This document shows positions 1 through 64,000 of a DNA stretch of 64,000 nt, piece by piece. The stretch is from the IMG/VR virus record IMGVR_UViG_3300044635_000318, positions 1-64,000 of that record; one strand, 5' to 3'. This DNA comes from a virus. A program made the position numbers and the translations under genes. Positions within the stretch are counted from its first letter, which is position 1; each line of letters starts with the position of its first letter. Below the pieces are notes generated by a model. It had not been told where the DNA came from, did not search any database, and saw only the letters and a program-made list of their open reading frames with translations.

Positions 1-2
1 AT

Positions 3-677
3 ATTACTGAGGATTTATTCCGCAAATTCTCACAATTTGAGCAGCGTGAACTCCAGGGCTTACTGGACTATTCTAAAGAAGCTTGGATATCAGGTAAGAA
101 AGCCGCGTTTATAATGCCAGATACTACGATGCAATTCGTAGATATTGACACATTAGGACATATGGAATCTGAGTATGGAATCTTTGTATCAGATGCAGGA
201 AAGGATTTGTCTAATCTTGAACAAGCTAGACAATTGTCTCAAGCAATGGTTCAAAACGGAATGCCAGCATCTGCAGTATTTGAACTGTTTGATACTGAAA
301 GCTTTACTCAGCTTAAGGATAAAATTAGACAAGCTGAAAAAGCTCAACAAGAGTTACAGCAAGCTCAACAACAAGCTGAATCTGAGATGAAGCAACAAGA
401 GATACAATCTAATGCTCAGATGAAACAACTTGAGCTTCAAGATAAAGACAAAGATCGTCAGACTAAGATTGAAATTGCCCTCATTCAAGCTGAAGCAGCT
501 GATCAAACCAATAGACTTAACATCGATCTTGAAAAGATTGCTCAAGAGTATATGTTCAAAGAACGAGAGTTAAGTATCAAAGAAAAAGAAGTTGATCAAA
601 AGCAAGAGCTTCAAGATAAAGCTGATAATACAAAGCTTCAGTTAGAGGATAAGAAACAAGCTAAAGCACCTAAGTAA
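3..677 (+). CDS. Portal protein, C-terminal part (5' end outside window)
   Basis: The reading frame is open from base 3 without a start, so this is the 3' end of a longer gene; the ATG at 114 is internal. The visible 224 residues begin with a compact segment and then form a very long Gln/Lys/Glu-rich coiled coil (roughly the last 120 residues) with a basic tail. crAss-like portals end in such an extended helical tail, and the position just upstream of lysozyme-like, scaffold and capsid genes fits a portal, the dodecameric ring through which DNA enters and leaves the head. The stop overlaps the next ATG by one base (TAATG), suggesting translational coupling. The portal core lies outside the window, so the name rests on context and the coiled coil. 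Confidence 0.7.
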   Translation: MTEDLFRKFSQFEQRELQGLLDYSKEAWISGKKAAFIMPDTTMQFVDIDTLGHMESEYGIFVSDAGKDLSNLEQARQLSQAMVQNGMPASAVFELFDTESFTQLKDKIRQAEKAQQELQQAQQQAESEMKQQEIQSNAQMKQLELQDKDKDRQTKIEIALIQAEAADQTNRLNIDLEKIAQEYMFKERELSIKEKEVDQKQELQDKADNTKLQLEDKKQAKAPK

Positions 678-1738
678 TGTTAGATAACGCTACTCGTAGA
701 CAGTTATTAGAACGTCATAAGTCTTCAGCTTTTCCTGGGTCTATCATTGATGTTTATAATGCACACAATCAAGGGATAGACTTGATATCACAATTTGAGA
801 TGTCAAATGCACAAGTAGCCAACACTCCTCAACAACAACAAGAAGGATTACGCCCATTTCATCAGCAAGGGCAGACTGATCAAAGTATGGTATTCCCTAA
901 TGTCCCTGCAAACACAAGCTTTAATACTGTAGGGATGAAAGCCCCTATTAATATTAAGAAGATTGATAATCAAGGGAACTTAGTTAAGTCTTATGAGAAT
1001 GTCCCTCCTGGGATTCATAATCTCCCCACAGGTCCTGTTGGGGGTACAGTAATTGAAACCCCAGCTAATATGCAATCAGGAGGAGTAAGAAAGTATCAGT
1101 CTGGAGCCAAAATAGATCCATTCTCCCCAAGAGCTATTGCTCAACAGATGGCAGATAGGTTTGGGGGAACAGCAGATACTTATCTTGCATTAGGTGATAC
1201 AGTTGCGTACCACGAAAGTGCTCATACGATGAACCCTAAAATGAGGCAACATGAAGGGGGACCTGGAAGAGGGGCGTTTCAAATAGAACCTGCATCTATG
1301 GAAAGGTTGCAGAATAGAGTTAAGGCATATGCTAATCAACATGGTTATCCAGTTCCAAGATGGATAAATGTTCCTAACAATGACGCTAGAAACTTGACAT
1401 TAGATCAACAGATGTCATTGTTTTTATTAGACATGGCAGCATCTAGTGGTACTAATATGAAAGCATATGCTGAAGGAAGATCTAGTACTCAAGAGCAATG
1501 GTTAAAGGGGTGGAAAAGAAAACCTTCCCCTGATGGATTAGATTATCAAAGATTTAGAACAAGTGCTGATAAAGCTAAAGTGCAAGGAATTCCTAATGCA
1601 TCTGCAATGCCCTCAAATATTCCCCTTAGAATAACAACTAGAGCATCAGCAGCTCCTAAACCAGCAGCCCGAGGAGTAATACAATATGACCCATCTAAAT
1701 TAACTCTTGGGAGTATCATACCGCAATTCCCGCAATAA
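677..1738 (+). CDS. Virion-associated lysozyme/transglycosylase-like protein
   Basis: 353 residues. The N-terminal 130 residues are low-complexity and Gln/Pro/Asn-rich. A short GGVRKYQSGA peptide (135-144) follows, then a globular domain with HES (E180 is a candidate catalytic Glu) and GPGRGAFQIEP, which resembles the GPxRGxxQ motif of lysozyme and lytic-transglycosylase folds. It probably cuts peptidoglycan, either for local wall penetration during infection or for lysis. Its place between portal and scaffold favours a virion enzyme. The KYQ peptide recurs in two other virion-module proteins. The C-terminal 60 residues look like a linker. The fold assignment is by motif only; a non-enzymatic structural role is possible. 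Confidence 0.55.
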   Translation: MLDNATRRQLLERHKSSAFPGSIIDVYNAHNQGIDLISQFEMSNAQVANTPQQQQEGLRPFHQQGQTDQSMVFPNVPANTSFNTVGMKAPINIKKIDNQGNLVKSYENVPPGIHNLPTGPVGGTVIETPANMQSGGVRKYQSGAKIDPFSPRAIAQQMADRFGGTADTYLALGDTVAYHESAHTMNPKMRQHEGGPGRGAFQIEPASMERLQNRVKAYANQHGYPVPRWINVPNNDARNLTLDQQMSLFLLDMAASSGTNMKAYAEGRSSTQEQWLKGWKRKPSPDGLDYQRFRTSADKAKVQGIPNASAMPSNIPLRITTRASAAPKPAARGVIQYDPSKLTLGSIIPQFPQ

Positions 1739-1766
1739 AGTGCCATATTATAACAAGCTTAAAAGC

Positions 1767-1810
1767 TAACCTAAAAGGTTAATTCATATAGTAAAACCTT
1801 ATTATATTTG
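1767..1810 (+). promoter_or_regulatory. Small hairpin and Bacteroidota -7-like box before scaffold
   Basis: The 76-base gap holds a short hairpin (TAACCT 1767-1772 with AGGTTA 1776-1781) and, at 1803-1810, TATATTTG, which fits the Bacteroidota -7 consensus TAnnTTTG. No good -33 TTTG lies at the usual distance. The box ends only four bases before the ATG at 1815, so a transcript from here would be almost leaderless. This could be chance in AT-rich DNA. Confidence 0.25.
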
Positions 1811-1814
1811 TAAC

Positions 1815-2885
1815 ATGAAAAACCAACCACAAAAACTAGACTTAAGCTCAGTATCTTTTGACGACATGTTCGATGAAGGATTTGAAGCTGTAGAAGAAGT
1901 AGAAGAAGTAGAATCAGAAGAAGAGGATTCAGTTGAAGACATCGAAGATGTTGAAGATGAAGATGAATCTGACGAATTAGAAGAGAATGAGGAAGAGGAA
2001 GAAGAATCTGATGATACTGAAGAGTCAGACTTTGGGGTAGTAGGAGAAATCGCATCTACTCTGGGGATTGAACTTGATGGGGAATATGAGGATTCAGTTG
2101 AAGGATTAACTGAATTTGTTAGGGATATTAGTCAACAAACCGCAGAAAACCAACTGCAAGCATTGTTTGAACAATTCCCAGATGTACAAAAGCATTTAGA
2201 TTTTGTACTTGCTGGGGGTGATTCAAATCAGTTCTTTGAAACCTATAGGAGTGGATACGATTACAATGGAATCGAGATTGCTGAAAAAGATGTGTCTCTG
2301 CAAAGAGCAGTACTTGGACAGTATCTTAAATCCAAAGGACACGATGAAGACTTTATTGATGAGACATTAGACTTGTATGAGAACAATGGGAAACTCTATG
2401 ATAAAGCTCAGCTGGCTAAAGATCATCTGTCTGAGCAACAACAAGCTCAGAGAGAACAGTTAGTTAAACAGCAGAGGCAAGAACGAGCTAGACAAGAACA
2501 AGAAACTATGCAGTTTTGGGAAAGTGTAGCAGATAAGATTGAAGATGGGAATGAGTTTGCTGGAATTAAAATCCCAGACTCACAGAAATCTAAGTTCTTT
2601 TCATATATCTCACAACCTGTAGGACCTAATGGGGAAACTCAAAGGGATATTGATTACGCACAATCCGATATGGATGTTAAGCTCGCCATTGATTACTTGA
2701 TGTACAATGGGTTTAAGCTTAATGACATTATCGACAAAAAAGCTAGAACCAAAAGTGTTCAAAACTTAAAAGAAAGAATTGTCTCGAACCAAGATAGAGT
2801 TAAAAACGTCAGACAGTATCAAAAGACTTCTCAGCGAAGATTTGAAGCAGACGATGTAGATAGCTCAGCATTCTTTGGAGGATAA
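1815..2885 (+). CDS. Capsid scaffolding-like protein
   Basis: 356 residues directly upstream of the capsid gene, the usual place for a scaffold. Residues 20-75 are extremely acidic (long Glu/Asp runs). A middle region predicted to be helical follows, then a Gln/Arg/Glu-rich coiled coil (about 205-235) and a basic C-terminal segment before a short acidic tail ending SSAFFGG. Acidic, helical proteins of this kind guide coat assembly and leave or are cleaved during maturation. No protease domain was recognised in it or beside it. Function is inferred from composition and synteny. Confidence 0.7.
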   Translation: MKNQPQKLDLSSVSFDDMFDEGFEAVEEVEEVESEEEDSVEDIEDVEDEDESDELEENEEEEEESDDTEESDFGVVGEIASTLGIELDGEYEDSVEGLTEFVRDISQQTAENQLQALFEQFPDVQKHLDFVLAGGDSNQFFETYRSGYDYNGIEIAEKDVSLQRAVLGQYLKSKGHDEDFIDETLDLYENNGKLYDKAQLAKDHLSEQQQAQREQLVKQQRQERARQEQETMQFWESVADKIEDGNEFAGIKIPDSQKSKFFSYISQPVGPNGETQRDIDYAQSDMDVKLAIDYLMYNGFKLNDIIDKKARTKSVQNLKERIVSNQDRVKNVRQYQKTSQRRFEADDVDSSAFFGG

Positions 2886-2920
2886 TAAAAACAAATAACT
2901 CAACTTAAAATTTTACTACA

Positions 2921-4360
2921 ATGGCTTTAATGCAAGTACTTAAGACTTACTACAATGACCAACAGATGACGGATACGAATTCGTTGGTTAATGCTTTGAT
3001 GGAGAAACCAGAAGAACTCTCCCCGATTATTACTCACTTGGCTGGAAGAGAAGAGAAGAAATTCCCTTTGTCTTTCTTGACTGAGGGTGTTGGAAACACC
3101 AAATCTATCGATCGGTTTGAATACGAATATCGTGTAAAAACTCACGAAGTTAATGTTCGTCCTGTTGTTGCAGGTGGAGCAGGAGACGGTGCAGGTGGAT
3201 CAATGTTCACCGTCATTTTCCCGGACAAGTGGTTCATTTTCCCGTATACCTTGGTATCTCAGTCTGGGGTATTGGCTCGTATTATGGAACAACCTGTTCC
3301 TGAAGCAGGTGGTTACAAGTACACTTTAAAACTCGTATCTCCTAATGCAGCTAATGTTCCCTCCGCAGATAGAGCAGCAGGTGCATTATGGGGTATGCTG
3401 TATGCTAACGTGGGTATTGACTTCTCACGTGGTAATGCATCTAACTGGACGGCTCCTGGCTTGGTTAGAAGCAAAATCGGTACGGTTCGTAAATCTTACC
3501 ACTTTGCTGGAAATGCGAAAGATTATGTAGCTCAGTTTACTCTCCCCATGAAGGATGGTAAAACCACAAAATTGTGGATGGACTACGAAGAGTACCGTCA
3601 CATGCTCAAGTTTAAAGAAGAGTGTGAGATGTACTACTGGTATGGAGCTAAGACTTATGATGATAACGGTGTTAACCAAATGCTCGATGAGAATGGTCAA
3701 CCAGTTATCTCTGGTCCTGGTCTGTTTGAGCAAATCATCAACAAAGACACTTACTCGAGCTTGACTCAGGCCAAGATCGAGAATGTTATCGGTGATTTGT
3801 TCTATGGTATGACTGATGCTACGGATAAGCAAGTTACCCTGTACACTGGTATCGGTGGTGCTCGTGAGTTTGATAAGGCGTTGCGTAACTACTACGCTAA
3901 TGCAACTGCAGGTGGTGGAACTTCTAATTACCTCCAAACTACTGAGGCTAAGTTCATCACTGGTAGCGGTCGTAACCTCGGAATTACGGGTTACTTCACG
4001 TCGTATGATCATATCGATGGACATCGTGTAAATGTAGTTAAAGTTCCTCTGTTTGATCACGGTCCAGTTGCTCAAGCTTCTAAGAAGCACCCTGAGTCTG
4101 GTTTGCCATTGGAATCTTACAGAATGGTGTTCGTTGACCAGTCTTCTTATGATGGAGAAAACAACCTCCAGATGATTAACAAGAAGGGTCGTGAGATGTT
4201 GCGTTGGGCAGTAGCTGGTTCTGTAGTTCCCAAAGGGTTCTCTGAAACCGATACGAGAGCGTCCGACATTGACGGTGCATCTGTACACATGTTGAAAACA
4301 GCTGGTATCTTGCTCCGCAGGTTCGATACTTCGCTCGATCTGCAGTGTGTAGCATCGTAA
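2921..4360 (+). CDS. Major capsid protein (HK97-fold type, crAss-like)
   Basis: 479 residues, the size expected of crAss-like coat proteins, placed after the scaffold-like gene and before ring/adaptor-like genes. The protein is soluble, mixed alpha/beta, with no low-complexity stretch, and is closed by a strong terminator at 4379. Codon choice differs from its neighbours: Arg is mostly CGT and Gly mostly GGT, where flanking genes prefer AGA and GGA/GGG. This is the pattern expected of the most highly translated structural gene. The start ATG follows an A/T-rich leader (TTTTACTACA). Identification rests on synteny, length, codon bias and overall resemblance. Confidence 0.85.
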   Translation: MALMQVLKTYYNDQQMTDTNSLVNALMEKPEELSPIITHLAGREEKKFPLSFLTEGVGNTKSIDRFEYEYRVKTHEVNVRPVVAGGAGDGAGGSMFTVIFPDKWFIFPYTLVSQSGVLARIMEQPVPEAGGYKYTLKLVSPNAANVPSADRAAGALWGMLYANVGIDFSRGNASNWTAPGLVRSKIGTVRKSYHFAGNAKDYVAQFTLPMKDGKTTKLWMDYEEYRHMLKFKEECEMYYWYGAKTYDDNGVNQMLDENGQPVISGPGLFEQIINKDTYSSLTQAKIENVIGDLFYGMTDATDKQVTLYTGIGGAREFDKALRNYYANATAGGGTSNYLQTTEAKFITGSGRNLGITGYFTSYDHIDGHRVNVVKVPLFDHGPVAQASKKHPESGLPLESYRMVFVDQSSYDGENNLQMINKKGREMLRWAVAGSVVPKGFSETDTRASDIDGASVHMLKTAGILLRRFDTSLDLQCVAS

Positions 4361-4378
4361 TTTGTGTTTGGTTTGCAC

Positions 4379-4410
4379 GGGGGGCCTGGGAACGCTTGGG
4401 CCCCCCTTTA
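4379..4410 (+). terminator. Rho-independent terminator after capsid gene
   Basis: GGGGGGCC (4379-4386) pairs perfectly with GGCCCCCC (4399-4406) around a 12-base loop and is followed by TTTA. The stem is very GC-rich for this AT-rich sequence. It lies 19 bases after the capsid stop and would end or attenuate the capsid transcript. The U-run is short. Confidence 0.8.
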
Positions 4411-4424
4411 TCATAAACTTATTA

Positions 4425-4480
4425 AGTTATTCTTTACCTTAAAAGAACAGCTTAGTTATTCTTTCTAAACTTAAAAGAAC
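4425..4480 (+). repeat. Imperfect tandem direct repeat between capsid terminator and next gene
   Basis: Two copies sit in tandem at 4425-4448 and 4454-4480. Both begin AGTTATTCTTT and end CTTAAAAGAAC, with 5 and 8 bases between these arms. Each copy is also a partial inverted repeat (GTTATTCTTT against AAAAGAAC). The second copy ends 7 bases before the next ATG. Such paired sites just after a terminator could be a protein-binding site, promoter element or RNA processing site; function unknown. Confidence 0.6.
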
Positions 4481-4487
4481 AATCAAA

Positions 4488-5297
4488 ATGAAAAAGATTA
4501 TTGTCCGAAGAAAAGAAGTGCTTAACCATCTCCCTAAAGAGATTAGAGCTGGTGCTAAAATAAACATTGGTTCAATCTATGTAGGAAGACAACCCCTAAA
4601 AGGTATTGAAGGTGAAGAAGCTCATCGATTTATGTCTAGAATTCTTAATGTTCCTCCAGGACACGAACAGTGGCCAAAAGAAGAAAGAGATTTTTGGGCT
4701 AGTATGACTGTCAAAGTTCCATTTGAAGGAAAGGAATTAGACATTACAGTTGATGAGAGTGGGGAACCACACAATGTTCTTGATTATGTAACCTACAAGT
4801 GGTTGATGAGGCATCGACAAGTAGCTAAAACAAAAGAAGAAATGGATAATGATGAGCAGAAGAAATTCTACATCTATGATCCAGAGCTTGACTTGATGAA
4901 GAAGAATGCAGAAGTTAAAGTTAAGAAAGAAGCTGATAAAGAGTTTATCAAAATCTCTTCTGACTATGCAACTATGAGACGTGTTCTTCGTGTATTAGCT
5001 AAAGGTTCTAGACCAGATTCTTTGCAGGACATGCAAGTTGAAAATCAACTGTACGATATTAAAAACAGTTCCCCAGAACGATTCTTAAAGATTGTACTTG
5101 ATAAACACTTAGAGACGAGAGCAGAGATTGAAGAATTGCTGGAATACAGCGTATTGAATCAGATTGGGAATCAAATTATGTATGGAGATGAGATTATTGG
5201 GGAAACAGTCCAAGAAGCTATTCTCTATATGAATAACAAAAAGAACTCAGGGCAAGTAATTGCTATGAGGGCACAACTAAAAGAAGTTAAAGTCTAA
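4488..5297 (+). CDS. Conserved virion-module protein of unknown function
   Basis: 269 residues, basic N-terminus (MKKIIVRRKEV), a compact first half, a Lys/Glu-rich helical middle (about 125-165) and a helical C-terminal half. No catalytic motif or membrane segment is visible. It follows the capsid terminator and the tandem repeats, and its stop overlaps the next ATG (TAATG), so it is probably co-translated with the downstream adaptor-like protein. In crAss-like genomes this position holds conserved virion or assembly proteins. I do not recognise the family. Confidence 0.7.
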   Translation: MKKIIVRRKEVLNHLPKEIRAGAKINIGSIYVGRQPLKGIEGEEAHRFMSRILNVPPGHEQWPKEERDFWASMTVKVPFEGKELDITVDESGEPHNVLDYVTYKWLMRHRQVAKTKEEMDNDEQKKFYIYDPELDLMKKNAEVKVKKEADKEFIKISSDYATMRRVLRVLAKGSRPDSLQDMQVENQLYDIKNSSPERFLKIVLDKHLETRAEIEELLEYSVLNQIGNQIMYGDEIIGETVQEAILYMNNKKNSGQVIAMRAQLKEVKV

Positions 5298-6394
5298 TGA
5301 CAATACAGGAGATGCATATTGCGGTCAACTTGGGGGTGCAGAAAATTGCATCTTTCCAAGTTGACAATCTCTTACCGCAAGAGATTGATTATGAACTGAA
5401 CAGAGCTATGGATCGGTTCATTAAGCAACGATATGCTCCTATGGGTAATAAATACGGGTCTGGGTTTGAACAATCACAGAAACGTATTGATGACTTAAGA
5501 AACTTAGTTGTAGACTCGAAACTTGAAAGTTTTTATCTAGGGGATACGGTAGGGAATGGGGGTGAGTACTTTATTGATCGTGCTATTCTCCCCAAAGACT
5601 ATTTATTTTACATCAGTTCCTACTTACAGATAGGACATAAGTGTGGGAAGGTTCTTATTCCTGGAATAGATGTTATCTATTTAACTAGAACCAGATATTA
5701 TATCTCCATTCCCTTATCCCCTCCTAGTCCAGGATATGTACTTACACGAATAGAAGTAAACAATACTGGAGCTACAATTATCTCATCAAACACTGAATTA
5801 ACGTTTGATGAATTAATGAACCAGAATAACTACAATTCAAATTACTATCCTGTAGATTCAGTTGAAGAGTATCAGTTTTATCCAACAGATAGTTTTCATC
5901 AAACCCCAAGTGTTAATGGGAATCAACTTGTTTTAGGAAATATTAATGTGATACCTGAATTAAAAGTTACTTGGGCACTAGGAGAGACTAATGCTTATTT
6001 GTACTATAATCAAAGTAATCCTTCAATCGTAACAGATAGAATATTACTTGATCCTGGAATTCAGACCTCAAAAGTGTCTTTAAGTTATGTTCAACATGAC
6101 GACATATTCGATGTTTTAGTTGATCCGTTTAACACAACTAAAAGATCAGGCCCTAAGTTTACGATTCAAGAAAATTTTATTGATACGTATACAGATAACA
6201 CTTTTATTAGTAACTTTGTATACCTAAAATATATTCGTAGACCTAGTAGAATTAATATAATTGCTGGTGTTGGATGCGAGTTAGCAGAACACACTCATCA
6301 AGAAATTGTTGAGATAGCAGTTAAAAGCATACTTGGGAATATTGAAGATCCTAGGTATAATACACAATCTAGGGAAGTCCTAGAAAGTGAGTAA
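5297..6394 (+). CDS. Ring/head-tail adaptor-like protein
   Basis: 365 residues. The N-terminal helical region (MTIQEMHIAVNLGVQKI..., about 1-75) is followed by beta-rich sequence and a short helical C-terminus containing GCELAEHTHQEIVEIAVK. A helical beginning followed by a beta domain resembles the ring proteins stacked under the portal in crAss-like virions, which connect head to tail. It overlaps the preceding stop and lies between two morphogenesis genes. The exact ring number cannot be assigned by eye. Confidence 0.5.
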   Translation: MTIQEMHIAVNLGVQKIASFQVDNLLPQEIDYELNRAMDRFIKQRYAPMGNKYGSGFEQSQKRIDDLRNLVVDSKLESFYLGDTVGNGGEYFIDRAILPKDYLFYISSYLQIGHKCGKVLIPGIDVIYLTRTRYYISIPLSPPSPGYVLTRIEVNNTGATIISSNTELTFDELMNQNNYNSNYYPVDSVEEYQFYPTDSFHQTPSVNGNQLVLGNINVIPELKVTWALGETNAYLYYNQSNPSIVTDRILLDPGIQTSKVSLSYVQHDDIFDVLVDPFNTTKRSGPKFTIQENFIDTYTDNTFISNFVYLKYIRRPSRINIIAGVGCELAEHTHQEIVEIAVKSILGNIEDPRYNTQSREVLESE

Positions 6395-6429
6395 TTTTTC
6401 TTATGTTTAATCCCTAAAAATTAATTAAA

Positions 6430-7515
6430 ATGGGAACTAACTTATCACAGGTGTTTATATCTAACACCGATGTCTTAGAAAGTGGTAGCACTTTCAATGG
6501 AGCCGCAGCTACTCCAGAAATTGGAGTTTGGGATTTAAATGGAGCAGCTTATGTAACTACTAAATTATACGCTACTACTTTTGCTGAGAGTGACACTGCT
6601 ACAGCAGTAACAGCTACCGTAGCTGCAAATCCTCTTTGGTTATACAAGAAATTGCAATTTGTTCAAGGTACTGGGGGAAATCCTATTGCTACTCCGATTA
6701 TCAATACTGCTAACATTAAGCGTATTAAGTATGATCCTTATACTGTTTCTGCAGGCCACAAACAAGTTTTAACTGGAACTCCTGCAAGCAATGCTTCGCA
6801 TACAGTTAAGTTTATCTTCAGAACTACTCCGTTAGATCAGCTTAATTTTTACGATGCAAACGGAACTGGGCTTGTTGATTTGAGTGGAGATAAAAAAGTT
6901 TTCCCATTAGGAGCTTTTAATACTACTAACCACAAAGTTATTTCTGTTGAACTTCCAAAAACTGATGGTAATGCGAATTTAACAGAGTTCTGCGCATTAT
7001 TAGATGATGCAGTTGAAGCACACGTATTACTGAATAATTTAATTAAGGTATCACAAACTACTGTAGCTGATGATACATATACCGCAAGACACGCTGGTGT
7101 TGTATTTGATATGATCATTTGGAATGATACTGCAGATGCAGCTAGCGCCCTTGTTGTAACTGCTACAGGATTTGTACAAGGTGTTGGTAATGCTTGGCAG
7201 GTATTAGGTGATGAGATTAAGTGCAGAAGCCGTTACGGTAACTTTAACCGCATGTACCTCCCACAGAATATGCCTACATACACTAATGTTACTGCTAATG
7301 CCAATAAAGGGGCATTTTATGACAAAATCACTATTGAGTATGAGCACAACTGGCCTACTTCTACGGGTATTGCTCCTGCTGGAACTTTAAATCAAGTTGT
7401 TTTGTACTTTACAGATTCTGACTTTACTGCTCCTGTAGTAGGAGATGCTGGAGATGCAACTTACGATAATGTATTTAACCTTACCATTGCTACTGCAGCA
7501 GAGTTTAACTGGTAA
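6430..7515 (+). CDS. Abundant structural protein, probably auxiliary capsid or tail component
   Basis: 361 residues, Thr/Ala/Asn-rich and beta-rich throughout, with no charged linkers or catalytic motifs. It stands alone between a 35-base leader (AATTAATTAAAATG start context) and its own terminator at 7532. A single-gene unit bounded by a terminator suggests a product needed in large amounts, such as a decoration, tube or head-auxiliary protein. The sequence does not tell these apart. Confidence 0.55.
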   Translation: MGTNLSQVFISNTDVLESGSTFNGAAATPEIGVWDLNGAAYVTTKLYATTFAESDTATAVTATVAANPLWLYKKLQFVQGTGGNPIATPIINTANIKRIKYDPYTVSAGHKQVLTGTPASNASHTVKFIFRTTPLDQLNFYDANGTGLVDLSGDKKVFPLGAFNTTNHKVISVELPKTDGNANLTEFCALLDDAVEAHVLLNNLIKVSQTTVADDTYTARHAGVVFDMIIWNDTADAASALVVTATGFVQGVGNAWQVLGDEIKCRSRYGNFNRMYLPQNMPTYTNVTANANKGAFYDKITIEYEHNWPTSTGIAPAGTLNQVVLYFTDSDFTAPVVGDAGDATYDNVFNLTIATAAEFNW

Positions 7516-7531
7516 TTAATCTTATATAATG

Positions 7532-7562
7532 AGGGGATAGTAATTGGGCTATCCCCTTATTA
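7532..7562 (+). terminator. Rho-independent terminator
   Basis: AGGGGATAG (7532-7540) pairs perfectly with CTATCCCCT (7549-7557) around an 8-base loop, followed by TATTATAATT. It lies 16 bases after the stop of the upstream structural gene. Confidence 0.75.
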
Positions 7563-7577
7563 TAATTCTATACTACT

Positions 7578-8135
7578 ATGCCTATAACTAACTCAGATAT
7601 CCTCCCAAAAGTTCTCAATATCAATGAGACTTGTAACTCTATTGCTATCAATATTACTGAGTTTACTGGAAATTTTACTCCAGTAAGTGGGAATTATCTA
7701 GAGTTCAAGCATACATATGATGAGAATCATAGATACTATACATTGCAGGCAGGTGATATTACTGCTGGGGGAGATATTATAACAATCATTGAGCAAACTG
7801 ATTTAGTTACAATGTTTGCTAATGGAGTGTTAGAAGGATTAGTTACTGTTAAAGTTAAAACTAGTGCTACCACAACCGCTACTGCACATGCTACACATCA
7901 TACTATTGCCCCATGCAAGATTAACTGCTGTATTGCAAAACTTGCGCAATCTGGATTGGAATGTGATTGCAATTGTGGGAAATGTGCTGACGATTTAATG
8001 AGGGCCCAAAAAGCATTCTTGATGCTTAAAGGAGCTTACTATACAGCTGAGAATAAAAAAGATGCAGTTAATGCAGAAAAGCTTTATTTAAAAGCTGCAC
8101 AATTGTGTGAAGAAGTATGCGCCTGTGGGTGCTAA
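7578..8135 (+). CDS. Virion-module protein with Cys-rich C-terminal half
   Basis: 185 residues. The first 115 look like a beta domain. The rest holds clustered cysteines (CKINCC, CDCNCGKC and a terminal CACGC) around an amphipathic helical hairpin (about residues 145-175). Eleven or so cysteines in 75 residues could bind zinc or an iron-sulfur cluster, or form disulfides once the virion leaves the cell. The next gene is also Cys-containing and begins 12 bases later. I do not recognise the family. Confidence 0.65.
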   Translation: MPITNSDILPKVLNINETCNSIAINITEFTGNFTPVSGNYLEFKHTYDENHRYYTLQAGDITAGGDIITIIEQTDLVTMFANGVLEGLVTVKVKTSATTTATAHATHHTIAPCKINCCIAKLAQSGLECDCNCGKCADDLMRAQKAFLMLKGAYYTAENKKDAVNAEKLYLKAAQLCEEVCACGC

Positions 8136-8147
8136 ATACTTACTACT

Positions 8148-8534
8148 ATGGAATTGATAAGCACTAATACAGAGTTTAAACAATACTTAGAAAGTATTAA
8201 ACTATGCTTATCTACTAAAGATATTACCCTGTATGCTAAGATTACAGGGGGAGTAGATTGTTCTACGCTAGAGAATTTAAAAGCAGAATTAGCACTCTAT
8301 GTACTCAGGAATGCTGGGTTAGAGTGTTTAGAAGATACAATCCCCGATGGGGATTTGTCGTATCTAGAAAGATTTAAGCAGTATTTAGATCAATACTGTT
8401 TAGATTGCACCCCATTAACTGTAACCAAATTAACAGTTCAAGAAGGACAAGGTCGTCCTGCAGCCGCATTATTATTAGAAAATGGGGAAGATATTGGGAC
8501 AGAGAATGATGGCATCATAATTCAAGAATCATAA
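8148..8534 (+). CDS. Small Cys-containing virion-module protein
   Basis: 128 residues, predicted helical in the first 90, then a short beta-like tail. Cysteines at KLCLS, GVDCST, LECLED and YCLDC echo the Cys-rich upstream protein, so the two may share a partner or metal. The final A of its TAA stop is also the A of the next gene's ATG, coupling it to the fibre protein. It could be an assembly factor or attachment subunit; the sequence does not settle this. Confidence 0.6.
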   Translation: MELISTNTEFKQYLESIKLCLSTKDITLYAKITGGVDCSTLENLKAELALYVLRNAGLECLEDTIPDGDLSYLERFKQYLDQYCLDCTPLTVTKLTVQEGQGRPAAALLLENGEDIGTENDGIIIQES

Positions 8535-9538
8535 TGGCAACTAAAATATCAGCATTAACAACTATTGCTAAGAACAGTGTAGGAACACATCATTTGTTAA
8601 CTGCAGCAACTAGTCAGAACTATAAACTCTTAGCATCTGATCTATTCCCATCTCTAACGGTTAGTGGAACTACAGGTCAAGAGTTATTGAGTTTAGCTAA
8701 TCAGAATGTATTTACTCAGAAGAAAATCAATTCAGCTAGTAACTTATTGAGCATTGCTACAGTAAGTAATGAATTGGTGTTTACAGTTAATGCTGCTAAT
8801 ATCGATCTTAGCCTGTGTAACAACGCTACTTCATTGTTTCTTACAACAGTCAATTTAGCATCTAATGTTACTGGGACTCTCCCTGCAACCAATGGGGGTA
8901 CAGGATTAAGTAGCTTTGCAGTTAAATCAGTATTCATCTCTCACCCAAGTACTGCAAATACTATGCAGGCTGTTTCATTAGCATCTAATGGACAGTTATT
9001 GATTGGGGGAACATCTGGACCTTTAGCAGCTACATTAACTGCTGGGACTAATGTTACGATTACAAATGCAGCTAACGCTATTACAATCGCTGCTCCTACC
9101 CCAGCTAATGTTGTGGTTAAAGAGAACAGTACTAATGATATTGTAGCTACAGGTGCTAATGTAAGAGCTGATAAAAATGTTGTATTTGAAAATACAACTT
9201 ACGGGATTACATACACTACAAAAGCTTCTGTAACTCAAAGTACTAGCTTATCAACTGCAGTAACTATTAACGCTACTGCTGGAAAGATTGTAACATTCCC
9301 AGCTTCATTGAGTACATCTCAAGCAGAATTTGTAGTCAATAACAATACTGTCACAACAAACTCATTAATCTTCTTGACACTAGTAAGCCCAGGGATAGCT
9401 ACAGAAGCTGATAACGCTAATATTATAGCAACTGTATCTGGAGTAAATACTGGAAGCTTTAAAATTGTTCTGAGCAACCCATTCGGGCATACATCAGATG
9501 CTGCAGGAAGAACAGTACAATTCTTAGTAATCAACTAA
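8534..9538 (+). CDS. Fibre protein (short tail or head fibre)
   Basis: 334 residues, rich in Thr/Ser/Ala/Asn and built of short beta repeats. It contains VTGTLPATNGGTGLSSF, the LPxxNGGTG motif common in phage tail fibres, then TAGTNVTITNAANAITIAA, also typical of fibre shafts. The C-terminal 110 residues look like a globular tip or trimerisation domain. The start overlaps the previous stop. It is probably an external fibre; whether it is on the head or tail is not decidable here. Confidence 0.7.
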   Translation: MATKISALTTIAKNSVGTHHLLTAATSQNYKLLASDLFPSLTVSGTTGQELLSLANQNVFTQKKINSASNLLSIATVSNELVFTVNAANIDLSLCNNATSLFLTTVNLASNVTGTLPATNGGTGLSSFAVKSVFISHPSTANTMQAVSLASNGQLLIGGTSGPLAATLTAGTNVTITNAANAITIAAPTPANVVVKENSTNDIVATGANVRADKNVVFENTTYGITYTTKASVTQSTSLSTAVTINATAGKIVTFPASLSTSQAEFVVNNNTVTTNSLIFLTLVSPGIATEADNANIIATVSGVNTGSFKIVLSNPFGHTSDAAGRTVQFLVIN

Positions 9539-9547
9539 TCAAACCAA

Positions 9548-9973
9548 ATGTCAAAGTTAAAAGCGTTTCAATTAACCAACCGGGAGTTTGTAGAAATCTA
9601 CAAAGGACTTACAGCAGTTAAGGATATTAAGAATTCAAGATTTGCTGTAGTTGTAGCTCGTAACATCAAAGAGCTAACGACTAAACTTGCTTATATTGAA
9701 TCAATGGCTATTCCATCAGATGAGTTTAGGACATTGTCTTATCAAGCTTCTAAGTTCATTGAGGAGAATAACTCTGAAGAATTAGAGCGATTGGAGCAAG
9801 AAAATGAAGCGTTAATCAATGATCGTAAACAACAGTTAATTGATATTGAGGAAGAGCTAGATGCAGAAGCAACTATCTATCTAGAGGAAATCAGAGAGGA
9901 CCAACTCCCTGAAGACCTTAGTCCAGATCAAATCTTCCCATTACTTAAAATCATTAAGAATGACTCTGAATGA
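9548..9973 (+). CDS. Helical coiled-coil protein of unknown function
   Basis: 141 residues, helical throughout, with a strongly charged coiled coil (about 75-110, Glu/Lys/Gln-rich) and an acidic C-terminus. No catalytic motif. It overlaps the phosphoesterase gene by 14 bases in another frame, so the two are probably co-translated. It may be an assembly chaperone or minor virion protein; this is inferred from position only. Confidence 0.65.
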   Translation: MSKLKAFQLTNREFVEIYKGLTAVKDIKNSRFAVVVARNIKELTTKLAYIESMAIPSDEFRTLSYQASKFIEENNSEELERLEQENEALINDRKQQLIDIEEELDAEATIYLEEIREDQLPEDLSPDQIFPLLKIIKNDSE

Positions 9974-11078
9974 AATCAAAGAGTTTTTAAGGAGTAAGAA
10001 TAGTTATTTGAAATGTAGTCCAGAAGTAATCGCAAATCGTCTGAATTGTAGTAACAATGATGCAAGAGTAGCGCTTACAGAAATAAAAAATGAACTCAAA
10101 AACGTCAATACGAATAGTAATGACAGTGAGTTCGAAGTGTTCATTGACAGAACGGGAATTAAACCAGAAGAGATTCGATCAGTCAAATTCTGGCAAACTC
10201 AAAAGGGGGATGCAAGATTCTCAGTTGTTACAGCAAATAAGAGTAACAACATAGAAGATCTAAAGCTAGAGATAGAATCATTCGCATCTCAGTACTCCCC
10301 AGTAGTTGTAAGGAGAAATTACCCAAAGTATAATTACTCTGAAGTGGCGTTAGAGATATCGCTCCCAGATGTACACTATGGGAAGATGAATGATGAGTCT
10401 AATGCAGAACTAGAAGACTTGTACATAGCTACAATCTCAAGTTTAGTATCTAAAGCATCTCATCTTCCTATAACTAAGATTCTACTCCCAATAGGGAATG
10501 ACGGATTAAACTCTGAGGGATTACGTCAAACAACTACAAAGGGTACTCCTCAACAAGACAATATGACTTGGATGGAGAGCTTTAGAGGGTACTGGGGATT
10601 ACTTGTAAAGACAATCAATTATCTGCAAACAATCGCTCCTGTAGATGTTATTGTAGTCAGTGGGAATCACGATTACGAAAGAATGTTCTACATCGGAGAT
10701 GTGTTAGCTGGATGGTATAGGAACAATGAGAATGTTAGTGTAGATAATTCAATGCACCCAAGAAAGTATTGGGAATATGGGAATGCAATGCTAATGTTCA
10801 CTCATGGGGATAAAGAAAAAGCTTCTGATCTCCCATTAATAATGGCTACTGAACAACCTGAAATGTTTGCAAAGAGTCTATTTAGAGAAGCTCATTGTGG
10901 GCATTTACACAAAGAAATGGTCAATGAATACAGGGGAATTAAAGTCAGGTTCATACCTTCTATATGTGCTAGTGATGACTGGCACAAGCAAATGGGCTAT
11001 GAGTCTAAGAGATCAGGGCAAGCATTTGTATGGACTATCGATAAAGGACTCGAAGGATACTTTCAAGTTAATATCTAA
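9960..11078 (+). CDS. Calcineurin-like metallophosphoesterase with N-terminal HTH-like region
   Basis: 372 residues. Residues 15-50 resemble a helix-turn-helix (CSPEVIANRLNCSNNDARVAL). The C-terminal domain carries the full calcineurin-like metal-binding set: D137-V-H139, G179-N180-D181, G235-N-H-D238 and H312-C-G-H315-L-H317. These coordinate two metal ions for phosphomono- or diester hydrolysis. The substrate could be DNA ends, RNA or a nucleotide; nothing in the sequence decides. It sits between virion genes rather than replication genes, which is odd for a DNA-processing enzyme and allows a role in packaging, the virion, or removal of a host signal. Confidence 0.8.
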   Translation: MTLNEIKEFLRSKNSYLKCSPEVIANRLNCSNNDARVALTEIKNELKNVNTNSNDSEFEVFIDRTGIKPEEIRSVKFWQTQKGDARFSVVTANKSNNIEDLKLEIESFASQYSPVVVRRNYPKYNYSEVALEISLPDVHYGKMNDESNAELEDLYIATISSLVSKASHLPITKILLPIGNDGLNSEGLRQTTTKGTPQQDNMTWMESFRGYWGLLVKTINYLQTIAPVDVIVVSGNHDYERMFYIGDVLAGWYRNNENVSVDNSMHPRKYWEYGNAMLMFTHGDKEKASDLPLIMATEQPEMFAKSLFREAHCGHLHKEMVNEYRGIKVRFIPSICASDDWHKQMGYESKRSGQAFVWTIDKGLEGYFQVNI

Positions 11079-11094
11079 ACAAGAGAAAGAAGAT

Positions 11095-11403
11095 ATGGAA
11101 GATGATGCAGATGATCTTATGGATGATGGAATGTTTGACTTAGTATTTGGGGGACATGATTCTGACTTAGACATTTTAGATGATGCATATTATAACATCT
11201 ATCTAATTGCTACGAAGAAGAAAACATTAGAAGAATTACTCATTGAATCAGTATCAGATGGAATGATACTGTTTCTCCCCTATGACCCATCAGACCCTGA
11301 AACATTAAACATGGTGATTCCCGATGCTATTAAATATTTTGAAGATACAGAAGAATACGAATACTGTGCTGAATTAACTAAGGCTTTAAATACAGATACA
11401 TAA
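11095..11403 (+). CDS. Small acidic protein of unknown function
   Basis: 102 residues, starting at the ATG at 11095, just after the phosphoesterase stop; an upstream in-frame ATG at 10867 would overlap the phosphoesterase by over 200 bases and is unlikely. The N-terminus is very acidic (EDDADDLMDD). The middle has FGGHDSD and the C-terminus is helical with YDPSDPETLNMVIPDAIKYFE. It resembles small conserved proteins seen in crAss-like virion clusters, often beside ring-protein genes. Function unknown. Confidence 0.7.
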   Translation: MEDDADDLMDDGMFDLVFGGHDSDLDILDDAYYNIYLIATKKKTLEELLIESVSDGMILFLPYDPSDPETLNMVIPDAIKYFEDTEEYEYCAELTKALNTDT

Positions 11404-11408
11404 CTACA

Positions 11409-12107
11409 ATGACTTTAGATGAGATTGCTTACAACCTATTAAATCTTTTCAGAGGAGGTAGATCTAATCAAGACGAAGGAATATCATTAGACCAGATTAA
11501 GTTTAATGTTAAGCACTATCGTGCAATGTTTATTAGACGAGATTTTGCTCGTAACGGATTAGTTACTAGACACTTAGAGCAAGATCTTGGGTGTATTAAT
11601 CTCATTAAAGTAGACGCATCTAAGTGCTGCGATCTCCCAATCAATTGCCCTATCTACAGAACAGATCGTAAGATCCCTAAAACTGTAAGATTCAACTTCT
11701 CAGAAGCTATTACATATACTGGGGATGTAACAGGATTAGGGAGAATCCCAATGGTTGAACCCTATGAGGTTCAATTTTTAATGTACGATAAGTTTACTTC
11801 TCATAAACCTAAGACTTATATGATTGAAGATTACTTGTATGTCTATAATCCTACAGGTATGTCTTTAATCAATGTTAGAGGGATATTCGAAGATCCTGAA
11901 AAAGTACAAGAGTTTAATACTTGCAATGGGGAATGCTATAATGATAAGATGGATTTCCCTCTCCCAGCTGATATGTTAAGTGCTATTAATAGTGGATTGA
12001 TTAATGGGGAATTAAAACTATTAGCATTAACTTTGCAAGATTCAACAAATAATAGAATGCAGGATACCTTTAATGGGGAGATTCCTAGCACTAATTCTGC
12101 AGAATAA
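11409..12107 (+). CDS. Ring protein/head-tail adaptor
   Basis: 232 residues. It starts with a helical segment (MTLDEIAYNLLNLFRGGRSNQDEGISLDQI...), the arrangement seen in crAss-like ring proteins, followed by a beta-rich domain with Cys pairs (CCDLPINC) and a helical C-terminus. Ring proteins stack beneath the portal and form the neck. Close packing with the small acidic gene 5 bases upstream and a virion gene 17 bases downstream supports a structural job. Family recognition is by general resemblance. Confidence 0.6.
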   Translation: MTLDEIAYNLLNLFRGGRSNQDEGISLDQIKFNVKHYRAMFIRRDFARNGLVTRHLEQDLGCINLIKVDASKCCDLPINCPIYRTDRKIPKTVRFNFSEAITYTGDVTGLGRIPMVEPYEVQFLMYDKFTSHKPKTYMIEDYLYVYNPTGMSLINVRGIFEDPEKVQEFNTCNGECYNDKMDFPLPADMLSAINSGLINGELKLLALTLQDSTNNRMQDTFNGEIPSTNSAE

Positions 12108-12124
12108 TATTAAAATTAATTACT

Positions 12125-12406
12125 ATGGGTTATAATACAAACGAAGAGAGATTACTCAATTCATCAAAATTAGTACTTGAAGAAAGTCTTGGGAAGTGTG
12201 GGGGACAACTTGTTACTAATAGTACTCCTATTACTGGGAAGTTCATTGCTATTACTCCATTAAGTGTATCTAACAGTTTTACTACACAAGGTAATTTAAC
12301 TCTATCTTCTGGTACAACTTTAGGAGCTGGATTAACTGTATATGGTTATTTTACTAGTGTAACAGTTGTTACTGGGAGCGCAATCGTATACAAAGCTTGT
12401 GAGTGA
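12125..12406 (+). CDS. Small beta-rich virion-module protein
   Basis: 93 residues, Thr/Ser/Gly-rich and probably all beta, with a shaft-like pattern (TQGNLTLSSGTTLGAGLTVYG). Its TGA stop overlaps the next gene's ATG. It could be a small fibre base, head protrusion or tail component. No family recognised. Confidence 0.6.
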   Translation: MGYNTNEERLLNSSKLVLEESLGKCGGQLVTNSTPITGKFIAITPLSVSNSFTTQGNLTLSSGTTLGAGLTVYGYFTSVTVVTGSAIVYKACE

Positions 12407-12675
12407 TGGCTACCCCAGCATGGCAAAGAAAGGAGGGTAAGAATCCGAAAGGTGGACTAAATGCCAAAGGAAGAGCATCTTATAAAGCTGCTAATCCTGG
12501 GAGTACACTTGCTGCTCCTCAACCAAAAGGAGGATCAAGACGAGACTCTTTTTGTAATCGTATGTGTGGAATGAAGTCTAAGCAAACCAGCTCAAAGACA
12601 GCTAGTGACCCTAACTCAAGAATCAACAAATCACTTCGTGTATGGAATTGCGGATCCTGCAGCAACTGGAATTAA
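12406..12675 (+). CDS. DUF6321-like small basic protein
   Basis: 89 residues from the ATG at 12406, which overlaps the previous TGA (TGATG); the GTG three bases earlier is less likely. The sequence TPAWQRKEGKNPKGGLNAKG followed by RRDSFCNRMCGMK matches my memory of a short conserved domain (DUF6321) common in marine and Bacteroidota phages. It is basic, Gly-rich and ends in a small Cys/Asn/Trp cluster. It precedes the holin candidate by 3 bases. Its role is unknown. Confidence 0.65.
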   Translation: MATPAWQRKEGKNPKGGLNAKGRASYKAANPGSTLAAPQPKGGSRRDSFCNRMCGMKSKQTSSKTASDPNSRINKSLRVWNCGSCSNWN

Positions 12676-12678
12676 ACA

Positions 12679-12849
12679 ATGACACTCAAAGAACACATCA
12701 TAGGTAACTCTGCTACAGTGCTTGGACTTGTAATGTCGATGGCGCAAGTCAATCAGATATTAACAGCGGTATCTCTATTAGTTGCAATTGTAGTTAACGT
12801 ACAATTGTTCAGACATAGGGTAAATAATAAATCTAACAAAGACTTTTAA
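12679..12849 (+). CDS. Small membrane protein, holin candidate
   Basis: 56 residues, ATG at 12679 to TAA at 12849. A charged N-terminus (MTLKEHIIGN) is followed by one hydrophobic stretch (about 11-22) and a stronger one (about 26-44, ILTAVSLLVAIVVNVQLF), then a basic and polar tail (RHRVNNKSNKDF). Size, hydrophobic segments and charged tail fit a small holin, the protein that opens the inner membrane for lysis. It is tightly packed between two virion-module genes. It could instead be another small membrane protein. There is no obvious cytoplasmic endolysin beside it. Confidence 0.55.
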   Translation: MTLKEHIIGNSATVLGLVMSMAQVNQILTAVSLLVAIVVNVQLFRHRVNNKSNKDF

Positions 12850-12853
12850 TACA

Positions 12854-14293
12854 ATGAAATCTAAAAAAGCTAACCTCAAAAAAGAGGTTAAAGGCCCGAT
12901 GAAAATGAAAAAGGGCAGATATTTAGAACCGGAGAAAGAATTAATGTTTGGGGGTCCTAAAAAATATCAAAGTGGATCAAGACCGGGAATGGGGCCTACA
13001 GCAGGTAGACAGGCTAGTTATGGATCAAGAAACCCACAAGTGGAGGCAGAAAATAAAGAGTTATACTCATATTTGACAGCGCTTGAGAAAATGTCAAATA
13101 TGACCCATAATGAAAAAACAAAACTTGCTCAACAACGACAAGCCGCAGCCAATAAAGGCAAGCAAGAATCGCCTGTACCGACTGCGCCTAAAAATAATCT
13201 GCCCAAAGCGTCAGCAGCCCCTGCTCCTAAATCACAAACTGGATCTGCTGATTATCCTAGAGGCGGAATTGGAACCTCCAGCAACGCCTACTACAACGCA
13301 GAAGCTAAAGCGGCAATAGCAAGAACAGAGGCAGCAAAAGCGTCTAAACAATCATCGGTCACTCCGACTTTTAACCAAGCATTTGCCGCAGCTAGAAAAG
13401 AAGGTAAAACTACATTTACTTTTGAAGGAAAATCTTATGGAACACGAAGAGCAGATGAAAATCAGGAACAGTACAAAGCTGCTATGGCTCGTGCTGCAGG
13501 TTCCGCTACACCAGCTCCCGCAGCTAAACCTTCGGAGGCAAAAGCTTCAGAACAAGCACCACAAAGAGCTACAACTTTATTAAGAAATACTACTCCAAGC
13601 CTTATTCCAGCTTCTAAATCAAGACCTTCAATTTCTACGTCTCGTCAAACATCTCCTGGAAAAGTCACTCCACGTGAGTTTGCTAATCCAAATTTAAAAA
13701 CCTCCAAAGTTGAAAGCTCAAGCATGGAAGGGGCTAACAAAGCTCGTAAAAGCGATATGAAGAAATCTAAGCTGATGAGAGGTGGTTACTTAGAACCAGA
13801 CAAAGAATTAATGTTCGGAGGCAAATCTAAGTATCAAGCAGGTGGAATGACTAATATGCCTATGAAGCCTAAAAAGAAAATGGAGATGCCAGCATCTATG
13901 CAAACCCCACCTAAAAAGAAGAAGCCTATGGGTTTGATGGATAAGCTGGAGAATGCTATGGGTAAATCCAAGTACAAATCTGGGGGATTCCCTGATTTAA
14001 CTGGGGATGGAAAAGTAACTAGAGCAGATATCCTCAAAGGCCGTGGAGTTATCAAAGAAGCTGGGGGTATGATGGAAGAGTGCGGTCCAGGAAGACCTTG
14101 CCATAATGCTAAAAAAGCTGCTAAGACTGCACGTAAACAAGAACGTAATCGTAGAAACCCTAATGCTTCTAGAAGAAGAGCTGCAAATGCAGGAAATGGT
14201 GGAGGTGGAGCAGGAATTGGGGGCGCTATGAAAACTATAGCTGGATTGGGTGCATTAGGTTTTATGGCTAAAAAGGCTAAGGATAGTATGTAA
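12854..14293 (+). CDS. Basic cargo-like protein with repeated YLEPxKELMFGG/KYQ motifs
   Basis: 479 residues, Lys/Ala/Ser/Pro-rich and mostly disordered. YLEPEKELMFGG (23-34) followed by KYQSG (37-41) is repeated as YLEPDKELMFGG (312-323) with KYQAGG (326-331); a third KYKSGG lies at 373-378. Immediately after is FPDLTGDGKVTRADIL (379-394), an EF-hand/dockerin-like loop with D381, T383, D385, K387 and D392. The C-terminus is Arg/Lys-rich and then Gly/Ala-rich, possibly membrane-active. The section between the two long motif copies uses more GGC, GCG and CCG codons than its surroundings. It is probably a virion or injected protein; function unknown. Confidence 0.65.
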   Translation: MKSKKANLKKEVKGPMKMKKGRYLEPEKELMFGGPKKYQSGSRPGMGPTAGRQASYGSRNPQVEAENKELYSYLTALEKMSNMTHNEKTKLAQQRQAAANKGKQESPVPTAPKNNLPKASAAPAPKSQTGSADYPRGGIGTSSNAYYNAEAKAAIARTEAAKASKQSSVTPTFNQAFAAARKEGKTTFTFEGKSYGTRRADENQEQYKAAMARAAGSATPAPAAKPSEAKASEQAPQRATTLLRNTTPSLIPASKSRPSISTSRQTSPGKVTPREFANPNLKTSKVESSSMEGANKARKSDMKKSKLMRGGYLEPDKELMFGGKSKYQAGGMTNMPMKPKKKMEMPASMQTPPKKKKPMGLMDKLENAMGKSKYKSGGFPDLTGDGKVTRADILKGRGVIKEAGGMMEECGPGRPCHNAKKAAKTARKQERNRRNPNASRRRAANAGNGGGGAGIGGAMKTIAGLGALGFMAKKAKDSM

Positions 14294-14775
14294 TGCACTC
14301 TCTTAAAGAGATATATAAAAGTTATTGCGTAGATTCAGACTCACCTCTGAGTAAAGAAGTCTTCAAATCATTGTGTGAAGAATTTAACATGATGGTTGTA
14401 GACTTCATCTTGGAAGGGGGAGTTCTGAATCTGCGTAATAATTTAGGGTATATGTCTATTCGTAGGATAGAACGAAATCCTAGTGCCCCTACAATAGATT
14501 GGTGGGAGAGTAATAAGTACAAACAAGAGTTGTTAAAGGAAGGTAAAAAGCTGTATGATGCTGAGACGGGGGAAGGAGAAAAGTGGTTTATCTATTACAC
14601 TGATAAGTGGTATTGCAAGTTTCACTGGGAGAAATCAAAGTGTAAAATCCCAAACAAAACAGCGTATAGGTTTACCCCATCTAGAGGATTAAAAGGGAAT
14701 AAAGAGAAGTTAATCAGTCTGTTAAAGAGTGATGATTTAGCATATCTAAGGTTTAAAAGTCATGGCAATATATAA
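14293..14775 (+). CDS. Conserved protein of unknown function
   Basis: 160 residues, overlapping the upstream stop by one base and the downstream start by 14. The N-terminal half is helical (LKEIYKSYCVDSDSPLSKEVFKSL); the rest is basic with many aromatics (WWESNKY, KWFIYYTDKWYCKFHW) and ends with RFTPSRGLKGNKEK. It resembles small proteins conserved among Bacteroidota phages in morphogenesis clusters, but I cannot assign a role. The basic, aromatic C-terminal half might bind nucleic acid. Confidence 0.65.
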   Translation: MHSLKEIYKSYCVDSDSPLSKEVFKSLCEEFNMMVVDFILEGGVLNLRNNLGYMSIRRIERNPSAPTIDWWESNKYKQELLKEGKKLYDAETGEGEKWFIYYTDKWYCKFHWEKSKCKIPNKTAYRFTPSRGLKGNKEKLISLLKSDDLAYLRFKSHGNI

Positions 14776-16174
14776 GACTACATCTAGTAAAGTAATTATT
14801 AGGAAGATATTTAGAGACTTAAACCCTAGTGGAGATAACTGGGTAGATGATGCTATTGAGTGGATTGGGGAAGCTTTAGAACATATTGGATCTGCAGCAC
14901 AGCTTGAAAAAAAGACTTGTGTTATTTCGATTAAAAACTTCAAAGGTTCTCTCCCAGCTAACTTATCTTATATCAATCAAGTAGCAGTTAATTCTGCATC
15001 ATCCCCAGCTATTAGTAGTGAATTAGATGTACTTCTTAGTCAGATAGATGATCTTAATTATCTCATGGCTAATGATCCTACAATTAACTTAACTAGTCAG
15101 ATTAGAGACTTTAATGTTCGTGCAGCTATTCTTGAGAATATCTACATGACATCAGCTCAAGGATTGCTCCCATTATCATACTGTACTACTAATTTCCCAG
15201 AAGCAGCTGATTGCCCTACTTGCTCTCAAGAGTTTATTGTAGGGAATGAATGTTATTACGTAGAGAATGGGAGAATCAAAACATCATTTGCTAATGGACT
15301 AGTGTGTTTAAGCTACATGTCATTCCCAGTAGATGATGATGGTTATCCATTAGTCCCAGATGATATCAGCTTCAAAGAAGCTATGTTCTGGTATGTATAC
15401 AAGAAATTACTCTTAGGGAATACAAACGTATCAGCTATCAATATTGATTACACATTTGCTGAAACTCAGTGGAAATACTACTGCACTCAAGCTAGAAATG
15501 CAGCTAACTACCCAGATATTGATCGGTATGAATCCTTCTTGGATCAGTGGGTTAGACTTATCCCAAATATCAACAGACATGCTGAACTGTTTGGGACACT
15601 CAATGTACGTGAGAATCTGTATCGGGGTAAACACAATAGAACCAATATTGAATCTCTCCCATCACAGAGTACACTTGCATCAGGAAGTTCAACAACTACA
15701 GGTTATAATTCAGTGCAAAAAGTATCAGTCGCATCTTGGGTAACTAGTACAACAGCTACAGTTAATATTACAGCAGGTTCAGGGTATCAAACTCTAAGCC
15801 TCCCACAAGCAAGCGAAGTAAATTACATTAATGGGGCTGTTCAAATCACAAATCAACAAACATATTGGAGCATTATAGGACTATTAGCTGGGAAAACGAT
15901 TCAATATTCATTCGTTATCGAGTCAAATGCTAACGGAGCTACAACCGATAATGACATCAGTGTACAGGCAATATTAGTTGATACGAGTAACAATACTCAG
16001 TATGTTATCTCTAACTACGATTACAACACATCTAGTGGGGCTACAACATTCTCAGGTATTATTACTCACATCAATACGACTATTACCAATGCTCAACTGC
16101 ATCTGAAGATTAAATCTGATACAGTTCTATTAAACTCAACTAGATTACTCTCAGGACAAGTTAGAATTCAATAA
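14762..16174 (+). CDS. Ring/adaptor-like protein with beta-rich C-terminal extension
   Basis: 470 residues. Residues 1-300 contain a helical start (SSKVIIRKIFRDLNPSGDNWVDD spread over 8-30) and CPTC/C clusters, a layout seen in a crAss-like ring or adaptor protein. Residues 300-470 are Thr/Ser/Asn-rich beta sequence resembling a carbohydrate-binding or fibre-anchoring domain. The protein may dock the fibre encoded next, which overlaps it by one base (TAATG). The division into two domains is clear from composition; the names are inferred. Confidence 0.55.
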   Translation: MAIYKTTSSKVIIRKIFRDLNPSGDNWVDDAIEWIGEALEHIGSAAQLEKKTCVISIKNFKGSLPANLSYINQVAVNSASSPAISSELDVLLSQIDDLNYLMANDPTINLTSQIRDFNVRAAILENIYMTSAQGLLPLSYCTTNFPEAADCPTCSQEFIVGNECYYVENGRIKTSFANGLVCLSYMSFPVDDDGYPLVPDDISFKEAMFWYVYKKLLLGNTNVSAINIDYTFAETQWKYYCTQARNAANYPDIDRYESFLDQWVRLIPNINRHAELFGTLNVRENLYRGKHNRTNIESLPSQSTLASGSSTTTGYNSVQKVSVASWVTSTTATVNITAGSGYQTLSLPQASEVNYINGAVQITNQQTYWSIIGLLAGKTIQYSFVIESNANGATTDNDISVQAILVDTSNNTQYVISNYDYNTSSGATTFSGIITHINTTITNAQLHLKIKSDTVLLNSTRLLSGQVRIQ

Positions 16175-19100
16175 TGTACACGTATAGAATATACTTAGAT
16201 GGGGGAAACCTAGTCATTGGAACATATGAAAGTAATGTTCTTAAAGGAGAAGCTAAACATCTCCCAAGAGGATTAGTGGCTATTGCTGGGAGTACAAATA
16301 CGAATATTACTCTTAATAGAGTAGTAAACAATCTCCCAACACTAGCTAATATTGAACACCCTAATCTAAGAGACAGCAATGGGAATGTATGGGGAGCAAA
16401 TAGAACAGCTGTAATAGCTGCTATTAATAGCTTTATTCAATCCACAGGAGGAGGTAATGTTATCAGTGTAAATGGACAGACTGGAACAGTATCGTTAGGA
16501 TTACAGAATCTAGTTAATGTAACAACTATTACCCCTACTCAAGGAGATGTATTAAGCTATAATACTTCAGGTAACTGGGTATTAAATGGAGGGCTGCAAA
16601 CATTACTATCTAAAGTTAAAACTCCAGCTAATCAAACAATTGTTGAAGCTGACACGAGTAATAAAATAACTATTGATACTACAGCTCAAAAAGTTATAGT
16701 TACTACTAACGGAACTACAGCAGCTACATTTGGGAGTACAAACTTATTACCTAATCTAAGAGTAGGACCTTCAGGAAATACATATGATCTCCCAGCAACT
16801 AGGGGTAATGCTACAGGTCAAGTTCCCATATTTGATGCAATTAGTAATACCACTACGTTTAAAGAGTTAGACTTAACTCAAGTAACTGGGAATACAGATG
16901 ATATTACTGAAGGGACTAATAACCTCTTTAACGTTAATGCTGACTGGAATGTAAATGACCCTACCTCTGGGGCATACATAGCTAACCGTCCGAATATCCC
17001 TGCTGAATATGATGATGCAGATGTAGACACACATCTTAATACTGCTACTGCTACTACAGGTCAAGTATTATCTTGGAATGGGACAGACTATGATTGGGTA
17101 GATGATCAAGGAGGATTACCTGCAGGGAATAGTGGGGAGATACAATTCAACAATGCTGGGAGTTTTGGGGCATCGTCTAATTTGTTCTATGATGCAGTTA
17201 ATAATAGGTTAGGGGTTGGGACTAATACCCCGACAGAATCTATATCTGTGCATGGAAATATTTTATTAGGTCCAATACAAAGTAACGCAACAGATAGAAA
17301 ATTAACTATAGCTGGGTATAACAATGCGCAGATAGAGTTTAATTTACATGATGGTTGGGGGAAACCTACAATAGCAGCAGGATTTGGGGGAAGCGTAAAA
17401 TTTGTAAATTACGGAGTTCAGTCTACTAATTTAGATTTTGTTTTTGGGGAAAGTTCTAGTAGACAAGGTTCCATGAGGTTTTACTCAAATTCAAATGAAG
17501 CCATAAAATTTGGAACAAACGCTGGATATCCAATAAGTTATTTAGGAGTATTTGAACAAGGTTCAAACTATCAAGGAGGACTTATTATAAAAACTAGATC
17601 TTCTCCAACAGTTACTAATGATTTCGTATTTGATAGGTATGGATATTTAGGAATCGGTACAACAACTCCAGCATATAAACTAGATGTTAATGGTACTACT
17701 CGTATTCAATCTGATCTAACAGTAACTACTACTAATGCTACAGGTGATTTTGCTACAATAGATGCTAGTAATATTCTTAGGAAAAGAACAGCCGCTCAAG
17801 TATTAACTGATATTGGGGCTCAAGCTGCATTAACTAATCCTATTACTGGAACAGGAGCTAGTGGACAAGTAGCTTTTTGGAATGCTAGTAATACACAGAC
17901 TGGAGATAATGGTCTGTTTTGGGATAATACGAATAAGAGATTGGGGATAGGAACTATTACTCCCTTAAGTAGTTTAGGAGTTATAGGAAAAATAGCATTA
18001 AATGATGGTAATAGTAATTTAGCTATCGGGGATAGCGCTTTAGGTAGTTTATCTACTGCCACAAACGTAATAGGTATTGGAGTAAACGCTGGCACAAACC
18101 TTAGTACCAGCAGCACAAACGTGTTTATTGGTAACAATTCGGGCTCAAATAGAAACTCGGCTATTATTATTGGTCATGGGAGTGGAGCGCAATCAAGTGG
18201 TTCGGGACTGATTTGTATTGGACATAATAGTTTTACTGGAGCTAATAGTCAACCCACAAACATTGTAATTGGTAATAACCTTTTACAAAACGCAAGTCAT
18301 TCGTTATATAATAATATTTTTATTGGGGGTGGCGGTTCAAGCTGGAACAGCGTAGCAAACAGCAATACGATTATAGGTATTGGTTCTGCCACTCATGCCC
18401 TTGCCCAAGTTGAAAGCATAACTATTGTTGGGGCAAGTATTAGTTTTCCAACAGTTTATGGAGAGTCAGTTTCTGTTGGAGCGTATGCGAAAAGTGGTCG
18501 GTACAGTGTTATGGTTGGAAAAAGCGCAGGAATAACGAATAGTTCAAGCAGTGTTGCAATAGGATTTGAGGCGGCTGGAACAAGTAATTCTGTCTTTGTT
18601 GGCTATCAAGCGGGAAAAGGTGCATCTTCTACAGGTACAGGAAATCATGGAGTAGGTTATCAAGCATTATTAAGCTATACTACAGGCGCAAACAACACAG
18701 CTATTGGTTATCGAAACCTTGTAGCTTTAACTACGCAAAACAATAATACTACTTTAGGTCACGGCGCGGGAGAAAGTTGTTTGAATGACGGTAATGTATT
18801 TATTGGACAAGGTGCAGCGCAAACTTACAATCGTAGTGGGGGTGGGTATAATGTAGTTATTGGGCAAAATGCAAGCATAGATAGCGGAAGCCAACAGAAT
18901 ACAACGGTTGGACACGGAACTAGTGCCTTTGGAAATGCTGTTGCAATTGGATTAAGAGCTTCGGCACAAACAAGCTCGGTCGCAATTGGAATGGACGCAA
19001 AAGCATCGGGAATACAAAGTGTTTCTATCGGGCTTGAGGCAAATCGTTACACCACGGGCACGAATAATGTGTCAATAGGTAACACAGCCGGGCGTGGCGC

Positions 19101-20541
19101 TTCAGGCGTTTCAACCTTTGATAGTAGTATTGCTATTGGAGCAGAAGCTTTACGGGATAATACGACTGGCAATAATGTGGCAGTAGGGGCGCAAGCCATG
19201 ACTGTCAAAACAAGTGGAACTGCAAACACCGCAATTGGAACACGGGCGCTGGGATTGTTGGCAAGCACTAATTACAACACTGCTGTTGGGCATGAAAGTT
19301 CCTATAGAACAACTGGGTCAGACAACACTTCTTTGGGCTATTATGCAAATCGAAATAGCACTGGCAGTTTCAACGTAGCAATTGGGTCTGAGGCGTTAGA
19401 AGGAGTAAGCGGAACTTCAACTTTTAGCAACACAACAGCAATTGGTTACCAAGCTCTTACAGCTCTTACAACAGGAACAGATAATACGGCTGTTGGTTAT
19501 CAATCGGGAGCATCGCTAACAACGGGAAGTAGTAATACCTTTATAGGTCGTAACGCTGGCGGCAACTTAACAACTCAGGGACAAAATGTTGCTGTTGGAG
19601 CTTATGCGCTGCAAAACAACATAAACTCATTTAATAAAACTGCGGTTGGATATAACGCTGGTCAAAGCGGCATGGGGTCGTATGACATTGCAATTGGTTG
19701 GTATGCTGGGGCGGGAGCAGCAAATACTGGCGGGTTCAACATTAAAATTGGAGAAACCGCTGGCAGATTTCACACAGGCGGAAGTAGTATCATTATCGGC
19801 AACGCAACTGTACTGAATAGTACAAAAAGTCAAATAATTGCAATTGGCGGTACAACTGAATCAGGGGCAAATTCAGTTGTGATAGGGGTAGCAGCGGGTA
19901 ATGCAGCTGCCGATAATAGTGTTATTATAGGTCATAATGCAGGTAGAAACAACACAAGGCCAAATACACTTTTTATAGAAAACAGTAATTCAGCAACCCC
20001 ACTTATCTACGGAGAGTTTGATAATGACTTAGTTACAATCAATGGAAGATTAGAAGTAGCTAATGAAAATACTCTTAGGTTATATGAATTAGCTACTAAT
20101 GGAACTAACTACATAGCACTTAAATCTCCTACAGCATTATCTGCAGATGTAACTTATACATTACCTGTAGAAGGAGTTAGTGGACAAGCATTAGTAACTA
20201 ATGGTTCGGGAACATTATCTTGGGAATATCCTAAAGCCCCAGTAAAGAGTGAAGCAGGAACTGCATATACATTAGTAGTTGGGGATGCAGGAAAGTATAT
20301 TAGAATGACAGCTACTACAGCTATTACAGTTACTATCCCAGAGAATACATTTGCAGTTGGAGATGAGATTATGTTAGAACAAAATAATACTGGGCAAGTA
20401 ACTATCGCAGCAGGAACAGGAGTAACACTTAGAAATACAACAGCATTCTTAAGTAAGACAGCAGAACGATATGCTATTGTAGGATTGAAATGTGTAGCTT
20501 CTAATGAGTTTGTATTAACCGGAGAAAGAGAGTTAGTATAA
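16174..20541 (+). CDS. Large fibre with YadA-head-like repeat array
   Basis: 1455 residues. The N-terminus (1-100) probably attaches to the tail. NVISVNGQTGTVSLGLQNLVN (96-116) and GNSGEIQFNNAGSFGASSNL are common fibre-shaft motifs. Residues about 610-1272 contain dozens of IGxxAG/AIGxxA/NTAIGYxAL units like the left-handed beta-roll heads of trimeric adhesins (YadA). The C-terminal 170 residues include a compact beta domain (GKYIRMTATTAITVTIPENT...), a fold often found at phage fibre tips. No intramolecular chaperone (peptidase S74) domain is seen. The protein probably recognises the host surface. The repeat array has base composition unlike the rest. Confidence 0.8.
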   Translation: MYTYRIYLDGGNLVIGTYESNVLKGEAKHLPRGLVAIAGSTNTNITLNRVVNNLPTLANIEHPNLRDSNGNVWGANRTAVIAAINSFIQSTGGGNVISVNGQTGTVSLGLQNLVNVTTITPTQGDVLSYNTSGNWVLNGGLQTLLSKVKTPANQTIVEADTSNKITIDTTAQKVIVTTNGTTAATFGSTNLLPNLRVGPSGNTYDLPATRGNATGQVPIFDAISNTTTFKELDLTQVTGNTDDITEGTNNLFNVNADWNVNDPTSGAYIANRPNIPAEYDDADVDTHLNTATATTGQVLSWNGTDYDWVDDQGGLPAGNSGEIQFNNAGSFGASSNLFYDAVNNRLGVGTNTPTESISVHGNILLGPIQSNATDRKLTIAGYNNAQIEFNLHDGWGKPTIAAGFGGSVKFVNYGVQSTNLDFVFGESSSRQGSMRFYSNSNEAIKFGTNAGYPISYLGVFEQGSNYQGGLIIKTRSSPTVTNDFVFDRYGYLGIGTTTPAYKLDVNGTTRIQSDLTVTTTNATGDFATIDASNILRKRTAAQVLTDIGAQAALTNPITGTGASGQVAFWNASNTQTGDNGLFWDNTNKRLGIGTITPLSSLGVIGKIALNDGNSNLAIGDSALGSLSTATNVIGIGVNAGTNLSTSSTNVFIGNNSGSNRNSAIIIGHGSGAQSSGSGLICIGHNSFTGANSQPTNIVIGNNLLQNASHSLYNNIFIGGGGSSWNSVANSNTIIGIGSATHALAQVESITIVGASISFPTVYGESVSVGAYAKSGRYSVMVGKSAGITNSSSSVAIGFEAAGTSNSVFVGYQAGKGASSTGTGNHGVGYQALLSYTTGANNTAIGYRNLVALTTQNNNTTLGHGAGESCLNDGNVFIGQGAAQTYNRSGGGYNVVIGQNASIDSGSQQNTTVGHGTSAFGNAVAIGLRASAQTSSVAIGMDAKASGIQSVSIGLEANRYTTGTNNVSIGNTAGRGASGVSTFDSSIAIGAEALRDNTTGNNVAVGAQAMTVKTSGTANTAIGTRALGLLASTNYNTAVGHESSYRTTGSDNTSLGYYANRNSTGSFNVAIGSEALEGVSGTSTFSNTTAIGYQALTALTTGTDNTAVGYQSGASLTTGSSNTFIGRNAGGNLTTQGQNVAVGAYALQNNINSFNKTAVGYNAGQSGMGSYDIAIGWYAGAGAANTGGFNIKIGETAGRFHTGGSSIIIGNATVLNSTKSQIIAIGGTTESGANSVVIGVAAGNAAADNSVIIGHNAGRNNTRPNTLFIENSNSATPLIYGEFDNDLVTINGRLEVANENTLRLYELATNGTNYIALKSPTALSADVTYTLPVEGVSGQALVTNGSGTLSWEYPKAPVKSEAGTAYTLVVGDAGKYIRMTATTAITVTIPENTFAVGDEIMLEQNNTGQVTIAAGTGVTLRNTTAFLSKTAERYAIVGLKCVASNEFVLTGERELV
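18001..19990 (+). repeat. Protein repeat array (YadA-head-like) of atypical composition
   Basis: About 2 kb in which short units of roughly 14-25 residues with core (N/S)xAIGxxA or VxIGxxAG recur in one frame. Codons GGC, GCG, GCC and CGG are common here and rare on both sides, where GGA/GGG, GCA/GCT and AGA dominate. The shift appears gradually around 18.05 kb and fades around 19.9 kb. This suggests the segment was gained from another source or is a swapped host-recognition module. Confidence 0.7.
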
Positions 20542-21266
20542 TGTTTTTTCAAGCAGTAAGCGCAACAGTTAAAAGATCAAATGGTGGACCACCCCCATCT
20601 AGTCCAATCGCATTTAGAGGATTTACAGCTACTTGTCTTCCTAATATAGCATTCGCACAAGGATTTCCAGCTACAGTTAATTTGCCCTCAACAGCAGTAT
20701 CTGGAGATTTTGTAGTTTTAGTATTAGCATATGACTCAACTATTACAGCTGATTCAGTATCTTCTACAGGATGGACAAAATTAATACACGTTGGGGATGC
20801 AGATCCAGATGCTCAATTTGATGTATTCTACAGAATATTTAATGGAACTGAAGGAGCTACAGTAACGTTTGAAACTAACTTAACCTTAGGAACTAGAGAC
20901 GTACATTCTTACGCGTTTATTGTAGATAACATCGATACCTCAAATCCATTCTCAATAATCGGAACTCCAGCAAAATGTATTTCTTGTACTACATTAAGTA
21001 CAACAGGGATTACAGCTACATCTGATGGAAGAGTAATCGGATTAATGGCTTATGATGGAGGAGATGGGGAACCATTTACAATCAGTTCAGGATGGACATT
21101 ACTTGTAGAAGCAGAATGTGATTCTACAGGTAGTGGATTAGGAGTAAACTATTCTTATAAAGATCTGATTAATGGGCAAGCTAGTGGACAATTAGATTTT
21201 ACTGTTAGCCCAACATCATTTGCAGATGGAATGGCTGCAATTCAATTGTTTATGAAACAAGCTTAA
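20541..21266 (+). CDS. Receptor-binding-like beta protein
   Basis: 241 residues, beta-rich. SGDFVVLVLAYDSTITADSVSSTGWTKL is followed by DVFYRIFNGTEGATVTF, a pattern common to carbohydrate-binding-like domains in phage fibre tips and surface proteins (P-x-GD...SGWT). A Pro-rich linker lies at residues 15-25. The start overlaps the stop of the large fibre, so it is probably made with it and may form its tip or a partner. Role inferred from pattern and context. Confidence 0.6.
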   Translation: MFFQAVSATVKRSNGGPPPSSPIAFRGFTATCLPNIAFAQGFPATVNLPSTAVSGDFVVLVLAYDSTITADSVSSTGWTKLIHVGDADPDAQFDVFYRIFNGTEGATVTFETNLTLGTRDVHSYAFIVDNIDTSNPFSIIGTPAKCISCTTLSTTGITATSDGRVIGLMAYDGGDGEPFTISSGWTLLVEAECDSTGSGLGVNYSYKDLINGQASGQLDFTVSPTSFADGMAAIQLFMKQA

Positions 21267-21273
21267 ATTAAAT

Positions 21274-21281
21274 TATCTTTG
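21274..21281 (+). promoter_or_regulatory. Possible Bacteroidota -7 promoter box
   Basis: TATCTTTG matches the TAnnTTTG consensus and lies 37 bases before the next ATG, giving a leader of about 30 bases. The nearest upstream TTG (21246-21248) is 25 bases away rather than about 19, so the -33 element is poor. Low confidence. Confidence 0.3.
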
Positions 21282-21307
21282 CACACAATAATCTTAAATC
21301 TTAAATA

Positions 21308-21343
21308 TTAACTAAAAAATGGAGTACTTAACTAAAAAATGGA
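21308..21343 (+). repeat. 16-base direct repeat spanning a start codon
   Basis: TTAACTAAAAAATGGA occurs at 21308-21323 and again at 21328-21343, exactly 20 bases apart. The first copy holds the start ATG of the 91-residue gene; in the second the ATG is out of frame (AAA AAA TGG). It may be a local duplication or a paired translation-control site. Confidence 0.7.
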
Positions 21344-21594
21344 CAATTGCAGGTGAGTTCACTTTCCCTGACAATTACTTGAAGTTGTTGAATCCGTCAA
21401 TGACAGTATCTAATGTGACTATTACTCAAACGAGCATGTTGTCTTTGAACTTGATGATCAAAGAAAACAACGGAGTATACAATCACATGACTAATGTCAA
21501 TTGGACAATCCCAGCTGAATTGACTGATGTCAATGATATTGTAAATGCAGCTATGCTTGCTACATTCCCCACTGCCACTGTGTCTAACATCTAA
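21319..21594 (+). CDS. Small virion-module protein
   Basis: 91 residues, mixed and soluble, with beta-like sequence (SNVTITQTSMLSLNLMIKENNG) and a short helix near the end. It follows the fibre genes after a 52-base gap containing a possible promoter box. Codons here favour TTG for Leu rather than the TTA usual nearby, as in the capsid gene, so it may be well expressed. No family recognised. Confidence 0.6.
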   Translation: MEYLTKKWTIAGEFTFPDNYLKLLNPSMTVSNVTITQTSMLSLNLMIKENNGVYNHMTNVNWTIPAELTDVNDIVNAAMLATFPTATVSNI

Positions 21595-21606
21595 TAAATC
21601 AAACCA

Positions 21607-21726
21607 ATGTACAAAATCGATGAAAAAACCGTTGAAGCTCTTCTGAACTATCTCGTACAGCGTCCTTACTATGAAGTTAGTGAGGGAATCAAAGCTTTAC
21701 AGAGTTTAGAAAAGATTGCTGAGTAA
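21607..21726 (+). CDS. Very small conserved phage protein
   Basis: 39 residues from ATG 21607 to TAA 21724-21726, 12 bases after the previous stop. Two short helices with LLNYLVQRPYYEVSEGIKAL match a widespread phage micro-protein pattern (LxxRPYxEVxxLIxxL). The start context is A/T-rich (AAATCAAACCAATG). A hairpin follows. Its function is not known to me. Confidence 0.6.
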   Translation: MYKIDEKTVEALLNYLVQRPYYEVSEGIKALQSLEKIAE

Positions 21727-21740
21727 TCAATTTTAAACTT

Positions 21741-21785
21741 TTACGCAAGTGGTTAGCTAGTTAATTCTAGTTACTACTTGCGTAA
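21741..21785 (+). terminator. Intergenic hairpin, terminator or RNA-control element
   Basis: TTACGCAAGT (21741-21750) pairs perfectly with ACTTGCGTAA (21776-21785) around a 25-base loop containing a small AGCTAG palindrome. It is followed by TAATTATTA rather than a strong U-run. It ends 15 bases before the next gene's ATG, so it could be an attenuator or mRNA stabiliser instead. Confidence 0.5.
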
Positions 21786-21800
21786 TAATTATTACCCCAA

Positions 21801-24800
21801 ATGAAAAAGTTCTTAAAAGGAATGTTCAAGGACTCTGAAAGAGTTGACCAATTAGATGGGACTTACAGAGATGCTTTGAACGCAAATATCAATTATCTTA
21901 AAGGAGCAATAGTTAACGAACAAGGGAATGCTATTGTATCTGTTGATGCTAATAAGATTGATAATATCATTGGGGAATGTACTGATGAAGCTGGGAGATT
22001 ATATGTCTTTGGGTTAAGTAAGTACAACAATGAAACATACAGTATCATAGCTGTAATGTTCCCTAAAGAGAAGATCTACACTGTATTATTTGCTAGTAAA
22101 GAACTTAACTTTCAACCTAACTACACCATTGAAGCAACTGTAAAAGTTAATTCAAAAGGAGATACTATTCTATACTTTACTGATAACTATATAGTTAAAA
22201 GTATAGATGTTACAGGGATTGAATATGTTGCAGCTTATAATCCCCCTAGAACATTTAATGTAACTAGACAGCTAACTAGTGCTTACATCCCAGAAGATAT
22301 CTTTAAACTTTATGGGAGTGATGAATATACTGTTCAAAAGTTAGATTTGTTTATGAACACTGGGGATATTCCTCAGTTTAAAGAAGTATTAATCAAAGAA
22401 GGGGGAGGGGTAGTATCAGGAACATATCACTTAGCATTAGCATATAGTGATGAAGACGGGAATGCTACAAACTATATGGTTACATCTAATGCTGTACATA
22501 TTGTAACAGCTAGAGAAGACTCAATCCCAACTGAAACAATTACAGGGGATCCTCAAGGCTCTCAGTCAAATAAATCAATCTATTGGGAGGTAACTATCCC
22601 TGCAAAGTGTAACTACTCTAGTATTAGACCTGTAGTTATTCAAAGGTTTGGGGGACAGAATCAAGAATCTAGTGAGTTTGCATATCAACTCCCTGATATT
22701 GAACTTCCTAAGTATAATGGATTAGAGAGACAACTTTTAATTAGTTACTCAGGATTAGAGACTGTATCTCAGTCGTCTATATCTGAAGTAGTAATTGACA
22801 ATGTAGTTTATCAAACATGTAAGACATTACATCAATTAGATAATGTGATGTATGCTGCAAACTTACAATCTAGAGGAGACTTAGGGTTTCAGAGATTTGC
22901 TAATAACATCAAAGTAGACGCTGTAACTAAGTCTATCAGTAAGTTTGACCCTAGGATATTTACTTGGAGTAGTTTAAACTTTGGGTATAGTTTTTTTGAT
23001 AAAGACGATTCATTCGACGAATTACTTTTTACCACATCTCTGTACCCAAATCAACTCAATGAAGGAAATAACACTGATGACTTTTCTGGGAGAGTAAGAA
23101 AAGGGTATAAAGACCCTAAGTTATTTTATAAGAACAAATCATTTAGAAGATCTGAAGTATATGCATTCTACATCTCATTCGTATTAAAAGATGGGACAGA
23201 ATCTTATGCATATCATATTCCAGGAAGAGCAGCTAAAGAACTTAGTAGGTTAAAAGATGGAGTATATGAAAATAGTAACTTAAGTGCACTTGAAGGTAAT
23301 CACTACTACGAAGAAGTCAAGGATAATTACTCTGCTAAGCTGTATCAGTTATATGATACTGACTTATACGCAGAGAACACTACAATGGGGTTTTGGGAGA
23401 ATCAAAATGAGACCTACCCATTCACTGAAGACTTTAATGTGCATGGAGTAGAAGTTGACGGGTCTTCAAGTGTAGTCCCGATAACATCTATTAGAGGGCA
23501 AAAAGTTAGACATCATAAGATGCCTAGCAATAAGAATAAAGCTTTTAGCTATATCTATAAGAATCCTAATGATACTTGGAATGGGGCTGAGGATAAATTT
23601 TATCCTCAAATATCTGAAGCTATTGGGGATGATAGCTCTTTTCAAATGAATGAGAGGATTAATCTTTTAGGGATTAAACTCAGTAATCTTAAGATCCCCA
23701 AGTTTATTCTAAATCAAGTTCAAGGATATAAGATTTATTATGCTAAAAGAACTCAAGAGAATAAAACCATAATTGGGCAAAGCATCCCAGTCCCAGCTTG
23801 GTTATTAAATAACACTGTCCCTACAATGGATAGTGAAAAAGCAAAGACTGGCCCATTCTACAAAGCATGGATGATGTATGGGGGTATCCCAGAATCTACT
23901 TTAGCTTATCCTGTAAAAAGAACTGTATCAAATAAATTAGAGTGGAATGTATCCCCAGTATTTGGGTTTCATGACTTTAATCTTTTAAAGAATAAACATA
24001 CTCTTACTGGGGTAACCCACATCAACATTCAGAATGTAATGGTGATGAGGCATTACAAAGGAGGCCCTAGAGCTAAAGCTCCATTAGCTGCAGGTTTAGA
24101 TGCATTCTATAATGTTGATTGGGTAAACACAGATATTGGGAATACGTTTGATCCTGAATATGAAGGAACAGACCCTATCCCAGAAAACCTTAGAATTAGA
24201 GCGTTTAGGACTTCTGCAATGCTTGCAGCAGCTTATTACTCTCCAGATGATGTCCCACTTAATATTTACTCTAAAGCTAATCTTCTTACAAGTGGAACTA
24301 CAGTAAATTCTTTCCCCACATTCTTTGATAACTTCAAATCTGTGCTCTCAGTTAAACCGAATAGCACAACTTACATTGGGAATAACATTAATGTTAAAAC
24401 AACTGATGGGGGAGAATTTCATGGAGTAGATTACATCTACAATGCTGCAGGAGAATCTAAAGCTGTCATTGGATTAAGCACTGGTCTCCCAATGCTTGTA
24501 GGGTATACATCAAATTCTTCAGGATGGTTACAAGATGCAAATAACTATGGAGATGCAAGATTTAGCTGGTATCACCCCGATGGGTATTTGAGTTTACAAG
24601 AAGATGCGCAAACTCAACCTCCGATATATAATGATTACGAATCATTACGTCCAGGACAACCGGCTGTAGAAGAACTTGGGGATAAAAAGATAGGGGGTCT
24701 CCCAGCTACTTATTTAGTTAATCTATGTTCACTGAAATCAGATGTGTTTAACTCATTTGATGAGCAATTACTTGTATGGACAGGGTATTATAAACCATTG

Positions 24801-26657
24801 AATAATGTCAATATAGCAACAGGAACAGATGGGGATGGGGTAAATTACTACACTGGAGCTCAATCAGATGACATCTTTGGGGGAGATACATACATTAGCA
24901 GGTATGGGTTTAGATCAACTAATCATACTTATGGGAATGTATTTAGAGGAGATCAGAATAGTTCAGATTTGATTAATGCAAATGGGGCATTAAATATCCC
25001 AAATACAAAAGGGAATAACACCCCAACATCTACTCTATTCTACTTTATGTGTGAGTCTGATGACTTACTAGGATACAGACATATAGCTGATAGTTTAGTA
25101 GGGGTTAATGCATCTAAGAGTATATTCTTTGATGCCGCTACTGCACATGCTGTAATCTTTAATTCCCCAATCAATGATAATACTCATATGGATAACTTAC
25201 TCTATATGAATAACTACTCATTGAATCAAGATATTAGAGTTGCAGTCCCATATCCTAAGTATCTTAACAATGTTACAAGGTTCCCTAATAGAGTTATTAG
25301 ATCAGCTAATGATGAGGGATCTGTAAGTGATAAGTACAGAATTTATCAAGCATTAGATTATAAAGATATCCCTAAACATAGAGGAGATATTTGGAAACTA
25401 TTCTCTATTGGATCAGTGCTTTACATTCACGCTGAAAGAACAGTTTATGTAACCAAAGGAGATCAAGAGATTCAATTATCAGACAACAGTCAAGCTTATG
25501 TAGGGAGTGGGAATATATTCGCTATCGACCCTGATGAGATGATTACTACAAAAGAAGGGTATGGAGGAACAGATAGTCAATTCTCATCTATTACAACTAG
25601 GTATGGGCATTTTTATCTTAATCGTAAGGATAAGAAAGCTTATATGATTTCTGAATCCATTGAAGAAGTAAGCTCACTGGGAATGGAGAAATGGTTCATA
25701 GATAATGTCCCATATCAGTTAGAAGAACAGTTCAATATTGACTTAGATGCATACCCTAAGTATTATGTAAACTCTGATTCCCCAACATCGGATTTTGGGT
25801 TTACTACAGGTTATGACCCAGTATACAAAAGGTTACTGATTACAAAACGTGAACGTATCCCAAAACCTATATTCACAAATGGATGGAATAACGGAAATAT
25901 TAAACGTGGGAAGAATAGATACGCTCATGTATTCTATGATGGAAATACCGCAATCTTATTAAGTGATGATAAGTATTTCCAAACTAAAACTTGGACAATA
26001 TCTTATTATCCTGAGATAAAAGTATGGGGTAGTAGACATTCTTATGCCCCAGTACTGTTCTCAAATACAGCTGAAAACTTATACAGTTTAGTAAACAATA
26101 ATCAGACTACTAATATCTGGGAACACTCAGCATTTAATGCCCCAGGTAGATTCTTCAATCAGACTTATAACTTTGAGTTTGAGTACATTGATAATACAGC
26201 TCCTGGTTCCCCAAAAGTGTTTTCATCTATTTACTACTGGGGAGATGTAACAAAAGTTCAAGCATTAACTTCTGAGGTAACTAAGTACATTTCCCCAGGA
26301 TTTGATGAGTTCTATGTATACAATACAACTCAAATCTCTGGATTAAAGAGTATTAACTATCTGTCTAACTCTAGATTGGTTGATAGAGTATGGTATATCA
26401 ACGATTTTAGAGATATGAGTAGAACTACTGAGTTAACTTACTTAGATACTAATACTGTTGGACCTCAATTTCAACAATTAATGTTTACTTCAGAAGGTAA
26501 CATTAACTCTAACTATATCAATATCAATAAATCTTGGTTTGAACAGAAAAGATTTGTCGATCATTACTTAGGAGTTAGACTTATTAGTAACAATAATGAC
26601 CAAAATTTAATATCTTTGTATGCTGCTGGAACTAAGCACAGACAAGCGTTTAGATAA
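21801..26657 (+). CDS. Large tail protein (muzzle/stabilisation-like)
   Basis: 1618 residues. The N-terminus (MKKFLKGMFKDSERVDQLDG followed by TYRDALNANIN and NEQGNAIVSVD) resembles the opening of the big tail/nozzle proteins of crAss-like and other podoviruses, whose first domain often reads as 'no duplication, ...RDA.N......NE.GN'. The body is beta-rich with many aromatic residues, and the C-terminal part (about 1250-1500) has propeller-like repeats. It probably forms the distal tail tube or muzzle that holds the injected cargo. It follows the fibre genes and precedes the cargo-like genes. The exact component is inferred. Confidence 0.65.
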   Translation: MKKFLKGMFKDSERVDQLDGTYRDALNANINYLKGAIVNEQGNAIVSVDANKIDNIIGECTDEAGRLYVFGLSKYNNETYSIIAVMFPKEKIYTVLFASKELNFQPNYTIEATVKVNSKGDTILYFTDNYIVKSIDVTGIEYVAAYNPPRTFNVTRQLTSAYIPEDIFKLYGSDEYTVQKLDLFMNTGDIPQFKEVLIKEGGGVVSGTYHLALAYSDEDGNATNYMVTSNAVHIVTAREDSIPTETITGDPQGSQSNKSIYWEVTIPAKCNYSSIRPVVIQRFGGQNQESSEFAYQLPDIELPKYNGLERQLLISYSGLETVSQSSISEVVIDNVVYQTCKTLHQLDNVMYAANLQSRGDLGFQRFANNIKVDAVTKSISKFDPRIFTWSSLNFGYSFFDKDDSFDELLFTTSLYPNQLNEGNNTDDFSGRVRKGYKDPKLFYKNKSFRRSEVYAFYISFVLKDGTESYAYHIPGRAAKELSRLKDGVYENSNLSALEGNHYYEEVKDNYSAKLYQLYDTDLYAENTTMGFWENQNETYPFTEDFNVHGVEVDGSSSVVPITSIRGQKVRHHKMPSNKNKAFSYIYKNPNDTWNGAEDKFYPQISEAIGDDSSFQMNERINLLGIKLSNLKIPKFILNQVQGYKIYYAKRTQENKTIIGQSIPVPAWLLNNTVPTMDSEKAKTGPFYKAWMMYGGIPESTLAYPVKRTVSNKLEWNVSPVFGFHDFNLLKNKHTLTGVTHINIQNVMVMRHYKGGPRAKAPLAAGLDAFYNVDWVNTDIGNTFDPEYEGTDPIPENLRIRAFRTSAMLAAAYYSPDDVPLNIYSKANLLTSGTTVNSFPTFFDNFKSVLSVKPNSTTYIGNNINVKTTDGGEFHGVDYIYNAAGESKAVIGLSTGLPMLVGYTSNSSGWLQDANNYGDARFSWYHPDGYLSLQEDAQTQPPIYNDYESLRPGQPAVEELGDKKIGGLPATYLVNLCSLKSDVFNSFDEQLLVWTGYYKPLNNVNIATGTDGDGVNYYTGAQSDDIFGGDTYISRYGFRSTNHTYGNVFRGDQNSSDLINANGALNIPNTKGNNTPTSTLFYFMCESDDLLGYRHIADSLVGVNASKSIFFDAATAHAVIFNSPINDNTHMDNLLYMNNYSLNQDIRVAVPYPKYLNNVTRFPNRVIRSANDEGSVSDKYRIYQALDYKDIPKHRGDIWKLFSIGSVLYIHAERTVYVTKGDQEIQLSDNSQAYVGSGNIFAIDPDEMITTKEGYGGTDSQFSSITTRYGHFYLNRKDKKAYMISESIEEVSSLGMEKWFIDNVPYQLEEQFNIDLDAYPKYYVNSDSPTSDFGFTTGYDPVYKRLLITKRERIPKPIFTNGWNNGNIKRGKNRYAHVFYDGNTAILLSDDKYFQTKTWTISYYPEIKVWGSRHSYAPVLFSNTAENLYSLVNNNQTTNIWEHSAFNAPGRFFNQTYNFEFEYIDNTAPGSPKVFSSIYYWGDVTKVQALTSEVTKYISPGFDEFYVYNTTQISGLKSINYLSNSRLVDRVWYINDFRDMSRTTELTYLDTNTVGPQFQQLMFTSEGNINSNYININKSWFEQKRFVDHYLGVRLISNNNDQNLISLYAAGTKHRQAFR

Positions 26658-26685
26658 CAAACGTGCTATTTAAAAATTTAATATA

Positions 26686-29493
26686 ATGCCTAATAAAAAT
26701 AAGAATTGGATCCAGTCTGCAATCAAAAGACCTGGGGCATTTACAGCTAAAGCTAAGTCTAAAGGAGTATCAGTCCCTAAGCTTATAAGTCAAGTCAAGA
26801 AGAATCCTAGCAAGTACAGCACTAGAACTGTGCGTCAAGCTAATTTGGCTAATACATTACGTAAATTCCAAGCAGCTGGGGCTACAAATGCTCAGATGTA
26901 CTCTACAAAAACTCCTGAAGGGTATTATGATCAGCTCAATCAAGAGCTCTTAGAACTTAATAAAGGATATGCTGAAACTCAAAAGCAACGTCAAGAACAA
27001 CAATCTGCAGCCAATCAAGAAGCTTTAACAAATACAGTACAAACTAGTGCTACTCAGATTGGGAAAGGACTGCAAACAGCTTTAAAAGGGAGTGAAGCAA
27101 CTAACTTAAAGGGTATAGCTCAAGGATTAAAAGGGACATCAGCTGGGACAGGACTTCTTGGGGCAGGATTATCATTAGCAGGAGCTGGGATTCAGAAAGC
27201 GTCTGATGACAAAGATTCTACAAAGTATAACGCTGGGGAAATTGGGGGTGGTTTAATGGGAGGGATTGGGAAAGGATTAGGAGCAGCAGGAACATTAGGA
27301 ATGTTAGCACCTGCATTAGCTGTCCCTGGAATTGGGTGGGCAGCAGCAGGTATTGGGGCTGCAGCAGCTGGAGCTAAGATGCTTATTGATAAGCGTAAAG
27401 CTGTTAAAGAGAAAGAGAAGAATGATGAGATGTTTGCTAAAAGCCGTAGAAGTATTGTAGATGCTCAACAAAAAGCTTTTGAGCAAGAGCGTACTATGGA
27501 AGGTATGGATCAAGGATTTAATATCGGGATGTCTCAAACCAATTCTTACGTTCCTAGCAATCAAAGAATGTACATGAAGAAGGGGGGAGAAATGATCAAG
27601 CGGGCTGATGGTTCATATTCTCAGAGAGGATTGTGGGATAACATTAGAGCTAACAAAGGATCTGGGAAGAAGCCTACTAAGCAAATGTTAGAGCAAGAGA
27701 AAAAGATTAAAGCTGAGATGATGGCCGGAGGCCAAGCTTTAAAAGGGGGTGCTATGCTCCCAATGTCTAACACAGCTGTAGAGTTTGTGGGAAATAAGCA
27801 TAACAAAGGTGGAATTATGCTTGACAGACAAACTGAAGTTGAAGGAGGAGAAACTATGGATAAGGTAATGTTCAAACAAGGAGGAGCTCAAGATTATATC
27901 TTCTCAGATTATCTTAAGCTTGGGGGTAAAACATTTGCTAGTCGTCATAAGAACTTAGTTAAATCAGGGGCATCTAGAGCTCAGATTCAAGAACTAGCTA
28001 AGCTTCAAGAGCAAGTAGCTAAAAAGAAAGGGCGAGATGAGAATGGACCTAGAGACCCTAATAAAATTGCACAAGCTGGGGGAGTAAGGAAATATCAGAA
28101 TGCAGGTGCTCCAGCAACTACTACTGCTTCAAATACCCCACCACCTGAACCGCCTTTTAACCCCTGGGCACCGAGTCTTACAACTACATTTGCCATACAA
28201 GGAAATAGAGGTATTGATAAAGAAACTACTATAGGAGGCCAACCTACAGGTAATTTATCTGGTACAGGGTGGGGACAATATTATTCCCAGTATCCTCTTT
28301 TTGAAGAAAGTCCCGAAAGGTTCTATGATGAGGTGTATACACCTGGAGTAAGAGAATACTTTTCGAATAATCCTGATCAAGCATATGCACAACTGCAAAA
28401 AATGGTAAGAGGAGATGATCCTAATGCAGATAACTTTAGAAAGATACTTCTTGATAAAGATGGGAAGATGCTCCCAAAAGAACAGGCACTTGCAAAAGCA
28501 GAAGAATTAGCAACAGATAAAAATGTTGGATCATTTCATATGCTTCTTCCTCTTGAGAAGCCTAAAGATATGATACCTATACCTATAATACCACCTGGTA
28601 CCATACCTACAAAACCTCCTGGTGGTACCATACCTGGGGATGAAGATAAACCAGGAGATATACCTAAAATACCACCTGGTATTACCATTCCTGAGAAACC
28701 CCCAATTATTCCCCCTTATCAAACTATTGGGCCATTAGCTGCATTAGCAACTAAATACCCTAAAGTTCAAGGGGCAGCTGCTATCCCATCAGGAAGATTA
28801 AATCTCCCTAGAGTAAACTTTAATGCTGAAAGAGCTGCTAGTGCTGCAGGACTTAGTGCTGCTAATAAAGCTTTAGAGAATCAAGTAGCTGGACCAGCAT
28901 CTATTGCCGCTCGTATGGCTCAAACAAATTCTGCTAGAGAAGCTAACTTAAGAACTTCAACTGCTGAAGCTCAAGCTAATAAAGAGTTAGCAGCTAATGA
29001 AGCACAGATTAATGCTGGGATATCATCTCAAAATGCTCAGAGAGGATTACAAGCTAGTATGTTTAATGCTCAGAATGTTAATGCTAGAAATCAAGCAGAG
29101 TATGAGCAAAACTTACTAGGAGCACAAGGGTTAGGGACAGCATTAGCTCAGTATCAGAATGACCTTATGAGTTATAAGTTCACTGAGAGATTAGCACGAG
29201 CTAATCAAATTGATGGGGAGTATGATCGTGCTAAGATGATGGAGAATATGGAGAAGGATGCTAGAAGAAATAAAACTTCCCCATTTAGAGACATGTCCTT
29301 CTACGATAGACGTATGAATGCTGCAGCACTGTATGACCGTACTAGAACATTAGAAGAACAAGAGACTCAGCGTAGAACAGCAATGGTTGAAGGGATGAAA
29401 GCTCAAAACCAACAGCAACAACAAGAAACAGAGCAGAAAAAGAAGGGTGGTAAGTATATCAAGAGGTCTAACAAAATTAACAGAAGAAGATAA
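26686..29493 (+). CDS. Cargo/internal virion protein with Gly-rich hydrophobic region
   Basis: 935 residues. N-terminus NKNWIQSAIKRPGAFTAKAK matches a W-I-Q...PGA motif common in crAss-like cargo proteins. Residues about 150-235 are Gly/Ala-rich and hydrophobic, able to insert into a membrane. MKKGGEM near 295, GNKHNKGGIML near 369 and EVEGGETMDKVMFKQGG follow, then GGVRKYQNAG at 465-474. A Pro-rich linker (about 625-680) leads to an Ala/Asn/Gln-rich helical domain and a basic end (KKKGGKYIKRSNKINRRR). It is probably packed in the virion and ejected with DNA. It overlaps the next ATG. Confidence 0.65.
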   Translation: MPNKNKNWIQSAIKRPGAFTAKAKSKGVSVPKLISQVKKNPSKYSTRTVRQANLANTLRKFQAAGATNAQMYSTKTPEGYYDQLNQELLELNKGYAETQKQRQEQQSAANQEALTNTVQTSATQIGKGLQTALKGSEATNLKGIAQGLKGTSAGTGLLGAGLSLAGAGIQKASDDKDSTKYNAGEIGGGLMGGIGKGLGAAGTLGMLAPALAVPGIGWAAAGIGAAAAGAKMLIDKRKAVKEKEKNDEMFAKSRRSIVDAQQKAFEQERTMEGMDQGFNIGMSQTNSYVPSNQRMYMKKGGEMIKRADGSYSQRGLWDNIRANKGSGKKPTKQMLEQEKKIKAEMMAGGQALKGGAMLPMSNTAVEFVGNKHNKGGIMLDRQTEVEGGETMDKVMFKQGGAQDYIFSDYLKLGGKTFASRHKNLVKSGASRAQIQELAKLQEQVAKKKGRDENGPRDPNKIAQAGGVRKYQNAGAPATTTASNTPPPEPPFNPWAPSLTTTFAIQGNRGIDKETTIGGQPTGNLSGTGWGQYYSQYPLFEESPERFYDEVYTPGVREYFSNNPDQAYAQLQKMVRGDDPNADNFRKILLDKDGKMLPKEQALAKAEELATDKNVGSFHMLLPLEKPKDMIPIPIIPPGTIPTKPPGGTIPGDEDKPGDIPKIPPGITIPEKPPIIPPYQTIGPLAALATKYPKVQGAAAIPSGRLNLPRVNFNAERAASAAGLSAANKALENQVAGPASIAARMAQTNSAREANLRTSTAEAQANKELAANEAQINAGISSQNAQRGLQASMFNAQNVNARNQAEYEQNLLGAQGLGTALAQYQNDLMSYKFTERLARANQIDGEYDRAKMMENMEKDARRNKTSPFRDMSFYDRRMNAAALYDRTRTLEEQETQRRTAMVEGMKAQNQQQQQETEQKKKGGKYIKRSNKINRRR

Positions 29494-31871
29494 TGCCTGT
29501 ACAGTTTGCACAACCGATATCACAGTTTGTAAATCCTAACTCTGTTGAAATATCTCAAATATTAAGAGATAGATATTTGAGAAGTTTTGCTGCTCAAGAT
29601 GAACTACAGCAAAAGTTATTAGAGCTACAGACTGCCCCATTTGCTGGGGATGTAGCTGCTAGAAACGCTTTGATAGCTGATACAAATAAAAAGTTAGGGG
29701 AATTTGCTGAACGTGGGGACTACGAAAACTTAACAGTTCCTATCGCCAATGTAGCTAGAGAAACATCTAAAAAATTTACCCCATTAGCTCAAAACTATGC
29801 AGCTTATGAAAAAGCTAAACAAGTTGAGCAAGAACGAATGCTGCGTGGGGATATTACAAGAACCCAATACGATAGATGGTTAGAGCGTAGTAAATACACT
29901 TATGACCAAGCATCTGGGGATTACTCTGCATACACTGGAGTACAATTTGATGATACGGGAAATGCAATACAATCTTCATTTTACACTCATACCCCAATCG
30001 CAGCAGCAGTAGATGTTGATAAAGAGATCTTAACTGCACTTAATACATTAGAAAGGGAAAAGACGGGAGGAAGTGTAAGTAGTGGATATGATGAACAAGG
30101 AGGATTAATATTTTACGTTCAAAGAGAAGGTCAAATTGTAGAACGTGTATCTCCTGAAAGAGTAGATGCAGCTGTTAGAGAAGTACTTAATCGTAGTAAT
30201 GTTAGATCTTATTTAGATCAAGAAGCTGAGTTCCAAATCTTTGATTTAAATGACCAAGAATTAAGCGTACTTTTAGGGCAAAAGGCTCAATCACGTAATC
30301 AAAGCATTCGTGGGTTAGCTGCAGATGCTATGCGAGGTTCTACAGGAGATAAAAGATCAGCTTTAAAAGAGATTATGGATGTTGAAAATACTTCTAAATA
30401 CTTAACCTACGGAAGAAACATTGTAGGTCCTGGAAGTAGATATGGGGGAGGAGTAACTAGAAGGTTTGAAGCTGATTTTACTGAAGCTGTGTATGGATCT
30501 GCCCCAACAGCTCCGCCTCCAGCCCCAGTAAATCCTTCTACAAACGGACAACCACTTTCAGTCCCAAGCGCATTTTATGATACAAATGAAAAAGCTATTA
30601 CGCAAGAAAAGTTAGATCAAACATTAAAAGAGAATAGACAACTTGCTACAACTTCTGTAGGATTAATTAAAAATAACTATGGAAAAGTATTCGATCATTT
30701 AATGGGACTTGCTGGAATTACTGAACATCAAAGACATAGACTAGCAGGTAATGACCCTCAAGCTTATAGCAATATTATGTTACAAGTTGGGAGACAGTTA
30801 CAAGGAATGACAAATCAACAACTTATAGAGGCAGCAAATAAAAGTGCTGATCCAAATGGGGCGTTTACATATCTACAAGCTCAAAGAGCACAGTTTAATA
30901 AACATCAAGCTATTATCAAAGCTGGGGAAGACTTTAATGCTACAGTAAGAAATGATGTAGGATTAACCTCAGATAAATTGATTGATGGGGCATTAGAAAT
31001 GTATGCTACTGGATATCAAGAGAGTGGAGTCAATAATCCTATTGCAGTCGATGATGTACCAGATGTATTAAATGCACAGACATTTGTAAACACAGTTTAT
31101 AGAATGCGTAAAGCATTAGGAGTAGATGATACTTTGATAAGAAGAGAGATTACATCTTCACTTTCAACACATTATGGATTAGATGCTACTGAAGCTGATC
31201 AACTTCTTAAGAATAAGAATACTGAGGCCATTGACCATAGATTAGTAGACTATTACGAACAGGTAAGAGCGGAAAGATCAGAACTTTTTAATGAAAAGTT
31301 AGGAACTTACTCTAATGCTACATTAACAATGAAAGAATTTGTTAATGCTCCTGGGGATAGAAGTAAAAACTTTGCAGATTCTGAGGCGATGAGGAAAACT
31401 GCGGTAGGTAATACTACATCTGGAATGAACATGGCTGGATTAACAGATATGCAGGGAGTAACTATCCCAGACTCTAAAATAACTAGATTAGCATTTACCA
31501 CAGTTCTTCAAAATGGGACAGCTATCCCAGCAGTATCTTTAGTGTTAGAAGATAAAACTCCAGTTATTGTTAGATATGAGGAAATCTTTACAAATGAAGG
31601 ATTTAAAAATCATATTTTAAGTCCAAAAACTGCAGATATATTAGGGGAAGCGTATACTTACACATACAATAACCCTGCATCAAGTGCTAAAGGAGCTCCT
31701 GCAGTAATCACTAGAAGTTTTTCTGACGGAGTATTGATAGCTAGACTATATCCAGTTGTTGGGGGTAATAACTCATTTGCAGGGTATGGAAAGGTAGAAA
31801 CTGAGTTTAATGGACAAAAAGCTGAAATGAGTTTTGATGAGTTTTTGTATTACTATAATACTATGGAATAA
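29493..31871 (+). CDS. Virion cargo-like helical protein
   Basis: 792 residues, mainly helical with Ala/Gln/Glu/Arg-rich stretches, no transmembrane segments and no catalytic motif seen. The N-terminus (MPVQFAQPISQFVNPNS) is an extended arm; residues 20-120 form long helices; a Pro-rich linker lies at about 335-350. Start and stop both overlap neighbours by one base, so it is translated within the chain of cargo-like genes. It is likely an internal or tail-lumen protein ejected during infection. Family not recognised in detail. Confidence 0.6.
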   Translation: MPVQFAQPISQFVNPNSVEISQILRDRYLRSFAAQDELQQKLLELQTAPFAGDVAARNALIADTNKKLGEFAERGDYENLTVPIANVARETSKKFTPLAQNYAAYEKAKQVEQERMLRGDITRTQYDRWLERSKYTYDQASGDYSAYTGVQFDDTGNAIQSSFYTHTPIAAAVDVDKEILTALNTLEREKTGGSVSSGYDEQGGLIFYVQREGQIVERVSPERVDAAVREVLNRSNVRSYLDQEAEFQIFDLNDQELSVLLGQKAQSRNQSIRGLAADAMRGSTGDKRSALKEIMDVENTSKYLTYGRNIVGPGSRYGGGVTRRFEADFTEAVYGSAPTAPPPAPVNPSTNGQPLSVPSAFYDTNEKAITQEKLDQTLKENRQLATTSVGLIKNNYGKVFDHLMGLAGITEHQRHRLAGNDPQAYSNIMLQVGRQLQGMTNQQLIEAANKSADPNGAFTYLQAQRAQFNKHQAIIKAGEDFNATVRNDVGLTSDKLIDGALEMYATGYQESGVNNPIAVDDVPDVLNAQTFVNTVYRMRKALGVDDTLIRREITSSLSTHYGLDATEADQLLKNKNTEAIDHRLVDYYEQVRAERSELFNEKLGTYSNATLTMKEFVNAPGDRSKNFADSEAMRKTAVGNTTSGMNMAGLTDMQGVTIPDSKITRLAFTTVLQNGTAIPAVSLVLEDKTPVIVRYEEIFTNEGFKNHILSPKTADILGEAYTYTYNNPASSAKGAPAVITRSFSDGVLIARLYPVVGGNNSFAGYGKVETEFNGQKAEMSFDEFLYYYNTME

Positions 31872-34800
31872 TGGAGCCAGAAAACGTAGAACTAAATCCT
31901 ATTACTAATCTTCCAGTAAGAAAAGCTCCAGTTAATCCTATTACTGGGAAACCATTAACTCAATCTCAGCTAAGTTCCCCATTCACTGGGGATCCAATGG
32001 CTTATGGGTTTACTCGTGATATGTCAGAATATACTGACTATGGAGTAAAAGTTACCCCTTATCAAGATATTGAAGAAGCTAGAGCAGAAGCTCAACCTGG
32101 GTATGAACAAGCTTACAGAGGAACTCTAAAAGCTCTTGGTACATTCGGAACGTCAGTTGGGATGGTAATAGCTGGCTCCGTCGAAGGTCTTTTAAGATTA
32201 GAAGATCAATTTGCAGTTGGGGGATTAGATAACGTAAATATTAGTAGAGCATTTGGGGAAGAAAATGAGACAAATAAATACTTAAATCAGTTAAATGAGG
32301 AACTACGTGAATCTATCCCAAATTATAAAACTCAAGAAGAGATTCAATCAATTGGGACATTTGGGGGAATGTTCAATACAAATTTTATTTTTGATGATGC
32401 TTTAAATGGATTTGCATTTTTAGGGGGAGCAGCAGCAACAGCTTGGTTAACTGGAGGGGCCGGAATATCAGGAGCTGTAGGAGGTGCAGCTGGATCGCTT
32501 GGGAGATTTGCAATGTTATCCCCTAGAGTTGCTGCTGGTGTGAATGCTTTAAAAGCTTCTAGAGCTGCTCAAGCATCTTTTTCTGCTGCAAATGCAGCTA
32601 AAATGAGGGCTGCAGCTTTTGCAACAGCAGTTAAAGCTACCCCAGCACTTAAAGCTGCGAGTAATCTCCCAGGAGCTGCTGCTGCAGGTAGAGTTGGGAG
32701 TAAATTATTTAGTGTAAATTCAATTCGAGGTCTTGAGACTGGGTTTTTAATGTCTACTTCAGAAGCTGCAGTAGAAGCATTTGAAGTTAAAAACCAGTAC
32801 AAAGAAAAGTTAATTCAAGAAGCTTTAAAAAAGTACAACGTAGAATCAGAATATGATCTTCCTGTTCAAGTTCAACAGAACATTAATCAGTTAGCTGAAA
32901 ACGTAGGAGCAGTATCTTTCTCAGCAAACCTCCCGATGTTAATGGCTACTAACATGTTTGCATTTAGACAGTTACTTCGTCCTGTATTAGCCCCAAGAAT
33001 TGCAGGGTTAAGTATGAAAGCAGGAAAAGCTGTTTATGCTCCTGGAAGTAAAGCATTAAGAGTTGGGAAAGTATTGGGGGCAGAATCTCTTAGTGAAGCC
33101 ATTCAAGAAGGATATCAGTGGGGAATTCAAGAAACATTAATCAATCAAGATCTTAATAAGTATAATGATTTTGGGTCAGCTGATATGTTCTATGGATTAG
33201 CTAAAGCAAGAGAGAATGATTTTATAGACGCTTTAAAAAAGACCCCAGAATTAGTCGGGAAACTTGCTGAAGCTCCATTCAATCCAGAAGGAAGGCACGC
33301 AATGATTTTAGGGGGATTGATTGGGGGAATAGTGTCTGGAATTAGATTATCTACTGGAAATCAATTTGAACAAGAAGATAAAAGAGGTGAAGCTGCTAAA
33401 GAGTTTTTAAACTCTGAGTTCTTTGGGAATTTACAGCAACGAGCTGCTCGATCTAATCGTGTATCAACTCACCTTAAGAACAAAGAAATCTTTGAAAAAG
33501 AAGGGAATACTGAGGCAGCTGAAAGAGAATTAGCAGCTATATTCCAAGAAGAAGCTTTATTTCACGTACAAAACGGATCTTGGGATGTCTTCTTAGAGCG
33601 TTTAGCGTTAGAAGCTGAAAAGCCATTAGATGAGTTTAAGAAGGATTTTGATATCCAAGATGATAACTACACTGCAGAAGATCAAAAGAAAACGGTTAAG
33701 AAATTAGCTGAGCAGTTAACAGACTTAGCAATATACAGTGATTCATTATCCTTTTTATTTCCTACAATCGAACGTCCTACAGGGTTAAAAAGAACACTAA
33801 CCTCTAAGAAAAGAATGCAGGAGATTGATGATCAGATTAAAGAACAAGAAATAATTAGAGGAGCTATTCTTAGGTCTCACTTTACAATTGGGAATCTTAA
33901 TGAGAAGATTACTGAGACTGCAGAAAGAATGAAACAGGAAATTCCTGAGATAGCTAATATGATTGATGACATTGTCAATACACGTAGAAGCTTATTTGGG
34001 GAATTGTTTTCTAAAGCTGAACGAGCTCAAAAAGATATTAAAGATGAAGAGCTTTATAACAGCATTAAGATTAAGAGCGATGAGTTAGTAGATAAATTAA
34101 ACAAGGCAGCTGAAGGAATACAAGATCCTGTACATCAAGTACTGTTTAATATCTATGCTCAAAAATTAGTTGATTTAACTCAAGAGCGAGATAACTACGA
34201 ACTTGCTAAAAACAATTTGGTTCGTTCCCCTAGTAAGAGAGATTTATTTGTAAGTAGAACAAAACTTGCTGAAGAAAATAAAATTTTTGAGGCTAGGGAA
34301 AAGGTATTAAAAGAAGCTATTGAATCAGCTAAAACATCTAAAGAACTTGCAGATCAAAAAGCTTCTTTAGGGAAAGAAATCGATAGCCACCCAGAACTTA
34401 AACTTCAACTTTCGAATGCTATTACAGCTAAGCTGAAAGAAGAGAATGATATTAATGAAAGATTTAATGGATTAACTCTAACAGAAGTAAAAGCTTTAAC
34501 AGGACTTTCCCCACAAGAAGAGTACGTTAGAAAGCTGCATTTAGCTAAAAGAGCTCAAGAATCCCCTATTACCCCTAAGAAAGAACAAGCTAAAAAAGAA
34601 CCCCCTAAAAAGCCAGAAGAGAAAAAAGAAAAGGAGGAAAAACCAGAAGGGAAAAAGAGTACAAAAGAAAAACTTAAATCACGTCGTAAAAAACAAGGGG
34701 AGCAATTACGTAAGAAAGTTGGGAGTTTAATATCTCTTCGTAATCATAATCGTACAACAATCAATCAGCAAACTTTTGGGGAGTTTGAAGTTGAAGAAGT

Positions 34801-37303
34801 TGATGGTAAATCTTATGTTGTTGTAGATAGTAAAGGTTCCCCAAATGAAGGGAACAGTAGAAGGCTAAATGGGGCCCCAATAATCAATCATGGGCTAATG
34901 AATAGCCCTAATATAAAGATAGGAGACACTGTAGAATTAAAAGTTATTGAAGATGATTGGTGGACATCAAATCCTAATGTTCCTAGAGATCATATTCAAG
35001 CTCCTATATATATCTTAGTTAAAGGTGTCCCTATTGGAATTCTTCAAAGTGGGGATCATCCAGTACGAGAAGCTGCATGGAATGCACATATCAACAAGAC
35101 AGGGGAAGTAATCTCAACCACAATTACTGAAAAGAATAGAGGATACATATTTAATGCTGTTCAAGCAGATGGAGAGAGTAGAGAAAAGTATTTCTATAGC
35201 TTAAAAACTGTAGAAAATGATTTACTAGCTTCTGAATACAATGTCCCTAACGTATTAGGGGTAGTAAAAAATGATGGGGAGATTGAGTTAAATATTGTCC
35301 CTAAAGAAGAAGATGCTTTTGAACTACAAGATAAAATTGCTGCAGAATTAAAAGCCGATGGATTAACTCCTGGACAAGTCTTCATGGTGCAGGTATCCCC
35401 TAATGGGAAGATAACAATTCTCCCATTACAAACCGCTACTTTAAATCAAATAGCTAGAGACCAGGCTGCACAGTTACTCGATAACTTAATTGAATTTGAA
35501 AAAGTTGTCGGGACAACTAACTTGTCAACTATACTTAATGTTGCTGACGAAGGTTTAGGGGAATTATCCCCATTAGCAGTAGAACCAACTTCTGGGGATA
35601 TTATATTTAAACCTGTTGGGGACTCAGTACCTGCTGAATTAATGCAGGCTGCTGAAGCAATGGGAGGAAATCTATTCATTAGAATTCCCGCAAGCTTATT
35701 AAAGCAAATGTGGAATAGGGAGGAAGTTAAGTTTGATCAAGCTACATTCTTAGATTTATTAGTTTATGTCCAAACAAAGGAAAACGATGATGGGACAACT
35801 AAACAAGTGTTTGAACAGTATCATCAAAAACTTTCGGGGGAAGAATATTCGAAATTAATTGGGATGTTAAAACCTCAAATCGCTTACATATTTAATGATC
35901 TGTTATTAGTTAAGAGGTACAATGTAAACATTGCAACATTATCAAACTCTAAAGCTTACACTGAAGAGTACACATCTAGCTTTACTGGGAATACATATAA
36001 GAATTATTATGAGTACTTAACTGCTGAAGAAGAAAACGCTTCTGAACGTAATGGGACTGCAGCAATATTAGGAGCTTCATTCACTAACGTAAACAAAAGT
36101 CTTGATGGATCTGGGGGATCTGTATTCTATGATACAGAAATTAAACTAAATCCTGAGTATAGTGTCAATGGGGTAGCTGTAACAGCTCAAGTAGAAGATA
36201 CTCCTGCAGAGACATACGAAGAAGAAACAGAAGAAGCAGAAGAAACTCAAGCTCCTGAAACTAAAACTGAGACTGAAGCTAATTTAGATGCTTTATTTAA
36301 TCCTGAAAGTACTCAACCAACTACTGTTCCCACAAACGCTACCCCCATTCCTGTAGTTAAAATTATATCTGGAGGACAGACAGGAGCTGATAGACTAGGA
36401 TTAGAAATTGCCAAAGAATTAGGGATTGAGACTGGAGGAGTAGCTCCTAGAGGGTACAAAACTGAAAGTGGGAGTGATGCAAGTTTAAAAGATTTTGGAT
36501 TAAGTGAAGACAGTTCTTCTGATTACAATCCACGTACAGAGAAAAATGTAAAAGCATCTGATGCTACAGTAATTTTTGGGGACATCAACTCTGCAGGATC
36601 TAAACTTACTGTAAAGCTTTTAAATCAAAATAATAAACCCTACGTTGTTAACCCTTCGGCAGAAGAACTTTCCAACTTCTTAAAAACGAATAATGTAAAG
36701 GTACTTAACGTAGCAGGGAATCGAGGAAGTAAATTAACTCCTTCACAAATAGAAAGCTATAAAAATACTTTACGTACAGCTCTACAACCTACACAACCAA
36801 CTACTGTTACTAAAGATGCTAAGATTAATGTAAAAGGCGCTTTGGTGTCACAAGGTACGTCTATAGAACTCGAGATAGTAGGAGATACAGGTAAGCCATT
36901 TTTACTAACTGTAGATAGAAAAGGTAAGATTACTCTATTTTCTGAGAAACAACTTGATGGTAGTTATATTGCAGGAGAGTATGCTCCAAAAGAAGCAGTG
37001 GATAAGTTATACAACAAATATGTTCCTGAAAAAACAAGAGAAGCTATAACTAATTGGGTAAATGCCTTTACTGGTTCTTGGGCTGCTCCAGAAACAGAAG
37101 ATGGTAAAAGATTCGATAAAGTAGAAAAATCACTTAATGCAGAACTATCTGCCTTAGAACCTACTCAACCTACTGAACAACAAAAAGAAGATAAACCTAA
37201 AAAAGAAAGAAGGGGCCCTAAAAGTTTTAATGATTTTAATGTTGAAGAAGAAGAAGGAAGGGATATTGCTAACCATTGTAATAATGATGATCCTCCGTTT
37301 TAA
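31871..37303 (+). CDS. Giant cargo-like protein with a cpYpsA/SLOG domain
   Basis: 1810 residues. In order: extended N-terminus; Gly/Ala-rich hydrophobic region (about 178-275); long helical region; Lys/Glu-rich linker (about 900-945); beta-containing middle; acidic linker (about 1445-1470); a circularly permuted YpsA SLOG domain (about 1497-1640) with ISGGQTGADR (1499-1508), GGVAPRGYKTESG, DYNPRTEKNV, DATVIFGD, LTVKLLNQNNKPYVV and VLNVAGNRGS; and a last domain (about 1650-1770). PTQPTT linkers bound the SLOG and last domains. SLOG domains bind nucleotides or nucleotide-derived signals. The rest resembles an injected internal virion protein. Confidence 0.7.
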   Translation: MEPENVELNPITNLPVRKAPVNPITGKPLTQSQLSSPFTGDPMAYGFTRDMSEYTDYGVKVTPYQDIEEARAEAQPGYEQAYRGTLKALGTFGTSVGMVIAGSVEGLLRLEDQFAVGGLDNVNISRAFGEENETNKYLNQLNEELRESIPNYKTQEEIQSIGTFGGMFNTNFIFDDALNGFAFLGGAAATAWLTGGAGISGAVGGAAGSLGRFAMLSPRVAAGVNALKASRAAQASFSAANAAKMRAAAFATAVKATPALKAASNLPGAAAAGRVGSKLFSVNSIRGLETGFLMSTSEAAVEAFEVKNQYKEKLIQEALKKYNVESEYDLPVQVQQNINQLAENVGAVSFSANLPMLMATNMFAFRQLLRPVLAPRIAGLSMKAGKAVYAPGSKALRVGKVLGAESLSEAIQEGYQWGIQETLINQDLNKYNDFGSADMFYGLAKARENDFIDALKKTPELVGKLAEAPFNPEGRHAMILGGLIGGIVSGIRLSTGNQFEQEDKRGEAAKEFLNSEFFGNLQQRAARSNRVSTHLKNKEIFEKEGNTEAAERELAAIFQEEALFHVQNGSWDVFLERLALEAEKPLDEFKKDFDIQDDNYTAEDQKKTVKKLAEQLTDLAIYSDSLSFLFPTIERPTGLKRTLTSKKRMQEIDDQIKEQEIIRGAILRSHFTIGNLNEKITETAERMKQEIPEIANMIDDIVNTRRSLFGELFSKAERAQKDIKDEELYNSIKIKSDELVDKLNKAAEGIQDPVHQVLFNIYAQKLVDLTQERDNYELAKNNLVRSPSKRDLFVSRTKLAEENKIFEAREKVLKEAIESAKTSKELADQKASLGKEIDSHPELKLQLSNAITAKLKEENDINERFNGLTLTEVKALTGLSPQEEYVRKLHLAKRAQESPITPKKEQAKKEPPKKPEEKKEKEEKPEGKKSTKEKLKSRRKKQGEQLRKKVGSLISLRNHNRTTINQQTFGEFEVEEVDGKSYVVVDSKGSPNEGNSRRLNGAPIINHGLMNSPNIKIGDTVELKVIEDDWWTSNPNVPRDHIQAPIYILVKGVPIGILQSGDHPVREAAWNAHINKTGEVISTTITEKNRGYIFNAVQADGESREKYFYSLKTVENDLLASEYNVPNVLGVVKNDGEIELNIVPKEEDAFELQDKIAAELKADGLTPGQVFMVQVSPNGKITILPLQTATLNQIARDQAAQLLDNLIEFEKVVGTTNLSTILNVADEGLGELSPLAVEPTSGDIIFKPVGDSVPAELMQAAEAMGGNLFIRIPASLLKQMWNREEVKFDQATFLDLLVYVQTKENDDGTTKQVFEQYHQKLSGEEYSKLIGMLKPQIAYIFNDLLLVKRYNVNIATLSNSKAYTEEYTSSFTGNTYKNYYEYLTAEEENASERNGTAAILGASFTNVNKSLDGSGGSVFYDTEIKLNPEYSVNGVAVTAQVEDTPAETYEEETEEAEETQAPETKTETEANLDALFNPESTQPTTVPTNATPIPVVKIISGGQTGADRLGLEIAKELGIETGGVAPRGYKTESGSDASLKDFGLSEDSSSDYNPRTEKNVKASDATVIFGDINSAGSKLTVKLLNQNNKPYVVNPSAEELSNFLKTNNVKVLNVAGNRGSKLTPSQIESYKNTLRTALQPTQPTTVTKDAKINVKGALVSQGTSIELEIVGDTGKPFLLTVDRKGKITLFSEKQLDGSYIAGEYAPKEAVDKLYNKYVPEKTREAITNWVNAFTGSWAAPETEDGKRFDKVEKSLNAELSALEPTQPTEQQKEDKPKKERRGPKSFNDFNVEEEEGRDIANHCNNDDPPF
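36311..37175 (+). repeat. Direct linker repeats around SLOG and terminal domains
   Basis: ACTCAACCAACTACTGTT at 36311-36328 and ACACAACCAACTACTGTT at 36791-36808 differ at one base; a shorter related copy (ACTCAACCTACTG) is at 37163-37175. They encode TQPTTV, TQPTTV and TQPTE. They bracket first the SLOG domain (about 460 bases) and then the last domain (about 355 bases), which points to cassette exchange or duplication of the linker. Confidence 0.65.
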
Positions 37304-37336
37304 TTCTAATTGCTATATTTACAAATAATTTAAGTT

Positions 37337-40300
37337 ATGAAAAAAGCACCTTTTTGCCCAGTAAATAAAAATGATCCTGACTTTGTAAAACTTGTAAATA
37401 GATACGGGGAAAATCAAGCCTATTACATATGGTCTGAATACGAAGGAGTTGTTCCTTTACAAATTGTTAATGGGAATAAAAGGGCTAAAACTACAACATC
37501 ATTAATAGGTGTTGAAGAATACAGAGAGACAATTGATACAGTAAAAGCTGTATTCATTAACTTATTAAATACTTATCAGCAGAATAAAAGTATTAATGGG
37601 GAAACTATTAGCAGTAAAAAACTTACAGATTTTGTAAATGGTCTTCTTGGGGATGCAGAATTTAAAGGACATATCCCCAGATGGTTTCTAAAGAATTCAG
37701 TATCTATAAATGGGGAAAGATTATCCGCAGAACTGTTCAATGAATATGCTGCACTGTGGGATAAATATGCGCAAGCAAGTTTTAATAAAGCTCTTGAAAA
37801 TCAAATCCGTGAGGAACTAATAAATTTTCAAGATGCTTACAACATTGATAATATTCCCCCAAATAGCTATGCTACTCCTGAAGGTATGGATAGAGAGCTT
37901 ATTGCTGAAAAGTTTGAGATGGTGTATCAGCTATGGGGCAGTAAACTTGATGAGGCTGGGAATCCAGCATATCAGGGTTTACAAGAAGCTTTGGTTGGGG
38001 AGTTAAAATCACTAGGATATAAAACATTTGGGAAACAAGTTACTAGAGACCAAGAAGAGTTTGGGGAAATAGAAGAAGGTAACGTAGGGATCACTGAGAA
38101 AATTTACGCTCTGTCTTCTTTTGAGACTAATGTTAATAGATCTAAGGGCGCTACATACAATAGACTATTAAGTAGAGTACTAAGCTTAACCACAAACTCT
38201 TTTGGGTATCAAACCTATAGAGGACCTAGAAGAGTACACCAACAGCTATTAAGAATACTTGAGGGGGTTAAAACAAAAGAGGATGTTTTTAAGAGATTAG
38301 AAGGTAACAAAAGTGCAATTGTTAGATCCACTAATCTTTTAAGGGTTATTGAGAATTTTAATGAAGAAGAGTTTACTCAATTCTTAGGATTGTTTACTAC
38401 TATCAAACAGAAATATGTAGCTATCAGTAATAAGTTTGATGCGAAAGGAAATAAAATAGCTCTGTTTTATAATCCTGATAGGAGAAATGCAGTTAGCCTT
38501 GGGTTAGATACTTTAATCAATCAAGTAGTTGGACCAGGAGAAGATTCTCTTACGTTATTAAAACTTAAAAATGGGAAACTTACATACAATCCTAAGTTCT
38601 CCCCAGACATTATCAATAAACTTAACGTTCTATTAAGAGAACATGATGACGCTCGTAGAACGTTTGCACAAGATGATGCAACTTCGTATTTAACTTCTAT
38701 CGGAAAAATATTATATGAGCTCGGAATTGACTTTGGGGAAGGAAGTATCGAAGAATCTGCTGAAGAGTTTGTTCTCAGAGTTAAATCTTATATGGTTAAG
38801 AATGGGACTTTTGGGGGTAAAGCAATTACTGACTTTAAAAAACAGTTTGCAGCAACGTTTTTATCGTCTTTGAAAGATGTTTTCAAAGTAGAACAGATAG
38901 GGAAAACAGGGGATTTCAAAATAACCGGGGTAAAAGTTGCCCCTAAAAACTTTGTAAGTAATAACAAAACCCCATTCAAATGGTTAGCTGAGGTTATGTA
39001 CTCTGAGAATGAGAACATAGCAGATTCATTCATCAATGCTTCTGGGAATAATCAATATGCATGGACATATTCTAGTACGTTAGATGAGTTTTTCAAAGAA
39101 ATTGAAAAAGATGAAAAGACTGAAGCTTTTCTAAAAGAGTTTGAAAATATGTATTCTGTAGGTTCCCCAGGTCATCCAGAATACGCAAGTCTACTTTTTC
39201 AGTTAATTAAAAAAGGAGGGGTAAAACATGCAGAAGCTACATTCTTAGAGACCGAAGACGGAGATAAATTCCCAGTCAAATCTTTACCTGAAAGAGATAG
39301 ACTGATAATGCAATTAGATGCATATATCAATGAAGGTAAAACAAATGCAAGAATTAACTTAATTGCAGATGGGGATAGATTAAACAGACTCCCATTACTA
39401 GAACTCCCTAGACTTTACTCACAATCTCAATTAGATACCGTAACAAATAACCTCCCAACTAACGTTAAGAAAAATGTTGATATTATTCGCAATATCTTAA
39501 TTAGGGATTTAAGAAGAATCTATATTGAAAATCAAAACTTAGAGGCTCAAAAGTTTTTAAGAGCAGATGCAAGATTCAGTCTTTCTAAAATGAAAGATAC
39601 TGAAATAGATGGGGTTACATTATCAGCTCAAATTGAGGATATGCTAAACAGTGAAAGGGATAGCATTGTGTATTCTAAATTTTGGGAGGAAATCGATAGG
39701 CAAGCTCAAGAGTGGGTGGATATTACTTTAGAGGAAATGACTAATCAGTTTTATCAAAAACTGATAGACTATAAGATTGTTAAAGTATCTAGGAACCCAA
39801 TAGGGAAGAGTAAATTAGGGTTAAATCAAGATGAAAGAGAACAACTTTTAACCTCTACTGAACCTGTAGTATTAGAACTAGAGGATAAAAGATTACGGTA
39901 TCTAGAAGACAAACAGCTTGGGGGGGTAGCAAGGTATCAAGTTGTTTCTACCCAAAGAGGAGATGCATACTTTGAAATCCAAATGAGTGGGGGAAATGAA
40001 GTTACTTTCACTAGAGTAAAAGATGAATCTACTATTGAGTTTGGGGAAGAAACTACAAAGAGTAGACTTTCAGGCTTTGCAAAGATTATTGAAAAATCTG
40101 CAGAAGAAGATTCTACAAAAACATTAGTACGATCATTCGTGTTTGATCGAGCTGTTTATAAAGTAGAGTATGTAGATATGTTCTCTGGGGGTAAGAGTAG
40201 ATTCAAATCTGACTCTGAGATTTACAAAAGATGGTCATTGTTTTCTACTCCTGGGGAACCCCCTGTTATTGAAGACTTAGAAGCTGAGGACCCAATTGGG

Positions 40301-43300
40301 ATGCCTGAGACTTATAATGAAGCTAGTTTAGAAGACTTAAAAATCTTTGATGATGCCCACAACCAAATCGCAGATGAGATTGTAGAGGCTTTAAAGCGTC
40401 AAAGAAAGAAATTACTTGCGGAAGGGGAAGAGCTAACCAAAGAGGATATAGATGAAATAGAATCTATTGGAAATTCACTTAGAACAGGGAAAGCTGACAT
40501 TGCAGACGCATTGGGGATAATCAGTGAGGAGATGGATGTAAACCTCAGAAAAGGGTATTATCGTACTTGGACACAAGAAGAGAAAGAAGCTTTTGAATTC
40601 TACAAGAATACTGGGAAGTATATATTCGATATTATCCCACACAAGTTTATTTATGTAGCTACTAGAAATACTGCAAATCCTGGGCAAGGGAATTCAGGGA
40701 ACATGCAACAAGTATTTGATGCTGATAAAAACTCTTACTTAGTAATGACTAAAGAATTAGCTGCAAAGTCTGAACTCTTTCAGTATCTATATGATCTGAT
40801 GAAGGAGGGGAACATTCAAGTTTTAAACTTTAGGAGTGGAAAGAAAGGGATTAAGGATAACCTCAATCGAGTTCAAGATCCTCAAACAGGGGAATTACTC
40901 CCTATAAAACTTACCCCAACTGTACAGTACTCTAAGGATCTTAGAATGGTTCAAAGAGTTACTACCCCAACAAGGTTTAAAACAAAAGTAGGGAAACAGG
41001 TTAGGAATAATCAGCTAACCAATATCTTAAGCGATGATGAAATTATTCTTAATAGTAAATTCCCTGATAGAGCTGTAAAGCTAACTGGGAGAGAGCTTAA
41101 AAAATTGTATGCAGCATTATACTACAGATACTTTGAGATCAAAGATCAAGTATTGAATAATACGTTCTCATTTAATACTGCTTTGGAGGCTGATCCATTA
41201 ACTGCATTTTTTGGGAAGAATGAGTTAATGGAGGCTTATAGAGAACATTTCTTAGAACAAGAGGAATCTAGAAATGGGTATATAACTCCAGATGTAGCTG
41301 AATCAGCTGAGCTTATTAATACAGTTCAAGGGGTGGATTTTAATCTCCCAATGTCATTCCCAGGAAGCAGAGAGTTTGAATCTTTTGTAACTAAATTAAT
41401 TTCAAAAAAGGTTTTAGATTTAGAACTCCCAGGAGCTAACTATGTAGTTGCCCCAGGATCTGGGAAGTTTAGTATTATTGGACAGAACGGGGAAGAATCT
41501 TACAGAGAGCTTCAAATGTATGGAGTAAAAGATGGGGAGATTCAATATGCTGAGATGGCTGTTAGCCCAGAATTCTTAACTAAGTTCGGATATCAAATTG
41601 GGGATAACATTGATTTAAATACTCTTCTTAAAGTAATCCCAGAAGAAGCTAGAGTAGGGTTAACATACAGAACCCCACACACTGGAAAATCTTCAACTGT
41701 AGTATTCAAAATAGTTTCTTTACTTCCTGATACCTACAAAAAACACATCTTTGTCCCAGGTAACATTGTTACGGTTACTGGTATGGACTTTGACTTTGAT
41801 AAGCTATTTGCTTTGTTTTATAATCTTGAGGTAACTACTAACGAGGAAGGAGAGCAAGAAGTTTACAGAATCCCAGGGGTATACACTTTGGAAGATCTCC
41901 AAACTGCTAGTGTTAAAGAAATTGAGAATACAATGCTTGAGATCTTAGAAGCTATTCAGTTTCAAGAAAAGCATTTTGAAGAAGCTATTACTCCCTTGAA
42001 TACGGAAATGTATGAAGACTTTATCGAAAAATACATCGTTGATGACTACAGAGCTAGTGATATTCTTTTTGAATCTCCATTGTATGATGTCCAAGTTGTT
42101 ACTCGATATCAAGTCGCTCAAAAACTTGTTGGGATATACGCAAACGCTTACACTGGATTAGGGATATTGACAACATCTTCTGAGCAAATCGACAATGCTA
42201 AAGAGATTGGGGCATACATACATACTAGTAAATCAATTCAATACGAAGATTCTAACTCTTCTCTGGTTGTTAATGGGGTTACAATTTATGATGAGTTAGT
42301 TGGGAAAAGAGGAACGTTTCAATTAGATAGAGTCGTTAGTACTTCCCCTATTACAGGGAAACCTATTACTTATTACTTAACTAAAGACATTTCAGGAGCA
42401 GTTGACGCGGGGAATAATCCTTATCAAGCTTCTATCAATGAAGGTCCTGAAACTGCAAATGCTAAAGTATTTCTAGAGTCTTTGGGGATTGATGGGAGAA
42501 TTGTGAGTTTGTTAATCAACTCGCATAAAGTTAGAGCAGTAACTACAGCATTTAGGAATAACCAAAAGGAGGGAATGAATACAGCTTTTATGTATCCTGA
42601 TGGAGACGTAAGAGGATTAGACTATGTATTCTTAAAAGATGTTAGGAAGCACTCCCCCAATCTAGCTCTCCCTACATTTAATGTCACTGATCTATACTTT
42701 ATAAATGCTTATAGAACAGGGAAATTAGATCAATTAATTGCTTCTCTCCCTCAAACTTCTCCTGTAGTACAAACAGCTCGTGATATTGCTGGGGTAAAGC
42801 TTGAAACCAATCTACAGATTGTTCCTGCAACTACTTACAAAGGGATAGACATTGATGAGAGCAATACAAGATCTGCAGAAGGGACATTATCATTCGTGTT
42901 CAAAGCTGATAATAACACTAAGAAGATTAAACAGTTTGCTGAAAAATACGAAAGAGGATTTTTAGAGATAGATATTAGCTCAGGGTATGTAGTAACTGAT
43001 GAGATGGTTGATAGTATCGTAGATTTTATTAACTCTAGAGATATCAAAACATTACATATTACTGGGAATAACGTATTTGGGCTGTTTGACAAAAATCAAA
43101 CTGTAGCAAACGAGTTTATGCAAGAGCTGTTATCTAAAGTCAAAGATGCTGGGGGAGAGATTTCAACTCTTATAGCTAGAGGGGAATCTGGGATTCAAGA
43201 AGCAGCTATCAAAGCTGCTGATATGTTAGATATTACAACCACAATACGTGCCCCAAAGAATTATAGCTACACTACAAAGCTTAATACTATTGTTGAAGGG

Positions 43301-45004
43301 GAAGAAAACTTCCTTAGAAGATTTGGGATTGGGAGTGTAGAGACTGAAACTGTAAGTCCTAAACAGTATGAGTTTGATTCAGTGGAATCTCTTGAGCGTA
43401 AAGTAGAAGAAATTGAAACCAGTGCATTAAAGTTATTTGCTGCAGCTCACTTTGCTGGGAAAGAACTTATGAATGATTATGCGCTTATTACCCCGGATAA
43501 ATTAGATGAAGTCACTGATTTATTTTTAATCTTAGAGTATCTAGGAAAGTTAGATGCTATGGATAGAGGGACTGAGCAAAGATTACTCGATAAGGGTATA
43601 CTGCAAGATATTATATCTAATGGAAAATCTTTGCAAGGGGCTTACGTAAACTCTTATAGAAGAACAATTCAAAAAGAAGGATTAACAAATATTGCTGCGT
43701 TTGACTCAATGCAATCAATGATTGATCACATTAGAACTATTGTAGGGAAAGATTATTTGCAAGCAGCAGAGTTAAAACTCTTAACAAGGGTATTAAACTA
43801 TTGGATGCTCACTAAAGAAGGTTCCCCAATCTCTAGTTGGTATAATGAAACAACAATGAAGAGATTATACTTTGAGGAGGAAAACCTAAAAACTAGATTA
43901 GACCTATTAAAACAAAATCCTGCTTTGAGGAATAATCCTCTGATTCAAAGATTAGACACTTTAGAGGTAGGATCAAAAGAAGAACAAGCAGGAATTAATG
44001 TTGTGGTTCTTAGTGGGGTAGATGAGATTAGTGCAGAAGATACAAAAGAGCTAAAAGATGCTCTGGCTGAAATGCTGTATAGTCCATCAAAGATTACAAA
44101 AGACTCAGAATCTAGAAAGAGGATTCAAAGATTTGCTGAAGACTTAATTTATAATGCATTTTTTGCAACTGCATTCCTCCCAACTTACGGGGGATACACT
44201 AATCTTATCCCAGAAAGATTCCTTACAGAACCTAGGAAAGAAGAGACAAAATCTTTAGTTAAGTTTTATCGTGAAGAACTTGATAAAGCTTCAAAAGATC
44301 CTACATATTTCTTATCTGGGAATGCATTATTTGATGTAATACGAGCTATTGGGCATACAAATCCAGGTAAGTTTTCTCCTCTAATTCCTAGATATACAGG
44401 TAAAGTTTCCGAAGCAACAATCGATGAGGTAGTATTAGAAAGAGATGTAAAAACATACATCAAAGAGAAGATCCAAGCTAATAAAGACTTTGAGGGATTA
44501 TCTACAGCAAAGCAGGAAGAACTAGTTAAAGCTTTAGAGGCGGAAGCTAGAAAAGAGATAAATGCTTGGAATTCAATAATCATAAACCCTAGACAGTTTG
44601 CTGTAGATGAAAACCAACTAGAGGATTATATGGATTCAGAAATCATTTACGATAGTAAATCTCAAGTAGATGGATTTATCGAACTTAATCTCCCAGTGTT
44701 TATCACTAGAAAAACAAAACTAAAGAGCTTCCCAGTAATCACATACATGAGAGTCGGGGAAATTGAATATGCCCCAATCCAACCATTGGGGATGGGGAAA
44801 AACTTCTTCGAGTTAAACTTAAGAAGTGTTACTGGGAAAATAAAAAATGATAGTATTTTTACTACAGACTCTAGACAAAGAACAGATAAAGGACTAAAGA
44901 AGATACCCCAGGCTTCAATTAAATATCTTAAACAAGCTAGAGAAATAACTTTAGACTTAAGAGAAAGCTCTAACACGAAATCAACAAAAAAATGTAACTC
45001 ATGA
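37337..45004 (+). CDS. Virion DNA-dependent RNA polymerase (crAss-like) with SLOG-like region
   Basis: 2555 residues. VTGMDFDFDKLF places aspartates D1484, D1486 and D1488 in the DxDxD catalytic Mg-binding motif of double-psi beta-barrel RNA polymerases; crAss-like virion polymerases carry a matching DFDxD. An upstream region near residue 1215 (FKTKVGKQVRNN) is a candidate for the lysine-bearing second barrel. The N-terminus CPVNKNDPDFVKLVNRYGEN is a motif seen in large Bacteroidota-phage proteins. Residues about 1845-1985 form an extra Rossmann-like region ending GESGIQEAAIKAAD...APKNY, like SLOG domains. The enzyme is packaged and transcribes early genes after injection. Stop and next start overlap (ATGA). 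Confidence 0.8.
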   Translation: MKKAPFCPVNKNDPDFVKLVNRYGENQAYYIWSEYEGVVPLQIVNGNKRAKTTTSLIGVEEYRETIDTVKAVFINLLNTYQQNKSINGETISSKKLTDFVNGLLGDAEFKGHIPRWFLKNSVSINGERLSAELFNEYAALWDKYAQASFNKALENQIREELINFQDAYNIDNIPPNSYATPEGMDRELIAEKFEMVYQLWGSKLDEAGNPAYQGLQEALVGELKSLGYKTFGKQVTRDQEEFGEIEEGNVGITEKIYALSSFETNVNRSKGATYNRLLSRVLSLTTNSFGYQTYRGPRRVHQQLLRILEGVKTKEDVFKRLEGNKSAIVRSTNLLRVIENFNEEEFTQFLGLFTTIKQKYVAISNKFDAKGNKIALFYNPDRRNAVSLGLDTLINQVVGPGEDSLTLLKLKNGKLTYNPKFSPDIINKLNVLLREHDDARRTFAQDDATSYLTSIGKILYELGIDFGEGSIEESAEEFVLRVKSYMVKNGTFGGKAITDFKKQFAATFLSSLKDVFKVEQIGKTGDFKITGVKVAPKNFVSNNKTPFKWLAEVMYSENENIADSFINASGNNQYAWTYSSTLDEFFKEIEKDEKTEAFLKEFENMYSVGSPGHPEYASLLFQLIKKGGVKHAEATFLETEDGDKFPVKSLPERDRLIMQLDAYINEGKTNARINLIADGDRLNRLPLLELPRLYSQSQLDTVTNNLPTNVKKNVDIIRNILIRDLRRIYIENQNLEAQKFLRADARFSLSKMKDTEIDGVTLSAQIEDMLNSERDSIVYSKFWEEIDRQAQEWVDITLEEMTNQFYQKLIDYKIVKVSRNPIGKSKLGLNQDEREQLLTSTEPVVLELEDKRLRYLEDKQLGGVARYQVVSTQRGDAYFEIQMSGGNEVTFTRVKDESTIEFGEETTKSRLSGFAKIIEKSAEEDSTKTLVRSFVFDRAVYKVEYVDMFSGGKSRFKSDSEIYKRWSLFSTPGEPPVIEDLEAEDPIGMPETYNEASLEDLKIFDDAHNQIADEIVEALKRQRKKLLAEGEELTKEDIDEIESIGNSLRTGKADIADALGIISEEMDVNLRKGYYRTWTQEEKEAFEFYKNTGKYIFDIIPHKFIYVATRNTANPGQGNSGNMQQVFDADKNSYLVMTKELAAKSELFQYLYDLMKEGNIQVLNFRSGKKGIKDNLNRVQDPQTGELLPIKLTPTVQYSKDLRMVQRVTTPTRFKTKVGKQVRNNQLTNILSDDEIILNSKFPDRAVKLTGRELKKLYAALYYRYFEIKDQVLNNTFSFNTALEADPLTAFFGKNELMEAYREHFLEQEESRNGYITPDVAESAELINTVQGVDFNLPMSFPGSREFESFVTKLISKKVLDLELPGANYVVAPGSGKFSIIGQNGEESYRELQMYGVKDGEIQYAEMAVSPEFLTKFGYQIGDNIDLNTLLKVIPEEARVGLTYRTPHTGKSSTVVFKIVSLLPDTYKKHIFVPGNIVTVTGMDFDFDKLFALFYNLEVTTNEEGEQEVYRIPGVYTLEDLQTASVKEIENTMLEILEAIQFQEKHFEEAITPLNTEMYEDFIEKYIVDDYRASDILFESPLYDVQVVTRYQVAQKLVGIYANAYTGLGILTTSSEQIDNAKEIGAYIHTSKSIQYEDSNSSLVVNGVTIYDELVGKRGTFQLDRVVSTSPITGKPITYYLTKDISGAVDAGNNPYQASINEGPETANAKVFLESLGIDGRIVSLLINSHKVRAVTTAFRNNQKEGMNTAFMYPDGDVRGLDYVFLKDVRKHSPNLALPTFNVTDLYFINAYRTGKLDQLIASLPQTSPVVQTARDIAGVKLETNLQIVPATTYKGIDIDESNTRSAEGTLSFVFKADNNTKKIKQFAEKYERGFLEIDISSGYVVTDEMVDSIVDFINSRDIKTLHITGNNVFGLFDKNQTVANEFMQELLSKVKDAGGEISTLIARGESGIQEAAIKAADMLDITTTIRAPKNYSYTTKLNTIVEGEENFLRRFGIGSVETETVSPKQYEFDSVESLERKVEEIETSALKLFAAAHFAGKELMNDYALITPDKLDEVTDLFLILEYLGKLDAMDRGTEQRLLDKGILQDIISNGKSLQGAYVNSYRRTIQKEGLTNIAAFDSMQSMIDHIRTIVGKDYLQAAELKLLTRVLNYWMLTKEGSPISSWYNETTMKRLYFEEENLKTRLDLLKQNPALRNNPLIQRLDTLEVGSKEEQAGINVVVLSGVDEISAEDTKELKDALAEMLYSPSKITKDSESRKRIQRFAEDLIYNAFFATAFLPTYGGYTNLIPERFLTEPRKEETKSLVKFYREELDKASKDPTYFLSGNALFDVIRAIGHTNPGKFSPLIPRYTGKVSEATIDEVVLERDVKTYIKEKIQANKDFEGLSTAKQEELVKALEAEARKEINAWNSIIINPRQFAVDENQLEDYMDSEIIYDSKSQVDGFIELNLPVFITRKTKLKSFPVITYMRVGEIEYAPIQPLGMGKNFFELNLRSVTGKIKNDSIFTTDSRQRTDKGLKKIPQASIKYLKQAREITLDLRESSNTKSTKKCNS

Positions 45005-48000
45005 GTTGTAAATATACTGTAAACGGGAAAGAAGATGCATTGGTTAATGACTTTATGCAATATCTAGAGGATAATGGGAAAGAAGGAACTGCTGATGGAC
45101 TCTATGAAATATTAATTGAAGCAGATGTTCTATCCCCAGATGGGGTTATGACTAATACTGGAGCAGCTTATCCATTAAACATTGATGTTGATATGGCTAA
45201 GGAAGTCATTGATACACTTAATGAGGTGTACATTGAGTATTTCACAAACACTTCTTTTCCAGGAATTGGGATTGCAGAATTAAAAGTTATTAATGAGCCT
45301 GAGTTTCAGGGGGCTACAATCCAAATTGTAGATCAGATTGTTAAAACATCTGTTCTAATTGATAGATTTACAAACTCTGCAAAGACTGGGATACCTACTT
45401 CTACATCTAATGAAGGTCAAAATAAGCTAAGAGAAGCTATCACTAAGCTAAGAGCTGACAGAGGATGGAGACTGACTGAAGACGAAACCAGGTATGTCAG
45501 AACAGTAAATGGGATAGAGGAATATGGGGAGAGAGTTACAACAGTTATCAAGGGAAATAAAAATGCCCCTAAACTAAGTGGGGTAGCCAAAAAGCATGCA
45601 AATAGAGGAACAATCATTGATGATATGCTTCGTGCTAGTATCTCAATGAAATCGTTAGAGGATAGATATCCTACGTTTGAGGAGTTCATGGATATTTACA
45701 ACAACCATCAGTACAAAAATGAAACTTCAGTATTTGACCCAAGATTCATTAGAAATCTTCATCAAGTAATTACTACACAGATCCTCCCAAAGTTTAAAGA
45801 GTTTACTCTTATGGCTGATATCCCAGCTCTATCAGGGATTATCCGAGGAGAACTTGTTGTTGGGACTCCAGATATTGTTGGGTATACCCCAGATGGGGAG
45901 TTTATCATCATTGACTTAAAGACTGCTACTTATGATAGGAGAGAAAAGTACAATGGGGCAGATAACTATGATGTTCAACTCACTGATGCACTTCAGTTAG
46001 TTTCATATCAAGAATTGATTAGGCAAATAACTGGGATATCCCCAAAGCTTGCTATTCTCCCACTTCAAGTAGATTACAACTCTGAGACAGATACTTATTA
46101 TTCTGCTATACTAAACCCAGCTAAAAGCGGGAGTATACTCTTAGAAAATACAAAGTTAGATCAAGCTAGAAATAAGTTACGTCTTACTCCTAAGTATGCC
46201 CCTAAAGTCAAAACAGCGAGGGAGATTAAAAAAGATAAAATCTTTTCACATAAAGAAGCAGCTTCTGCTGCTCATGTTCGTATTACAACCGCATTAAAAA
46301 CTCAGTTAGAGTATCTTAATAAAAGGATAGATTCTGACCCCAAGGCTAAATCTAAAATTAAACAGATTCTATCTCAACTTAGGAGAGTTGATGAGGGTAA
46401 TGACGCTATTGAAGATTACATGAGCTTTTTAGAGTACATTGTCGATTTAGCTAACGAAGCTGAAAAGACTCTAGAAAGTATTAAATATGACTTTTCAGAT
46501 AACATAGATAGTATATCTAGACAAGATAAGTTTAAACTTCTTAATAAGATTATTGAGTTAAAACTTAATCTAGACAACTTTTATAACAACAAAGCTGATA
46601 ATAAAGTTTTAGAGCTTATTAGAACTAGGGTTAGGGATTTAGAAGGAGATAAGAATGAGATCTTAGAGTTATTAGATGAAGTTGAAGTTACATTTTCTAG
46701 AGTTAATAGTGACTATCTAAATACTGCACTCCCAATCTTAGCTAAAACATTATTGTCTTATGCCCCGATTAAAGTAAATCAGGACTTAGATAATATGATT
46801 AAACAGATTAAAGATAGTATTGCAGAAGGAAAGCCAAGGGTTATAGGATTAGATCGAGATGATAATAGAGTCCCAGCACTTTTTTCGATTTCAGGGTTAA
46901 AAAACATACGTAGTAAAGCTAACCAAATTAAACTTTCAGAGATTAATATCCAACAGTTAGAAGAACGTAAAATTGGGTATGAGCAAATTCTGCATTCTCT
47001 GAGAGAAACTCATAAGGATGCTAGTGCAGCATCTTTGTTTTTTGATCCAGTAATTTACAGCAATGATACTGTACTACAGTTAATTGCTCAGATGATTAAA
47101 GATCAGTATGTCGGAAGCGCTGAACAAACTAGAAGTTTAATCTACGATATGCAAGCCCCATTTGAAGAGTATAGAGCATATATGAAATCATTAGGGGTAT
47201 CAGAAGATACGACTGCTAAGTTCCATGAGCCATTGATGGAGGAGATAACTCTAAATGTAGAAAATGAAAATGGGGAAATTGTCCCAACTAAAGTATTAAG
47301 CTTTGTATCAGAAATTGATAGGGACAAGTGGTACAGAACAAAAGATGAATTCATCAAAGCTGCTAGAAAGAAATATGGATATCCTGAAAATGGGGATAAA
47401 GCAGCAAAAAATGAATTCTTCAAATCTGAAAAAGGGAGACTGTATTGGGAAGAAATAGACTTAAAATTCTGGAAGATTCATGGGGAAAAGACAGAAGATG
47501 CAGATCAGATTTTAAGTGATATGGATACTGAGATTGCTAATCTTAGAAAAGATCTTACTAAAGCATACAATACCCAAGATAATGCTGCAGTAGCTGAGAT
47601 ATGGGATCAGTTAAATTACTTGAATCGAGAGAGAAATAAAATTTACAGAAACGGGGTATTTATTGGGAGGTTAGTTAAACCTAAAATGTCTATGTATGCT
47701 AACCCAAAGTATACTTCTATGCCAGCTGAAGTAAAAAAATACTATGATGTACTCCTAGAAATACATAAAAACGCTCAGAAGATTACTGGGAAGACTGGGA
47801 TGCAGAAAGATTCTTGGATGGATTATTCATTAATAGTTCCATCAATTGAATCTGGGGCAGTAGATGATGCTATGAAGTATGGATTTGTTGATGCAACTAA
47901 AAAGTTAATCTCTCGAGGTACTCAAGCTCAAGTAACTGATACTGAGTTCTTAAGGTTAGTAGATGCTAATAACGAGCTTTACAAATATATCCCACTGTAC

Positions 48001-49704
48001 TTTACAAACAGAGTAGATGCTAATCTTGTATCTAGGAACTTGACTAATAGTATGATCATGTTCTCTGATATGGCACATAGATTTAGAGCTAATTCTAATA
48101 TCTATGGAGCTGTGACATTAGTACATTTAGCTATACAGAATAGAAAAGTTAAAGAGATTCAACCTAATCTGTATGGGAAAACTAAGAACTTCATAGCTAA
48201 TAAAATTGCTAAAACGTTAGGTTATCAAATAGATGACTACATTGAAGGAGGTCTCCATGCTAAACAGTTAGAGTCTTTTATAGACAATGTTTATTATGGG
48301 GAGACTCATGAAAGAGCTAGAAGAAAGGTTCTGAATACAATTGCAACTAGAAAAGGGGTATCTATATTAACTAGTTTCACATCTTTAGCTCAGTTAGGAT
48401 TAAACGGATTGCAGGCTACAAATCAGTTACTAGTAGACTGGACAGTAGGAGCACAAGAATCATGGGCTGGAGAATACTATAGTAGATTAGACTGGTTATG
48501 GGCTTCAGGAATTATTTCAGCAGAAGGAGGAACAGTTCTTAGGAAAACAAGAACTACAGTTGAAAGTATTATTGGGAAAAGGTTTACCCCAAACCAAAAA
48601 CTATCTAAGTTTTTAGACTGGAGTGAAACCAGCAGAATATTTCAACCTGACAGGGTGGGAAGTGGGAGTATGGTAAAAAAAATAGCAGAGCGAGGATTAG
48701 GGAATTTACACGTACTGCAAGAAATCCCTGATGTCTATATGACTTCAAAAAAAGCTCTCGCCTTACAGCGTAGTTACAAAGGACAACTGTTAGATAAAAA
48801 CGGGAGTGTAATTCTCAATAATAATAATGAACCTGCAGACTTGTATGATCTACTCAATGTAGATAAAACAGGGAATTTAGTATTAGACCCTAGAGTAGCT
48901 AACTTTAACAAGACTGAGTATGTATCTAGGATGCAAGCTATGCTTACTAAAACTACTCAGTTAAAGGGAGCATTTAACAGACCTTCTCTTGAAAGGAAAA
49001 CCTTTGGGCCATTGGTAACATTGTTTAGAACATGGATGGTTCCTAACTATAGAAAAAGATTTGGGTATGGGGGAGGAATAAGAATTGATGTAGAATCTGG
49101 GGAATTACAAGAAGGGTACTACTCTACACTATACAATGTTCTTCGGTCAGCTTTAGGGGGAAACTATGGGTTATTAAAACTTAATCAGTTAACTGAGTTA
49201 GAGAAAAGAAACTTAAAAAGATTCTTGCATGGGTTTATTACAATTCAAATTTCAGGGATAGCAGCTACACTGTTTGGGTTAATGCTCAAAAACTTAGATG
49301 ATGACGATGATGAGCAGTATTGGATAGCGTTTGCTACATATCAAGCTATGAGATTAAACACTGAATACAAAGCTTATAGCAGCTATGAAGAAGCAATTAG
49401 AGTTGTTCAATCCCCAACAGCTACTACAAGACCTTTAGAAAATATCTTTAACTTAGTAGACATTCTAATTCAGTACGGAGTAGATAATGAGTTAGATAAT
49501 AAGACATTATACTATCAAAGAAAGACAGGACAATACGAGAAAGGGGATGCTAAAGTTTACAAGTATCTTAAAAACATTTCTCCTGGTATTGGGGGTCTAA
49601 CTAAAACTGAAAACCCCAAAGATGCTATCAAATACTACGACATGTTCATGTCAACAGATGACTCGAATATTGGGGAGTTGATTTATGAAAACGCTTCAAA
49701 TTAA
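45001..49704 (+). CDS. Giant cargo-like protein with PD-(D/E)XK nuclease domain
   Basis: 1567 residues. GTPDIVG gives D291; IIDLKTA gives D305 and K307; QLVSY gives Q332xxxY336. This is the D...(D/E)xK plus QxxxY signature of RecB/Cas4-type nucleases. The remaining 1200 residues are mostly helical, with a run of acidic and basic helices, a C-terminal segment including FGPLVTLFRTWMVPNYRKRFG, and one hydrophobic stretch (about 1415-1435, ITIQISGIAATLFGLML) followed by DDDDDE. It overlaps the RNA polymerase stop, so it is probably packaged and injected with it. It may cut host DNA or process phage DNA ends. Last gene of the plus-strand module. Confidence 0.75.
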   Translation: MSCKYTVNGKEDALVNDFMQYLEDNGKEGTADGLYEILIEADVLSPDGVMTNTGAAYPLNIDVDMAKEVIDTLNEVYIEYFTNTSFPGIGIAELKVINEPEFQGATIQIVDQIVKTSVLIDRFTNSAKTGIPTSTSNEGQNKLREAITKLRADRGWRLTEDETRYVRTVNGIEEYGERVTTVIKGNKNAPKLSGVAKKHANRGTIIDDMLRASISMKSLEDRYPTFEEFMDIYNNHQYKNETSVFDPRFIRNLHQVITTQILPKFKEFTLMADIPALSGIIRGELVVGTPDIVGYTPDGEFIIIDLKTATYDRREKYNGADNYDVQLTDALQLVSYQELIRQITGISPKLAILPLQVDYNSETDTYYSAILNPAKSGSILLENTKLDQARNKLRLTPKYAPKVKTAREIKKDKIFSHKEAASAAHVRITTALKTQLEYLNKRIDSDPKAKSKIKQILSQLRRVDEGNDAIEDYMSFLEYIVDLANEAEKTLESIKYDFSDNIDSISRQDKFKLLNKIIELKLNLDNFYNNKADNKVLELIRTRVRDLEGDKNEILELLDEVEVTFSRVNSDYLNTALPILAKTLLSYAPIKVNQDLDNMIKQIKDSIAEGKPRVIGLDRDDNRVPALFSISGLKNIRSKANQIKLSEINIQQLEERKIGYEQILHSLRETHKDASAASLFFDPVIYSNDTVLQLIAQMIKDQYVGSAEQTRSLIYDMQAPFEEYRAYMKSLGVSEDTTAKFHEPLMEEITLNVENENGEIVPTKVLSFVSEIDRDKWYRTKDEFIKAARKKYGYPENGDKAAKNEFFKSEKGRLYWEEIDLKFWKIHGEKTEDADQILSDMDTEIANLRKDLTKAYNTQDNAAVAEIWDQLNYLNRERNKIYRNGVFIGRLVKPKMSMYANPKYTSMPAEVKKYYDVLLEIHKNAQKITGKTGMQKDSWMDYSLIVPSIESGAVDDAMKYGFVDATKKLISRGTQAQVTDTEFLRLVDANNELYKYIPLYFTNRVDANLVSRNLTNSMIMFSDMAHRFRANSNIYGAVTLVHLAIQNRKVKEIQPNLYGKTKNFIANKIAKTLGYQIDDYIEGGLHAKQLESFIDNVYYGETHERARRKVLNTIATRKGVSILTSFTSLAQLGLNGLQATNQLLVDWTVGAQESWAGEYYSRLDWLWASGIISAEGGTVLRKTRTTVESIIGKRFTPNQKLSKFLDWSETSRIFQPDRVGSGSMVKKIAERGLGNLHVLQEIPDVYMTSKKALALQRSYKGQLLDKNGSVILNNNNEPADLYDLLNVDKTGNLVLDPRVANFNKTEYVSRMQAMLTKTTQLKGAFNRPSLERKTFGPLVTLFRTWMVPNYRKRFGYGGGIRIDVESGELQEGYYSTLYNVLRSALGGNYGLLKLNQLTELEKRNLKRFLHGFITIQISGIAATLFGLMLKNLDDDDDEQYWIAFATYQAMRLNTEYKAYSSYEEAIRVVQSPTATTRPLENIFNLVDILIQYGVDNELDNKTLYYQRKTGQYEKGDAKVYKYLKNISPGIGGLTKTENPKDAIKYYDMFMSTDDSNIGELIYENASN

Positions 49705-49720
49705 AGACCAGCTAGTAAAA

Positions 49721-49752
49721 AAAAGGCTACCTTGCGGTAGCCTTTTCTTTTT
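49721..49752. terminator. Bidirectional terminator between convergent modules
   Basis: AAAAGGCTACC (49721-49731) pairs perfectly with GGTAGCCTTTT (49736-49746) around loop TTGC. On the plus strand it runs into CTTTTT; on the minus strand an eight-T run follows. It lies between the stops of the last virion-module gene and uracil-DNA glycosylase and can stop both transcripts. Confidence 0.9.
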
Positions 49753-50420
49753 CACCCAATCCAGTCAATCTTAGTTTCAAGAATATCATTGGTCTTGAGA
49801 AAATGTCCACACCCAAAGAATCCTGCATTAAGTCTATAAGCTTCTGCAGCAGGATGGCTTGCTTTGAGTATAGTGTGTTTCTCTTGGTCAACTAACCAAC
49901 CGTAAGATTGAGCTGGTTTACCCCATAGCATAAATACTGCTTTTGGGGATCGTACATTAATCAACTCGATAGTGGGTTTAACTAGAAAATCCCACATTCC
50001 TAAATAACTACCTGGGGAAGATTGACGAACTGTCAAGCTTGTGTTCAATAAGAATACTCCTTGATCTACCCAATGAGCTAGAGTAAAGTCAAAATCATCC
50101 ATAGAAACATTGTGATTAAACTGATCACAAACTTCTTTATAGATATTACGTAATGAAGGAGGGACAATCTGATTTGTAGCAAATGCTAATCCTATTGCCG
50201 TCCCATTATGATACGGATCTTGTCCTAAAATAACTACTTTAACATCTTCAGGTCTTGTCTTATAAACATTACAGATATCAGTAGGAGCAGGGTACACTTT
50301 GTACCCCGCCCCTATATCTTTCTGTTGCTGCTTTAAGATCAATTCAAATTCAGGAGTTTCTAAGTATTCGTGTAGTTCTTCCCACAAGTTTTCTTTCAGA
50401 ATCTCTTTGAATCTACTCAT
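49752..50420 (-). CDS. ung: Uracil-DNA glycosylase (family 1)
   Basis: 222 residues, the usual family length. G66-Q-D-P-Y-H71 is the catalytic water-activating loop (D68), LLNTSLTV (124-131) is the uracil-binding strand, and SHPAAE (188-193) is the minor-groove loop with the catalytic His H189. The enzyme removes uracil from DNA, protecting the phage genome or keeping dUMP out. It is the last gene of the minus-strand operon and overlaps the upstream gene by 4 bases. crAss-like phages often carry Ung in this module. All key residues are present, so it is probably active. Confidence 0.95.
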   Translation of the reverse strand: MSRFKEILKENLWEELHEYLETPEFELILKQQQKDIGAGYKVYPAPTDICNVYKTRPEDVKVVILGQDPYHNGTAIGLAFATNQIVPPSLRNIYKEVCDQFNHNVSMDDFDFTLAHWVDQGVFLLNTSLTVRQSSPGSYLGMWDFLVKPTIELINVRSPKAVFMLWGKPAQSYGWLVDQEKHTILKASHPAAEAYRLNAGFFGCGHFLKTNDILETKIDWIG

Positions 50421-51181
50421 CGTAACTTTTTAATTGTTCGGTAATAATCTTCGTTGTAACGTTCAAACTCCATATCTGGGATACTATGTAACTCAACATC
50501 CCCAAGCTCTATCCCAAGACGCTCTTCGAGTTCTTGTTTTAGAGTAGGATCTTTGTACAGTATTTTCCCAGTATGTCCAGTAGAACTAAAGTTGTGAAAA
50601 TCAAGTATACATAGTTTGCACAGTCCATCTATTTCAGAATATTCCCCAGCTCTAATGTGATTATAAGCTGACTGAAAATGAGACGGGACATTAAAAATAT
50701 ACAGACTATGATATGGGTCAGGGTCAGTACGCTCAATGAATTCTTTGTGATTTGTGAGTAATGTTTCATACTTCCCAAACTCTACAGAACCCTCGAACTT
50801 GTACAACAACGCAATGCTTACATCATGTTTAGGGGTTGACATAAATGCATTAACCAAAGAACCCCAGAACATATCATTCTTACTAGGAAACCCTAGTAAT
50901 GGGGTGATAAACAATGTGGATATTGTAGGAATCGCACACTTTAAATCATAGCAATAAACTCTTCCTTCCACCAATCCTTTGAGTATGATATTTACTTTGT
51001 GAATGTCTTTCCCAAACTTGAGAACACTCCCGATTTCAATACTCACATCAGTTTCCAGACGTTGTAACTTTATAATCTCCTTAGAATTCTCCCCAGGGGT
51101 TTCAATAAATTTAGGGTCTAGGAGCCTCACTGTTCTGCAATCTACTCTATAAAGTTTGAGTTTATCTGCTGTTACAATCAT
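50417..51181 (-). CDS. Conserved protein of unknown function, replication module
   Basis: 254 residues, mixed alpha/beta, no transmembrane segment. Features are a beta-like N-terminal third, a hydrophobic patch TLFITPLLGFP, and a basic-acidic C-terminal helical region (ERYNEDYYRTIKKL). It overlaps both neighbours (Ung by 4 bases, the exonuclease by 4 bases), so it is co-translated with repair/replication enzymes and may assist them. It resembles an uncharacterised crAss-like replication-module protein. No catalytic motif was recognised. Confidence 0.7.
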   Translation of the reverse strand: MIVTADKLKLYRVDCRTVRLLDPKFIETPGENSKEIIKLQRLETDVSIEIGSVLKFGKDIHKVNIILKGLVEGRVYCYDLKCAIPTISTLFITPLLGFPSKNDMFWGSLVNAFMSTPKHDVSIALLYKFEGSVEFGKYETLLTNHKEFIERTDPDPYHSLYIFNVPSHFQSAYNHIRAGEYSEIDGLCKLCILDFHNFSSTGHTGKILYKDPTLKQELEERLGIELGDVELHSIPDMEFERYNEDYYRTIKKLR

Positions 51182-51915
51182 GAAGTTTCTACTACACAGA
51201 TATCTTGTGGGATATCTTCTATTTTTAACCCAATTAGCTCTAGGTCATATTTACTTCTAAGTAGTTTAACCAATGAGTAATTCTTATAGAACTCTGTAAC
51301 CCCTTGATGAGGGTCATCATAGTACTCCATATACTTACTCAAAGCAAACGAACCTAGGTTTTTAGACCTACTTTTCATCCAGTTCTCAGCGGTTTTCACC
51401 CCTACTCCTGGGATACCTTTGATGTTATCAGTTGCATCCCCCATCACAGTTTGTACCCATAGAAATTTATCAGCTTCTTCAACTGTCGTAGTTACAAATA
51501 CTGCCTTCTGATAATTGTAATGCGTCCCAGAGCATTGCTGAAGTACATCTTTATCAGGAGAACAGATTACTGTAGGTCTAGACAGGTTAGAGCTCAAGAT
51601 GCTGACAACATCATCAGCCTCTAACATAGGGACATTGTAAAAGTTTAAAGTAGTTTTAGCAAAATCCTTTAAGTCATAGAATATCTCACTACGACTAGAT
51701 GCTTTCCTCTTCGCTTTATACTCAGGGTAGATATCATATCTAAAGCACTTACCTTCAGTAAGATACCCTAAATATGAATCAGTTCCACAAGCTTCTAGAA
51801 TAGAAGAAAGACGCTGAGAGAGACCTTCAATGGCCTCTCCCAACGTTTCTTTCCCCATTTCGTAATAAAGTAAAGAGTCTGCGTCTATTAGACAAACTAC
51901 TTTATCTTGATCCAT
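51178..51915 (-). CDS. 5'-3' exonuclease (FEN/PolA-type)
   Basis: 245 residues. D11 and D13 (LIDADSL), YKAKRK (66-71), EADD (99-102), SPDKD (119-123), GDATDN (159-164) and the helix-hairpin-helix-like GIPGVGVKTAENW (167-179) are the full metal-binding and DNA-binding set of the FEN/5' nuclease family. It would remove RNA primers and flaps during replication. It overlaps the rIIB-like gene by 14 bases. No polymerase domain is attached, as in T4 RNase H or T5 exonuclease. Confidence 0.9.
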   Translation of the reverse strand: MDQDKVVCLIDADSLLYYEMGKETLGEAIEGLSQRLSSILEACGTDSYLGYLTEGKCFRYDIYPEYKAKRKASSRSEIFYDLKDFAKTTLNFYNVPMLEADDVVSILSSNLSRPTVICSPDKDVLQQCSGTHYNYQKAVFVTTTVEEADKFLWVQTVMGDATDNIKGIPGVGVKTAENWMKSRSKNLGSFALSKYMEYYDDPHQGVTEFYKNYSLVKLLRSKYDLELIGLKIEDIPQDICVVETS

Positions 51916-53095
51916 ATAGTTTCTTAGGATCTAACTTATCCTGAAAGTCACTCTTTAACTGTTCAGTAGAAGCTTTAGTTGCGTTTTCCTGTCTGATATC
52001 TTCACGCATTCTTTCCCACTGCTTATCAGTGAGCTTAGCATAATCAGATGAATGATACATACTCCCGTTTACCCCAACCAAGCTAGAGTGAACGAAGTAT
52101 TGCAGACATCTGATAGCCCCATCAGAGAAATCAGGGATAGCCCCAATATGCATAGGATCTACAAAAACATTATGGATCTCTCCTCCATAGTTATTGATGT
52201 AGTACAATCCCCCGATGTGCAATCCAGGAACGCATATATCATTGTCATTACAATTTACTTGCTCCCAAGATTTGAGTCTATGCTCTTTCCCTACACGAAT
52301 AAAGTGCCCAAGAGTATCCCCACAGTAGAATTCATCTCCGTTCTGTCCTTGAACAGCAGGTTCAAAGAGACGCTCTTCCACAAACTCAGGGAATCCTTCA
52401 GACTCAATTTCCCCAGTATTCACATTGAATGTACGAGAATAACGAGGGACTTTTTCCCCAGTCTCTGCATCATACTTGTGAAGAATCTCTCTAGACACTT
52501 TGTACCCGTTCAGCAAACCCTCATTGGTGATTTTAATCTGATAGATTGTACTCAATCGAGTAGCAACTTCATCACTAAAACCCTTCTCTAAGAATTTAAG
52601 CTTCATCTTAGGGTGTACATACTTCATATTAACGAAGTCTGCAAACCTTTTAGCAAAATCCTCTCCCTTAGTAGCAAGGTTGGGGTTACGCAAGAATCGA
52701 GTCCAAAGCTTAACGATTGGGAGAAAGCTAACACTCTTATCAATCGAATCCATAATCCGATCAACCAAAGATTGAGGGATTGCAATATCAGAGATTCGAT
52801 CAAACTCTTTTGTATTACCTCTAACAGTCAGATAATACTTTTTAGTAATCACATCTTGAACAATGAATGGGCATTCAGTATTGATGTAATCAGCAACTGC
52901 CCCAACTTCAACCTCTTCAAGATACTCATACAATGCTTCTTCTACTTTCATGTACCCTTCGATACTTGTAGCAGCATCAGCAGTATTAGCATAGTCACAA
53001 ATCTCAGTGTATACTTCAGGAGTATACTTAACAACTTTTACGATCTCTCTCATAGAGACGTAAATAAAACCTTGATCAGCATTTACTGTAATCAT
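51902..53095 (-). CDS. rIIB-like protein
   Basis: 397 residues. The C-terminal half contains CVPGLHIGGLYYI and YGGEIHNVFVDPMHIGAIP, the C-x-x-GLH(I/V)G stretch seen in rIIB-like proteins of crAss-like and T4-like phages. The N-terminal half is helical. It is directly downstream of the GHKL ATPase gene (3-base gap), matching the rIIA-rIIB order. In T4 this pair counters membrane-acting host or prophage exclusion; the exact job is unknown. It overlaps the exonuclease start. Confidence 0.75.
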   Translation of the reverse strand: MITVNADQGFIYVSMREIVKVVKYTPEVYTEICDYANTADAATSIEGYMKVEEALYEYLEEVEVGAVADYINTECPFIVQDVITKKYYLTVRGNTKEFDRISDIAIPQSLVDRIMDSIDKSVSFLPIVKLWTRFLRNPNLATKGEDFAKRFADFVNMKYVHPKMKLKFLEKGFSDEVATRLSTIYQIKITNEGLLNGYKVSREILHKYDAETGEKVPRYSRTFNVNTGEIESEGFPEFVEERLFEPAVQGQNGDEFYCGDTLGHFIRVGKEHRLKSWEQVNCNDNDICVPGLHIGGLYYINNYGGEIHNVFVDPMHIGAIPDFSDGAIRCLQYFVHSSLVGVNGSMYHSSDYAKLTDKQWERMREDIRQENATKASTEQLKSDFQDKLDPKKLYGSR

Positions 53096-53098
53096 CGA

Positions 53099-55750
53099 TT
53101 AAAATTTTGAAAGTGTTTCAGATTTAGGAACTTCAATCAGATGCTTACCGTGGGTAGCAATGATATGATTCCAGATAGGATCCCATTGTTGGATAGTGTC
53201 AGAGCCAAGATTCTTATGCGCTTCCACAAAGTATTTTGTAACTCCTTCCCCCAACTCTTTGAAGTGATCGATAACATCGAATAAATCATCTCTAATGATT
53301 TCGATATTCCCCAAAGATACGACAAATAACTCATAAGATGTTTGTGCAATTAGTTCATTATCATTGGTTTTAAGTATTTCATGATACCGTTCTAAGTTTT
53401 TCAAGTAAGAGACTAAAGCTTTAGCATTTTCACGTTCTTCATCTGCAATATCCCCAAGCCATGTTGAGGTATAATAAAAACTCCCATTGGTTTGAGTGTA
53501 TCTCAATAGCTTTTCATACAGATTATGAGCTTCAGGAAAATAATTCTTAAATGAATGCATCCAGTTGTAATCACCCCCAGTTAAGTTAACTTCTCTTTGT
53601 ATTTTCTCAGCTGTTAACCAATCTTTGATAATTTCTGTAGGGACTAATTGAGAGTTGTCTTTTAGTTCAAAGAAGAATTCATCTACGTGTTTCCAATTAG
53701 GGTTACTCTCTGCATACTTCATATTAGCTTTTGAAAACCCTATGATTTGAATTTTATCCCCAGAATTAGTATGCCCAACTCTAGAATTATTTTTCAAATA
53801 CTCACTTGGTTCTTCATGAAATAATACTCGTTTCCCATTGTAATCGTCGTAATGAGGAATCATAGTTGAAGTAAACTCCCCAATGTACATAGCTTGTTTG
53901 TAGCAGATATTAGCTGCAACTTTAAGCTTATACCCATCCTCATCTAAATTCCCATAGTAAGTAGTTACTTTAGAATCAAGTATCTTAGAGATTTTGATTA
54001 TAATCTTATCCCATATAACTTGACTTCTAAGTCTTGAATACCTAATCGTATGCCCAACTACTTCCCCATTTGCTTTACGTAATGCAGCTAAATCGTTGTC
54101 TTCAACTTCAGTATTATCAGCAGTATCAACTACAGTTTTGTAAGTAGCTGGGAGATTAACTTCAGAATACTTTTGAAGCTCAGTATTCAGGAACATGTCG
54201 ATATCTGTACTCTCAATTAATTGTGAAGGAGTAATCAGATAAAAACTAGTGTGGGTATCAGTTAAGAATCTATCAATGTAATAGTTAGCTGTACCTTCCC
54301 CTACATACAGTTTATCAAAATCTACATCTGCCCAAGAACTTACTTCAATTCTATCAAACTCAGCTTTTTTACTCTTCCCAGGCTTACGTGTAATCTTTCT
54401 AAGAGTAAGATATGGGAACATAAGCTGAGGAGATTCAAACTTCCTCCCATTAAACTTAGGTTTGATTTTACTTGGGTTAACCATCTTAGCAATCTCATAG
54501 ATTGCATCCTTGTTCTTAATCTCAGTACTATTATTCTTAGGTTTAAATAGAACAGCAGTACACAATCTTAACCACTTGGAGAAATCTTCTTCTGACAGAG
54601 CTTCTTCGACAATATCTGAACAATCTTGAGAAGCTTTCTCAATCATATTCAACAGATACTTCTTAGTATTCTCATTCCAAATTACTTTCTCTCTAGATGG
54701 GGTAACATCTACACCGTCTTGAATCAAGACTTCTACCCCATCCTCTAGATAAGATTGCCTAATCGGGCATTTGATTCCGACATTACCTCTAAGCTCTTCT
54801 AGCTCAAGTTCTTTGAAGTCAATAGCTCCGTAGTTAATCCCTGTAGTATCCCCAGGATGCTTTACAATAACAATGTGAGGACGAGCAAAATAGCTCCCTA
54901 CCCCAACAATGATGTTATCTGTGTTGTACAACGATGGGGATGAACAAGGATACCATCCATTATTGTAATAGAACTCAACGTTATCAAAGTAAGTTAACTG
55001 AGACTGAACAGCTTCTTTGAATGCGTTACGGTTATGCTTCTTGACTTTAAATGTAATCTTAGTGTAATTGTAGTTATCATCTGAAGTAGAAACATCATTG
55101 TAATAGACAACATCCCCATTACTTAATTCTATCTCCCCATCAGCTGTAAACTTAGAGACTACAAAATCAGTCTTGTAAGGGTAACAGTTCATAATAACTT
55201 TCTTGTAGTTATGAACAGTCTCAATCGTATAATAAGGTACCCCAGTAGACAATGCTACTTTTGACCCCAATCCGAAAGCCCCGAAATTCTCAGATGTATT
55301 ACGCTTCGTAGAGAAACCTAGCTGAGAAATTCCTTCAAGTCTCTTACCCCCAATCCCTACTCCGTAATCAATGATTTCAACTGTATCACAGAACCCAACC
55401 CCATCATCGTCTTCAAAGTAATTGATACGAATATTGTTCTTGTACCTGTTTAAACAGTTTAAATCATAGTAACTAGGATCAAAGTTTGAATCATTATACT
55501 CTTCCCCATCTCTGGAGATATAGTAATCTTCAACCTTATTAACCCCAGTCAAGATGTTAATAGCAATCTCCTTCTCACGTTGAGAATCACAAGCGTTTGT
55601 GACCAATTCTCTAATCGTAGAAGGGATGGGGGTAGAGTACTGAGTTGATTGCAGTACATCAAAGATTAATCGTTTTGCCCCAACGTTAATCTCTTTTTCC
55701 AATCCTTTTGTGTTGGATTGAACGTTACTCCCAATGGTCTTGATACTCAT
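53099..55750 (-). CDS. rIIA-like GHKL ATPase
   Basis: 883 residues. A Bergerat ATP-binding fold lies at the N-terminus: N-box E49-L-V-T-N-A-C-D55, G1 box D128-Y-G-V-G-I-G134 and G2 box N155-F-G-A-F-G-L-G162-S-K. A transducer-like domain follows, then a long helical region. This is the layout of T4 rIIA and of rIIA-like proteins in crAss-like phages. It forms a pair with the rIIB-like gene downstream. It probably protects against host exclusion systems or modulates membranes. Its start overlaps the upstream small gene by 26 bases. Confidence 0.8.
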   Translation of the reverse strand: MSIKTIGSNVQSNTKGLEKEINVGAKRLIFDVLQSTQYSTPIPSTIRELVTNACDSQREKEIAINILTGVNKVEDYYISRDGEEYNDSNFDPSYYDLNCLNRYKNNIRINYFEDDDGVGFCDTVEIIDYGVGIGGKRLEGISQLGFSTKRNTSENFGAFGLGSKVALSTGVPYYTIETVHNYKKVIMNCYPYKTDFVVSKFTADGEIELSNGDVVYYNDVSTSDDNYNYTKITFKVKKHNRNAFKEAVQSQLTYFDNVEFYYNNGWYPCSSPSLYNTDNIIVGVGSYFARPHIVIVKHPGDTTGINYGAIDFKELELEELRGNVGIKCPIRQSYLEDGVEVLIQDGVDVTPSREKVIWNENTKKYLLNMIEKASQDCSDIVEEALSEEDFSKWLRLCTAVLFKPKNNSTEIKNKDAIYEIAKMVNPSKIKPKFNGRKFESPQLMFPYLTLRKITRKPGKSKKAEFDRIEVSSWADVDFDKLYVGEGTANYYIDRFLTDTHTSFYLITPSQLIESTDIDMFLNTELQKYSEVNLPATYKTVVDTADNTEVEDNDLAALRKANGEVVGHTIRYSRLRSQVIWDKIIIKISKILDSKVTTYYGNLDEDGYKLKVAANICYKQAMYIGEFTSTMIPHYDDYNGKRVLFHEEPSEYLKNNSRVGHTNSGDKIQIIGFSKANMKYAESNPNWKHVDEFFFELKDNSQLVPTEIIKDWLTAEKIQREVNLTGGDYNWMHSFKNYFPEAHNLYEKLLRYTQTNGSFYYTSTWLGDIADEERENAKALVSYLKNLERYHEILKTNDNELIAQTSYELFVVSLGNIEIIRDDLFDVIDHFKELGEGVTKYFVEAHKNLGSDTIQQWDPIWNHIIATHGKHLIEVPKSETLSKF

Positions 55751-56003
55751 TCACGTATTCTTTTGAAATTTCCTTATACAATTCAAGGCCCTCAGCATCT
55801 AAATGATACTTAGGATCTAGTTTAATAACTCTATCCATGTACCTACCTCCGTAGATGTAATTTTTTCCAGTATAAGAATTAAACCCTTTATACTGAAAAG
55901 TAGTTCCTGTATCTGCAATAGCTATCCCATAAGTTATCCAACTTGAATAACTCACCGCAACTAAATCCCCAGGATTTATAGTCTGATCTTTAAAATATCT
56001 CAT
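55725..56003 (-). CDS. Small protein of unknown function upstream of rIIA-like gene
   Basis: 92 residues. The first 60 look like a small beta barrel (NPGDLVAVSYSSWITYGIAIADTG...), reminiscent of an SH3- or KOW-like fold; the rest is helical and acidic. It starts after a terminator hairpin, so it may be transcribed from its own promoter or by read-through, and overlaps the rIIA-like gene by 26 bases. No family recognised. Confidence 0.65.
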   Translation of the reverse strand: MRYFKDQTINPGDLVAVSYSSWITYGIAIADTGTTFQYKGFNSYTGKNYIYGGRYMDRVIKLDPKYHLDAEGLELYKEISKEYVNEYQDHWE

Positions 56004-56017
56004 TTGATTAAAAATAA

Positions 56018-56041
56018 AATAGCCCCTATTTAGGGGCTATT
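56018..56041 (-). terminator. Rho-independent terminator of nuclease operon
   Basis: AATAGCCCC (56018-56026) pairs perfectly with GGGGCTATT (56033-56041) around a 6-base loop. Read on the minus strand it is followed by TTTATTTTTAATC. The stop codon and last codons of the upstream nuclease gene lie in the hairpin. Confidence 0.8.
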
Positions 56042-56517
56042 AAGTTTTGTATTTCAGCTATCGTTGCTAGCACTTGATTCTGATTTCGAGGGACAAATAG
56101 TAGAGGTAGAGGTTCCCCATTCTTCATTAGATGTTCCATAAACATCTTCCACTTCATAGGGAATCTCTCATTAGCATATCCCTTACACTCTATAATCCAT
56201 CTCCCTTTTGGGTCAACGAAATCAGGAGTATAAGTAATATCTCTAACTTTCTGCTCAGTTCTATTTATGTACCCTGTCTTCCCATTATCCTCAAATCTAG
56301 CTTCAGGGTAATGAAACCCTTCTAGTAGTAAAAACTTCTTTGTTTCGTACTCAGCTGTAATATTAGCAGCTTTGAGTTTACTATAACAAAACGCTTCTAA
56401 CGTACTTCTAAAGTTAATCCCATCTACTTGTTTTGGGCGTGCATTTCTCACTCGTGATTTTGAGGTACGAGGGTTCTGTAAGTTTCCGGATCCAGTTCTT
56501 TTATTTCTTGAAGCCAT
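56026..56517 (-). CDS. PD-(D/E)XK endonuclease (resolvase-like)
   Basis: 163 residues. A basic N-terminal arm (1-30) precedes FRSTLEAF with E41, then YTPDFV with D99 and RWIIECKGY with E110 and K112, forming E...D...ExK as in T7 endonuclease I-like and DUF1064-like nucleases. FPMKWKMFMEHL follows, a usual segment after the lysine. It probably resolves branched DNA during replication or packaging, or nicks host DNA. It overlaps the 63-residue gene by 70 bases. Its end forms part of a terminator hairpin. Confidence 0.85.
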   Translation of the reverse strand: MASRNKRTGSGNLQNPRTSKSRVRNARPKQVDGINFRSTLEAFCYSKLKAANITAEYETKKFLLLEGFHYPEARFEDNGKTGYINRTEQKVRDITYTPDFVDPKGRWIIECKGYANERFPMKWKMFMEHLMKNGEPLPLLFVPRNQNQVLATIAEIQNLIAPK

Positions 56518-56639
56518 TCTTTTTCTAGTTCGTTTGCTCTCTGTTTACTCCCTACATCCAATGGTGTTTTCATCCCAAGATTAGAGTATAATGAGGCACA
56601 CTTCCTAAGAATCGCGTCAATTTTTTCTTTGTTAGACAT
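56448..56639 (-). CDS. Small helical protein of unknown function
   Basis: 63 residues, helical, charged (ANELEKEWLQEIKELDPE). It overlaps the primase stop by 8 bases and the nuclease start by 70, an extent usual in this compact operon. It resembles small crAss-like proteins with a CASLYxNLG motif, seen here as CASLYSNLG. Role unknown; it might bind the primase or nuclease made beside it. Confidence 0.6.
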   Translation of the reverse strand: MSNKEKIDAILRKCASLYSNLGMKTPLDVGSKQRANELEKEWLQEIKELDPETYRTLVPQNHE

Positions 56640-57615
56640 TTTTCAGTAATTCTTTGATTAGTTGTTCCCCCACTTCGAATCCATGAGTATCAACTAAATC
56701 TGAAATGTCTTTGCATTCATATGCATCTGGGATAACTAAGTTAGCTAAAGAATATTTATCACACATTCTTTTAGCTGCTGTCTGCCCAGGGTTTATTTCA
56801 GAGTTGAAATCATTATCATAGAGAACTACAATATTACGAAATCTGTCCTTTAATTTAGAAACTAAATCTTCACTCATAACTCGCTCAGACTGAGGGGCTA
56901 CAGCATTATAACCCATAGTTGTTAACACTAGAACATCTTTCAATGAGCTAGTTATAATCAACATTTCCCCTTTATCTGGGAGCTGAGAGTATCCTTGAAT
57001 CACATCACCCCCAATATTTGAGAACCACTTTGATTCTACTTCATAAGGTTGATAGATTTTATACCCAGTTTCAGAAAACTTAAATGCATACCCGAAATCA
57101 ACTTTAAATCTAGCATTGTTAACCCAGAAATAAGATATTGGGATAACGTTATACTTGATTAATAGTTTCTTAGATACTTGATACCTAACTCCCCAATAGT
57201 AATAATCATTATTACCCCACTCTCTAGATTTAATTTGAATCTTAGAGTGTTTTTTGGGGTATAGTTTACTGATTTCAGTATGACTTGTTACTACAGGTGC
57301 TGAACTAGTTAGTTTTAAGTTAAAATCACTAGCTATAAGTCTTAGAGCTTCAATAAACGAAATGTTGAATTTTTGCATTACATACCCAAAACAGTTAAAC
57401 GTATGTCCATCATACCCAAAGTCTTTGTAGAGTAAGTTATTCCCTATCAAAGCAATACTGACAGATGGACGAGAATCTTTACGTAAATCACTGCAAAATT
57501 TAATTCCCAAACCCTTGAAGTTAGAACAATAGAATTTAAAGATATCTTCTTCAGATACCTCACTAAGTATTACATCTGAGTGTAAATACGCATCACTACT
57601 TCTAGCACTTATCAT
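56632..57615 (-). CDS. DNA primase (Toprim)
   Basis: 327 residues from the ATG at 57615. The 23 extra codons upstream (to 57684) would be translated from the middle of a terminator hairpin and look non-native, so I prefer this start. Residues 25-105 resemble a degenerate primase N-terminal region (KDSRPSVSIAL, TFNCFGYVMQKF). The Toprim domain has SSLKD (223-227), LYDND (265-269, D267 and D269) and KDISD (302-306). It makes RNA primers for replication together with the DnaB-like helicase encoded upstream. No clear zinc-binding cysteine set was seen. Confidence 0.8.
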   Translation of the reverse strand: MISARSSDAYLHSDVILSEVSEEDIFKFYCSNFKGLGIKFCSDLRKDSRPSVSIALIGNNLLYKDFGYDGHTFNCFGYVMQKFNISFIEALRLIASDFNLKLTSSAPVVTSHTEISKLYPKKHSKIQIKSREWGNNDYYYWGVRYQVSKKLLIKYNVIPISYFWVNNARFKVDFGYAFKFSETGYKIYQPYEVESKWFSNIGGDVIQGYSQLPDKGEMLIITSSLKDVLVLTTMGYNAVAPQSERVMSEDLVSKLKDRFRNIVVLYDNDFNSEINPGQTAAKRMCDKYSLANLVIPDAYECKDISDLVDTHGFEVGEQLIKELLKNV

Positions 57616-57636
57616 TAGGGTTAATAGGACAACAAA

Positions 57637-57670
57637 GGGGGCCAAAGATAACGAATTACCCTTGACCCCC
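57637..57670 (-). terminator. Terminator after SSB-like gene
   Basis: On the minus strand GGGGGTCAAGG pairs with CTTTGGCCCCC (with two G-T pairs) around a 12-base loop and is followed by TTTGTTGT. It lies 21 bases after the SSB-like stop and just before the preferred primase start. The weak U-run may allow read-through. Confidence 0.65.
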
Positions 57671-57691
57671 AAGTATGTTGTCAATTAAAGT

Positions 57692-58471
57692 TTATCCCCA
57701 ATCAGAGTCCATATCATCCTTAAATGGGGATGCATCTGGGGCTTGATCTTCATCAGGGGCAATCAGTGATACAGAATACTCTTCAAGAAGTAAAGACTTG
57801 TTGTATTCAGCTTTGAACGCTCCGTAATCATCATTCAAAGACTTGATGAACAGATCATCACGCTTTGGTTTGATTCTCCCGAAGTGCTTGTCATAGACTT
57901 GCTGATACTTCTCATCCTTTACCCCAAGAAGAACACGTACTTTGTTATCTCCCAGTTGATTTACAAGAGCACGAAGCTCAGTTACATCCCCGTTAGAGAT
58001 TTTCTGAAACCCTTCAAAGTAGCAATCATCTCCGTTGGCTACGTTAGCAAATGCTTTGATAAAGCTCATCAGCTTTTCTTCCCCGACAAATGCTTTACGT
58101 ACTCCTTCATCCTTGAACCACTCATAAGCTTCAGAAGCTTTTGCATCAGAGAATGCAAACTGCCCAATGTTGTTAACCCATTGAGCTTTCCCACTCTGAG
58201 ATACACGAGGCTGTGGTTGAACCAAGAACTCAACCTTTGTTGCAAACTCAGGATTATAGTTCTTAACCCAAAACACAATCTTGTTGTAAACCTCTCCCCC
58301 AATCTCTACATTCTTGTACTCAGGCTCATTCTTGAGATTTACCCCAATAGCATTGAGCTCACTGAGAGATGGGTTAACAGCTACAACATTTACAGCTGCA
58401 ATCCCTACATAGAGTTTTACTCCCCCACCCCCTGAAACTTGTGTTTCAGAACTATTTGATGTAATAGCCAT
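57692..58471 (-). CDS. Single-stranded DNA-binding-like protein
   Basis: 259 residues with a flexible N-terminus (SNSSETQVSGGGG), a beta-rich core (about 15-170) and an acidic C-terminal tail ending DDMDSDWG. An acidic, aromatic-ended tail is the hallmark by which SSBs recruit replication partners. The gene sits between a small regulator-like gene and the primase. crAss-like phages encode a diverged SSB here. The OB fold cannot be confirmed by eye. Confidence 0.65.
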   Translation of the reverse strand: MAITSNSSETQVSGGGGVKLYVGIAAVNVVAVNPSLSELNAIGVNLKNEPEYKNVEIGGEVYNKIVFWVKNYNPEFATKVEFLVQPQPRVSQSGKAQWVNNIGQFAFSDAKASEAYEWFKDEGVRKAFVGEEKLMSFIKAFANVANGDDCYFEGFQKISNGDVTELRALVNQLGDNKVRVLLGVKDEKYQQVYDKHFGRIKPKRDDLFIKSLNDDYGAFKAEYNKSLLLEEYSVSLIAPDEDQAPDASPFKDDMDSDWG

Positions 58472-58482
58472 TGATTAATTAA

Positions 58483-58797
58483 TTAGTCGTTGATGTTAAA
58501 CAAATCTTCGTTAGCATTCTCAGCTACACTGTCTTCTACCTTAGCTTGTTCTTCAGGAGTAATATCCTCAATCAAAGTAAAAGTAACTTTCTTAGTTCCA
58601 CGCTTTGCTCTCTTACCCTTCAACATAGGGTTCTCAAACAAAACTTTGACTTCAGCAATAGAGAGATTGTACTTCTCACGGATTGCTACTCGATCGAGAC
58701 CTGCATTGAGGTCTTCAATGATTTGTGATACGCGGATCACTTTTACTTCAGAAGATACTTGCTCTTCTTGAACGATAGGGGTTTGTGCTTCAATCAT
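58483..58797 (-). CDS. HTH-like small protein
   Basis: 104 residues. The middle reads IIEDLNAGLDRVAIREKYNLSIAEVKVLFENPMLKGKRAKRG, a helix-turn-helix-like pattern (AIREKYNLSIAEVKVLF) followed by a basic patch. The C-terminus is acidic. It could bind DNA or RNA polymerase, or act as a replication accessory protein. It lies 11 bases upstream of the SSB-like gene in the same direction. Confidence 0.6.
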   Translation of the reverse strand: MIEAQTPIVQEEQVSSEVKVIRVSQIIEDLNAGLDRVAIREKYNLSIAEVKVLFENPMLKGKRAKRGTKKVTFTLIEDITPEEQAKVEDSVAENANEDLFNIND

Positions 58798-58805
58798 TTT
58801 GATTG

Positions 58806-59264
58806 TTATTTAAGAGTGTTAAAGAGTTGTTCAATGGTGTAATCTCCAGATACTGTAAAGTCTAAGTATCCTTCAGATTGTGCGAAACGAATTCGAGTGA
58901 CGACAAATCCTACAAAATCAGTTGGGTCAGCTACGTACAGTGATTCAGCTGTAGTATTGCATTTGATATCAGCAATATCTTCTGTCAGAGTAATCTTATC
59001 TCCTTCAGCATTCATGAGAATAACATAGTTTTTCCCTGATCCACAGCATCCTTGATCTGTTGTACTCCAGAATGAAATCCCATAGTGACTATTGATTCTA
59101 CGTACTGAACAGTACAGTTTACTAACTGTAGCTTTCCCAACAACGTAATCTTTCGTCACCTTAACTGTATCCCCATCAAATTCGTCAATACGATCAATAA
59201 TGAGAGATTGAGCTGATACAAACATTGCGCTACTGATAAGTAGCATTGAAAATAAATACTTCAT
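58806..59264 (-). CDS. Secreted/periplasmic protein with signal peptide
   Basis: 152 residues. MKYLFSMLLISSAMFVSA is a classic Sec signal peptide with a likely cut after VSA; there is no lipobox cysteine. The mature part is beta-rich with DEFDGDTVKVTKDY, a QGCCGSGKNYVILM stretch, and four cysteines that could form disulfides in the periplasm. It overlaps the RecA-like ATPase stop by one base. A secreted product inside a replication operon suggests a host-surface role such as superinfection exclusion or envelope change. I do not know its family function. Confidence 0.75.
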   Translation of the reverse strand: MKYLFSMLLISSAMFVSAQSLIIDRIDEFDGDTVKVTKDYVVGKATVSKLYCSVRRINSHYGISFWSTTDQGCCGSGKNYVILMNAEGDKITLTEDIADIKCNTTAESLYVADPTDFVGFVVTRIRFAQSEGYLDFTVSGDYTIEQLFNTLK

Positions 59265-59977
59265 TAGTCGATAAAGATTTTATCCCATTCTAGTGGGAAA
59301 GTTTGTCCTTTAAGATGGTCACAACGCGAACCAGCTTGAATATCTCCATGAGAGTCAAAGCTGATCATTGTCTTATCATCTTCCCTAAATACATACCCGA
59401 TAGCATCAGCATTAGCGCAAGTGATGTTCTTGATTTTCCCAGTCAAATCCAAATCTTTGACTGCTACTTCTTTCCCTTTCTTATCAATCTTAGCTTCTTT
59501 CAAGTGCCCTACTAAGATGATATGATCTGCTAATGTATTGAGTCTATCAATCCATTTCTTATACGCCATTCTCAGATACAGATAGCCTGCACCTTGAGGC
59601 AATGAGAGTACAGATACTCCTTTGTTCTCAGCATCAAAGTTTTTCCCCATAGGGGTATTCTGATACAGCTTCTTTGCTTCACCCTCACACCATACCTCAA
59701 GTTGAGTTACAGTATCAATAGCAATGTACTTGTAAGGCTTCTTTGCATTGATAATCTCTTTCCCTACTTCAGCCAGTTCTTTGAGATTATTGACTTTGAT
59801 CTTCAACGCTTCGATCATATCAGTCCCGTCCTCAAGGTCGATAATTAAGCAATTATCTAATTGAGCTAACGATGTCGTTTTCCCAATCTTTGGTTGCCCG
59901 TAAAGAACAAAATTCTTTGGGCTCTTCCTAACAGCTTGAACTTTAGCTGTAGGAAGATTAATTTTTACTTCGCTCAT
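59264..59977 (-). CDS. RecA-like ATPase (Sak4/AAA_24 type)
   Basis: 237 residues. Walker A GQPKIGKTT (27-35, K33) and Walker B YIAIDT (84-89, D88) are present, with ILVGHLKE later as a sensor-like segment. It resembles the Sak4-type phage recombinases that anneal or exchange DNA strands with the phage SSB. The helicase gene overlaps it by 20 bases. It probably serves recombination-dependent replication or repair. Confidence 0.8.
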   Translation of the reverse strand: MSEVKINLPTAKVQAVRKSPKNFVLYGQPKIGKTTSLAQLDNCLIIDLEDGTDMIEALKIKVNNLKELAEVGKEIINAKKPYKYIAIDTVTQLEVWCEGEAKKLYQNTPMGKNFDAENKGVSVLSLPQGAGYLYLRMAYKKWIDRLNTLADHIILVGHLKEAKIDKKGKEVAVKDLDLTGKIKNITCANADAIGYVFREDDKTMISFDSHGDIQAGSRCDHLKGQTFPLEWDKIFID

Positions 59978-60911
59978 TAATTGTAAATGTTGATAAATCA
60001 GTTTGAAATGGGATCATCCCTAACAACCCATCACGATTCTTCTCGATATGACAAGCCATTAACCCTACTGGGTCTTCATCACAGTACTTCTCAGTAATCC
60101 CATACAAATCATATGGGCGCTGGAACATCATAACAACGTGAGCATCTTGCCCTATTGAATCACCCCCAAAGAGGTCAGTCAATAGAGGTTGATACTGTTG
60201 TTTAGCACGAAACTCTTGTTCGATATTCCTGTTTAACTGAGATAATAGAATCGTAATCGATTGCATCTTTGATTGCATCCACATACACCCCTTTGACAGA
60301 GTATTCAGCTTTTGCAATTCTAGTTCCTCAGATCCAAGCACAAGTCTAGAGTGGTCAATCAAGTTAATGATTGTCTTTGAGGGATATTTCTCAAACACAT
60401 ACTCATTGGTTAGTTTGATTCTCTCTACATCTTGTGGGATATTACAGAAGTAAATAGGGTATTTCTTATACTTCTGTACACTGTCAGCATACTTCTTAAC
60501 TAATACTGGGCTAAGAGGTTGATCTACAGATAATAAGTCAAATGTTTGAATCTTAGTATCCTTAGAACCTGCACGAAGAATTTGCTGTTCCCCAGGCATC
60601 TCAAAACTCCAATACAGTACTACTAAATCGTTCTGTCTTGATTGGTTTACATCTAATACATCGAATAATAATTGGTTAGAAAATGCTGATTTCCCTACCC
60701 CAGGACGTCCTGCAATGACATACATCTTTCCTGGGACTAAACCCCCCATCAAGTTCCTATTCAATCTAGGCCATGATGTAGGGTACACTCGTCTTAATCC
60801 ATGATGAGCATTCTCAACATCAGCAATAGAGTTATCTACTGTCTGACTAATGTGAATGAGCTTAGGGATTTTCTTATAACTGCCTTGTGACTCTTGTGGT
60901 TGCTGTGACAT
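59958..60911 (-). CDS. DnaB-like replicative helicase
   Basis: 317 residues, the size of a helicase core without the usual N-terminal primase-binding domain. Walker A AGRPGVGKS (67-75), a catalytic Glu in WSFEM (E104), LSQLNR, FGGDSIGQDAHVVMMFQRP and IEKNRDG are the RecA-like motifs of the DnaB family. It unwinds DNA at the fork and would work with the Toprim primase. It overlaps both neighbours: the ATPase by 20 bases, the upstream protein by 38. Confidence 0.9.
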   Translation of the reverse strand: MSQQPQESQGSYKKIPKLIHISQTVDNSIADVENAHHGLRRVYPTSWPRLNRNLMGGLVPGKMYVIAGRPGVGKSAFSNQLLFDVLDVNQSRQNDLVVLYWSFEMPGEQQILRAGSKDTKIQTFDLLSVDQPLSPVLVKKYADSVQKYKKYPIYFCNIPQDVERIKLTNEYVFEKYPSKTIINLIDHSRLVLGSEELELQKLNTLSKGCMWMQSKMQSITILLSQLNRNIEQEFRAKQQYQPLLTDLFGGDSIGQDAHVVMMFQRPYDLYGITEKYCDEDPVGLMACHIEKNRDGLLGMIPFQTDLSTFTINERSKN

Positions 60912-61425
60912 CCGGTTTGATATCTATGTACTTTTCCCAAGTACGTTGATTAACCCAAGTGCTGAGCATTTGCATAAAGAATAGATTATTAGACTGCTTT
61001 CTAATCTCTAATTCATTCTTTAACGCTTCTACTGCCTGACGATGAACAGCCATATTACCCTTAATATGAGCAAGATACTTCTTCTTCGCAGGAGCATTGT
61101 TCAAAGAGTCTGCATCCTTACTTCTTAATACTCTAACTTCCCTGTTATTCCCAGTTACTTTTAGAGGAAAATAGGAGAGTAGTTCAGCCCACATTTGGTC
61201 GTCAGGGATTCGATTGTGATTAACGAACTTATCCCTAACAATGTGAGATTCTAAACTCTCTCCTATTTTTATTAAGCCTTTGGTTTGCAGCTCTTCTAAC
61301 TCAACATTTAAATTTAACTCAACTATTACTTCGTAATACTTATTACTAACTAAGTACAAATATAAGAAATCATTTGCAGATATCCCAAATTCTTTAAGAG
61401 TTTCTGTAGAGATTTCTACAATCAT
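60874..61425 (-). CDS. Replication accessory protein of unknown function, possibly helicase loader
   Basis: 183 residues. The N-terminal half is helical with a winged-helix-like pattern; the middle has KKKYLAHIKGNM and a long helix; the C-terminal end reads WVNQRTWEKYIDIK. It overlaps the helicase start by 38 bases, the layout seen when a loader or adapter is made with its helicase. The loader role is inferred from position only. Confidence 0.6.
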   Translation of the reverse strand: MIVEISTETLKEFGISANDFLYLYLVSNKYYEVIVELNLNVELEELQTKGLIKIGESLESHIVRDKFVNHNRIPDDQMWAELLSYFPLKVTGNNREVRVLRSKDADSLNNAPAKKKYLAHIKGNMAVHRQAVEALKNELEIRKQSNNLFFMQMLSTWVNQRTWEKYIDIKPDVTATTRVTRQL

Positions 61426-61442
61426 TGAGTTAACTATTAAGA

Positions 61443-61691
61443 TTATTTAAACACAATAGTCACATCCACATTGTGAATACTGAATGAAATTTGCTTAACT
61501 TCTTCATTCTGAACAATTTTAGGATCAGTTTTAAAGACTTTAAGTAGTCTAGCTTTTTGATAGATAGACTCTTTAGATCTCCCAAGTTTGCTAGCAATTT
61601 CTTCAACATTGCAATGTCCGTAGTTCTTTCGAATGTACTCTACATCAGCATCTGTATACCGGATAAGAGCTTTTTGTTTTACTTTTCCCAT
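61443..61691 (-). CDS. Small Myb/HTH-like DNA-binding protein
   Basis: 82 residues. RYTDADVEYIRKNYGHCNVEEIASKLGRSKESIYQKARLL (10-49) follows the Myb/SANT- or GcrA-like helix-turn-helix pattern in which NYG...IA..LGRS..S...KA..L is typical of phage regulators. The C-terminal 25 residues are beta-like. It overlaps the SF2 helicase stop by 13 bases. It could be a transcription regulator. Confidence 0.7.
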   Translation of the reverse strand: MGKVKQKALIRYTDADVEYIRKNYGHCNVEEIASKLGRSKESIYQKARLLKVFKTDPKIVQNEEVKQISFSIHNVDVTIVFK

Positions 61692-62842
61692 CTTACGTTT
61701 GATAGAGGTTTAACTGCATTATTTAACCATTTCTCTTCTTGAGAATCTTCGACATACAAGATGTAAATCTTCCCGATTTTATCTTCTTGAAGTCTCAACA
61801 ATCTCCCTACCCTTTGAATCATAGGGAGAGACTTACTATCCAATCCAGCAATAATCCCAATAGATGCATCAGGGACATTAAACCCTTGATTTAATGCTTT
61901 TGTACTACAGAGAATCTTATTGTTATTGGATAGAAAATCATTCAGAATAAGCTCTCGTCTTTTCTTAGTCAACCCAGAATGATAGACAAGAGCATTAAGC
62001 TCATACCCCATACTGTTAGTAAATGCATTACTCCCAGTAAAGATTAGAACTTTCTCATCTTCAAGCTCAGATACAATATCCTTTGCTTTTTCGATTTTAG
62101 CTGTACTATGCTGGATAACAAGCTTACGCTCTCTGATAGCATCAAAGAACATCTTAGCTCCTGCTTTATCCCCATTGATAGCCCCACTAAGAATCAATTT
62201 AGCATCCTCAAAAGAGTTGAATCCCCCGATACGATACTTAGCTTGAACAAACTTATTGTTTGCCTTCTTGTAAGCAATCTTATCTGCAGCATTCAATTGA
62301 ACTGGGATACAGATAATTTCATAAGGACTAACCAACCCTAGAGTAACACATTCATCTAAGCTCAAGTGATACCTAACTGGGGCAAGCTTATGAAGATAGA
62401 GTCTGTATTCTTCTTCTTCAGGGATAGTAGCAGTCATACAGAGTAACTTATCAAACGTATTGTTCTCAAAGAATCTTCTGTAGATTGAGCTCAACCCAAG
62501 ATGTACTTCATCACAAACTGCAATATCATAGTGTTCATTAGTGAGCTTATGAGCTGACTGATAGCACACAATATCTGTTTGAGATAATACAGATTCATAA
62601 CCCCACTTCTTAAATTCCTCAGCAAACTGATCTTGAAGCTGTGTGGTAGGGACTAACAGAATAGCTTTTTGATTCTCTTTCAGAAGTTTCCCAATAGCTA
62701 ATACTGCACATCTAGATTTCCCAAATCCTGTTCCTGCAATGATAGAGCCTACATATCCATGTTTAGCCCAAGCATTCAATGCTTTACGTTGTTCAGCATC
62801 TTTTACTTCATTCACCGTCATAGTCATATTCAAGGTCTGCAT
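61679..62842 (-). CDS. SF2 DNA helicase (DEAD/H-like)
   Basis: 387 residues. Walker A AGTGFGKS (36-43), LLVPTTQLQDQF (motif Ia), DEVH (111-114), TAT (137-139), LIFTGS, SSTKALNQGF-like motif V (as STKALNQGFNVPDA) and QRVGRLLR (motif VI) give a complete SF2 helicase. It resembles the UvsW-like/SNF2-type helicases that remodel forks or recombination intermediates. ATG codons at residues 6 and 8 are alternative starts with less overlap on the upstream gene (35 bases from the first). Confidence 0.9.
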   Translation of the reverse strand: MQTLNMTMTVNEVKDAEQRKALNAWAKHGYVGSIIAGTGFGKSRCAVLAIGKLLKENQKAILLVPTTQLQDQFAEEFKKWGYESVLSQTDIVCYQSAHKLTNEHYDIAVCDEVHLGLSSIYRRFFENNTFDKLLCMTATIPEEEEYRLYLHKLAPVRYHLSLDECVTLGLVSPYEIICIPVQLNAADKIAYKKANNKFVQAKYRIGGFNSFEDAKLILSGAINGDKAGAKMFFDAIRERKLVIQHSTAKIEKAKDIVSELEDEKVLIFTGSNAFTNSMGYELNALVYHSGLTKKRRELILNDFLSNNNKILCSTKALNQGFNVPDASIGIIAGLDSKSLPMIQRVGRLLRLQEDKIGKIYILYVEDSQEEKWLNNAVKPLSNVRWEK

Positions 62843-63029
62843 AATGTTCGTAAATTTTCTCTAGTAATCTTTCAATAGTCCCTGTACTCAATAAATCGTA
62901 CAGGTCTGCTCCTTTGTGATAAACTCCCTCAATTACTGGGTAAGCCAGTTCATCCCCAGTAGTGTGTTCAAAGTAATACTCTACAGTGAACGTGATCTCA
63001 GAAAGATCGATATCCAGTATAAGTGTCAT
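62808..63029 (-). CDS. Small acidic protein of unknown function
   Basis: 73 residues, acidic (ends YADLEYDYDGE), mixed beta then helical. It overlaps the DnaA-like gene by 32 bases and the helicase start by 35. Acidic small proteins in phage early operons sometimes mimic DNA to block host enzymes, but nothing here proves that. Confidence 0.55.
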   Translation of the reverse strand: MTLILDIDLSEITFTVEYYFEHTTGDELAYPVIEGVYHKGADLYDLLSTGTIERLLEKIYEHYADLEYDYDGE

Positions 63030-63396
63030 TGATTATGGTTTTTAGGTTTGTTTCAGCTTCTTCAAGTCGTTTCCTAAAATGTTTGTCTACAGCTAATAGA
63101 TCTTTAGCTGTATTTCTAGAGTGAATCCCACTAGTACGATGTCTTTTGAGATGTCTACTTAATTCATCCATAGAAATCTCAGTGTACTTATACCCTAAGA
63201 AAAAGAAACAGTGCCTGGCTTCAGACACTGTTCTTAATCTAGTTGGGGAAATCATCTCACTAACTCTAACCTCAAATGCGTCAGATACACATTCGGATAA
63301 GTTCTTAAGTAGCTTACTACTTTGTCCTTGAGCTCTCCAATATGTAATCTCTTTTGCTTCTTGAGGTATTCCTGGAAATACCCAATAGTTCATCAT
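62998..63396 (-). CDS. DnaA domain IV-like HTH protein
   Basis: 132 residues. SPTRLRTVSEARHCFFFLGYKYTEISMDELSRHLKRHRTSGIHSRNTAKDL (about 51-101) follows the DnaA C-terminal DNA-binding pattern (R-x-x-x-V-x-x-A-R...yl...T..S...ig..lg.R.Hst..ha). There is no AAA+ domain. It may bind the phage origin or regulate transcription. crAss-like phages carry such a DnaA-like HTH protein. It overlaps the MazG gene by 4 bases. Confidence 0.7.
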   Translation of the reverse strand: MMNYWVFPGIPQEAKEITYWRAQGQSSKLLKNLSECVSDAFEVRVSEMISPTRLRTVSEARHCFFFLGYKYTEISMDELSRHLKRHRTSGIHSRNTAKDLLAVDKHFRKRLEEAETNLKTIINDTYTGYRSF

Positions 63397-63695
63397 TCTT
63401 TGATAAATACTCCGTTAACTGTTACTCCTTTGCGATTAGAGATCTCAGCATAAGCTGATTCTAGACACTGGACAGGGTCAATCCCTAGTTGCTCACTTAA
63501 GATAATAAGTGTAACTAGAACATCCCCCATCCCATCAACGATAGCTTCTTTGTTGTTTTTAGCTACCCCTGATGCAAGTTCCCCAACTTCTTCAATAACC
63601 TTTAGAAACTGCTTATTAGCATTCTCAGGTTTCATCAAATTACGCTCAGTTCCCCAAGAAATAACTTCATGTTGTAAGTGTTCAAACGTTTTCAT
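63393..63695 (-). CDS. MazG-like nucleotide pyrophosphohydrolase
   Basis: 100 residues, one MazG domain. E35-E36-x-x-E39 and D54-x-x-x-D58 form the EExxE...D..xD metal-binding set. Enzymes of this type hydrolyse NTPs, dNTPs or the alarmone (p)ppGpp to monophosphates. It overlaps ThyX by 4 bases, so it would fit nucleotide-pool control alongside thymidylate synthesis and uracil removal. Confidence 0.85.
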   Translation of the reverse strand: MKTFEHLQHEVISWGTERNLMKPENANKQFLKVIEEVGELASGVAKNNKEAIVDGMGDVLVTLIILSEQLGIDPVQCLESAYAEISNRKGVTVNGVFIKE

Positions 63696-64000
63696 GTGTT
63701 AGGTTTTAAAGATTCTAATGCTTTTGCAATCACAGGGAGCTCAGCGTAAAACAATTTCTTGACTTCTTTAGCTAATTCTTGCATCTCTAATTGAGCATGC
63801 CCATCAGTACGAATATCAATGAAATGAATCCAGCTTCTTACACTCCCAGTCATTCTAATTACAGTCTTAGTAGCCATAGGGAGAATCATTCTAGCTGTTT
63901 CTCTAGCTACTCCTCCTTCTAATAAAGTGTTGTACAGGTCTTTGGTTTGATTAAGATGAATCTCCACCAATTCATACAAGTACGCTTCTTTAGAACTAAT
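63692..64000 (-). CDS. thyX: Flavin-dependent thymidylate synthase, C-terminal part (cut by window end)
   Basis: The frame is open to base 64000; the TTG codon at 63979 is not a true start. The visible part has LYELVEIHLNQTKDLYNTLL, GGVARETARMILP and RSWIHFIDIRTDGHAQLEMQELA, the conserved C-terminal sequence of ThyX. ThyX makes dTMP from dUMP using FAD and a folate. The catalytic RHRxxS motif lies outside the window. It overlaps MazG by 4 bases and is the first visible gene of the minus-strand operon. Confidence 0.9.
   Translation of the reverse strand: MSSKEAYLYELVEIHLNQTKDLYNTLLEGGVARETARMILPMATKTVIRMTGSVRSWIHFIDIRTDGHAQLEMQELAKEVKKLFYAELPVIAKALESLKPNT

Follow-up and report, generated by a model that had tools for sequence, protein, structure and literature searches.

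A cpYpsA-type SLOG domain in the virion RNA polymerase cargo of a crassvirus: a candidate injected effector module

Why should a giant virion protein of a phage contain a SLOG domain, and what might such a domain do in the infected cell? The question is raised by the IMG/VR virus record IMGVR_UViG_3300044635_000318 (71.9 kb), of which positions 1-64,000 were analysed (this stretch of 64,000 nucleotides is called the window in the following; all features given below lie on its plus strand). The explanation favoured here, to which we assign a probability of roughly 0.45, is that the SLOG may be an autonomous accessory effector module in the cargo of the crassvirus virion RNA polymerase (vRNAP), which would be laterally exchanged, delivered with the virion, and directed against an NAD+/ADP-ribose-derived (immune) signal.

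Concerning the identity of the phage, the window encodes a crassvirus major capsid protein (MCP; 2921..4360; phrog_11589, E 9e-83), which serves as taxonomic anchor and exhibits 30% full-length identity to the MCP of Carjivirus communis (E 8e-48); the records matching it belong for the most part to crassviruses and Bacteroidota phages. A giant vRNAP with DxDxD core and its gp47- and gp49-like partners are present as well, and the order of the open reading frames (ORFs) of 1618, 935, 792, 1810, 2555, and 1567 aa parallels that of gp44, gp45, gp46, gp47, gp50, and gp49 in crAss001. Judged by these sequence features, the phage is a member of Crassvirales. The 1618 aa protein (21801..26657) is a virion structural protein (phrog_15100, E 2e-46; matches to a 'structural protein' of Flavobacterium phage) and would, from its position corresponding to gp44, constitute the muzzle. 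The two following ORFs of 935 and 792 aa (26686..31871) are situated where the crAss001 order has the cargo proteins C1 (gp45) and C2 (gp46), and by this position they presumably correspond to them.

The SLOG is found in the next protein, which is encoded by one uninterrupted ORF of 1810 codons (31871..37303). Its N-terminal region (residues 48-696; 32012..33958) aligns by blastp to residues 90-677 of an ORF in a related locus (L006; 22.6% identity, E 1e-13), and this ORF matches both a crassvirus 'putative RNA-polymerase subunit' (E 6e-16) and a 'structural protein' of Cellulophaga phi17:2 (E 2e-21); crAss001 gp47 itself was reached from this N-terminal family by an iterated profile. The gp47-like domain stands at the N-terminus of a giant ORF in most related crass contigs; several such ORFs (e.g., in L131, L141, and L135) also contain the vRNAP core. 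By homology, the 1810 aa protein is thus classed as a gp47-type cargo protein, situated directly upstream of the vRNAP. The latter (2555 aa; 37337..45004) is gp50-like (tblastn to crAss001 gp50, E 1e-6), aligns with crassvirus vRNAP cores, and possesses the catalytic DxDxD motif in the form DFDFD (residues 1484-1488; 41786..41800); a profile of the core alignment (A2) matches 6VR4, a solved DNA-dependent RNA polymerase, with E 2.4e-33. It is followed by a gp49-like cargo protein of 1567 aa (45001..49704; tblastn to the crAss001 gp49 region, E 9e-15) with a weak match to PDDEXK nucleases (PDDEXK_1, E 5.6e-4, just under the cut-off). Searches of viral contigs with the whole vRNAP or with the window SLOG as single sequences confirmed nothing; in both cases alignments were required.

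In crAss001, gp45, gp46, gp47, gp49, and gp50 were found in virions by mass spectrometry (Bayfield 2023, PMC10172136), and the crassvirus RNA polymerase is described as being translocated into the host along with the DNA (Yutin 2021, PMC7886860). With gp47, gp49, and gp50 of crassviruses published as parts of the virion, homology gives good support to the view that the 1810 aa protein is packaged and injected, and both are to be expected in this phage. The sequence-only reading of this DNA had already considered the carrier a probable injected virion protein; that proposal gains strength because the carrier belongs to the gp47 family and adjoins the vRNAP, and because five proteins of crAss001, gp47 included, were detected in virions, and for the present phage it is still to be read as a prediction from homology. 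A role as membrane channel was dropped for the 1810 aa protein, as a simple hydropathy scan found no transmembrane-like stretch in it. Its giant multidomain architecture fits the polyvalent proteins, i.e., very large proteins of several domains that enter the cell together with the phage DNA and which include a fusion of vRNAP and ADP-ribosyltransferase (Iyer 2017, PMC5512222); the Pfam domains LPD, MPTase, and ART were, however, not found in it, nor does the main text of that paper mention SLOG, YspA, or cpYpsA. An NCBIfam search yielded nothing useful, and tblastn of the 1810 aa protein against named phages returned solely matches to the SLOG, namely in Maribacter phages (standalone genes) and in Virus Rctr197k.

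The SLOG domain proper lies close to the C-terminus of the 1810 aa protein, comprises residues 1495-1630 (36353..36760), and is supported by Pfam, phmmer, conservation, AlphaFold, and Foldseek. It is preceded by a linker of acidic and P/T-rich composition (residues 1441-1494; 36191..36352), and 'QPTT' repeats flank the domain on either side, the linkers looking flexible. The Pfam family PF12694 (cpYpsA) matches residues 1498-1623 over profile positions 1-131 of 145 (E 3.7e-28; 98.5 bits at a cut-off of 26.2), this being the sole cpYpsA match at family threshold in the 71.9 kb record. Both the sequence and the structural model exhibit the order of cpYpsA, with GGQTGxD first and the VAGNR strand last. 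AlphaFold, run on residues 1485-1650 with an alignment (A6) of 39 sequences taken from the locus sequences only, gave a mean pLDDT of 92 and a pTM of 0.87. Among solved structures, the only convincing relative by sequence is 3IMK (phmmer vs PDB, E 2.1e-16), and the same structure ranks first when the model is searched with Foldseek (E 1.1e-13, TM 0.79/0.83). 3IMK, a 'putative molybdenum carrier' from Syntrophus, has the sequence family, the fold, and the full set of pocket motifs in common with the window SLOG, but is a small single-domain protein, whereas the window SLOG is embedded in a virion cargo protein of 1810 aa.

Three motifs of the domain contain residues invariant in all 39 viral relatives: the ISGGQTGADR pocket loop (residues 1499-1508, 36365..36394; G1501, Q1503, G1505, and D1507), the RTxxN...SDxT pocket strand (residues 1555-1566, 36533..36568; T1556 and N1559), and the circularly permuted strand with LNVAGNR (residues 1612-1618, 36704..36724; N1613, A1615, G1616, and N1617). 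Of the columns conserved in 75% or more of the 39 viral cpYpsA domains, the window SLOG retains all 47, so that the GGQTGxDR pocket has not been lost. The claim of the sequence-only reading that the 1810-residue protein contains a complete cpYpsA SLOG is therefore borne out by the Pfam score, the 3IMK match, and the confidence of the AlphaFold model; an AlphaFold comparison with cpYpsA/SLOG structures was among the checks it had proposed. All four motifs quoted there are present in the ORF. The span given there, 36311-36808, contains the domain, but what lies outside approximately 36353-36760 is linker.

Compared with its counterpart in the contig L005, the domain has a dN/dS of about 0.14; it is under purifying selection and stays constrained while moving between phages. 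Its base composition does not look foreign (GC 0.36 vs 0.37). Constraint of this kind, together with the complete set of conserved columns, speaks against regarding the SLOG as a functionless passenger left behind by recombination. Loss of function does occur, as another SLOG of the same cargo set has decayed (see below), but for the intact domain a passenger status is quite improbable.

SLOGs recur in crassvirus vRNAP loci. Two sets of 80 loci each were compiled, both being lists of best matches and not random draws, and they overlap by one contig (L146 in the first is L012 in the second). Among the loci collected by vRNAP similarity alone, seven possess a SLOG (three in cpYpsA order, four in another order), and 73 of the 80 are without a recognisable one; among those collected by SLOG similarity, ten contain a crassvirus vRNAP core. 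The position relative to the core varies: the SLOG is situated C-terminal to it within one ORF in L005, L007, L012, L013, and L063, N-terminal to it within one ORF in L034 and L069, and in the ORF preceding the polymerase in L006, L030, and the window. The crassvirus vRNAP cargo thus carries recurring SLOGs, in two permutations and at varying positions. With crAss001 and its cargo proteins gp47, gp49, and gp50 (6VR4), the window shares the gene order, the gp47-like N-terminus, the DxDxD core, and the gp49-like partner; the profile searches conducted here, however, found no SLOG in crAss001 or in 6VR4, whereas the window cargo has one intact and one decayed copy.

The kinship of the SLOGs departs from that of the polymerases. 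Between the window and L005, the SLOGs are 80% identical and the polymerase cores 27%, and DNA similarity between the two is confined to 36358-36772; between L063 and L155, it is the cores that are more similar (53%, vs 40% for the SLOGs). Over 78 pairs, SLOG and polymerase identities are correlated with a Spearman coefficient of -0.22. In the domain tree, 11 of the 13 crass SLOGs are placed near one another, with weak support. Crassvirus RNA polymerases evolve unusually fast (PMC7886860), which inflates the absolute gap in identity, yet leaves the reversal in the ranking of pairs unexplained. The discordance therefore points to cassette exchange and indicates that the SLOG domain has been exchanged laterally between crassviruses.

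These observations bear on the main rival to the effector reading, according to which the SLOG would be a ligand-sensing regulator of the vRNAP complex, with a nucleotide (NAD+, an ADP-ribose derivative, or an alarmone) switching early transcription on or off depending on the state of the host. SLOGs are located within the cargo polypeptides of the polymerase and in many cases close to the extreme C-terminus of the vRNAP, which is in keeping with such a sensor, and sensing has been proposed for fusions of SLOGs to nucleic-acid enzymes (Iyer 2022, PMC9503650). Co-evolution with the polymerase would, however, be anticipated for an allosteric regulator; the variable position and the discordant kinship of the SLOGs argue against a fixed allosteric interface, most of the sampled vRNAP loci lack a recognisable SLOG, and the profile of the permuted SLOGs did not match the solved polymerase 6VR4. 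We regard regulation of the polymerase as doubtful, giving it about one chance in four, though ahead of the other alternatives.

The vRNAP of the window itself contains a second SLOG (approximately residues 1831-2010; 42827..43366; phrog_10774, E 1.5e-5). A profile built from 81 viral cpYpsA domains matches the polymerase in two pieces of reversed order (E 1.3e-7, computed against a small database of the window proteins and shuffled proteins). Its strands follow in the order second half, TGNN strand, and then the GGxxG half, and the same permuted order is found in phrog_10774, in VCPH_00100 of Vibrio phage RYC, and at the C-termini of the vRNAPs of L131, L141, L158, and L165. The profile built from permuted SLOGs (A4) matches 3IMK with E 6.8e-11. 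In the four vRNAPs just mentioned and in the RYC protein the pocket is intact, and of the 48 columns invariant among the intact permutants the second window SLOG keeps 19. The RYC protein, which has the same circular permutation, is a standalone protein of 187 aa with an intact GGQSGVD pocket, whereas the window copy is degenerate and lies within the polymerase. An assignment of this copy to cpYpsA was rejected, as its strand order differs and its pocket is not intact; it is interpreted as a SLOG that has decayed and that follows another circular permutation. For this region, the AlphaFold model is fair (pLDDT 80). Foldseek returned mostly generic Rossmann-like matches, with 3IMK in eighth place, for which reason the identification is based on the sequence profiles; generic matches of this kind are what would be expected if the strand order differs. 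This second domain does not appear in the sequence-only reading, which described solely that of the 1810 aa protein.

Turning to function, the SLOG of the 1810 aa protein is probably an effector acting on an NAD+/ADP-ribose-derived signal, with both the ligand and the anti-defence role, the latter already suggested by the sequence-only reading as binding or breaking of such a signal, being predicted. According to the proposed course of events, it would enter the cell with the polymerase, ahead of phage transcription, and then refold; it would bind or cleave a small nucleotide derived from NAD+ or ADP-ribose, probably a signal of immunity, and host defence would thereby be blunted at once. The decayed copy in the vRNAP would represent an older module that has lost its function. 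Phage SLOGs in general are predicted to sense or cleave ADP-ribose-type signals, and they co-occur with Macro, NADAR, and DUF4326 domains, as stated in a survey of NAD+/ADP-ribose systems (Iyer 2022, PMC9503650). In the loci compiled here, DUF4326 directly precedes the SLOG in L016 (E 6e-7), and L083 pairs it with a NADAR-like domain (E 1.9e-5; YbiA 2B3W, E 0.005), both in giant phage ORFs in which no vRNAP core was recognised; such pairings are seen mainly outside the crass contigs. The sole NADAR-like match in the crass set, in L034, is to be taken as a hint only, since the match (E 9e-4) falls short of the Pfam cut-off and has no sequence match in the PDB. Cassette exchange, mobile position, and the DUF4326 and NADAR neighbours in other giant phage ORFs form circumstantial evidence in favour of an accessory effector related to NAD or ADP-ribose. 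The SLOG of ThsA binds 3'cADPR (PMC11204291); this SLOG, the best-known Thoeris sensor and fused to SIR2, was not matched by the window SLOG, and the literature searched yielded no report on the ligand or activity of any cpYpsA protein.

Two further functions were weighed against such an effector. As a nucleotide-processing enzyme of infection metabolism, the SLOG might act as a base-ribose hydrolase or in early nucleotide salvage or detoxification, apart from any immunity. SLOGs of the LOG clade free bases from AMP-type nucleotides (PMC9503650), cpYpsA genes occur in many bacterial genomes too, and the conserved pocket under purifying selection would suit an enzyme; virion delivery and lateral cassette exchange, however, are left unexplained by a metabolic need, which makes this function unlikely. 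Very unlikely, in our estimation, is a DprA-like module which would bind nucleic acid and help to keep DNA in place while it is packaged, ejected, or loaded as template: DprA is indeed a SLOG protein that binds single-stranded DNA (PMC7824862), and the neighbours of the SLOG carrier are DNA-handling proteins, but the closest match of the domain is cpYpsA and not DprA, and its patchy presence and mobile position are unlike a constant structural role.

The effector reading may be extended, more tentatively, to the cargo as a whole. The injected RNA polymerase cargo could serve to carry SLOG modules of two or more circular permutations into the host. These interchangeable modules would disarm nucleotide-based immunity before phage genes are expressed, being swapped between distant crassviruses while old ones decay in place. 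The general idea that phage SLOGs counteract signals is an already published prediction (Iyer 2022, PMC9503650); new here are the SLOGs in crassvirus vRNAP cargo and the second permutation within the vRNAP. The SLOGs of that survey are typically standalone, whereas the window SLOG sits in crassvirus vRNAP cargo, a setting to which the accessible text makes no reference. Among open-licence papers, none linking Crassvirales with SLOG was found, and an earlier mention elsewhere is possible. The phage proteins Tad1, Tad2, and RyDEP sponge or cleave cADPR-type signals (PMC12043709, PMC13232231); compared to the window SLOG, these and the SIR2-SLOG protein ThsA are different SLOG proteins or unrelated folds. 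Furthermore, the activity of RyDEP appears after the onset of infection, whereas the window SLOG is expected to arrive in the virion.

If the effector reading is true, a SLOG pocket brought in together with the polymerase would be active from the very start, whereas inhibitors of the RyDEP type race the host after infection has started. Turnover under selection is indicated by three observations: the recurrence of the domain, a kinship at odds with that of the polymerase, and the decay of the second copy. The window SLOG itself is a small, expressible domain. Even if the anti-defence role should fail, the SLOGs in the cargo raise the question whether a ligand controls early transcription in these phages, which form a very abundant group.

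The virion RNA polymerase (vRNAP) ORF of the window contains a second, degenerate SLOG domain of a different circular permutation (42827-43366), intact counterparts of which are situated at the vRNAP C-terminus in L131, L141, L158 and L165 (L numbers denote loci collected by similarity to SLOG or vRNAP). The crassvirus-like vRNAP ORF of L063 ends with a SLOG immediately followed by an RNase H domain (PF00075, E 4.6e-9; residues about 3394-3570). A single frame of 6797 aa in L028 (ORF 2-20392), open at both ends, unites the vRNAP core, a SLOG and a region related to gp49, a virion cargo protein of crAss001. Concerning the giant ORF 2-9322 of L045, the RNA-polymerase-like motif ADLDGDKAS is found at residue 1144, shortly upstream of the SLOG, and the ORF is not recognized by the crassvirus vRNAP profile.

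Further giant phage ORFs combine the cpYpsA SLOG with another domain: DUF4326 in L016 (4835-15913), a NADAR-like domain in L083 (842-7930), and weak NADAR-like matches in L034 (7283-19519) and L036 (857-13681). The uncharacterized family DUF7831 (PF25176) is located near the SLOG in the giant ORFs of both L036 and L039, preceding it in one and following it in the other. In the giant ORF 7814-13597 of L023, a weak match to the YAcAr SLOG (residues 1044-1103; 21 bits, cut-off 28.2) lies some 170 residues C-terminal of the cpYpsA SLOG, and this ORF might possess tandem SLOGs.

An identical standalone SLOG is shared by L011 and L167, that is, by an IMG/VR contig and the genome of Larkinella terrae, and probably constitutes a prophage gene.

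Follow-up and report, generated by a model that had tools for sequence, protein, structure and literature searches.

A very divergent homologue of crAss-like virion RNA polymerase with a SLOG-type insert in an IMG/VR virus record

Results

Gene content of the locus

The window, i.e., the whole stretch of DNA analyzed here, covers 64,000 bases of a 71,900-base IMG/VR virus record and carries capsid and tail ring genes typical of Crassvirales: its major head protein (phrog_11589, E 9e-83) and portal fragment are of the crAss type, and the tail ring protein CrAss_Ring_2 (E 1.1e-34) is present as well. Also encoded are an MRE11-like exonuclease, a primase, a Sak4-like protein, DnaB, a uracil-DNA glycosylase, and an SF2 helicase; the gene for a family A DNA polymerase (PolA) lies just outside the window in the same record. 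The structural strand is closed by three giant genes with products of 1,810, 2,555, and 1,567 residues, which share the strand of the capsid and tail genes (Table 1) and follow the order of gp67 (1,797 residues), gp66 (2,180 residues), and gp65 (1,421 residues) in phage phi14:2. RIIB-like and RIIA-like genes adjoin this transcription block (window 51902-55750, minus strand), and a protein with a Fib_succ_major domain is encoded in the part of the record that follows the window (L091:2619-3167).

The 1,810-residue product matched gp67 weakly (E 0.04) and showed clear homology to the N-terminal half of the fused ORFs (3,489-3,974 residues) that contain the polymerase in the nearest relatives. 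The polymerase block is fused in these relatives (L011, L012, L013, L017, and L019) and split in the window and in L021. A frameshift between the 1,810- and 2,555-residue genes was considered, but the two are separated by a stop, a 33-base gap (37304-37336), and a start, and a split is likewise seen in L021; it is hence more likely that the genes are truly separate. Near its C-terminal side, the 1,810-residue protein has a cpYpsA-type SLOG domain that scored 98.5 bits against the PF12694 cut-off of 26.2 and retained an intact loop, SGGQTGADR; this domain is 53% identical to SLOG proteins of the Maribacter phages Colly and Molly. As for the 1,567-residue protein, its marginal PD-(D/E)XK domain was not detected in the gp65-like proteins of the relatives L015, L021, and L023; PD-(D/E)XK domains have been reported in some transcription proteins (Yutin 2021).

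Table 1. Features of the polymerase block, with positions in the window
Feature	Position	Strand	Basis
1,810-aa protein, same position as phi14:2 gp67	31871..37303	+	Homologous to N-terminal half of fused polymerase ORFs
cpYpsA SLOG domain of the 1,810-aa protein	36362..36739	+	E 3.7e-28; 3imk E 2.3e-16
2,555-aa RNA polymerase, two barrels in a single chain, homologous to phi14:2 gp66 and crAss001 gp50	37337..45004	+	ORF, blastp, profile, predicted fold
Conserved polymerase core, residues 930-1751	40124..42589	+	blastp, alignments to relatives
Strand-rich region, residues ~1099-1208, probable DPBB-B	40631..40960	+	Inferred, alignment to 6vr4
Catalytic barrel DPBB-A region, residues 1361-1553	41417..41995	+	Beta-prime/Rpb1 chains vs model 462-654
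DFDFD metal-binding motif, residues 1484-1488 (D1484/D1486/D1488)	41786..41800	+	Sequence, gp66 alignment
Lineage-specific insert, within residues ~1752-2014, at gp66 1675-1698	42590..43378	+	Alignments to relatives
SLOG-type domain in insert, residues 1826-1998	42812..43330	+	Alignment, separate model, 3imk match
C-terminal region common to relatives, residues 2015-2352	43379..44392	+	Alignments
1,567-aa RNA-polymerase-associated protein	45001..49704	+	phi14:2 gp65 E 7e-21, crAss001 gp49 E 9e-17
Marginal PD-(D/E)XK domain of the 1,567-aa protein	45601..46065	+	23.0 bits vs cut-off 22

Homology of the 2,555-residue protein to crAss-like virion RNA polymerase

The central gene of the block spans 7,668 bases and translates into 2,555 residues with no internal stops (table 11). 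In the preliminary description, a DFDFD sequence was located in this protein at D1484-F-D1486-F-D1488 and was read as the metal-binding motif of a crAss-like virion polymerase; we found it exactly there, within VTGMDFDFDKLF and inside positions 41761-41820. A bare D-x-D-x-D would prove little, because 40% of 20,000 shuffles of the protein contain one, and to that extent DFDFD could be fortuitous and the protein an unrelated giant of the virion or tape-measure-like kind; DFDFD itself appeared in 0.15% of the shuffles, and G[SM]DFDxDK in 0/20,000. Against a chance match stands homology over 650-900 residues with invariant flanking residues. Indeed, in 56 aligned phage proteins (that of the window plus 55 relatives), the long motif containing DFDFD is among the most conserved stretches; G1482, D1484, F1485, D1486, and D1488 are invariant, and so are K1103, K1131, K1170, R1445, P1447, and S1453.

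Direct homology to phi14:2 gp66, the alignment proposed as a check in that description, was obtained with blastp, in which residues 930-1577 aligned with gp66 859-1462 and the motifs fell in register (small set, E 4.9e-10). The outer aspartates D1484 and D1488 are paired with D1361 and D1365 of gp66, the counterparts of K1103, K1131, and K1170 are K1012, K1027, and K1065, and that of the arginine is R1322. With the same protein, tblastn matched the “putative RNA polymerase” of crAss001 and other Crassvirales. A single-sequence phmmer search against the PDB retrieved no polymerase, and no polymerase family was assigned in PHROGs/Pfam, since the sequence is too divergent and a profile was needed. 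A first scan of viral contigs with the protein alone also gave no matches; an alignment-guided scan gave 352 relatives, of which 80 were kept, and the nearest relative is only 29% identical over the polymerase core. The profile of the 56 phage sequences, from which the phi14:2 row is absent, matched PDB 6vr4, the experimentally solved gp66 of phi14:2, at E 2.1e-286. Matches of the A2 profile to calmodulin (E about 0.01) were set aside as chance.

Predicted structure of the polymerase

An AlphaFold2 model covering residues 900-2060 had a pLDDT of about 90 across most of the core. Its best Foldseek match was 6vr4 (E 1.3e-27, TM 0.61), with QDE-1 next, and VIA-align superposed it on 6vr4 with a Z of 27.9 over 801 residues at 4.2 Å, followed by QDE-1 (Z 15.8), RDR2 (about 11-16), and P23-45-type polymerases (10.6 and 9.8). 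Chains of the beta-prime/Rpb1 type (Z about 8) aligned from model position 462 onward, and several of them covered only 462-654, which corresponds to residues 1361-1553 and surrounds D1484. The double-psi barrel that had been anticipated around residues 1200-1500 is thus borne out by the predicted fold, with the catalytic barrel (DPBB-A) lying slightly later than foreseen. The strand-rich region in which the invariant K1103, K1131, and K1170 fall is the probable DPBB-B, its boundaries being derived from the 801-residue superposition on 6vr4. Taken with the profile, the 6vr4 fold match refutes a chance origin of DFDFD in an unrelated protein, to which we give practically no weight.

All the features that define crAss-like virion polymerases (the gp66 family) and could be tested here were found in the 2,555-residue protein: the core homology, DxDxD in DPBB-A, the two-barrel fold of 6vr4, and giant neighboring genes for RNA-polymerase-associated proteins. 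These results support the assignment of the polymerase itself to a known enzyme family, as a very divergent homologue of gp66; judged by its sequence, it is a deep branch of that family.

A SLOG-type domain inserted in the polymerase

When the protein was aligned with six relatives, the alignments stopped at residues 1727-1791 and mostly resumed at 2015-2035, leaving 263-298 residues in the window against 25-73 in four relatives (L019, L011, L017, and L015). The net excess of about 215-250 residues is placed after the catalytic core and before the C-terminal region and is absent from the nearest relatives. From the alignment to gp66, residues 2015-2352 would represent the clamp-side part. In the large model, residues 1840-2060 were mostly unresolved (pLDDT mostly < 60), because the relatives do not have the insert; the helices that it predicted for these residues, an artefact of the insert being aligned to unrelated regions of the relatives, were rejected in favor of a separate model of the insert. 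The latter was a well-ordered predicted fold with a core pLDDT above 90.

Residues 1826-1998 have a Rossmann-type fold and the conserved pattern GN...G..G..EA...L...APK. The insert alone had no tblastn match in phage records, and a wider scan was therefore made by alignment; it resembles SLOG proteins about 190 residues long from phages (15 columns invariant across 11 sequences) as well as the L055 and L074 proteins (28-29% identity; E 1e-13 and 1e-8). Foldseek listed generic Rossmann-type proteins with low TM-scores at the top, and the best VIA match was 3imk (Z 8.2 over 106 residues; runner-up 6.7), so that 3imk is the match of both SLOG copies, by sequence for that of the 1,810-residue protein and by structure for the insert. 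The insert profile also matched 3imk (E 3.2e-7), as two pieces in swapped order, and the insert is therefore a circularly shifted relative of cpYpsA. We accordingly place residues 1826-1998 in the SLOG superfamily (YpsA-like, in the broad sense). The insert scored 22.2 bits, below the PF12694 cut-off, and its loop reads RGESGIQEA, not SGGQTGxDEA, so that the SGGQTGxDxA loop is not intact. Because of this altered loop and the low score, the polymerase copy may be inactive; the alteration may mean binding without catalysis, or decay.

SLOG domains in other crAss-like records

When 50 other crAss-like virus records were searched with PF12694, 7 had matches; one of these (L094) had been chosen by its SLOG domain and the other six by their polymerase. 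All the matches were in giant or polymerase-block ORFs, and none of the 50 records had a match elsewhere. The polymerase motif and SLOG were found in one ORF in L046, L065, L071, L074, L088, and L094-L098, with SLOG anywhere between about 1,630 residues N-terminal and about 1,200 residues C-terminal to the motif. The SGGQTGxDxA loop was intact in L055/L092, L074, and L094. On a quick and approximate 64-row tree, on which the window branch is long, at least six SLOG state changes were required among 41 scored rows, 7 of them positive.

Several of these proteins have unusual architectures. A crAss-like protein of 4,150 residues (L074:737-13186) combines an ADP-ribosyltransferase-like domain, an SF1-type helicase, SLOG, and the polymerase, and its VFVFGSNPEGRHGAGAAK stretch looks macrodomain-like by eye. 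In a polymerase-containing protein of 3,631 residues (L065:1-10893), a cpYpsA SLOG is followed by an RNase H domain at the C-terminal end. The polymerase reading frame of L055 (9938-13771) is apparently split into several ORFs, possibly by introns or stop recoding, and SLOG ends an ORF of 542 residues.

The insert of the window could instead be a functionless, degenerate passenger, namely a captured SLOG tolerated at a loop position. Its altered loop, the long branch of the window polymerase, and the sister lineages without such an insert would all suit a passenger; the at least six separate state changes in the polymerase block, the several SLOG copies with an intact loop, and the well-ordered predicted fold of the insert speak against it. 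On balance, we consider a passenger the less probable account of the insert, albeit one with an appreciable chance of being right, and favor a ligand-binding domain.

Discussion

The known systems closest to the window protein include phi14:2 gp66: both are single-chain two-barrel enzymes (Z 27.9) with aligned catalytic and lysine residues and an equal order of partner genes, whereas the window protein is about 21% identical, 375 residues longer, and equipped with the SLOG insert. In crAss001, gp50 has the same motif and homology, and gp49 matches the 1,567-residue protein, but the gene order and lengths of the cargo RNA polymerase proteins gp50/gp49/gp47 differ from those of the window; in G030, the crAss001-like record from which L059 comes, the PF12694 search gave no SLOG match. 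QDE-1 and RDR2 share the two-barrel single-chain fold (Z about 11-16), but they are cellular RNA interference enzymes with about 10% identity. P23-45 gp96, which is fused to a tape measure protein, is likewise a two-barrel polymerase of the virion that forms part of a giant protein (Z 9.8); it is clamp-less and of a different clade, and a SLOG domain is not mentioned in the available portion of the paper describing it (PMC10770324). With cpYpsA/YpsA-like SLOG proteins (PF12694; 3imk), the insert has common motifs and a fold segment (Z 8.2), but its segment order is circularly shifted and its loop is altered.

In crAss001, three RNA-polymerase-associated proteins were detected in virions by mass spectrometry and modeled as capsid cargo that is ejected into the host (PMC10172136). 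The phi14:2 polymerase orthologue was likewise detected in virions by this method, and transcription of early genes is reported for it (PMC7886860). By homology, the polymerase of the window phage would be packaged and act in early transcription. Alternatively, the same polymerase might be synthesized in the cell and serve later genes without entering the virion, as two-barrel polymerases outside the virion exist in phages (P23-45 gp64; PMC10770324). This is improbable in our view, given that the gene closes the virion module and shares the strand of the capsid and tail genes, and that the phi14:2 and crAss001 orthologues are virion proteins.

The evidence as a whole is very probably best explained by a packaged, Mg-dependent, early-transcribing polymerase with partner proteins and a ligand-binding SLOG insert. 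From homology, D1484, D1486, and D1488 would hold the catalytic magnesium ion of the DPBB-A barrel, and the single-chain DNA-dependent RNA polymerase would be loaded into the capsid with its 1,810- and 1,567-residue partners. The polymerase and partners would be ejected with the DNA, and the phage early genes would then be transcribed. The SLOG-type Rossmann domain that has been inserted in the window lineage, after the catalytic core and ahead of the C-terminal clamp-side region, most likely has a nucleotide-derived ligand, for example an NAD/ADP-ribose derivative, and its binding may either neutralize the ligand or tune the polymerase. A role as an anti-defence sink or sensor would be in line with proposals for viral SLOG domains in a 2022 survey of viral NAD/ADP-ribose systems (PMC9503650).

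In the same survey, phage SLOG domains are described in fusion with HTH, HNH, exonuclease, helicase, and kinase domains, and in the passages covered a fusion of RNA polymerase with SLOG is not mentioned; the word crAss is absent from the text. No paper that connects SLOG to crAss-like phages, or to fusion with a virion polymerase, was found in a literature coverage that was incomplete, and the novelty of the SLOG-polymerase fusion is thus provisional. More speculatively, and with considerable doubt, crAss-like phages might repeatedly have built SLOG nucleotide-signal domains into the injected polymerase complex, so that the first proteins delivered would not only transcribe early genes but also sense or absorb immune signals of the NAD/ADP-ribose type (e.g., in Thoeris-like defence). 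The SLOG domain is small enough for direct ligand-binding tests.

In conclusion, the known range of the family is extended by this packaged-type polymerase, which belongs to a deep crAss-like lineage that has been poorly sampled. If the SLOG insert and its recurrence are functional, furthermore, an injected transcription machine would be linked to nucleotide-based immune signalling.
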